Shown piece by piece: positions 1 to 25,049 of a stretch of 25,049 nt of DNA. The translations under genes were made by a program, and so were the position numbers. This stretch comes from a virus. The notes under the pieces were generated by a model, which was not told the origin of the DNA, did not search any database, and saw only the letters and a program-made list of their open reading frames with translations. Position 1 is the first letter of the stretch. Every line of letters begins with the position of its first letter. The stretch spans positions 1 to 25,049 of IMG/VR virus record IMGVR_UViG_3300025325_000517, one strand, 5' to 3'.

Positions 1-82
1 CATCGTGTGGCACGCGCATTATCTCATGGGCCGATTTCTGTGGCAGCGATCAAGCACAAATTATCGCAACATCGGAGATGAT

Positions 83-889
83 ATGCGCCGAATCGCGCTG
101 ACGGCCGTTCTCTTCGCGCTGCTGTTCACTTCTCAGCCCGATCCCGTGCCCGCCGCGCCGCTCGCGTCGCACATCGTCTACGTGCCGCTGGCGGCACATC
201 AATATCTGCCGCGTCATGGCGCAGGCATGGGCTTCCCGGAATGCGGCGACTGGGATGTGCTTCGGCCAGAATGGTACTATAATTGGGGCTACGAATCTTC
301 GTGCCCGGACGCGGCGCGCTACGTGTACGTGGACATGATCGAAAAAGAGACGGACATGGACGATCCCATCGGCACCGAATGGCTGCTGGGATTCAACGAG
401 CCTGACTTGGCCGACCAGTCCAATCTATCGCCGCGCCATGCCGCCGAACTATGGCGCATCATCGAGAATCGGCATCCCGATCGCCGCCTGGTGTCGCCGG
501 CGCCGTCGCAGCGTCACCCGGATTGGCTGTGGCAGATGGTCGCGGAATATCGCGCCCTCTACGGCGAGTCGCCGCGCTTCGAGGCACTCGCGTATCATTT
601 CTACGACGTGAGCGTTCCGGGCGCGCTGGCGGCGTATCTGGGCACGCGGCGCGATGAGGCTGCCGCGCAGGGCTACGATGTACAGATCTGGCTCACTGAA
701 TTCGGCACATGCGGCGATGCTGTGTGGATGGCCGAATCTGTCGCCTGGCTCCGGGCGCAGCCGTGGGTCGCGCGCTGGGCATGGTACGGCGCGCGCGTTC
801 AGCCCAACGGCGACTGCACGTCGCTTCTGGACGATGACGGCCTGACGGCGTATGGCGAGCGTTTCGTGGCGCTGCGGGAGATGCGATGA
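83..889 (+). CDS. Secreted Asl1-like glycoside hydrolase (GH128-type catalytic core)
   Basis: A 268-residue protein beginning with a basic-hydrophobic signal peptide (MRR, then a hydrophobic run to about residue 17, then a Pro/Ala-rich stretch). The ATG at 83 follows a GGAG at 74-77; an in-frame ATG at 5 would add 26 residues ahead of the signal peptide and is less likely. The fold signature is that of glycosyl hydrolase catalytic core proteins. FNEPD at 104-108 carries the probable acid/base Glu106, and LTEFG at 204-208 carries the probable nucleophile Glu206. Aromatic-rich strands such as YHFYD (171-175) and RWAWYG (231-236) fit a TIM barrel. It probably hydrolyses a beta-glucan-like polymer outside the cytoplasm; the substrate is not readable. 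Its stop overlaps the next start in an ATGA, so it is the first visible gene of the operon. Confidence 0.75.
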   Translation: MRRIALTAVLFALLFTSQPDPVPAAPLASHIVYVPLAAHQYLPRHGAGMGFPECGDWDVLRPEWYYNWGYESSCPDAARYVYVDMIEKETDMDDPIGTEWLLGFNEPDLADQSNLSPRHAAELWRIIENRHPDRRLVSPAPSQRHPDWLWQMVAEYRALYGESPRFEALAYHFYDVSVPGALAAYLGTRRDEAAAQGYDVQIWLTEFGTCGDAVWMAESVAWLRAQPWVARWAWYGARVQPNGDCTSLLDDDGLTAYGERFVALREMR

Positions 890-1758
890 AGGCGCTGGTA
901 TTCGGATTGGGCAACATCGGCGTGCGTCATGTGCGCAATCTGAAGGCGCTCCGGCCTGATTGCCTGATCGTCGGCGCAGACCCGCGCCTGGCGGGTCCGC
1001 TGCAAAGCGCCATCTCGAACGGCTATCATGACAGTCTGCCTGTGACGTATCTCTACGAGGACTGGCGCAAGGCGCTCGAGCGCCATCACGATGTAGATGC
1101 CGCGATTATCGCCAGTCCTACGCAATTTCATATAGAGCAGATGGAGGCATTCGCTGCGCGCTCCATTCCGTTTTATGTCGAAAAACCGCTGATCGCCCTG
1201 GAACAAATGAATCCGATGATGATCGATTTATTGGATGACTGCGCAGATTTGCATTGCGCCGTCGATTTCCAATATCGCTTCCATCCGATCCTCCGTGAGG
1301 CGGCCCGCAAGATCATCATGAATGAATACGCGCGCTTCTATGCCTGTGATGACTTGCTTGCCAAGTACGGCCCGGATTGCCTGTCATATATCGCCGCACA
1401 TCCCATCGACACAGCGCTATGGCTGTTCGGTCCAGCCAACTCTATCCGCTTGAAGACGGACGGCCTGACGGTATATGGAACGATTGAGCACGCGCATGGC
1501 GAGAGCTTCCACGACTATCGCATCGACGCGAAGACGCGCATTTCAACCGTGACCACCCAGAAGAACGGCGGGCGCGACTCGGAGGGTTGGTCGCTCTATG
1601 CCAATGACGAGATGTACCGCGATGCGCTCGCGGCGTGGCTGGCGTGGGCGACGGGCGGCGCGGCACGCGACGACCGAACAGCAACGCTGGACGATGGACT
1701 GTGCGTGATGGAAGTCATGGCGCAGACGAAAATCAAGGAAGGAGAGAGACAACCATGA
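886..1758 (+). CDS. Gfo/Idh/MocA-family NAD(P)-dependent oxidoreductase
   Basis: A 290-residue Rossmann-fold dehydrogenase. The dinucleotide-binding glycines are in VFGLGNIGVRH (G7, G9, G12), and the family EKP motif (E99-K100-P101) supplies the catalytic-site lysine. HPID at 172-175 matches the usual His/Asp region of the second domain. Known members oxidise or reduce sugars and nucleotide sugars. It is short for the family (usually 330-380), with a reduced C-terminal sheet. It starts in the ATGA of the glycosidase stop and ends in an ATGA with the next gene, so translation is probably coupled. Neighbouring sugar genes suggest a nucleotide-sugar or glycan substrate, by inference only. Confidence 0.85.
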   Translation: MKALVFGLGNIGVRHVRNLKALRPDCLIVGADPRLAGPLQSAISNGYHDSLPVTYLYEDWRKALERHHDVDAAIIASPTQFHIEQMEAFAARSIPFYVEKPLIALEQMNPMMIDLLDDCADLHCAVDFQYRFHPILREAARKIIMNEYARFYACDDLLAKYGPDCLSYIAAHPIDTALWLFGPANSIRLKTDGLTVYGTIEHAHGESFHDYRIDAKTRISTVTTQKNGGRDSEGWSLYANDEMYRDALAAWLAWATGGAARDDRTATLDDGLCVMEVMAQTKIKEGERQP

Positions 1759-1982
1759 ACACCCTGCACGTACTCGATCGGACGGGCGATACCAAGATTA
1801 CCTGGGATCGCACGATCCCTGAGGAGGTGGGGGCCGCGCGGGCGACCTTCAATAGGCTGAAGCAGGATAATCGCTATCTGGCCTACAAAGTAAATCCAGG
1901 CGGCAACAAGGGCGAGGTCATCACCGAATTCGATCCGGATGCCGAGAAAATCATCCTCGCCCCGCCCATGGTGGGTGGGTAG
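1755..1982 (+). CDS. Small conserved-looking phage protein (75 aa)
   Basis: The start is the ATG at 1755, overlapping the previous stop by ATGA and preceded by GGAGAGAG at 1741-1748. The protein opens with a VLDRTGDTKITWD pattern and ends DPDAEKIILAPPMVGG. I recognise this pattern from small proteins that recur in phage and phage-like contigs, but no function is known to me. There is no membrane segment, signal peptide or metal motif. It probably forms a small alpha/beta domain. It has no obvious link to the sugar enzymes on either side, which fits a mosaic phage operon. Confidence 0.7.
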   Translation: MNTLHVLDRTGDTKITWDRTIPEEVGAARATFNRLKQDNRYLAYKVNPGGNKGEVITEFDPDAEKIILAPPMVGG

Positions 1983-1983
1983 C

Positions 1984-2514
1984 GTGGCAGCCCTAACTGA
2001 GTCAAATTCCATGACCGGCACCTGGGAGTCATGGGCGGTGGATACATCTAATACGGCTACATGCAGTTCAGCGACATGGACGCATTTGACTAGCGGAACG
2101 ACTCATATCGTCAGCGTCGTCTATACGGCGCGGCGCGAACTGTCCGCAGAGGAACGCGAGCAGATGCGCCTGGAAAACAAACAACTGCGACAATGGGCAG
2201 ACAGGCGCGCAGAGGAGCGCAGGCAGGCCGATGCCCGCGCCGACGATTTGCTCCTGTCACTTCTGACACCCGCCGAACGCGAGACGATGGAGAAGATGGC
2301 GGCGCTCGTCGTCAGGGGCCAGACCGGGCGCACTTTCCGACTGCGGCGGGGACGAATAGCCAATGTGGACGAGATGGACGCGGGCGGCAATGTGATCGCC
2401 AGGTTCTGCATTCACCCTCGAGAATCCGTACCCTATGGCGATAATCTGCTGGCTCAGAAATTGATGCTCGAGACGAATGAGGCTGAATTTCTGAGGATAG
2501 CCAATCGCAGCTGA
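1984..2514 (+). CDS. Phage protein of unknown function (176 aa), coiled-coil middle
   Basis: The GTG at 1984 is two bases after the previous stop; an ATG at 2011 is an alternative start. The first 45 residues are rich in Ser, Thr and Trp (W-x-x-W spacing). A charged helix follows (about residues 50-90, Glu/Arg/Gln-rich, probably coiled coil), then a compact C-terminal domain with GRTFRLRRGRIANV, a CIHP motif and an ending like LLAQKLMLETNEAEFLRIAN. This layout is familiar from uncharacterised phage-contig proteins. Cys and His in CIHP could bind metal, but there is no second clear pair. Function unknown. Confidence 0.65.
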   Translation: MAALTESNSMTGTWESWAVDTSNTATCSSATWTHLTSGTTHIVSVVYTARRELSAEEREQMRLENKQLRQWADRRAEERRQADARADDLLLSLLTPAERETMEKMAALVVRGQTGRTFRLRRGRIANVDEMDAGGNVIARFCIHPRESVPYGDNLLAQKLMLETNEAEFLRIANRS

Positions 2515-2528
2515 CAAAGGGGGTCATC

Positions 2529-2816
2529 ATGCTTGAGGTGTCCGGAACGCTTGCGAAGGACTGCCCGCGCGGGCAGGATGTGGCCGCGCTTCATCAGAAC
2601 GGCACGAGGCGCATGCCGACACTCGGCGGCTGGAAGATAGAGCCGAAGTACGAGCCGACGTATACCGTCGGCCTGCCATTCGGCGGCCTGCATCCTGTCG
2701 CGCCCGTCGCTCTCAAGGCGGGCGACGTCCTCGTCGCCGACGCCGAGACGGGTGAGGCGGCGCGTGTGGAGCGAGACGGCGAAGTCGTGTGGATCAAGGA
2801 CGGCGGCGATGAATGA
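2529..2816 (+). CDS. Hypothetical protein (95 aa)
   Basis: The start follows an AAGGGGG Shine-Dalgarno at 2516-2522. The protein is beta-rich, with a C-terminal stretch (about residues 55-95) of the form ALKAGDVLVADAETGEAARVERDGEVVW, suggesting a small barrel or lipoyl-like beta domain. No catalytic or metal-binding motif is visible. The last eight bases overlap the start of the PseG-like gene, so it is probably co-translated. I do not recognise the family. Confidence 0.6.
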   Translation: MLEVSGTLAKDCPRGQDVAALHQNGTRRMPTLGGWKIEPKYEPTYTVGLPFGGLHPVAPVALKAGDVLVADAETGEAARVERDGEVVWIKDGGDE

Positions 2817-3774
2817 CGTTCTGTTCTGGGTCATCGGCGACAGGCAGCACGGCATGGGTCACGTCGCCCGCAGCATTGTCCTGGCCGATGAATTGGGACG
2901 GCGCGGCCATCGCTGCCGATTCGCCACGGCCCACGAAACGCCCGGATTCCACCGCCTGCGCCGCTCACCGCACGTAACGACGGATTACCATCCAGATGAT
3001 TTGTCGTGGATGAAACGTGGCGGCGATTGGCTCGTCGTCGACGTCGAGGGCGGATCCGATCGTGCGCTGCTCGAGGCGGCCCGCCCGCGATTCCGTAAGG
3101 TGATTGTCGTCGCCGGCAGCGGCTGGACGCTGCGCGATGAGCAGGCGGTGCGCGAGAATGCCGACCTCGTCGTCTGCCAAACGATAGCCGTGCCCGACGA
3201 GGATGACGGTTATCTGTACGGCGCGGAATTGATCGTGATCGATCCGCGCTTTGCGGCCTGCGTCCCGAACCCGGATGGCCCGATTGTCGTCAGCTTCGGC
3301 GGCGGCGATCCGCACGATTTGACGTGGCTGGCGGCGGGCGCGCTGCTGGACGCAGACGTGCGGGGCGGGCGAGAGATCATTCAGGTTGTCGGCCCCGCCG
3401 CCTATGGCACGAGTCTGGCAGAGAGTGGTGCGCGCATCGTCGCGTCACCCGGTTCGCTGGCGTCCATTTTGGACGGCGCGTCATTACTCGTTGGCCAATT
3501 CGGCATGACGGCCTATGAGGCGGCGGCGGCGGGCGTGCCGTCAGTGTTATATGGTCTGAGTGGTGACCACGTTTCGACGGCGCTGCGATTGCAACAGGAA
3601 AACGCGGCGTTCGTGGCGGGTCTATGGGACGAATTCAACAAGGACGATCTGATCGACCTGGCCGCCTCCATCCTGGGCCGCGATGAAATGTGGCGCGCCA
3701 TGAGCGCGGCGGGCAAGCGGCTGATCGATGGCCAGGGCGTCGTGCGCGTGGCGGACAGAATCGAAGGAGAATGA
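2809..3774 (+). CDS. PseG/SpsG-like UDP-sugar hydrolase or GT28-type glycosyltransferase
   Basis: A 321-residue GT-B-like protein. The N-terminal motif GDRQHGMGHVARS (residues 10-22) matches the G-x-GH-x-x-R motif of PseG/SpsG, with His18 in the place of the PseG catalytic histidine. The C-terminal nucleotide-binding half has IVVSFGGGDP (159-168) and VGQFGMTAYEAAAAGVPSV (228-246), typical of MurG/PseG-type UDP-sugar binding. PseG removes UDP from a UDP-diacetamido-sugar on the way to pseudaminic acid; SpsG relatives act in spore-coat polysaccharide synthesis. The ATG at 2809 is chosen because homology begins there; it overlaps the previous gene by 8 bases. A PseG-like gene together with an SpsF-like gene (10457) is typical of nonulosonic-acid or SPS loci. 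Exact substrate unknown. Confidence 0.75.
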   Translation: MNDVLFWVIGDRQHGMGHVARSIVLADELGRRGHRCRFATAHETPGFHRLRRSPHVTTDYHPDDLSWMKRGGDWLVVDVEGGSDRALLEAARPRFRKVIVVAGSGWTLRDEQAVRENADLVVCQTIAVPDEDDGYLYGAELIVIDPRFAACVPNPDGPIVVSFGGGDPHDLTWLAAGALLDADVRGGREIIQVVGPAAYGTSLAESGARIVASPGSLASILDGASLLVGQFGMTAYEAAAAGVPSVLYGLSGDHVSTALRLQQENAAFVAGLWDEFNKDDLIDLAASILGRDEMWRAMSAAGKRLIDGQGVVRVADRIEGE

Positions 3775-3775
3775 G

Positions 3776-3988
3776 ATGAGACATAGATGTTTGGGGGTTC
3801 ATCTTGAGGATCATTGGAATTGGAAATGTCCCTTCTGCGAATATGAATTCAATGTATGGGACGAGGGGGGGAGATTCGAGCGCATCAGCATGGGCGCAGG
3901 CGAATCACAAATCACGCATTTCGGAGGCGTGGGCGGGCTGGAAATGATCAATATGCCGACGGCGTTTCAGTCGAATGACGCGGCATGA
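3776..3988 (+). CDS. Small hypothetical protein with a CPFC knuckle (70 aa)
   Basis: The ATG at 3776 has AAGGAGA at 3764-3770. The protein contains one Cys pair in KCPFCEYEF (about residues 19-27) and an earlier His-Arg-Cys near the N-terminus, so a small zinc-binding unit is possible. The gene is noticeably AT-richer than its neighbours, suggesting separate acquisition. Its 3' end overlaps the duplicated methyltransferase start segment (3984-4015). Function unknown. Confidence 0.5.
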   Translation: MRHRCLGVHLEDHWNWKCPFCEYEFNVWDEGGRFERISMGAGESQITHFGGVGGLEMINMPTAFQSNDAA

Positions 3989-4015
3989 TGGCCCGCTTCT
4001 GGGAGAACGCGATGG
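3984..4015 (+). repeat. Diverged copy of the methyltransferase 5' end
   Basis: This 32-base stretch matches 4117-4148 (inside the methyltransferase gene) with 5 mismatches. In one frame it reads HDGPLLGERDG against HNGPLLGERDG in the intact gene. Three of the mismatches are synonymous third-position changes (Glu, Arg, Asp codons), so the copy seems to descend from a translated methyltransferase start rather than arising by chance. The match ends abruptly after the GERDG codons, and the frame stops at TAA a few codons later. Confidence 0.7.
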
Positions 4016-4099
4016 ATGGATGACTTACTCAGGACGATAATAGCATTCGCGATATTGGGTATCGGCATTGTCATTGCATTCAAAGTGGGCAGGATTTGA
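4016..4099 (+). CDS. Candidate 27-residue single-pass membrane microprotein
   Basis: The ATG at 4016 gives MDDLLRTIIAFAILGIGI and then VIAFKVGRI before TGA. About 17 hydrophobic residues form one membrane helix with acidic N- and basic C-terminal ends. The stop overlaps the methyltransferase start in TGATG, which would couple translation. GGGAGA lies 10 bases upstream (4001-4006). It sits between the scar copy and the intact methyltransferase start, so it may have arrived with the event that made the duplication. It could also be chance coding. Confidence 0.35.
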   Translation: MDDLLRTIIAFAILGIGIVIAFKVGRI

Positions 4100-4980
4100 T
4101 GGCTCAGGCCGCATTGCATAACGGCCCGCTTCTGGGAGAGCGTGACGGCCTGCGCGTGATTTCGTGTCACGCTTGCGGCTTCGCGCATCTGGAGACACTG
4201 CCCGACGCGGCGGCGCTGGCGGACTATTACGTCAAAGATTTCTGGCGCGAAAAGCCGGGAGCGCTGGAACGCATAGAGGAGCAGCGCGAATGGTGGCACG
4301 TGATTTATGATGATTGGATGGACTGTATCGAGCAATATGTGACGGGACGGGATTTGTTGGATGTGGGCGCGGGATATGGATTTTTCATAGATGCCGTCCA
4401 TGAACGCGGCTGGAATCCCTGGGGCATAGAACCCAATCGTGTCGCGTGTGAATATGCGGACAAAAAACTCGGATGGCCGTTGTTCAATGGTTCGTGGGAA
4501 GATTGGGATTATGGTTGGGGATTTAATTTCATATCGGCGCTGTGGCTCATTGAACATCTGCCCGATCCGTTCCGCTTCTTGCGTTGGTGTCATGCGCGAC
4601 TGAAGGAAGGCGGCGTATTGCTGCTCGTCACGCCGAACGACTTCAGCCGCAATCAGGAACAGGCGAACAAGACGGTCACCAGGCCATATTGGTGGATCGA
4701 TAAGACTCATCTCAATTACCTCACGCCCGTCACGCTCGCCAATTTGCTCGGGCGCGCTGGATTCAGAGTCGCAGACCATCTGACGATGTTCCCGATGGAG
4801 CTATTCCTGATGCGCGGCCATGACTATACGGTGGACGACGAGATCGGGCGTCGCTGCCATAAGCGCGTCGAGCGATTCGACCTGCGCATGAGGCGCGAGG
4901 AGCGGATCGCGTTATACCGGCGTTGGGCGCGCGCGGGCATGGGCAGGGAGATTGTGTTCGTGGCGATAAAAGATGCTTAA
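4099..4980 (+). CDS. Class I SAM-dependent methyltransferase (Methyltransf_23-like)
   Basis: A 293-residue protein. SAM motif I is LLDVGAGYG (86-94), followed by acidic Glu111 at the end of strand 2. LWLIEHLPDP (148-157) is the motif-IV-like segment, and GGVLLLVTPND (171-181) the later strand. A short N-terminal domain has one Cys pair, CHACGF (23-28). Relatives that act on sugars usually carry two CxxC pairs there, and the upstream pair is missing, so the N-terminus looks truncated. Position among nucleotide-sugar genes suggests O-, N- or C-methylation of a sugar, by inference. The ATG at 4099 overlaps the microprotein stop. The middle of the gene is AT-richer than its ends. Confidence 0.8.
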   Translation: MAQAALHNGPLLGERDGLRVISCHACGFAHLETLPDAAALADYYVKDFWREKPGALERIEEQREWWHVIYDDWMDCIEQYVTGRDLLDVGAGYGFFIDAVHERGWNPWGIEPNRVACEYADKKLGWPLFNGSWEDWDYGWGFNFISALWLIEHLPDPFRFLRWCHARLKEGGVLLLVTPNDFSRNQEQANKTVTRPYWWIDKTHLNYLTPVTLANLLGRAGFRVADHLTMFPMELFLMRGHDYTVDDEIGRRCHKRVERFDLRMRREERIALYRRWARAGMGREIVFVAIKDA

Positions 4981-5179
4981 AGTCCCTCTGCGGCGGCGCA
5001 AGATCAAGAAAATGATGGTGCCTTATGTGACATGGCTTGCTTTTAATATTGAGCAGCATCCCATATCGGATGTATTCGCCTGGTTCGGGATCAATTCATG
5101 GAGATGGGGCATTGAGATTGTCATTCTCAATGTCGGCCTGTCCTGTTTCTTGTCGTCCGATTATGACAGGGACAAATGA
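4973..5179 (+). CDS. Small hypothetical protein, possible membrane anchor (68 aa)
   Basis: It overlaps the methyltransferase end by 8 bases. A very basic N-terminus (RRRKIKK) is followed by an aromatic segment and a moderately hydrophobic stretch at about residues 46-60 (IEIVILNVGLSCFL). An internal ATG at 5012 is a possible alternative start. The gene is AT-rich. Its stop overlaps the next start (ATGA), supporting a real operon member. No family recognised. Confidence 0.45.
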   Translation: MLKVPLRRRKIKKMMVPYVTWLAFNIEQHPISDVFAWFGINSWRWGIEIVILNVGLSCFLSSDYDRDK

Positions 5180-5400
5180 TGATTAAAAAGTCTTCTTTTC
5201 ATTCTGGCGACATTGTCCACGCCTACATCAATCGGGGCAGCGATCGGGATGGACCCTACAATCAATTCGAGGAAGGCCTGGTCATTGAAGTTCGTGAGGG
5301 TAAAATTCTTGTGGAATTGCATGACTCTACACGGCAATGGGTTGAGGATCACCCCGCTCGAATAAGATTGATAAAAAGGACACGGAGCGCAGACGCATGA
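5176..5400 (+). CDS. Small hypothetical protein (74 aa)
   Basis: It begins in an ATGATGA overlap with the previous gene and ends in an ATGA overlap with the dehydrogenase, which supports expression. The sequence is beta-rich (SGDIVHAYINRG, then EEGLVIEVREGKILVELHDS), reminiscent of small SH3- or KOW-like barrels, but no diagnostic residues can be named. It is AT-richer than the flanking enzymes, like the other small ORFs inserted in this operon. Function unknown. Confidence 0.5.
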   Translation: MMIKKSSFHSGDIVHAYINRGSDRDGPYNQFEEGLVIEVREGKILVELHDSTRQWVEDHPARIRLIKRTRSADA

Positions 5401-6074
5401 CCCAGATCGCTCTTTTGACGGGCGGCTCGCGCGGGATCGGCGCGGCCACGGCGGAATTGCTGCGCGAGCGAGGGTGGGAAGTAAATGCCCCATCGCGTCA
5501 GCGGCTTGACTTCTCGGATACGGGCCTGCTAAATGTCTATCTAATGGACTGGCTTAGCGGCTTGGAAGTTCCACGATTCGATGCAGTGATATTCTGTCAC
5601 GGCGAATGGTATTCGCGTTCGCCCTGGCAAAACCGCTATGTCGATCCGGCCATAGTCTGGTATCGGCAGTTCACCATTCGCATTTTCTCACCGATATTCC
5701 TGCTTCAATTCCTGCTCGGCGGCGATCCGAAATGGCATCCTGGATGCGTTGTCATGGTTTCATCGACGCGCGGCCTGATAGGCGGCGTGAATACCGGACC
5801 CTATGCGGCAGCATGCGCCGCACAAATCGTGCTGATGCAGGGGTACGCTCGAGAATATGAGGGAAGGACACGCTTTAATGTGATATGTCCGGGATTGACT
5901 GACACCGACATGGGCCGCGAGGTCATTGCCACGGGTGACGCGAAGCCGGACGCCGTGCCGCAGCCGGTGGGGGCCGTCGCCGCTGAGATCGTGCGGCTGA
6001 TCGAGTCGGACGATAATGGGCGGGTTATGCGCGTCGTGGACGGCGTGGCGACGGAGGCGAAATGGAGCTGGTGA
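5397..6074 (+). CDS. Short-chain dehydrogenase-like protein with altered YxxxK motif
   Basis: A 225-residue SDR fold. The cofactor-binding TGGSRGIG is at 8-15, the usual NNAG region is replaced by a CHG (67-69), and the catalytic-serine region is MVSSTRG (120-126). The active-site tyrosine is present (Tyr136), but the lysine four residues later is Cys140 (YAAAC, codon TGC), so the classic Tyr-xxx-Lys pair is broken. It may be a non-reductive SDR (epimerase- or dehydratase-like, or a binding protein) or inactive. Coupling by ATGA to the preceding gene and a 13-base overlap with the following radical SAM gene place it in the sugar operon. Confidence 0.8.
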   Translation: MTQIALLTGGSRGIGAATAELLRERGWEVNAPSRQRLDFSDTGLLNVYLMDWLSGLEVPRFDAVIFCHGEWYSRSPWQNRYVDPAIVWYRQFTIRIFSPIFLLQFLLGGDPKWHPGCVVMVSSTRGLIGGVNTGPYAAACAAQIVLMQGYAREYEGRTRFNVICPGLTDTDMGREVIATGDAKPDAVPQPVGAVAAEIVRLIESDDNGRVMRVVDGVATEAKWSW

Positions 6075-7237
6075 ATCCGCTCACGGCCTTTGTTTTTCCC
6101 GGCACATGGGATGCGCCGCTCGACATACACGGTATAGGCATGAAGGGCGTCAGGGAAAAGCAAGGCGTCAGCTTCAGCCGGCACGGATTCGTGCAGGCCC
6201 GCGACCACGGCGGCGACGCGGATGCCATCGGCGCGGCGGTGCGGCGCGCGCTGAGGCCGCTCTCACTCCCGATGCTGCAAGTGGCGCGGGAAGATTACGA
6301 CGCGCGCAAGCCGGGCCTGTTTCCGCGTTACTTCATCGTGGAACCGAATGCTTCGTGCAATCGCAGATGCATCTTTTGTCCTATCCTGGTAACGAATCGC
6401 AAGGGAAACATGAAGTGGCAGCATTTTGTCAAACTCATGAAAGAGTGCAGAAAACATTGGGTATATGGAATAAGCTTATACCAACTTTCAGAACCGTTTC
6501 TGTGGCGCGGCTCTGCTCCTGGATATAATGAACGATATGACATCAGCGACATGGTGAATGTCGCTAGGCATATGGGTGGTTTTCGCGCCGTCAATCTGTC
6601 TACTAACGGCGATGTGCCAAACCTGGATTGCATCCTCGGATCGCAATTAGACGATCTTATTATCAGCATCGATGGCACGACCGCCGAAGTCTATGACGCC
6701 AATCGGCCTAGCACGAAGCCGAATGACACGGGCGCATTCGAGCGTACGATAAACCGCGTGCGGGATTTCCTGAAGCGCAAGGTGGCGCGGGGCGACATTA
6801 GGCCGTTCATCAGACTTCAGTGTATCAACAAAGAGAACACGGCGGCGCAGGTCGTGGATTTCATCCGCTACTGGATCGACATACCGGGCGTGGACGATGT
6901 GCTGATCAAGCACCTGGACAGCATGAGACCGTGGCTTGGCTCGTCCGTGGTGAGCGATGAAGAAGACGCAATCAAGGCGCGCATCGTGGCCGATATGCCG
7001 TGCCAACACATTTACAGCGTCGGAAGCATGGTCGCGGATGGCCGGTTCAACGCGTGCGCGCATGACGCCTACACCGAACTGACGACGGCAGGCGCGAACA
7101 TCGACGAGATGACATTCGTGGAATGGTGGAATGGCGACTACATGAACGCACTGCGGGCGGAGCACGAAGGCAAAGCGGCGGCGAATCGCCGACTGCCCTG
7201 CCGCGAGTGCAGGGAGATGGATACATGGCTGGGATGA
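6062..7237 (+). CDS. Radical SAM protein with SPASM-like C-terminal cysteines
   Basis: A 391-residue protein. The 4Fe-4S motif is CNRRCIFC (Cys99, Cys103, Cys106), followed by the barrel (STNGD and LIISIDGTT segments). The C-terminal third holds further cysteines (PCQHIYSVG, FNACAHD, and CRECRE near the end) that could bind an auxiliary cluster, as in SPASM/twitch proteins. An N-terminal extension of about 80 residues precedes the cluster motif. Such enzymes do radical modification of peptides, sugars or cofactors; the target here is unknown. It overlaps the SDR by 13 bases and the B12 radical SAM by 13. Its last codons (EMDTWLG) recur in the chimeric remnant at 8541-8642. Confidence 0.85.
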   Translation: MELVNPLTAFVFPGTWDAPLDIHGIGMKGVREKQGVSFSRHGFVQARDHGGDADAIGAAVRRALRPLSLPMLQVAREDYDARKPGLFPRYFIVEPNASCNRRCIFCPILVTNRKGNMKWQHFVKLMKECRKHWVYGISLYQLSEPFLWRGSAPGYNERYDISDMVNVARHMGGFRAVNLSTNGDVPNLDCILGSQLDDLIISIDGTTAEVYDANRPSTKPNDTGAFERTINRVRDFLKRKVARGDIRPFIRLQCINKENTAAQVVDFIRYWIDIPGVDDVLIKHLDSMRPWLGSSVVSDEEDAIKARIVADMPCQHIYSVGSMVADGRFNACAHDAYTELTTAGANIDEMTFVEWWNGDYMNALRAEHEGKAAANRRLPCRECREMDTWLG

Positions 7238-8544
7238 ACAATCCGCACGTACTATTGATATGGCCGTATGGCGTGGAAGGCGCTGAGGCTATTCCGATGG
7301 CCTTTGCATTCCTCGTCCCCCCGCTTCAGAGAGAGCATGTCACTATCACGATATTGGATTGCTCACTGTCGCGCATGCATCCCAATGGCCCCGAATTCTC
7401 CGATTTTCTTCGAGGATTGAGGCCCGACTTTATTGGCATTTCATCCTGGTCTCAGAATTGGCGCTGGATTGAATTCACGATTGCGACAATCCGAAAAGTT
7501 CTAGCTGGTGTGCCGGTTGTACTGGGCGGTCCTCATATCAGCGCCACTGAGGATTATGGCCCAGCAGATTATGCATTGGCGGGGGAATGTGAAAAAACTT
7601 TTCCACAATTAATGCGACTATTAAGCACGGGCGCGGGGAAAACAGAGATAGAGCAGATACCCGGCCTGCGATTCCTGGGACAAACACTCGTCTTACCCAA
7701 GCAGCCCATAGCCGACTTGGACGCTCTGGGTTTGCCAAACTATGACGCCATGTTATTGCGCCAGTATCAGCAGGGGGGCTATCGCTATCGGGACGACACG
7801 CGCCTTCAGGCGCCGGTTTTTGCCACACGTGGCTGTCCATATGAGTGTACTTTCTGTGAGGCTCCGATCATCAGCGGGCGGCGGATTCGCAAGCATTCTA
7901 TTGTCTATCTGCGTGAACTCCTGCTGCACCTCCGGAGGGAATTCAATGTAAGCCACATCAATATTGTGGATGACAATTTCACATTCTATAAAGACTATGC
8001 CAAACAATTCTGTGAGATGGTATTGGAGAATCGTGAGGTGCTGGGCAATATGACATTTGCCACTCCCAATGGCATTCGTGTTGAGCGCAGTGACGGTGAA
8101 ATGTTCAAGATGATGAAAGCGGCAGGCTGGAGCCGTGTAATCTTTGCGCCTGAAAGCGGGAGCCAGCGTGTCGTTGATCTCATGGCAAAACACCTTGATT
8201 TGAGCGTCGTCGGCGATCGATTATCTTTGGCACACGAGGCCGGGCTGGAAGTCGAGGCGTTTTTCATCGTCAACTATCCCGGCGAAACCGACGAAGATGT
8301 TCAGCTTACTGAGAAATTCATTTCCGAGATGGCTTTTGATGCGGTATCCTTGCATATCTTCAAGCCGCTGCCGCATACACCCATATGGCGCGAATTGGTC
8401 GAGGATAGAAAACTCAGTCCCGAATATGTTATCGGGCGCTATGATGAAATCGACTGGCTAGCGAATGGTCGAACACGCGAGGAGGTGGCCGAGATCTTTG
8501 CGAGATTGAGTCGCGTGGCCCAGAAAGTGGAGCGCATTGCATGA
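7225..8544 (+). CDS. B12-binding-domain radical SAM protein
   Basis: A 439-residue protein with the layout of cobalamin-dependent radical SAM enzymes. The N-terminal B12-binding-like Rossmann domain (about 5-140) has VVLGGPHISA (98-107) and an AGE segment (119-121); the radical SAM core has ATRGCPYECTFCEAP with Cys204, Cys208 and Cys211. Members do methyl transfer to unactivated carbons, ring contractions and similar chemistry. The ATG at 7225 has AGGGAG at 7211-7216 at good spacing; an ATGA start at 7234 is the alternative. Its start region was copied to 8596-8631. It is probably partnered with the preceding radical SAM gene. Substrate unknown, perhaps a nucleotide-linked sugar. Confidence 0.85.
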   Translation: MAGMNNPHVLLIWPYGVEGAEAIPMAFAFLVPPLQREHVTITILDCSLSRMHPNGPEFSDFLRGLRPDFIGISSWSQNWRWIEFTIATIRKVLAGVPVVLGGPHISATEDYGPADYALAGECEKTFPQLMRLLSTGAGKTEIEQIPGLRFLGQTLVLPKQPIADLDALGLPNYDAMLLRQYQQGGYRYRDDTRLQAPVFATRGCPYECTFCEAPIISGRRIRKHSIVYLRELLLHLRREFNVSHINIVDDNFTFYKDYAKQFCEMVLENREVLGNMTFATPNGIRVERSDGEMFKMMKAAGWSRVIFAPESGSQRVVDLMAKHLDLSVVGDRLSLAHEAGLEVEAFFIVNYPGETDEDVQLTEKFISEMAFDAVSLHIFKPLPHTPIWRELVEDRKLSPEYVIGRYDEIDWLANGRTREEVAEIFARLSRVAQKVERIA

Positions 8545-8642
8545 AGGCCCTCATCCTCCTCGGCGGCAATGCCGAGGCCGTCCTCCTCATTGAGGGGGAG
8601 ATGGATACATGGCTGGGACAAATAATCCGCATATATTTATGA
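8541..8642 (+). pseudogene. Chimeric remnant: ATP-grasp start joined to radical SAM gene end
   Basis: A 33-codon frame begins in the ATGA of the radical SAM stop. Its first 18 residues (MKALILLGGNAEAVLLIE) match the first 18 of the ATP-grasp protein starting at 8878 at 13 of 18 positions; DNA 8541-8594 versus 8878-8931 has 10 mismatches in 54. It then continues in frame into EMDTWLG, the C-terminus of the first radical SAM protein (6062-7237), and reads through because that stop codon TGA is CAA here. It looks like a recombination scar rather than a functional peptide. Confidence 0.75.
8596..8631 (+). repeat. Copied translation-start region of the B12 radical SAM gene
   Basis: These 36 bases match 7212-7247 with 3 mismatches; the first 23 are identical. 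The segment includes the Shine-Dalgarno GGGAG, the ATG (8609) and the first codons (MAGTNNPH here, MAGMNNPH in the source). It now serves as the initiation region of the small ORF 8609-8881. Confidence 0.8.
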
Positions 8643-8881
8643 CCAAGCTTCTCTATCTCGAAGATCTGAAACGAATGATTTGCGATGATCCGAACTGCAA
8701 ACACACGCCAGAGGATCATATACTCTATCTACATTCGCGCTGTCATACGCATGCGGCGACTTGGGCGGTTTTTATGAGCGAACATTTGCGCATTGAATGC
8801 GCGGAATGCCATGAAATCGTGTCTGAGATTGCGGTAGCGGTGAAGCCAAATAAATGGCCGCATCGAGCCTATCCATCATGA
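8609..8881 (+). CDS. Small Cys/His-rich hypothetical protein (90 aa) on a borrowed start
   Basis: The ATG at 8609 follows a GGGGGAG Shine-Dalgarno copied from the B12 radical SAM gene, and the first eight codons are also from that copy. The ORF's own sequence probably begins near Met11 (8639), which has no ribosome site of its own. Cysteines and histidines (CDDPNCKHTPEDH, SRCHTHA, CAECHE) suggest a zinc-binding fold. The stop overlaps the ATP-grasp start (ATGA). AT-richer than its neighbours. Function unknown. Confidence 0.5.
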   Translation: MAGTNNPHIFMTKLLYLEDLKRMICDDPNCKHTPEDHILYLHSRCHTHAATWAVFMSEHLRIECAECHEIVSEIAVAVKPNKWPHRAYPS

Positions 8882-10146
8882 AAACGATTATCCTTCTCGG
8901 CGGCAATGTCGAGGCCGTCCCCATCATCGAGCGCGCCAGCGCGCTCGGCCACCGCGCCGTGGTTGTGGACAACGACGCGCGCTGTCCGGGCCGCGCGCTG
9001 ACGGATGACTTCGTGCATGCCTCCTGCTATCATGCCGACCGCGCTATCGCGTCGCTGTCGCGGCACGCCTATACCAATCGTCTATTCTATGATGGCGTTC
9101 TGTGCGCGGCGGTGGACGCGCCGCACGTCGCTGCGGAGATCGCGGCGCGTTTCGGTCTGCCCGGGCTGGGCATTGAAGCGGCGTGGCTGAGCGCGGACAA
9201 GCTGGCGCAGAAAAAGGCGCTGGCAGGCCATGTCCCGCTGCCCATGTTCAAGTCGTGGCCGTTCCCGGTTTCGCTGCACAAAATGACTGGTGGGGGCGGG
9301 GCGGGGGATGTGTTCACTCATATCGTAAAGCCTGTTGATTCTCGCGGCGGGCGTGGCGTTGTGCGTGTCACGAAAGACATCGATCCCGCGTTCGCCTACG
9401 AGATCGCGCGCGGCCAGTCGCCCACGGGCCGCGTGATGGTCGAGCAGTGGCTGGATGGAACGCAACTCTCCACCGAATCCATTGTGCAAGATGGCCGTGC
9501 GTTGTTTACGGCGGTCGGGCTGCGGAACTATGCGCGGCTGGAGGAGTTCGCGCCGTTCGTTATCGAGGATGGATTCGATGAACCATGGGGGCCATTCGAT
9601 GAACCATGGGGGCCATATGCTGGTTCTGAATCGCAAGCAGATATTGGCCGTATAATCGAACACGCTTGTCGTGCGCTCAATTGGTATCAGTCCGGGGTTG
9701 GCACAGTCAAAGGTGATCTTGTCATCCACGATGAGAGATTCCACGTCATCGAGCTTGCGGCTCGGCTGTCCGGCGGCTTCTTCTCGACGCATGGCATCCC
9801 GCTTGCTTATGGCGTCGATTTCGCCGGCGTAGCGATTCGGGCGGCGCTGGGGGAACACCTGAATGCCCTCACGCAAACATTGCCCGCCGCGTCTTTCGTG
9901 AGTCAACGCTATGTTTTTCCAGAGCCGCAGGACATCGGCAAGACCGTCGTCGCCATCGACAACCATCGGCCCGGGCATGCTATCTTCCACTCATGGAACA
10001 TCCACGAGGACACGGTTGTCCAGCACGTCACTTCTCACCCGGCGCGATGGGGCCAGTGCATCGCCGCCGGCGCGACGGATGACGAAGCGCGGCGAGGAGC
10101 CGAGCAGGGCGTGCGCGAGATGAAGGCGGGAGTGGTGCTGAAATGA
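8878..10146 (+). CDS. ATP-grasp carboxylate-amine/thiol ligase family protein
   Basis: A 422-residue protein. The N-terminal pre-ATP-grasp Rossmann domain starts with IILLGGNVEAVPII. Lys108 lies at the usual domain boundary (SADKLAQK). The ATP loop is VKPVDSRGGRGV (150-161), adenine-contacting Glu189 is in VEQWLDG, and the metal-binding Glu292 with Arg296 is in IELAARLSGG. The family ligates a carboxylate to an amine, thiol or bicarbonate via an acyl phosphate. Translation starts at ATG 8878 in the ATGA overlap with the previous stop. A perfect 21-bp tandem duplication lies in frame at residues 233-246 (FDEPWGP twice). It might attach an amino acid or acyl group to a sugar amine; that is inference. 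Confidence 0.85.
   Translation: MKTIILLGGNVEAVPIIERASALGHRAVVVDNDARCPGRALTDDFVHASCYHADRAIASLSRHAYTNRLFYDGVLCAAVDAPHVAAEIAARFGLPGLGIEAAWLSADKLAQKKALAGHVPLPMFKSWPFPVSLHKMTGGGGAGDVFTHIVKPVDSRGGRGVVRVTKDIDPAFAYEIARGQSPTGRVMVEQWLDGTQLSTESIVQDGRALFTAVGLRNYARLEEFAPFVIEDGFDEPWGPFDEPWGPYAGSESQADIGRIIEHACRALNWYQSGVGTVKGDLVIHDERFHVIELAARLSGGFFSTHGIPLAYGVDFAGVAIRAALGEHLNALTQTLPAASFVSQRYVFPEPQDIGKTVVAIDNHRPGHAIFHSWNIHEDTVVQHVTSHPARWGQCIAAGATDDEARRGAEQGVREMKAGVVLK
9573..9614 (+). repeat. Perfect 21-bp in-frame tandem duplication
   Basis: Two identical 21-base units run head to tail (9573-9593 and 9594-9614), encoding FDEPWGP twice inside the ATP-grasp gene. There are no mismatches between units, so the duplication is recent or maintained. 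Confidence 0.95.
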
Positions 10147-10460
10147 GACGCGCCGCCCGCGTAGATCGCAACCAGGCCGAAATCGTCGCCGCCCTGCGCG
10201 CGGGGGGCGCGAGCGTCCAGCCGCTGCACGCCGTCGGCAGGGGAGTGCCAGATTTGCTCGTGGGATGGCGCGGGAAAAATTTCCTGCTGGAGCTGAAGGA
10301 CGGCACAAAACCGCTGAGCAAGCGAGATTTGACCGGGGCCGAATTGGCTTGGATTAGAGCATGGGACGGGCATGTCTCGGTAGTCTCGTCAGCCGACGAA
10401 GCGCTCGATGTTGTGTTCGGGATAGGGGCTGGCGGTGACATTGTAAGGCTGGAGATATGA
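10143..10460 (+). CDS. PD-(D/E)XK nuclease-like phage protein (VRR-NUC/resolvase type)
   Basis: A 105-residue protein. The restriction-like core is readable: N-terminal helix Glu13, then PDLLVG (Pro36, Asp37), then LLELKDG (Glu50, Lys52), the D-x(n)-E-x-K metal site. LTGAELAWIRAW and VVSSADEAL continue the pattern of small phage VRR-NUC-like nucleases. It probably cuts DNA, perhaps branched DNA, during replication or recombination. ATGA overlaps on both sides lock it into the sugar operon although it has no evident role in sugar chemistry. Confidence 0.75.
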   Translation: MRRAARVDRNQAEIVAALRAGGASVQPLHAVGRGVPDLLVGWRGKNFLLELKDGTKPLSKRDLTGAELAWIRAWDGHVSVVSSADEALDVVFGIGAGGDIVRLEI

Positions 10461-11359
10461 GCGACTACGCCGTCATCATCAAGGCCCGGATGTCCTCCGA
10501 GCGTCTGCCCAGCAAAGCGCTCGCCGTCTACGCCCCGGACGGCACGCCGAACCTCATCCAAATCGTGCGCCGCTGGCAGGCATCCGACCGCGATCCGGTC
10601 ATCATCGTCGCCACGACAGATGGGCTTGAGGATGGCGTAATCGCCGATTATTGCGCCGGCTACGGCGTCGCCTGCTTTCGCGGCTCGCGCGACGACGTGA
10701 CGGGCCGCATGGATGGCGCGATCAAGGCGTTCGCGCCAGACGCCAGATGGATCGCGCGCGGCAGCGCCGACAATCCGCTGGTGGATGTGGGCCTGGCCGA
10801 CTGGCGCTTCGACATCCTGGCCGAGACGGGCGCCGACGGGCTGTGGTACGGCGGTGAGCACGAGCGCATCACTTACGCGGGCACGACGGACGTATGGTCC
10901 CGCCGTGCCTGGGACGCCATCGCCGAGGGCAGCAGCGGCAGCCAGGACGAGCATCCAGGCGGCTGGTTCTGGGACAACCTGTCGCGCCTGAATGTCGTCC
11001 AGATTCCGATGCCGCGCCGCGAGTATCTTGCGCCCGTGCGGACCGAACTGGACACGCCCGCCGATCTGGAGATGTTCCGCCAATTGTGGCGCCAAATGTC
11101 CAATGAAGAAGGAAACGAAATTAGTTGCATTAACACGCTGGATGCGCTAAAATACCTGATAGGCCATCCACAGCTTGCGGCCACGAACGCCGAAGTCGGC
11201 GCGAAGACGATGACGCGCCCGATCTGGCGCAAGGGCCTGCCGTTCCTGTGCCGGTCGTGCCAGAACCGGCTCGGCAGCATCGTGTCGGGCGATTTCGAGG
11301 TGCGCTGCGCGCGGTGCGGCGCGCCGGGCAAATTCTACCGGGGAGGGAAGCGTGGGTAA
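10457..11359 (+). CDS. SpsF-like cytidylyltransferase fused to a zinc ribbon
   Basis: A 300-residue protein. Residues 1-215 match NTP transferases of the SpsF/NeuA type: IIKARMSSERLPSKAL (7-22) corresponds to the IIQARMGSTRLPGKVL loop, RGSADNPLVD (101-110) to the metal/nucleotide site, and RTELDTPADLEMF (195-207) to the C-terminal signature. The expected reaction is CMP- or NDP-activation of a sugar. Residues 225-300 form an unrelated tail ending in a zinc ribbon (Cys265/Cys268 and Cys284/Cys287). An internal ATG near 11097 could once have begun a separate gene, so a fusion by loss of a stop is plausible. ATGA coupling upstream; the next gene overlaps by 8 bases. Confidence 0.8.
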   Translation: MSDYAVIIKARMSSERLPSKALAVYAPDGTPNLIQIVRRWQASDRDPVIIVATTDGLEDGVIADYCAGYGVACFRGSRDDVTGRMDGAIKAFAPDARWIARGSADNPLVDVGLADWRFDILAETGADGLWYGGEHERITYAGTTDVWSRRAWDAIAEGSSGSQDEHPGGWFWDNLSRLNVVQIPMPRREYLAPVRTELDTPADLEMFRQLWRQMSNEEGNEISCINTLDALKYLIGHPQLAATNAEVGAKTMTRPIWRKGLPFLCRSCQNRLGSIVSGDFEVRCARCGAPGKFYRGGKRG

Positions 11360-12083
11360 ATTGCATGAGCTTTTGGCCGTCGAGGCCGATCTGAAAGCGA
11401 AGGCGCAGAGCGCCATCGCCCGCATCAAGCACCTGTTCGGAGAGGGGCAGGGGAGGCTTGTCGGCCAGTCGCGGACATACAGCCCGCTCCTGGATGGCGG
11501 CGAGCCGCTACCCAACGAGAGCACCGAGCTGGCGACGACCGTTGCCGATGAGATTCGGATGCTGCGCGATCCCGTCATGGATTGGATTGACGCGGCAATC
11601 CAGAAGGAAGTCACGAATCAGCGCACGAATGCCGAGATTGTCCTAAACGGGAAGGCCATCGGCCTGCCCGCGCCCGCACTCCTGAATCTGGAGGCGAAAT
11701 TGGCTGAGCTTCGGCAGATCGTGGTCGTCGTGCCGGTCAATAACCCGTCTGAATCGTGGACATGGGATGCGCAGGTCGGCCATTATGTTTCCAGGGAGCG
11801 CGTGACCTATCGCACGCAGAAGGTGACGAAGCCGGTCGTGCTTTATGAGGCGACCAAAGAGCATCCCGCGCAGGTGCAGGCCGTCTCCGAGGACATCCGT
11901 GTCGGCGCGTGGCATACGGTTATCCATTCCGGCATGATTTCCCCGACGCGCAAATCGGAATGGCTCAACCGCATCGACGCGCTGATCCGGGCCGTGAAGC
12001 AGGCGCGGCAACGCGCCAATGACATTCAGGTCGAGGACGTCCACGTCGGCGCGTCGATGTTCGACCACATTTTTCGGGAGTAG
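11352..12083 (+). CDS. DUF7873-like phage/actinobacterial family protein (243 aa)
   Basis: A GTG start at 11352 follows GGGAGGGAAG (11341-11350) and overlaps the previous stop. The opening GKLHELLAVEADLKAKA, the central SRTYSPLLDGGEPLPNES, the middle SWTWDAQVGHYVS with YRTQKV, and the final DVHVGASMFDHIF fit a family I recall as DUF7873, found in actinobacteria and phages. It is largely helical with a central beta part. No enzymatic residues are known to me. It is the last gene before the non-coding RNA region and intrinsic terminator, so it likely ends the operon. Confidence 0.75.
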   Translation: MGKLHELLAVEADLKAKAQSAIARIKHLFGEGQGRLVGQSRTYSPLLDGGEPLPNESTELATTVADEIRMLRDPVMDWIDAAIQKEVTNQRTNAEIVLNGKAIGLPAPALLNLEAKLAELRQIVVVVPVNNPSESWTWDAQVGHYVSRERVTYRTQKVTKPVVLYEATKEHPAQVQAVSEDIRVGAWHTVIHSGMISPTRKSEWLNRIDALIRAVKQARQRANDIQVEDVHVGASMFDHIFRE

Positions 12084-12139
12084 CCTTGTGATCAGCGTGC
12101 GCGTCAGCCTGACGGCTCAGCGTATTGCTCCACAAGTTT

Positions 12140-12300
12140 AGCGGGGGATTCGTCAGCCAGGCACGTGAGCGCGGCGAAACCAACAGCCCAGGCGCCGGTG
12201 CGATTCCGGTTCCCGCCTCTCCGTGGCGGGATAGTCCAGTAGCAGGACGGGGCCATAAGCATAGCCGCGCCGGCGTGAGGCGACGCACAATCCTATTGCT
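12140..12300 (+). ncRNA. Candidate structured RNA with a circularly permuted tRNA-like domain
   Basis: No gene covers this stretch. In order it contains: GCCC (12186-12189); variable-loop-like AGGC; a T-arm GCCGG-TGCGATT-CCGGT (12194-12210; one change from the GGTTCGATTCC consensus); TCCCGCC (12211-12217); a 7-nt loop; GGCGGGA (12225-12231), exactly complementary to the preceding 7-mer like an acceptor stem; TA; a D-arm GTCC-AGTAGCA-GGAC (12234-12248); one G; then GGGC (12250-12253), pairing with the first GCCC like an anticodon stem. Every piece has tRNA length, but the 3' half precedes the 5' half. Outside it, GCGCGGC (12169-12175) pairs with GCCGCGC (12264-12270), leaving a 10x10 internal loop, and GGGATT (12145-12150) pairs with AATCCT (12289-12294). 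Function unknown. Confidence 0.55.
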
Positions 12301-12338
12301 CACCGTGAGGCGAGCGATACCTTTCAGAGGTACATATT

Positions 12339-12368
12339 GGAAAGGGGCACAGGGTAGTGCCCCTTTCC
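12339..12368 (+). terminator. Intrinsic terminator of the cargo operon and structured RNA
   Basis: A perfect 12-bp stem, GGAAAGGGGCAC (12339-12350) with GTGCCCCTTTCC (12357-12368), closes a 6-nt loop. It is followed by a pyrimidine-rich tract containing TTTT. A smaller 5-bp hairpin (TACCT/AGGTA, 12318-12332) precedes it. Confidence 0.8.
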
Positions 12369-12380
12369 CCTTCCTTTTCC

Positions 12381-12410
12381 TTGACACGGCACGCACATCT
12401 GTTGTAGAAT
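12381..12410 (+). promoter_or_regulatory. Sigma70-type promoter
   Basis: TTGACA at 12381-12386, an 18-base spacer, then TAGAAT at 12405-12410. It lies directly after the terminator and points towards 12498. The transcript would begin near 12417 and carry the GGCGC-AAAA-GCGC motif (12426-12438) and the hairpin at 12456-12477. Confidence 0.75.
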
Positions 12411-12455
12411 GTGCGTACACAGCCCGGCGCAAAAGCGCGACACATCGGGGATCGG

Positions 12456-12482
12456 GCCTCGGCAGAAATGCCGGGGCTTTTT
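12456..12482 (+). terminator. Leader terminator/attenuator hairpin
   Basis: GCCTCGGCA (12456-12464) pairs with TGCCGGGGC (12469-12477) around a GAAA tetraloop, followed by TTTTTGTTTT. It sits between a promoter and the next gene, so it should stop or attenuate transcription after about 65 nt. CCCGGC at 12423-12428 can pair instead with GCCGGG at 12470-12475, which would disrupt the terminator stem. Confidence 0.7.
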
Positions 12483-12497
12483 GTTTTGAGTGCGGAC

Positions 12498-12836
12498 ATG
12501 AGATCGAAATTGCGGGCAGTTGTCATCCTGGTCGGTCTTATCGCGCTAATCGGCGCGCTGACCGGCAGTATTTATCTGGCCTACCGCGCTGGAGCGGGCA
12601 TCGCCGAGCAGGAACTGCGACAGATCACGGAACGAGCAGAGCGCGACATCCTCGCATTGATGGCCGAGGCGCGCGACGAATACTACCGGGGCATATACGA
12701 CGCCTGCCGCTATGCCCGTGCGCCGACCGCCATTTGCCTTGACTTCATCGTCAATGCCGCGCATAGTGGCTGGTATGAGCAAGCATCGCCAGGCTATGAA
12801 TCGCCGCCGCCACGAGAGCAGACCGCCTCGCCCTGA
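12498..12836 (+). CDS. Small membrane-anchored phage protein (112 aa)
   Basis: The ATG at 12498 lies just after the leader terminator. One N-terminal membrane helix (about residues 7-32, LRAVVILVGLIALIG onwards) is followed by a charged helix (about 40-65, probably coiled coil). The C-terminal domain has YYRGIYDACRYA, a second Cys in TAICLDFIV, and WYEQASPGY. The pattern recalls uncharacterised phage-contig proteins with an anchor and a cytoplasmic or periplasmic helical tail. The shape resembles an i-spanin, but the position far from lysis genes does not support that. Function unknown. Confidence 0.65.
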   Translation: MRSKLRAVVILVGLIALIGALTGSIYLAYRAGAGIAEQELRQITERAERDILALMAEARDEYYRGIYDACRYARAPTAICLDFIVNAAHSGWYEQASPGYESPPPREQTASP

Positions 12837-13050
12837 CGCGCCGCCCGTCACGTGGCGCTGGGCCGACGTGGTGTGCGAGATCGACGACGGCTGGCGGCGG
12901 CTGGCGCTGTCGATCGTGAAGCGAGCCGTCGATGACCGGCGGCGCGGCCCGGCGCCCGACCTTGATCTGTTCTTCGATTCGGAATGGTTCGGTCAGCTAT
13001 GCTACTTCGGCGGATGGGACGCGCGGCAGGTGCTGGAGCTGATGGGATGA
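12775..13050 (+). CDS. Small conserved-looking phage protein (91 aa)
   Basis: It starts inside the previous gene (62-base overlap); an ATG at 12796 is an alternative. After a basic, Pro/Arg-rich head it has the compact core WRWADVVCEIDDGWRRLALS, then IVKRAVDD and LFFDSEWFGQLCYF. I recognise this arrangement from small phage proteins of unknown role. Its stop overlaps the ParB-like start in ATGA. Confidence 0.65.
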   Translation: MSKHRQAMNRRRHESRPPRPDAPPVTWRWADVVCEIDDGWRRLALSIVKRAVDDRRRGPAPDLDLFFDSEWFGQLCYFGGWDARQVLELMG

Positions 13051-13577
13051 CCTGGAAGAATCGCATCGTCGGATACGGGGAGAGCGCGCCTGATCAATTG
13101 CTCGCCAACGAGGGCAATTGGCGGCTGCACCCGCGTCACCAGCAGGAATCGCTGCATGGCGTCATCCAGGAGATCGGCGTCATCCAGGATGTGATCGTCA
13201 ACCGGCGCACCTCGCCGGAATGGGGACGCGACCAGGGCGTCGAGACGCTCCTGGACGGCCACCTGCGCGTGACGCTGGCCTTGCGCGACGGCCAACTCTT
13301 CATCCCCGTCAAGTACGTTGACCTGACGCCGAACGAGGAGCGGCTCGCCCTGGCGACGCTCGATCCGATTTCTGCGCTGGCGCAGGCCGACGCGGGCAAA
13401 CTAGATGCGCTGCTCAAAGAGGCGCACACGGATAATCCGGCGGTGCGGAAGCTTCTGGACGATGTGGCGTTAGATGCGGGCATCATATTCCCGGAGTTCA
13501 AGGAGTACGATGAAACGGCGGCGGATAATGTCGAGTACATCGAGTGCCCCAGCTGCGGGCATAGATGGCCCAAGTGA
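13047..13577 (+). CDS. ParB/sulfiredoxin-fold nuclease-domain protein with C-terminal zinc knuckle
   Basis: A 176-residue protein. The N-terminal ParB-like domain shows GNWRLHPRHQQESLHGVIQ, GVIQDVIVNRR (about 44-54) and LLDGHLRVTLAL (68-79), where DGH-x-R replaces the GERR motif of classical ParB. The tail ends in CPSCGHRWPK, half of a zinc ribbon. In phages such proteins often sit beside DNA methyltransferases, as here: the methyltransferase start lies 68 bases inside this gene. A role in DNA modification or nicking is inferred. The start at 13047 is coupled by ATGA to the previous gene. Confidence 0.8.
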   Translation: MTWKNRIVGYGESAPDQLLANEGNWRLHPRHQQESLHGVIQEIGVIQDVIVNRRTSPEWGRDQGVETLLDGHLRVTLALRDGQLFIPVKYVDLTPNEERLALATLDPISALAQADAGKLDALLKEAHTDNPAVRKLLDDVALDAGIIFPEFKEYDETAADNVEYIECPSCGHRWPK

Positions 13578-14676
13578 ATATCTCGTCGCGCTCAATGCGG
13601 CATGGCGGGAGCATCTTGCGCCGCGCGCGGCAGATGCGCCGACCTTCATAAGCCTGTTTTCCGGCGTCGGCGGATCGTCGCTTGGCTATGGCATGGCGGG
13701 CTTTCGCGAGCTTCTGGCAGTGGAATGGTGGGCTGAGACCGCCGCCGCATTCCGGGCCAATTTCCCCGGCATATCCATATATTGCGGCGATATTGCCGCT
13801 CTGTCCGTGGGCGACTGCCTGCGCGAGTCGGGCATCGCGCCTGGCGATCTGGACATTCTGGACGGCTCGCCGCCCTGCCAGGGATTCAGCACGTCAGGCA
13901 AGCGCCTGCTCGACGATCCGCGCAATCGCCTCTTTATGGAGTATATCCGCCTGCTGCGCGGACTACGCCCCAGGATCTTCGTGATGGAGAATGTCAGCGG
14001 GATAGTCAAGGGCAAGATGCGGCTCATATTCGCCGATGCGATGCGCGAGCTGAAGGCAAGCGGATACCTGGTGTCTGCAAGGCTCATGAATGCGATGTGG
14101 TTCGGCGTCCCGCAGCACAGATCGAGGCTGATCTTTGTCGGCGTCCGGGACGATCTCGGCATTTCGCCGTCCCATCCGCGAGCGCAATCCAGGCCTAACT
14201 CAGTGGCCGAGGCGCTCGATCTGGAGGATGCGGCCATTGAGAGGCATCCCGAATATATCGATGCAAGATTCGTCGTCGGCCCCTCGTCCGCGCTTCAGGC
14301 TCAAAGAAGGACGCGGATCCAAGCCGGAATCCGGCGCGGATTCGGCGGCATCAATAACGAGCAGTACCGGAACGAGTTTCGCGGCCTCGATATGCCATCG
14401 CCGACGCTGGAGGCGTCCAGGCCGCCCATCGTCATCGGTCTGCATGCCGGCCATGTCGTCGAGGCATGGGAAAACAGAAATTGGAAACCGGACGAGCCGA
14501 GGAATCTGACGAACGATGAGGCAAAGCGTCTGCAGTCATTCCCGGACGAGTTTGTCATTCCACCGGGAGGAGCGGGCTATAGGATGATCGGGAACAGCGT
14601 CCCGCCGCTATTCATGCGCGCGATCGCGCTTCATCTCAGGCGAGAGATCCTGGATAGGATCCGGGAGGCCGCATGA
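13510..14676 (+). CDS. C5-cytosine DNA methyltransferase (Dcm/HpaII type)
   Basis: A 388-residue enzyme with conserved motifs in order. Motif I is FISLFSGVGGSSLGYGMAGF (46-65). Motif IV GSPPCQGFSTSG (119-130) has catalytic Cys123. Motif VI is ENVSG (160-164) and motif VIII QHRSRLIFVG (202-211). A target-recognition region (about 245-320) precedes motif X, GNSVPP, near the C-terminus. It transfers methyl from SAM to C5 of cytosine in a specific site; the site cannot be read. The ATG at 13510 has AGGAG at 13501-13505; 13528 is an alternative. No restriction partner is visible, so it probably protects phage DNA. Confidence 0.92.
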   Translation: MKRRRIMSSTSSAPAAGIDGPSEYLVALNAAWREHLAPRAADAPTFISLFSGVGGSSLGYGMAGFRELLAVEWWAETAAAFRANFPGISIYCGDIAALSVGDCLRESGIAPGDLDILDGSPPCQGFSTSGKRLLDDPRNRLFMEYIRLLRGLRPRIFVMENVSGIVKGKMRLIFADAMRELKASGYLVSARLMNAMWFGVPQHRSRLIFVGVRDDLGISPSHPRAQSRPNSVAEALDLEDAAIERHPEYIDARFVVGPSSALQAQRRTRIQAGIRRGFGGINNEQYRNEFRGLDMPSPTLEASRPPIVIGLHAGHVVEAWENRNWKPDEPRNLTNDEAKRLQSFPDEFVIPPGGAGYRMIGNSVPPLFMRAIALHLRREILDRIREAA

Positions 14677-14764
14677 TCGGCGTCGCGCCGCATCTCATGC
14701 TCTCATATGACCATTATCTGCATTCCGGTTAGAGATTGCCCTTATATCATGACGATTTATATCT

Positions 14765-15343
14765 ATGTCCCTACGACGTGATCTCAAGATAGTCGAGCGC
14801 CGCCGCGATGTGGCGGAACTCTATCTCGCTGGCCGCACGCAGGTCGAGATCGCGCATAAATGGCGCGTCACGCAGGCGACGATTAGCTACGATCTCAAGC
14901 ATATCCAGGCCGAGTGGTTGAAGTCCGCGATGCTGGACTTCGATCGCCTCAAGGCGCGCGAGCTTGCGCGCATCGACCGCCTAGAGCGCGAATACTGGCG
15001 CGCCTGGCACGAGAGCCGGGGGGCGCATGAGAAGACCGTCACCATGCGCACAGAGGGGCAGGGTGCGTATACGAAGGCGCAGGTCGAGCGCGAGGAGCTG
15101 GCGGGCGATCCGCGCTTCCTAGGCGGCGTCCAATGGTGCGTCGAGCAGCGCCTGAAGATATTCGGGGTGTACGCGGCGACCCGGATCGATATGACCTGGC
15201 GCGAGCAGGCCGAGCGTGAGGGATATGACGCAGACAAGCTCTTTTCCGAACTCGTCGCAGCGGCCCGTGCCCGTCTGGATGAAGCAGGCGGCGCTGGAAG
15301 CCCTGGGGACGGCGAGACAACAGGCGATCAGCAGGCAGAGTAG
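14765..15343 (+). CDS. Candidate terminase small subunit (HTH DNA-binding)
   Basis: A 192-residue protein directly before the large terminase, which it overlaps. Residues 22-46 form a helix-turn-helix (AGRTQVEIAHKWRVTQATIS), as expected for pac/cos recognition. A long charged helical middle (about 55-85, Arg/Glu-rich) suits oligomerisation. The C-terminus is acidic and low in complexity. No Shine-Dalgarno is evident before the ATG at 14765, and the 88 bases upstream are AT-rich without a recognisable promoter. Assignment rests on the HTH plus position. Confidence 0.7.
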   Translation: MSLRRDLKIVERRRDVAELYLAGRTQVEIAHKWRVTQATISYDLKHIQAEWLKSAMLDFDRLKARELARIDRLEREYWRAWHESRGAHEKTVTMRTEGQGAYTKAQVEREELAGDPRFLGGVQWCVEQRLKIFGVYAATRIDMTWREQAEREGYDADKLFSELVAAARARLDEAGGAGSPGDGETTGDQQAE

Positions 15344-16793
15344 CAAGCTGATCATGCCCTATCGTCGCGATCCGGTTGCCTTCGTCCACGACATCCTGGG
15401 CGTCACGGAAATCCGCCCGTACCAGGAGCATGCGCTGTCGGCGCTATTGGAGCATCGGCGCGTCTGCATGCGCGGGCCGCACGGTATCGGCAAGACGGCG
15501 CTGGAGGCGTGGGCCGTGCTGTGGGCGCTGGCCGTGCACGAGGAGATCAAGGCCCCGACGACCGCGAGCGCATGGCGGCAGCTCACGGAGTACCTCTGGC
15601 CCGAAATACATAAATGGTCGTCGCGCGCGAAATGGGATCGCATTGGCCTGCGTGTGCGCCCGGAGCGCGAGCTGCTCAAACGGCGCCTGCAGCTGGGCGA
15701 CAACCGCTTTGCGTTCGCGCTGGCGTCCAGCGACGAGGCCAAAATAGAGGGCGCGCACAGCGCGGTCGTGTTCTACGGATTCGACGAGGCCAAGACGATT
15801 CAAGCGGAGATATGGGACGCCGCCGAGGGCGCGTTCTCCACGGGCGAGGGATACGCGCTGGCGATCAGCACGCCGGGCGAGCCGGCTGGCCGATTCTACG
15901 ATATCCAGACGAACCGACGCTCCTATCCGCACTGGCATATTATCCGAGTCACGGAGTCGGAGGCGCGGCGGGTCGTTCCGGGCTTTGCGCAATGGGCCGA
16001 CCTGATGGCCGTCCAATGGGGCGAGCAGTCGGCGGTCTACCAGAACCGCGTCGCGGGCGAGTTCGCGCAGTCCGAGACGGATACCGTGATCCCGCTGGCC
16101 TGGGTCGAGGCGGCGATGGACAGGTGGACACCGGACGGCAGGCCGAGCGATACGCCGACGACATTTGGCGCGGACATCGCCCGCACGGGCGAGAACAAGA
16201 CGGTCTTCGCGCCGCGCACGGGCAACTGGTTCGCGCCGCTCATCAGGCATAGCAAGCGCGACACGATGGAGACTGCGGGCTTTCTGGCCTCGGAAATGAT
16301 CAGCGTGGACTGGGCCAACGTGGACGTGATCGGCATCGGCGCCGGCGTGTTCGACCGCCTGCGCGAGCAGGGCCTGAATGTGCGCCCGATCAACGTCGGC
16401 GAGGCGACGGGGCTGCGCGACAAGACGGGCCGCTTCGGATTCGTCAACCTGCGTTCGGCGCTGCTGTGGGGCCTGCGCGAGCGGCTCGAGCCGGAATCGG
16501 GCGACGACATTGCCCTGCCGCCCGACGACGACCTGCTGGCCGATCTGACCGCGCCGAAATGGACGCTCACCAGCGCGGGCAAGATCAAGGTCGAGAGCAA
16601 GGATGAAATCGTCAAGCGACTGGGGCGCAGCCCGGACAGCGGCGACGCCGTGATGCTGGCCTATGCCGCGCCGGAATCCATGCCGGGCGCCGTCCGCGAG
16701 GCAAACCCGAAGGCGCGCTCGAAATTCGTGCGTAGCGATCTGCAAGGCGGGCGCTTCGGGCGCGACCGGCCGGCAGGACATCACAGGCGGTAG
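15279..16793 (+). CDS. Terminase large subunit (packaging ATPase-nuclease)
   Basis: About 504 residues from the ATG at 15279; earlier starts (GTG 15216, ATG 15225) and a later one (15354) are possible. The ATPase domain has Walker A GPHGIGKT (66-73), Walker B VVFYGFDEA (163-171, Asp169-Glu170) and coupling motif STPG (197-200). The RNase-H-like nuclease domain has acidic Asp299 (FGADIARTGENKT), Asp349 (VDVIGIGAG) and Asp456 (SGDAVMLAYA). It cuts the concatemer and pumps DNA into the prohead through the portal encoded next. Confidence 0.92.
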   Translation: MKQAALEALGTARQQAISRQSSKLIMPYRRDPVAFVHDILGVTEIRPYQEHALSALLEHRRVCMRGPHGIGKTALEAWAVLWALAVHEEIKAPTTASAWRQLTEYLWPEIHKWSSRAKWDRIGLRVRPERELLKRRLQLGDNRFAFALASSDEAKIEGAHSAVVFYGFDEAKTIQAEIWDAAEGAFSTGEGYALAISTPGEPAGRFYDIQTNRRSYPHWHIIRVTESEARRVVPGFAQWADLMAVQWGEQSAVYQNRVAGEFAQSETDTVIPLAWVEAAMDRWTPDGRPSDTPTTFGADIARTGENKTVFAPRTGNWFAPLIRHSKRDTMETAGFLASEMISVDWANVDVIGIGAGVFDRLREQGLNVRPINVGEATGLRDKTGRFGFVNLRSALLWGLRERLEPESGDDIALPPDDDLLADLTAPKWTLTSAGKIKVESKDEIVKRLGRSPDSGDAVMLAYAAPESMPGAVREANPKARSKFVRSDLQGGRFGRDRPAGHHRR

Positions 16794-16796
16794 ACG

Positions 16797-19625
16797 ATGA
16801 CAGACCACAAGGCGCGCAACGCGCAAATCCTCGATGCACTCAAAGACGAATCCGCCCAGGCCGTCGCCGATCGCTTCGGCCTGTCGCGCTCCTATGTCTA
16901 CCGGCTGCGCTCCGATATGCGGCGCAACGGCCACGGCGAGACGTTCCAGGCGAACGCGCGCCCGACCGGGCCGACGTTCCGCGAGATCGGCACGAGCGGC
17001 CTGCGGCAGTTCGCGGGCAACGTGGACGAGGACTATGACCGCGTCTTTAAGCCGCTCTACCGCAAGATACAGCTCTACCGTGAAATGGGCGACGACCCCA
17101 TCGCCGCCGCCGTGCTCATGGCGACGAAGATGACGATCCGGCGCCTGTCGTGGAGCGTGGAGCCTGCCGGCGAGGCGCGCGCAGATGAGCAGGCCGCCGA
17201 GTTCCTGGACGGATGCATGGGCGATATGAGCCATTCGTGGAATGACGCCATCGACTGGGCGCTGGACATGCTCCAGTTTGGATTTGTGCCGATGGAGCTT
17301 GTCTACAAGCGCCGCCTGGGTGATGCGCGCGACCCGGCCAGCAATTACGACGATGGCAAGATCGGCTGGCGCAAATGGATTTACATCGGCCAGGACACGC
17401 TGGCGCAGAACGAGCCGTGGCTGTTCGACGAGCATGGCGGCATCCAGGGCTTCCGGCAACAGGACCCGAACATGGGTACGCCGCCTGTAGAAATCCCCAT
17501 AGAAAAGGCGCTCCTGTTCCGCACGACCGCGCGCAAGAACGACCCCGAGGGGCGTGCCATCCTGCGCGCCATGTACAGCGCCTGGTGGATGAAAAAGAAT
17601 CTGGAAGAAGTCGAGGCCATATCAGCCGAGCGGTTCGGATCGGGCATTCCGGTCGTGTATCTCGGCTCAGACACGTCGCGCACGGACGACGCCAATTCTG
17701 ATTTGACCGCGTACAAGAATATTGTACGCAATATCCGCGTGGACGAGCAAATGGGCGTCGTCAATCCCTACGCCAAAATGGGCGCGGGCGCGCTGGAGGG
17801 GCAGGGCGTGCTCGTCGAGCTTCTGACACCCAGCGGCGGACGGCCCGTCGTGCTCGATACGACCATTCAGCGGTACGAGAAGCGCATGGCGATGGTCGGG
17901 CTGGCGCAATTCATCCACCTCGGCATGGATAAGGTCGGCACGCAGGCGCTGGCCGGCGAGACGGTGGACTTCTTCACGCTGGCCGTGGCTGCCTGGGCCG
18001 ACCTGATCGAGGAGACGATCCACCGCTTCGGCACGGAGCGTCTGTTTCGTCTGAACCATTTCCCCGGCCTGACGGTCAAGCCGCGCATCGCGCATTCGCC
18101 GGTGTTCAAGCAATCGCTGATCGACGTGGCGACGTTCGTCGAGAAGATGACCGGCGTCGGATTGCTGACGCCCGATCCTGAGCTTGAGGCGCATATCCGC
18201 GAGCTGGCCGACCTGCCGGAGAAGCCGATTGAGGTCATCCAGCAACAGCAGGAAGAGGCTGAATTGCGCCGGGAGCAGATGCGGCAGGCGTTGGCGAAAA
18301 AGAAAGAGGGCGGCGAAGACGGGGGTGAGGAAGGTGAAGGCGATGAGGACGGGGTAGGCGCGGAAGAGGCGGCGGAATGGTTTTACAATCCAGCCCAGGC
18401 GCGTGACCGTGGAGGCAAATGGACAGAGGGCGCGGGTGGCGGGGCCGCCAGCGGAGCTGCTGGCGATGAAGCGGCAGGCGGCGATGGGGATGCCGGCGTC
18501 TTGGGTGGTGAAGTCGCGGGCAAGTGGGTCATGGGGCATCGGAGCGGCAACGAAGAATTCTTGACTTCCACGAAACCGACGGACAAGAAGCAGCTGAAGG
18601 ACTGGAAGGAACTCAAGAATAATTCAGATTCGATTCCAGAGGGCGAATGGAAATCCAGCGCGACATTTGGAATACATCAGCAGGCCCAGGGCAATCGCAT
18701 CGCCATAATCCGCGAACCGAACGCGCTCCAGGGCCGCGCGGGATATGAATTGTCGCTCAAGTCGCCAGCCGGCCTGCATCTGCCGCTGTCGGGCGACAAA
18801 TCCTATTCGTCTTTGGAAGAGGCGAAGGGCGTCGCCAAGACATTCCTGTCGGGCAGTGGCGATTCCGGCTTTATTCATTTCCAGAGACAGTTGCGGCGCA
18901 TCCGCGAGGGCCGCCAGGACAGCGGCGACATGGGCGGCGAACGCTTCCAATCCGACCTGCGCGGCGGCGGACCCGGGCGCCGCTCGAAGGCTATCGTCCA
19001 TGTCAACACTTATCAGCGCGCGCTCGAGGACATCTATGCGGATTGGTCGGAAGACCTGGCGCGCGACCTGGCCGCCGCCGAAGACGACGACCGCCGCGAA
19101 GAAATCCTGGCCGCCGCGCTCGCCGCGCTCCTATTGCGCCTGCGACAAGAAGGCCGTGAGAGCATGGCCGAATGGCTGTCCAGCGTTGAGCCGACACCCG
19201 AAGTGCTACAGGCGCTGGCCGATGCCGTCGCGGAGAACGAGCGCCTGCTGGAGCAGAACCTGCTGCCCGCCATCGAGCGCAAGGTGCGCGGCGGGCTGCA
19301 GGATGAGGACATCCTCAGGGCGTTGGCGCTGGGTACGGGCGCGGCGGCGCTGGCTGGCCTGCTCACTACGATCCGGGCGCGCGTCGCGCTGTATGCCGGC
19401 GCGCTGTGGTCGTTCATGCAGCACGCCATCGGCTTGGGCGCGCCGGGCCGCGTATATTGGCATCTCGATCCGTTGGCGCACCATTGCGCTAGTTGCTTGG
19501 CGTTCGGCAATAAGGAATATGAGTCGTTTGATGCCATGCTGCGCGAGACGGGCGGCATATGGCCATCGCATGGTACAGACTGTGCAGGCAATTGCAGATG
19601 TTCTCTAGAAGCGGTCGCGACTTAA
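16797..19625 (+). CDS. Portal (DUF935/Mu gp29-like) fused to MuF head-morphogenesis domain, with N-terminal HTH
   Basis: A 942-residue protein. Residues 1-45 look like a helix-turn-helix (QAVADRFGLSRSYVYRLRSD). Residues about 60-490 match Mu-like portals (DDPIAAAVLMATKMTIRRL, WALDMLQFGFVPMELVYK, RAMYSAWWMKKN). A Glu/Gly/Ala-rich linker (about 495-575) contains a RDRGGKW motif. About 120 residues of unknown fold (575-695) precede a MuF-like C-terminus with HHCASCLAFGNKEYE and DCAGNCRCSLE. The portal forms the DNA channel; MuF proteins enter the head in small numbers. In Mu these are separate genes (29 and 30). The unknown insert sits where other phages place toxin or effector domains. Confidence 0.85.
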   Translation: MTDHKARNAQILDALKDESAQAVADRFGLSRSYVYRLRSDMRRNGHGETFQANARPTGPTFREIGTSGLRQFAGNVDEDYDRVFKPLYRKIQLYREMGDDPIAAAVLMATKMTIRRLSWSVEPAGEARADEQAAEFLDGCMGDMSHSWNDAIDWALDMLQFGFVPMELVYKRRLGDARDPASNYDDGKIGWRKWIYIGQDTLAQNEPWLFDEHGGIQGFRQQDPNMGTPPVEIPIEKALLFRTTARKNDPEGRAILRAMYSAWWMKKNLEEVEAISAERFGSGIPVVYLGSDTSRTDDANSDLTAYKNIVRNIRVDEQMGVVNPYAKMGAGALEGQGVLVELLTPSGGRPVVLDTTIQRYEKRMAMVGLAQFIHLGMDKVGTQALAGETVDFFTLAVAAWADLIEETIHRFGTERLFRLNHFPGLTVKPRIAHSPVFKQSLIDVATFVEKMTGVGLLTPDPELEAHIRELADLPEKPIEVIQQQQEEAELRREQMRQALAKKKEGGEDGGEEGEGDEDGVGAEEAAEWFYNPAQARDRGGKWTEGAGGGAASGAAGDEAAGGDGDAGVLGGEVAGKWVMGHRSGNEEFLTSTKPTDKKQLKDWKELKNNSDSIPEGEWKSSATFGIHQQAQGNRIAIIREPNALQGRAGYELSLKSPAGLHLPLSGDKSYSSLEEAKGVAKTFLSGSGDSGFIHFQRQLRRIREGRQDSGDMGGERFQSDLRGGGPGRRSKAIVHVNTYQRALEDIYADWSEDLARDLAAAEDDDRREEILAAALAALLLRLRQEGRESMAEWLSSVEPTPEVLQALADAVAENERLLEQNLLPAIERKVRGGLQDEDILRALALGTGAAALAGLLTTIRARVALYAGALWSFMQHAIGLGAPGRVYWHLDPLAHHCASCLAFGNKEYESFDAMLRETGGIWPSHGTDCAGNCRCSLEAVAT

Positions 19626-19813
19626 ACATCCTGCCCACTGCCGCTCATTACGGCCCGTCCGTCGCCATCATTCGCACGCTGCGCGACGGATCGATCACTC
19701 ACGAGTATCTGCCCGAATTCCTGGCCGAGCAGGTCGTTGCCATGATCCCGTTCGATGAGCCGCTGGTGGCATCGGCTCGGATTGCATATTCGGAGCTATT
19801 GCGCCGTGTCTGA
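19598..19813 (+). CDS. Small hypothetical protein (71 aa)
   Basis: It starts within the last codons of the portal fusion (28-base overlap) and overlaps the next gene by 8 bases. The sequence has an alternating hydrophobic-polar pattern (YGPSVAIIRTLRDGSITHEYL) followed by an amphipathic helix. No family or motif recognised. The tight spacing on both sides is the main support. Confidence 0.5.
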   Translation: MFSRSGRDLNILPTAAHYGPSVAIIRTLRDGSITHEYLPEFLAEQVVAMIPFDEPLVASARIAYSELLRRV

Positions 19814-20315
19814 CGTGTTCCATAGAGCAGCAAAACGAATTGAAAATAGCTCGTTTGTCATCCCGATCTTTGGGGTTTTCGTGATTATGCTGGTGGTGGG
19901 TGTCGGAATCTTCATTGAGGATTACAGCACCAGCCTGGCCGGATACCAGCAGTTGCCGACCCGGAAGGTGAATGAGTGGGTGATCGGCCTGGTGGCGCTC
20001 CTGCCACAGATCGGCCAGATTGGATTCATGTATGTGTTCGCGACCGACACAAACAAAAGATGGGCGATTCTGATCACCGCCGGATTGCACCTCGTCGATG
20101 TCGCCACTGATGTCATTTACAAGGCGAGCGGATTGGGATTCGAGGCGTGGGCCGTCGCACTGGTTGAAAGCGAAATTGTCTACACGCTGGGCAGCGAGAT
20201 TATGATAGTTACCTCGCTCGGCATGATCATCCGTCTGTTCCCGGCTTTTATTGAGCAGATAGGCGAGCTATTCAATAGCATCATGAGACGGATGCAAAAA
20301 GGAGATGAGGACTGA
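19806..20315 (+). CDS. Multi-pass membrane protein (169 aa, four predicted helices)
   Basis: The GTG at 19806 has GGAG at 19793-19796. Four hydrophobic segments are readable: FVIPIFGVFVIMLVVGVGIF, then EWVIGLVALLPQIGQIGFM, then WAILITAGLHLVDVATDVIY, and YTLGSEIMIVTSLGMIIRLF. A short basic C-terminus follows. It sits in the head module straight after the portal, an unusual place for a holin, so a holin role is only a guess; superinfection exclusion is another. It is the last gene before a 370-base gap. Confidence 0.65.
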   Translation: MSDVFHRAAKRIENSSFVIPIFGVFVIMLVVGVGIFIEDYSTSLAGYQQLPTRKVNEWVIGLVALLPQIGQIGFMYVFATDTNKRWAILITAGLHLVDVATDVIYKASGLGFEAWAVALVESEIVYTLGSEIMIVTSLGMIIRLFPAFIEQIGELFNSIMRRMQKGDED

Positions 20316-20389
20316 GTAATTCGGCGCGGTTTGCATATTCCGGCAATGTTTGACAATCTCTCACAAAAAGCATTTTGTTCAATACTTGA

Positions 20390-20515
20390 TTAGCCGTTGG
20401 TAGTACATGCGCGATTTTCCCCCCTGCCCTATCGGCGATCCTGTCCAGCCACACGAGCGAGGCGACGATGCGCGGCTACATCCAGGCCGTGCGGGCGGCG
20501 TTCGGCGAGAAGTAG
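20390..20515 (+). pseudogene. Possible C-terminal gene fragment in the 20316-20684 gap
   Basis: One frame reads ALSAILSSHTSEATM and then RGYIQAVRAAFGEK before TAG, with protein-like composition but no start codon except a late ATG (20468). It may be the tail of a gene lost by deletion. The rest of this gap holds a TTGACA-like sequence near 20350 without a convincing -10, a weak GC hairpin ending GGGCTTTG (about 20533-20560), and the palindrome and promoter listed separately. Confidence 0.3.
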
Positions 20516-20562
20516 AACGCGCGTGCGGTGACTGGCCCCCATCGGAGTGCCGGGCTTTGTAT

Positions 20563-20590
20563 TTGTTAGAATACGCGCGCATTCTAACAA
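20563..20590 (+). promoter_or_regulatory. 28-bp palindrome, probable operator
   Basis: TTGTTAGAAT (20563-20572), an 8-base centre ACGCGCGC, then the exact inverse ATTCTAACAA (20581-20590). It ends 17 bases before the -35 box of a strong promoter. The ten-base perfect arms suit a dimeric DNA-binding regulator; a stem-loop in RNA is the alternative. Confidence 0.65.
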
Positions 20591-20607
20591 TTTGCTCTCT
20601 AAATCCC

Positions 20608-20635
20608 TTGACAATATATAGATTATCTGTATAAT
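20608..20635 (+). promoter_or_regulatory. Strong sigma70-type promoter
   Basis: TTGACA (20608-20613), a 16-base AT-rich spacer, TATAAT (20630-20635). Both boxes are perfect consensus. It drives the gene at 20685, with a roughly 40-base purine-rich leader. Confidence 0.85.
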
Positions 20636-20684
20636 AGAAGCAAGATTGAGAGAGGAGCGAAGAGAGGGGATAGGAACAGAAGAA

Positions 20685-21026
20685 ATGCCAAACGTTTATC
20701 TTCCCGAATCTCTTTTTGAGCAGTGGCGCGCCGCAGGCACGCGCGCCGGCTTCGATATGTCCCGGCGTGGGCCGGGAGGCGGGGGCGTCAAGTTTGCTCG
20801 GATACTGCTGGAAGATGCCGAGCATTACCGTCGGGCGATCGCCGAATGGAATACCCTCGTCGAGGGTCTCCAGGGGCTGGGCTTCCGCGTGTGGAGCGGA
20901 AGCGATGACGAGGGCGATACATGGTCGTATCAGTGGGACGGCGGGCGACGGGTGAAGGGCTTCGCTTCGGATGTCGAGGCCACGATTGCCGCTGTCAAGG
21001 CGCGGATTCAGCCGCGCGGGAAGTAG
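20685..21026 (+). CDS. Small protein with ribbon-helix-helix-like N-terminus (113 aa)
   Basis: First gene after the strong promoter. The N-terminus MPNVYLPESLFEQWRAAG resembles the strand-helix opening of RHH regulators, but a glycine-rich loop (RRGPGGGGVK, about residues 26-35) follows and the second RHH helix is unclear. The C-terminal half (about 60-110) is a small alpha/beta domain (GFRVWSGSDDEGDTWSYQW). If it binds DNA it could act on the upstream palindrome, which is inference. A TTG start at 20646 is possible but weaker. Confidence 0.6.
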   Translation: MPNVYLPESLFEQWRAAGTRAGFDMSRRGPGGGGVKFARILLEDAEHYRRAIAEWNTLVEGLQGLGFRVWSGSDDEGDTWSYQWDGGRRVKGFASDVEATIAAVKARIQPRGK

Positions 21027-21037
21027 CGGGGAATGAA

Positions 21038-21391
21038 ATGAGATTACAAGCATTTTCTAGATTACTCAAAGACAAATATCCAGACGCCGAATGCTATCGC
21101 AATCGTGAATTCGGCGGTGTATCAGTGAAAAATGGATTGGCAATCATTTTCCAGCCTGGTAGCAGGGTTTACAGTTATCGCGGTTCATTCGATTCAATTG
21201 CGATTCAGCTTGAATTGGTATCTGTCTTCTCGGTGCGCCGGCAGAACGAAGTTGTCGGAGAAGCGTTTACGCGCGAGGAGGCTGAAGCCATTCTTGTACG
21301 TGAGCAGGCGCGATATGCCGAGATGGCCGCGAAATGGCCGTACAGTTGGAATCATGGTCGTGATACATTTGAAATCGTGCAGACACAGTAG
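21038..21391 (+). CDS. Hypothetical protein (117 aa)
   Basis: The ATG at 21038 follows GGGGAA at 21028-21033 and lies 11 bases after the previous gene, so the two form a small operon. The protein is alpha/beta (RLLKDKYPDAECYRNREFGG, then NGLAIIFQPGS, then FTREEAEAILVREQARYAEM). AT-richer than its neighbours. No motif identifies a function. Confidence 0.6.
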   Translation: MRLQAFSRLLKDKYPDAECYRNREFGGVSVKNGLAIIFQPGSRVYSYRGSFDSIAIQLELVSVFSVRRQNEVVGEAFTREEAEAILVREQARYAEMAAKWPYSWNHGRDTFEIVQTQ

Positions 21392-21451
21392 TTATTGCGG
21401 CCCAGGCCGCCGGGAGCGCCCGGATAGCGCGGAAATCACATAAAGCCCATC

Positions 21452-21485
21452 GGCCAGGGAGAGCATCCTCCCCTGGCCGGCTTTT
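21452..21485 (+). terminator. Intrinsic terminator after the small regulated operon
   Basis: GGCCAGGG plus GAG (with one bulged A) pairs with CTC plus CCCTGGCC around a CATC loop (21452-21478), followed by GGCTTTTC. Two further GC hairpins lie just upstream (GCGGCC/GGCCGC near 21398 and CCGGG/CCCGG near 21410). This and the next two entries account for most of the 21392-21704 gap. Confidence 0.75.
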
Positions 21486-21492
21486 CGTGTCC

Positions 21493-21521
21493 TTGACACG
21501 AATCGCTTAATCTGATAAACT
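21493..21521 (+). promoter_or_regulatory. Sigma70-type promoter of the head-protein operon
   Basis: TTGACA (21493-21498), a 17-base spacer, TAAACT (21516-21521). It immediately follows a terminator. A GGCGC-ATCA-GCGC motif begins 14 bases after the -10, mirroring the module at 12381. Confidence 0.7.
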
Positions 21522-21552
21522 GACGGCACAACTGGGCGCATCAGCGCGCACT

Positions 21553-21597
21553 GGCGGCAATCCAGCCGCCGATCCATATCGGATCGGCGGCTTTGTG
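21553..21597 (+). terminator. Leader terminator with competing antiterminator hairpin
   Basis: AGCCGCCGATCC (21564-21575) pairs perfectly with GGATCGGCGGCT (21581-21592), followed by TTGTGTATT. The left arm also completes an earlier hairpin, GGCGGC (21553-21558) with GCCGCC (21565-21570). The two structures exclude each other, the arrangement expected of an attenuator. From 21598 to 21704 I see only leader sequence and no clear Shine-Dalgarno. Confidence 0.6.
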
Positions 21598-21704
21598 TAT
21601 TACGAGTGGCTCTGGCGTAAAAGATAGGACCGCTGGGAACTAATTCCTGCTCCGCGTCGGGCTTTCGGGTCTCGCTGGGGGACAGCAACACTAGCACTTA
21701 TATC

Positions 21705-21995
21705 ATGCGCTACGACATCACCTGCAACATCTGCGGCTACACCGGAGAAATCGAGAAGCGTCTGACCGAAGCGCTGCCGCCGTGTCCCGATTGCGGCTGT
21801 GAGACGCGGCAGGTTTACAGCCCGCCCCGCATCATCCTGGCCGCGCAGGGCTTCTACCATACGGACTACGCGCGCTTCGAGTCGCAGGTCGGCAAGGAAC
21901 GCGCCGAGCGGTTCCGGGCGCAGCGTGCGGACGCTGAAAGCCGCGCGAAAGCAGGCCGGCTGACGGAGTACGAGCGTGAATTGGAGACGATCTGA
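21705..21995 (+). CDS. FmdB-type zinc-ribbon protein
   Basis: A 96-residue protein. Two CxxC knuckles (Cys7/Cys10 and Cys27/Cys30) form the FmdB/CxxC regulatory zinc ribbon, and GFYHTDYARF (about 49-58) is the usual segment after it. The C-terminus is a charged helix. FmdB-like proteins are common in phage head modules, without a proven role. The stop overlaps the protease start in TGATG. Confidence 0.8.
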   Translation: MRYDITCNICGYTGEIEKRLTEALPPCPDCGCETRQVYSPPRIILAAQGFYHTDYARFESQVGKERAERFRAQRADAESRAKAGRLTEYERELETI

Positions 21996-23677
21996 TGCCG
22001 TATCCTGGCCTGAGTGACGCGGCATCAGCCAAACTGGACGCCTGCGTCGAGAAGGTCATGGCGCAGGGACACAGTAAGAGCCGCGCGATTGCGATGTGCC
22101 GAACGTCCATGAAGATGAGTGAGGAGCCGATGATTCGATGGATTGAACCTTTCGCATACCAGGCAGGCAAGCCGTTCCGGGTCATGCCGCTCGGCACATT
22201 CAAGCGCGGTGACCGCACCTTGACTATCACGAAAGATGACCTGGCGCAGATGGCCGCGAACTTCGAGGGCGGGCGTCCGCGCTGGAAGGTCCCGGTTTAT
22301 TTCGGTCATCCGACCGCTGAGCAGCCCGATCCGCCGAAGGCGGGCAACGTCGCATCGGTCGAGGTGCGCGACGATGGCCTGTATGCCGTGCCGGAGTACA
22401 CCGATAAGGGCAAGGCCAGCGTTGAGGACGGTGAGTACCAGTTCGTCTCGCCTGGCGTGCTGTGGAACAAGAACGGCTCGGCCTACGTGGACGAGCAGGG
22501 CCGGCAGTTCGACAATGTGATCGAGCACGTTGCCCTGACGAATCGGCCCTTTTTCGGACAGCATGTCGCGCTATTTAGTGAACCGGGCGTAGTCGAGAGG
22601 ATGATGGGTGATTATCCGGAGCAGGCGCACGGCTATGATGGTCATCGCCTATTGAGCGCGCTTGAGGCCGTGAGCGGATTGGCTGACAGCATGGAAGATG
22701 TTGAGGAATTGTCGGGTCCGCTGCAAACGGCCAAGAACGCGCTCAAAGAAGCCATGAGCAAGATTCTCGCGCTATTCTCGGACGGCAAAGCCCACAGTGA
22801 TGATTTCGCCGTCTGGACAGCCGCATTCATGAATGATCTGCCCGATTCCAGTTTTCTTTACATCGAATCGGGTGGCGAAAAAGATGAGAGTGGGAAGACC
22901 AAGCCGCGCAGCCTGCGACATTTCCCCTACAAGGATGCTGGCGGCAAGACAGACTTGCCCCACCTGCGCAATGCCCTGGCGCGCATTCCACAAAGCAGCT
23001 TGCCCGCCGATGTGAAGGAGCGCGTCGCCGCGAAGGCGCGACGCCTCGCGGGCGGCACGGGCGAAATCGAAGTCAGAGAAAAGGACAGTGTAATACCGGA
23101 GGGTGAAAAGATGACGGACAAGATCAATCCACAATCCGCTGTCAGTGCGGAGGAGTTCGCCGCATTGAAGGCGAAAGCCGACAAGCTCGACGCGCTGGAA
23201 ATCGAGGTCGGCACGCTCAAGACGAAGGCTGCGGAGGCCGACACCTTCGCCACGCAGCTTGTCGAGATGAAACGCCAACGTCGGCGCGACCAGCTTCTGC
23301 GGCGTGCCGAGCAGTTCGTGGCGATCCCGGAGAAGCCGGAGACCATCGCCGAGAAGTTTCAGGCGCTGGAGGAGATGGACGCGGCTCGCATCGCCGCGCT
23401 GCCGGAAGCGCAGCGCAAGGATGCGCCGAGCCTGTTTACCTGGTTCGACGGCCTGCTGGGCACGCTCGACCAGCAGCTTGTGACCGCCGATCTGTTCGGC
23501 CAGAAGTCGATCGCGCAGAAGGAACAGGCCGACACGTTCGAGGCGGCGGTTGAGGCGAAGTTGACTGAGAAGTTCGCCGGCGACCGTGCGAAGTATGCCG
23601 AGGCATTTGAGGCCGTCGGCGCGGAGCGGCCCGACCTTGCGCATCAGTACACCCTGCGCCAACGCAAGGCGCGGTGA
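21995..23677 (+). CDS. Mu gpI-like head maturation protease with scaffold domain
   Basis: A 560-residue protein. Residues 1-40 carry the CVEKVMAQGHSKSRAIAMC motif often placed before phage head proteins. Residues about 46-195 resemble the Mu I protease (VYFGHP, YQFVSPGVLW, EHVALTNRPFF). A domain at about 275-355 reads FLYIESGG, RSLRHFPYKD and LPHLRNALARIP. Residues about 375-560 are charged and helical, as expected of a scaffold. The protease would cleave the scaffold during capsid maturation. Another start with GAGGAG at 22121-22126 exists at 22130, which would omit the first domain. Confidence 0.82.
   Translation: MPYPGLSDAASAKLDACVEKVMAQGHSKSRAIAMCRTSMKMSEEPMIRWIEPFAYQAGKPFRVMPLGTFKRGDRTLTITKDDLAQMAANFEGGRPRWKVPVYFGHPTAEQPDPPKAGNVASVEVRDDGLYAVPEYTDKGKASVEDGEYQFVSPGVLWNKNGSAYVDEQGRQFDNVIEHVALTNRPFFGQHVALFSEPGVVERMMGDYPEQAHGYDGHRLLSALEAVSGLADSMEDVEELSGPLQTAKNALKEAMSKILALFSDGKAHSDDFAVWTAAFMNDLPDSSFLYIESGGEKDESGKTKPRSLRHFPYKDAGGKTDLPHLRNALARIPQSSLPADVKERVAAKARRLAGGTGEIEVREKDSVIPEGEKMTDKINPQSAVSAEEFAALKAKADKLDALEIEVGTLKTKAAEADTFATQLVEMKRQRRRDQLLRRAEQFVAIPEKPETIAEKFQALEEMDAARIAALPEAQRKDAPSLFTWFDGLLGTLDQQLVTADLFGQKSIAQKEQADTFEAAVEAKLTEKFAGDRAKYAEAFEAVGAERPDLAHQYTLRQRKAR
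23111..23677 (+). CDS. Nested in-frame scaffold protein (internal start)
   Basis: The ATG at 23111 (Met373 of the protease) is preceded by GGAGGG at 23098-23103, 7 bases upstream, a strong ribosome site inside the gene. It would yield a 188-residue protein consisting only of the charged helical scaffold domain (AALKAKADKLDALEIEVGTL onwards). Phage Mu makes its scaffold Z this way from gene I. The domain boundary and ribosome site agree; expression is inferred. Confidence 0.6.
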   Translation: MTDKINPQSAVSAEEFAALKAKADKLDALEIEVGTLKTKAAEADTFATQLVEMKRQRRRDQLLRRAEQFVAIPEKPETIAEKFQALEEMDAARIAALPEAQRKDAPSLFTWFDGLLGTLDQQLVTADLFGQKSIAQKEQADTFEAAVEAKLTEKFAGDRAKYAEAFEAVGAERPDLAHQYTLRQRKAR

Positions 23678-23692
23678 GGTGAGACATGGCAA
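23674..23692 (+). repeat. Duplicated translation-initiation segment before two head genes
   Basis: The 19 bases GTGAGGTGAGACATGGCAA occur identically here and at 24108-24126. They span the previous stop, a GAGGTGAG Shine-Dalgarno, and the ATG with second codon of the decoration and capsid genes. This would give both genes equally strong initiation. Confidence 0.9.
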
Positions 23693-24111
23693 CCTACAAA
23701 GCAGTTTCCATTGACGGCGATGTCAGCTTTCAGGCCGACGTCGATCTGACCCTGGTGCAATACTACTTCGTCGCCGCCGCATCGACGGCGGGCAACGTCA
23801 AGGTCGCCACTGGCGCCAGCAACCCGGTTCCGATCGGCGTGTTGCAGAATGCGCCGAGCGCGGGCCAGGAAGCGCAAGTGCGCGTCATCGGCATGACGAA
23901 AGTCTTCGCCGTGACCGACGGCACCTGCGCGCTGGCCTGGAGTCGCTTTCTGACCGCGAATGCGTCCGGGCAGGCCGCCGGCGTCGCCGCCGCTCAGGAA
24001 GTGACCCTGGGGCGCTGGCTCGACACGAGCGCGCCGCTTTCGGCGTCCCGCTTCGGGAACGCCTTCATCAACTGCCTGGCCGCGACCGGCTGCGCGCCGA
24101 GCGCCTCGTGA
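23686..24111 (+). CDS. Capsid decoration/cement-like protein (DUF2190-like)
   Basis: A 141-residue, Ala/Val-rich beta protein between scaffold and major capsid genes. The pattern TYKAVSIDGDVSFQADVDLT, then PVPIGVLQNAPSAGQEAQVRVIGMTKV, then the ASRFGNAFIN end, resembles DUF2190/head-decoration proteins in which an IGVLQN segment is typical. It probably binds the capsid lattice to stabilise it. No signal peptide or metal site. Confidence 0.75.
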   Translation: MATYKAVSIDGDVSFQADVDLTLVQYYFVAAASTAGNVKVATGASNPVPIGVLQNAPSAGQEAQVRVIGMTKVFAVTDGTCALAWSRFLTANASGQAAGVAAAQEVTLGRWLDTSAPLSASRFGNAFINCLAATGCAPSAS

Positions 24112-24119
24112 GGTGAGAC

Positions 24120-25043
24120 ATGGCAAAGCCTACTTATGCACAAGTTCACATCGACCAGCCGCTGACCAACATCAGCGTCGCGTATCGACCGTCGAAGTTC
24201 ATCGCGGAGCAGGTGTTCCCGCGCGTACCGGTGACGAAGATTTCCGACAAGTTCTTCGTCTACACCAAAGCCGACTGGCTGCGGCGCGAAGCCGAGCCGC
24301 GCGCGATGGGTACGCGCGCCAGCCGTGGCGACTATGGCCTGACCACGGACTCCTACGTCTGCACGGAGAAGGCCATCGCCAAGGGTGTGCCGGATGAGAT
24401 TGTGGACAACGCGGACAATCCGCTCAGGCCGGCGCAGGATGCCACGAACTACGTGACCGCGCAAATCCTGCTGGAACTGGAGAGCGAGGTCGCGGGCAAC
24501 GCCTTCGGCGCGGGCTGGTCATCCAGCGCGACCCCCTCCCCCACCTGGGACAACGCCACATCCACGCCGATTGAAGATGTGGAGACGGCGCACAATAACG
24601 TCGTCTCGAACATCGGCAATATGCCGAACGTCGGCGTGATGGGGCGCGGCCTGTGGCGGTATCTGAAGCAGCATCCCGACATCGTGGACAGGATAAAGTA
24701 CAGCGCCGGCCCGAACTCGCCCGCCGTCGTGACGCTCCAGGCGGTCGCGGCGCTGTTCGAGTTGGACAGGCTCCTGATCGGAATGACTATCGAGGATACC
24801 GCCGCTGAGGGCGCGGCAAGCTCACTGGCCTATATCTGGGGCAACCACCTGCTCGTGGCCTACGTAACTGCGCAGCCGTCGCTGCTGGAGCCGACAGCCG
24901 GTTACGTGTTCACGTATAAGAACCGGGTCATCAATCGATACCGGGAAGACCAGGAACATCAGGACGTCGTGGAAGCCGTTCAGTCTTGGGACACGAAGCT
25001 CACCGCGACCGATGCAGCATACTTGATAAAAAATGCTAGTTAA
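24120..25043 (+). CDS. Major capsid protein (HK97-fold type)
   Basis: A complete 307-residue protein just downstream of scaffold and decoration genes. Recognisable parts are an N-terminal YRPSKFIAEQVFPRVPV segment (common in Mu-like and related capsids), a helical region with YVTAQILLELE (the spine helix), VGVMGRGLWRYLKQHPDIV, and a C-terminal domain with WGNHLLVAYV and YREDQEHQDVVEAVQSWD. No long N-terminal delta domain is present, consistent with a separate scaffold. The stop (TAA) is six bases before the window ends. Confidence 0.85.
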   Translation: MAKPTYAQVHIDQPLTNISVAYRPSKFIAEQVFPRVPVTKISDKFFVYTKADWLRREAEPRAMGTRASRGDYGLTTDSYVCTEKAIAKGVPDEIVDNADNPLRPAQDATNYVTAQILLELESEVAGNAFGAGWSSSATPSPTWDNATSTPIEDVETAHNNVVSNIGNMPNVGVMGRGLWRYLKQHPDIVDRIKYSAGPNSPAVVTLQAVAALFELDRLLIGMTIEDTAAEGAASSLAYIWGNHLLVAYVTAQPSLLEPTAGYVFTYKNRVINRYREDQEHQDVVEAVQSWDTKLTATDAAYLIKNAS

Positions 25044-25049
25044 CTAACT

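What the first reader, a model, noticed from the sequence alone, without database searches (positions are those of the whole stretch)
12140..12368. Permuted tRNA-like structured RNA downstream of the cargo operon
Between the last cargo gene and an intrinsic terminator lies a chain of tRNA elements of correct length in circularly permuted order: anticodon-stem 3' strand, 4-nt variable loop, T-arm, acceptor 3' strand, 7-nt spacer, acceptor 5' strand, TA, D-arm, one G, anticodon-stem 5' strand. The acceptor pairing is 7 of 7. The anticodon side is not closed; it opens through a symmetric 10x10 internal loop into a perfect 7-bp helix (12169-12175 with 12264-12270) and a further 6-bp helix (12145-12150 with 12289-12294). 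The D-loop lacks the usual GG and the T-loop has G for T55, so the elbow may be rewired. Options are a permuted tRNA needing processing at both ends, a tRNA-mimic regulator, or a decoy for tRNA enzymes. I know of permuted tRNAs in some algae and archaea and of two-piece tmRNAs, but not of this arrangement in a phage.
Basis: partly seen in the sequence, partly recalled or inferred. Interest (0 to 1): 0.85.

Follow-up and report, generated by a model that had tools for sequence, protein, structure and literature searches.

The report
Y-RNA-like tRNA mimic paired with DUF7873
A phage carries a structured RNA whose tip imitates a transfer RNA with its parts in rotated order; this RNA belongs to a large, apparently undescribed group nearly always found beside one protein gene of unknown function, and it looks like a new counterpart of the bacterial Y RNAs that work with the Ro60 protein.

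Summary
In detail: 12169-12270 folds into a circularly permuted tRNA-like head on a basal stem, at the stated coordinates; a strict descriptor finds nothing similar in 200 simulated windows. It is not one of a kind. The upstream gene (11352-12083) is DUF7873, and a permuted tRNA-like RNA lies 3' of DUF7873 in most of 114 phage and bacterial loci (88 by strict scan; controls 5/114 and 5/110). Helices show massive compensatory change, the basal helix included. The odd T-loop G55 is matched by a change at D-loop position 18. In the Actinomadura group all 50 DUF7873 carriers have the best RNA hit beside the gene; two cyanobacterial carriers without the RNA have broken DUF7873 genes. The permuted-tRNA design is known from the bacterial Y RNA YrlA, partner of Ro60. 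The DUF7873 RNAs are YrlA-like (Rfam 26-38 bits, threshold 69) and their model also finds Ro60-linked RNAs, but the window record has no Ro60 gene and the RNA lacks YrlA's basal motif; DUF7873's predicted fold matches nothing solved. Best reading: a second, DUF7873-based Y-type RNA-protein particle. The physical partnership is inferred, not shown.

The parts
11352..12083 (+). DUF7873 (PF25283) protein gene, 243 aa, GTG start overlapping the end of the upstream gene; putative protein partner of the RNA
   Evidence: Pfam E 7e-75; 73 relatives in named phages, those listed annotated 'hypothetical protein' or not at all, 57 in bacterial genomes; AF2 model pLDDT 89 with no Foldseek match at E<=0.001
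12085..12136 (+). Reduced first domain: helix 12085-12090/12131-12136 closing a short stem; carries the family motif TATTGCTCC at 12123-12131. In many relatives this place holds a first permuted tRNA-like domain
   Evidence: fold; motif found mostly 64-71 nt 5' of the T arm in lineages from cyanobacteria to actinophages; two-domain loci
12145..12294 (+). Outer helix P0, 12145-12150 with 12289-12294
   Evidence: in the minimum-energy fold; invariant between window and L002/L038, so no covariation test in the closest relatives
12169..12175 (+). Basal helix P1, 5' strand (pairs with 12264-12270)
   Evidence: matched flanks give a mean best helix score of 16.1 against 12.39 +- 0.24 for mismatched flanks over 104 domains
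12176..12185 (+). 5' side of the 10x10 internal loop (GAAACCAACA), invariant in the two near relatives
12186..12193 (+). Anticodon-like stem 3' strand (12186-12189) and 4-nt variable loop (12190-12193)
   Evidence: 4 pairs, all with changes on both sides in the alignment, 65.5% of cells paired
12194..12210 (+). T arm, loop TGCGATT (G at position 55)
   Evidence: 5/5 pairs with changes on both sides, 99.5% paired
12211..12217 (+). Acceptor stem, 3' strand
   Evidence: 7/7 pairs with changes on both sides, 98.8% paired
12218..12224 (+). Acceptor loop/spacer TCTCCGT; begins with the family's N-C-Y (NCCA-like) signature
   Evidence: second base C in 96/106 and third C or T in 95/106 domains, positions not used in the scan
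12225..12231 (+). Acceptor stem, 5' strand, beginning with G1
12234..12248 (+). D arm, loop AGTAGCA (A instead of G at position 18, matching G55)
12250..12263 (+). Anticodon-like stem 5' strand (12250-12253) and 3' side of the internal loop (12254-12263)
12264..12270 (+). Basal helix P1, 3' strand
12339..12368 (+). Intrinsic terminator hairpin ending the RNA
   Evidence: 12-bp stem plus T-rich tail

Best explanation
The region encodes a noncoding, Y-RNA-like tRNA mimic that forms a particle with the DUF7873 protein encoded just upstream. Shown: a circularly permuted tRNA-like head (T arm, acceptor, D arm, elbow contact) on a basal stem with a helix of near-constant position; near-constant linkage to DUF7873 across phages and several bacterial phyla; the same RNA model also finds RNAs beside Ro60 genes. 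Inferred: the RNA is made as the 3' part of the DUF7873 transcript, up to the terminator; DUF7873 holds the basal stem and its internal loops, as Ro60/Rsr holds the basal stem of YrlA; the head engages tRNA-handling proteins (RNase P and tRNA-modifying enzymes are candidates because of G1 and the N-C-Y end; PNPase by analogy with YrlA), so that the particle recruits or diverts such an enzyme during infection or stress, possibly to guard or turn over tRNAs, which would suit its frequent place in phage tRNA clusters.
For: Sub-threshold YrlA match over the full model at 12168-12274 (26.6 bits, E 0.0013) and 31-38 bits in five named phages. Strict descriptor hits within 1.2 kb 3' of DUF7873 in 88/114 loci, against 5/114 on the reverse strand and 5/110 upstream. 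Covariation on a MAFFT alignment of 37 RNAs: 92.2% paired against 60.3% shuffled, 240 double changes against 72, score 0.858 against 0.227, 0/500 shuffles; sliding by one column collapses it. P1. Elbow: non-G18 in 9/9 G55 domains against 5/76 T55 domains, Fisher p 5e-9. Model R1 finds loci not used to build it, e.g. L016 75.6, L031 73, L074 74.3, L096 73.1 bits. Group of G003 (Actinomadura locus L081): best R1 hit beside DUF7873 in 50/50 carriers. Group of G001 (Nostoc locus L074): 9 of 11 carriers have it; the two without it have truncated or frameshifted genes. Strong R1 hits not beside DUF7873 lie beside Ro60 genes in G179 and Rhizobium phage RHph_TM2_3B, and an R1 hit lies within about 4 kb of the gene in all six TROVE-bearing genomes. 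YrlA biology from PMC8394870, PMC7790460, PMC11472068.
Against: No expression, binding or processing data. Linkage does not prove physical partnership; DUF7873 could be regulated by the RNA instead. About 13 loci, mostly Cytophagales MAGs, have DUF7873 without a detectable RNA. The window RNA is divergent: it lacks the ATCGA/TTAAACG flanking motifs found together in 15 relatives and its first domain is reduced. Adjacent ordinary tRNAs in arrays can score up to about 50 bits with R1, so weak hits inside tRNA clusters are not reliable.
Confidence: 0.7

Rival explanations
1. It is an ordinary member of the YrlA/Ro60 Y RNA family: the protein partner is a Ro60/Rsr of the host or of the missing part of the phage, and DUF7873 is only a neighbour that often travels with it.
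For: Shared permuted architecture; Rfam YrlA full-length sub-threshold match; R1 hits Ro60-linked RNAs; Ro60-linked RNAs in the same survey also miss the Rfam threshold (31-46 bits).
Against: Phages Mimi, GodonK, NiceHouse, KpLz-2_45, Pam2 and D505 (whole records) have DUF7873 and the RNA but no TROVE match; the RNA is immediately 3' of DUF7873, while Rhizobium phage RHph_TM2_3B carries both systems at separate places; YrlA's GAAUGC basal motif is in 2/84 domains; RNA loss goes with DUF7873 decay.
Confidence: 0.15
2. A circularly permuted tRNA precursor (as in algae) that is cut at the acceptor spacer and joined at the anticodon side to give a working tRNA.
For: T arm, D arm, acceptor, U8, G1 and an encoded N-C-C-A in many loci.
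Against: No anticodon loop; the anticodon side continues into a covarying basal helix; acceptor sequences vary freely, without a fixed identity element such as G3-U70.
Confidence: 0.04
3. A decoy or substrate mimic for RNase P, RNase Z or a tRNA nuclease: cleavage at G12225 gives a two-piece RNA; DUF7873 may be the factor that uses or protects it.
For: N-C-Y after the acceptor 3' strand in about 90% of domains and G1 in 84/106; spacer tolerates inserts of 168 and 238 nt, as expected of a stretch that is cut out.
Against: Only sequence signatures; does not by itself explain the basal stem or the DUF7873 linkage; could be a property of the Y-type particle rather than a rival to it.
Confidence: 0.07
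4. A 3'-UTR or attenuator element regulating the DUF7873/cargo transcript, folding like tRNA to sense tRNA-binding proteins.
For: Lies between the DUF7873 stop codon and a terminator.
Against: Regulators of an operon usually lie 5'; the element is duplicated in tandem in many loci, and similar RNAs beside Ro60 are on the 5' side of the gene in two loci checked, so position relative to the gene is not fixed for the class.
Confidence: 0.04

Closest known systems
YrlA, bacterial Y RNA (Rfam RF02553), partner of Rsr/Ro60 and PNPase (RYPER)
   Same: Basal stem made by the 5' and 3' ends; circularly permuted tRNA-like head of T arm, acceptor and D arm; can occur in tandem beside the protein gene
   Different: DUF7873 instead of Ro60; YrlA basal motif (GAAUGC, GAACUAC) absent; different internal-loop motifs; acceptor mostly closed by an N-C-Y/NCCA-like spacer of 3 to over 200 nt; Rfam score 26-38 bits against a threshold of 69
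Circularly permuted tRNA genes (algae, archaea)
   Same: Order of elements and an NCCA-like spacer between the acceptor strands
   Different: No anticodon loop; covarying outer helices continue from the anticodon side
Two-piece (permuted) tmRNA
   Same: Acceptor 3' strand precedes the 5' strand
   Different: No G3-U70 pair as a rule and no tmRNA call; only weak sub-threshold beta_tmRNA matches in two relatives
GOLLD and ROOL large phage RNAs
   Same: Structured RNAs of phage tRNA islands (PMC12286853)
   Different: No Rfam match to either; shorter; tRNA-like domains are permuted and built in

Membership tests
YrlA bacterial Y RNA (RF02553) | Score at or above the Rfam gathering threshold (69 bits) | tested here: not met
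   26.6 bits in the window. Ro60-linked RNAs from the same survey also fail (31-46 bits), so the threshold is narrow
YrlA bacterial Y RNA (RF02553) | Circularly permuted tRNA-like head | tested here: met
YrlA bacterial Y RNA (RF02553) | Basal stem formed by the two ends | tested here: met
   P1 covaries and has a near-fixed position
YrlA bacterial Y RNA (RF02553) | Conserved basal motif (GAAUGC ... GGAACUAC ... CUUGUC in Rfam's consensus) | tested here: not met
   absent from the window; GAAUGC in 2/84 and G[AG]ACUAC in 1/84 DUF7873-linked domains
YrlA bacterial Y RNA (RF02553) | Encoded near a Ro60/Rsr (TROVE) gene | tested here: not met
   no TROVE in the 25-kb record, which may be a fragment; no TROVE match in six named DUF7873 phages searched whole
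YrlA bacterial Y RNA (RF02553) | Binds Ro60 and PNPase | not testable with these tools
   needs a binding experiment
Circularly permuted tRNA | Anticodon loop restored on joining the halves | tested here: not met
   anticodon side enters a 10x10 loop and helix P1 in the window; same layout in relatives
Circularly permuted tRNA | Mature 5' and 3' ends inside the spacer | not testable with these tools
   N-C-Y and G1 signatures only
tmRNA (two-piece) | Alanine identity pair G3-U70 | tested here: not met
   pair 3 is C-G, G-C, A-U or U-A in 101/106 domains, G-U in 4; C-G in the window; no tmRNA found in the window
tmRNA (two-piece) | Tag reading frame | not tested
   none seen by eye; no systematic search made
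GOLLD / ROOL | Match to the Rfam models | tested here: not met
DUF7873 (PF25283) for the upstream protein | Score over the Pfam cut-off | tested here: met
   252.3 bits against 27

The most novel reading that the evidence does not exclude
DUF7873 is the core protein of a second Y-type RNA-protein system, independent of Ro60, in which one or two permuted tRNA mimics are bound by a protein of unknown fold; it occurs in phages of many hosts and in bacterial chromosomes (cyanobacteria, actinobacteria, planctomycetes, myxococci, bacteroidetes).
Probability: 0.65. Interest if true: 0.82.

Novelty: new variant of a known kind. Interest (0 to 1): 0.72.

Why it matters
Bacterial Y RNAs are, as far as I know, described only as partners of Ro60. 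A separate protein family that is nearly always followed by the same kind of permuted tRNA mimic, and that decays together with it, says that the mimic is a reusable module and gives a genetic handle on what the module does. It also gives a lead on function for a family (DUF7873) annotated 'hypothetical' in the named phages, and explains unannotated gaps in phage tRNA clusters. The G55/position-18 swap is a natural test of how the tRNA elbow can be rebuilt.

Tried and rejected
BLASTN of the region against named phages: nothing. ARAGORN and Rfam at gathering thresholds: nothing. Chance structure: rejected. Working tRNA, tmRNA, GOLLD/ROOL: rejected as above. Fold search of DUF7873 in PDB and BFVD and sequence search of PDB: no significant match. 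PHROGs and NCBIfam: no match for DUF7873. Literature for DUF7873: no paper in the library. A second viral scan with the DUF7873 profile returned the same loci. R1 hits in tRNA arrays (e.g. L170, L171, Pam2 50707-50964) were recognised as neighbouring ordinary tRNAs and set aside.

Full report
What is there. A strict descriptor (perfect T stem, T-loop signature, perfect 7-bp acceptor across a short spacer, two linker bases, perfect D stem) fires once in the window and never in 200 simulated windows.

It is a family. The gene directly upstream, 11352-12083, is a DUF7873 protein (Pfam PF25283, E 7e-75). Relatives were fetched from viral contigs, named phages (Arthrobacter, Gordonia, Rhizobium, Rhodococcus, Klebsiella, Vibrio and Pseudanabaena phages among others) and bacterial genomes (cyanobacteria, Cytophagales, Actinomadura, planctomycetes, myxococci and others). 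In most of the named phages read, a stretch of a few hundred to about 1100 bases without annotation follows the gene. Scanning 1200 bases 3' of the gene found a permuted tRNA-like domain in 88 of 114 loci (near-duplicate loci included); the reverse strand gave 5 of 114 and the upstream side 5 of 110. Thirty-nine loci have two such hits, the second usually about 150 bases after the first. The window has one full domain; the place of the first holds a short stem that keeps the family motif TATTGCTCC (12123-12131), which sits mostly 64-71 bases before the T arm in very different lineages.

Covariation. On a plain MAFFT alignment of 37 domains (A4), the T arm, acceptor and D arm are 98-99.5% paired, with changes on both sides in 15 of their 16 pairs and in all 4 pairs of the anticodon-like stem; overall 240 double changes against 72 in shuffles, none of 500 shuffles reaching the observed score, and sliding by one column destroys it. 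The domains had been picked by a descriptor that demands pairing in the head, so the head's percentage paired is partly selected; the anticodon-like stem was not used by the descriptor. For the basal helix P1 I compared, over 104 domains not chosen for it, each 5' flank with its own 3' flank against flanks of other loci: mean best helix score 16.1 against 12.39 with SD 0.24 over 200 permutations, with P1 in a narrow range of positions in the 38 domains listed. In the two closest relatives (L002, L038) P1 keeps 6 of 7 pairs and the tRNA-like core is nearly invariant.

The elbow. The T-loop G55 of the window occurs in 10 of 106 non-redundant domains. Where position 18 of the D loop could be assigned, it is A or C in 9 of 9 G55 domains, while it is G in 71 of 76 T55 domains (Fisher p 5e-9, which ignores relatedness). 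That is a compensated change at the 18-55 contact and argues for a real L-shaped elbow.

Ends. After the acceptor 3' strand the second base is C in 96 of 106 and the third C or T in 95 of 106; the acceptor begins with G in 84. These letters were not part of the scan. They resemble the NCCA end and G1 of tRNA and hint at recognition by RNase P or another tRNA-end enzyme; that is inference. The window reads TCTCCGT. Two loci carry spacers of 168 and 238 bases with the acceptor still 7/7.

Linkage. A covariance model (R1) finds the RNA 3' of DUF7873 in about 91 of 105 loci searched (my count from the tables), many not in its training set. In 65 genomes of the Actinomadura group (genus of G003), DUF7873 is in 50; in all 50 the best R1 hit (54-81 bits) lies on the same contig within a few hundred bases of the gene. 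Among 145 genomes of the Nostoc group (family of G001), 11 have DUF7873; 9 have the RNA beside it (one of these genes matches only the second half of the profile), and the two that lack it have a frameshifted or truncated gene. One genome (G137) keeps a two-domain RNA without the gene; its 5' part is missing, so it looks like a remnant.

Relation to Y RNAs. Rfam's YrlA model matches the window over its full length at 26.6 bits and five phage relatives at 31-38 bits, below its threshold of 69. YrlA is described as a basal stem that binds Rsr/Ro60 plus a tRNA-like head that binds PNPase and is modified by DusA and TruB (PMC8394870), and its structure superposes on tRNA with a circular permutation (PMC11472068). 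R1 also finds RNAs within about 4 kb of the TROVE/Ro60 gene in all six genomes or phages of a 19-member set that have one, though some of these places are in tRNA clusters and the clearest are those with an independent YrlA match (L159, L164, L165, L166, L168). The strongest Actinomadura-group hit in a genome without DUF7873 is next to a Ro60 gene (TROVE plus vWA_Ro60). Rhizobium phage RHph_TM2_3B has both systems about 5 kb apart. So the DUF7873 RNAs are built like Y RNAs. I do not file them as YrlA: they miss the threshold, lack its basal motif (GAAUGC in 2 of 84 domains) and are not tied to Ro60. They have their own motifs, e.g. ATCGA and TTAAACG flanking P1, found together in 15 loci; the window lacks this pair and is a divergent branch.

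The protein. AlphaFold2 from 40 homologues gives a confident model (pLDDT 89) of helices and a long-stranded beta sheet, with the near-invariant motif YEATKEHPAQ. Foldseek against PDB and BFVD gives nothing at E<=0.001. A role as the RNA's partner is inferred from linkage only.

Verdict. Real, widely conserved, and a new variant of a known kind: a permuted tRNA-mimic, Y-like RNA whose companion is DUF7873 rather than Ro60. I found no description of the pair in the library; subscription papers are mostly not held (the main YrlA papers could not be opened), so prior description cannot be excluded.

Noticed in passing
L159 1669-2525 (Rhizobium phage RHph_TM2_3B, MN988523.1 about 138170-139020): Two to four unannotated permuted tRNA-like RNAs directly upstream of a TROVE (Ro60) gene; this phage also carries the DUF7873 system about 5 kb away.
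   Followed up: partly
L161 2980-3113 and L162 1842-1976 (both minus strand), in a 392-kb viral contig (IMGVR_UViG_3300029893_000001): Two strong YrlA-like RNAs (61.7 and 54.8 bits) without a detected TROVE gene in the record; one lies beside an HNH-like ORF, the other beside a DUF7768 gene.
   Followed up: partly
L175 (G025) and L176 (G074): Cyanobacterial DUF7873 genes that are frameshifted or truncated and have lost the RNA.
   Followed up: yes
L172 1259-1537, minus strand: Two-domain RNA without DUF7873; the 5' part is missing, probably a remnant at a rearrangement.
   Followed up: partly
L060 and L030, downstream of DUF7873: Acceptor spacers of 168 and 238 bases with the acceptor stem still 7/7.
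   Followed up: no
L058, L059, L061, L063, L065-L067, L069-L072: DUF7873 loci, mostly Cytophagales, with no detectable tRNA-like RNA; either lost or too divergent.
   Followed up: partly
L051 1-412 (Gordonia phage GodonK): tmRNA match (53 bits, cut at its 5' end) in the same tRNA cluster as the DUF7873 RNA; annotated there only as tRNA-His at its start.
   Followed up: no
control genome Deinobacterium chartae: The only one of 14 control genomes that has DUF7873, and also the only one with TROVE.
   Followed up: no
window 12381-12410: Sigma-70-like promoter (TTGACA, 18, TAGAAT; 11/12) just after the RNA's terminator, reading towards the phage structural genes (Mu-like portal at 16797).
   Followed up: no
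window 1-11359: Cargo-like run of sugar and radical-SAM genes (glycosyl hydrolase, oxidoreductase, methyltransferase, SDR, two radical SAM, ATP-grasp, cytidylyltransferase) ahead of DUF7873 on a Mu-like phage contig.
   Followed up: no
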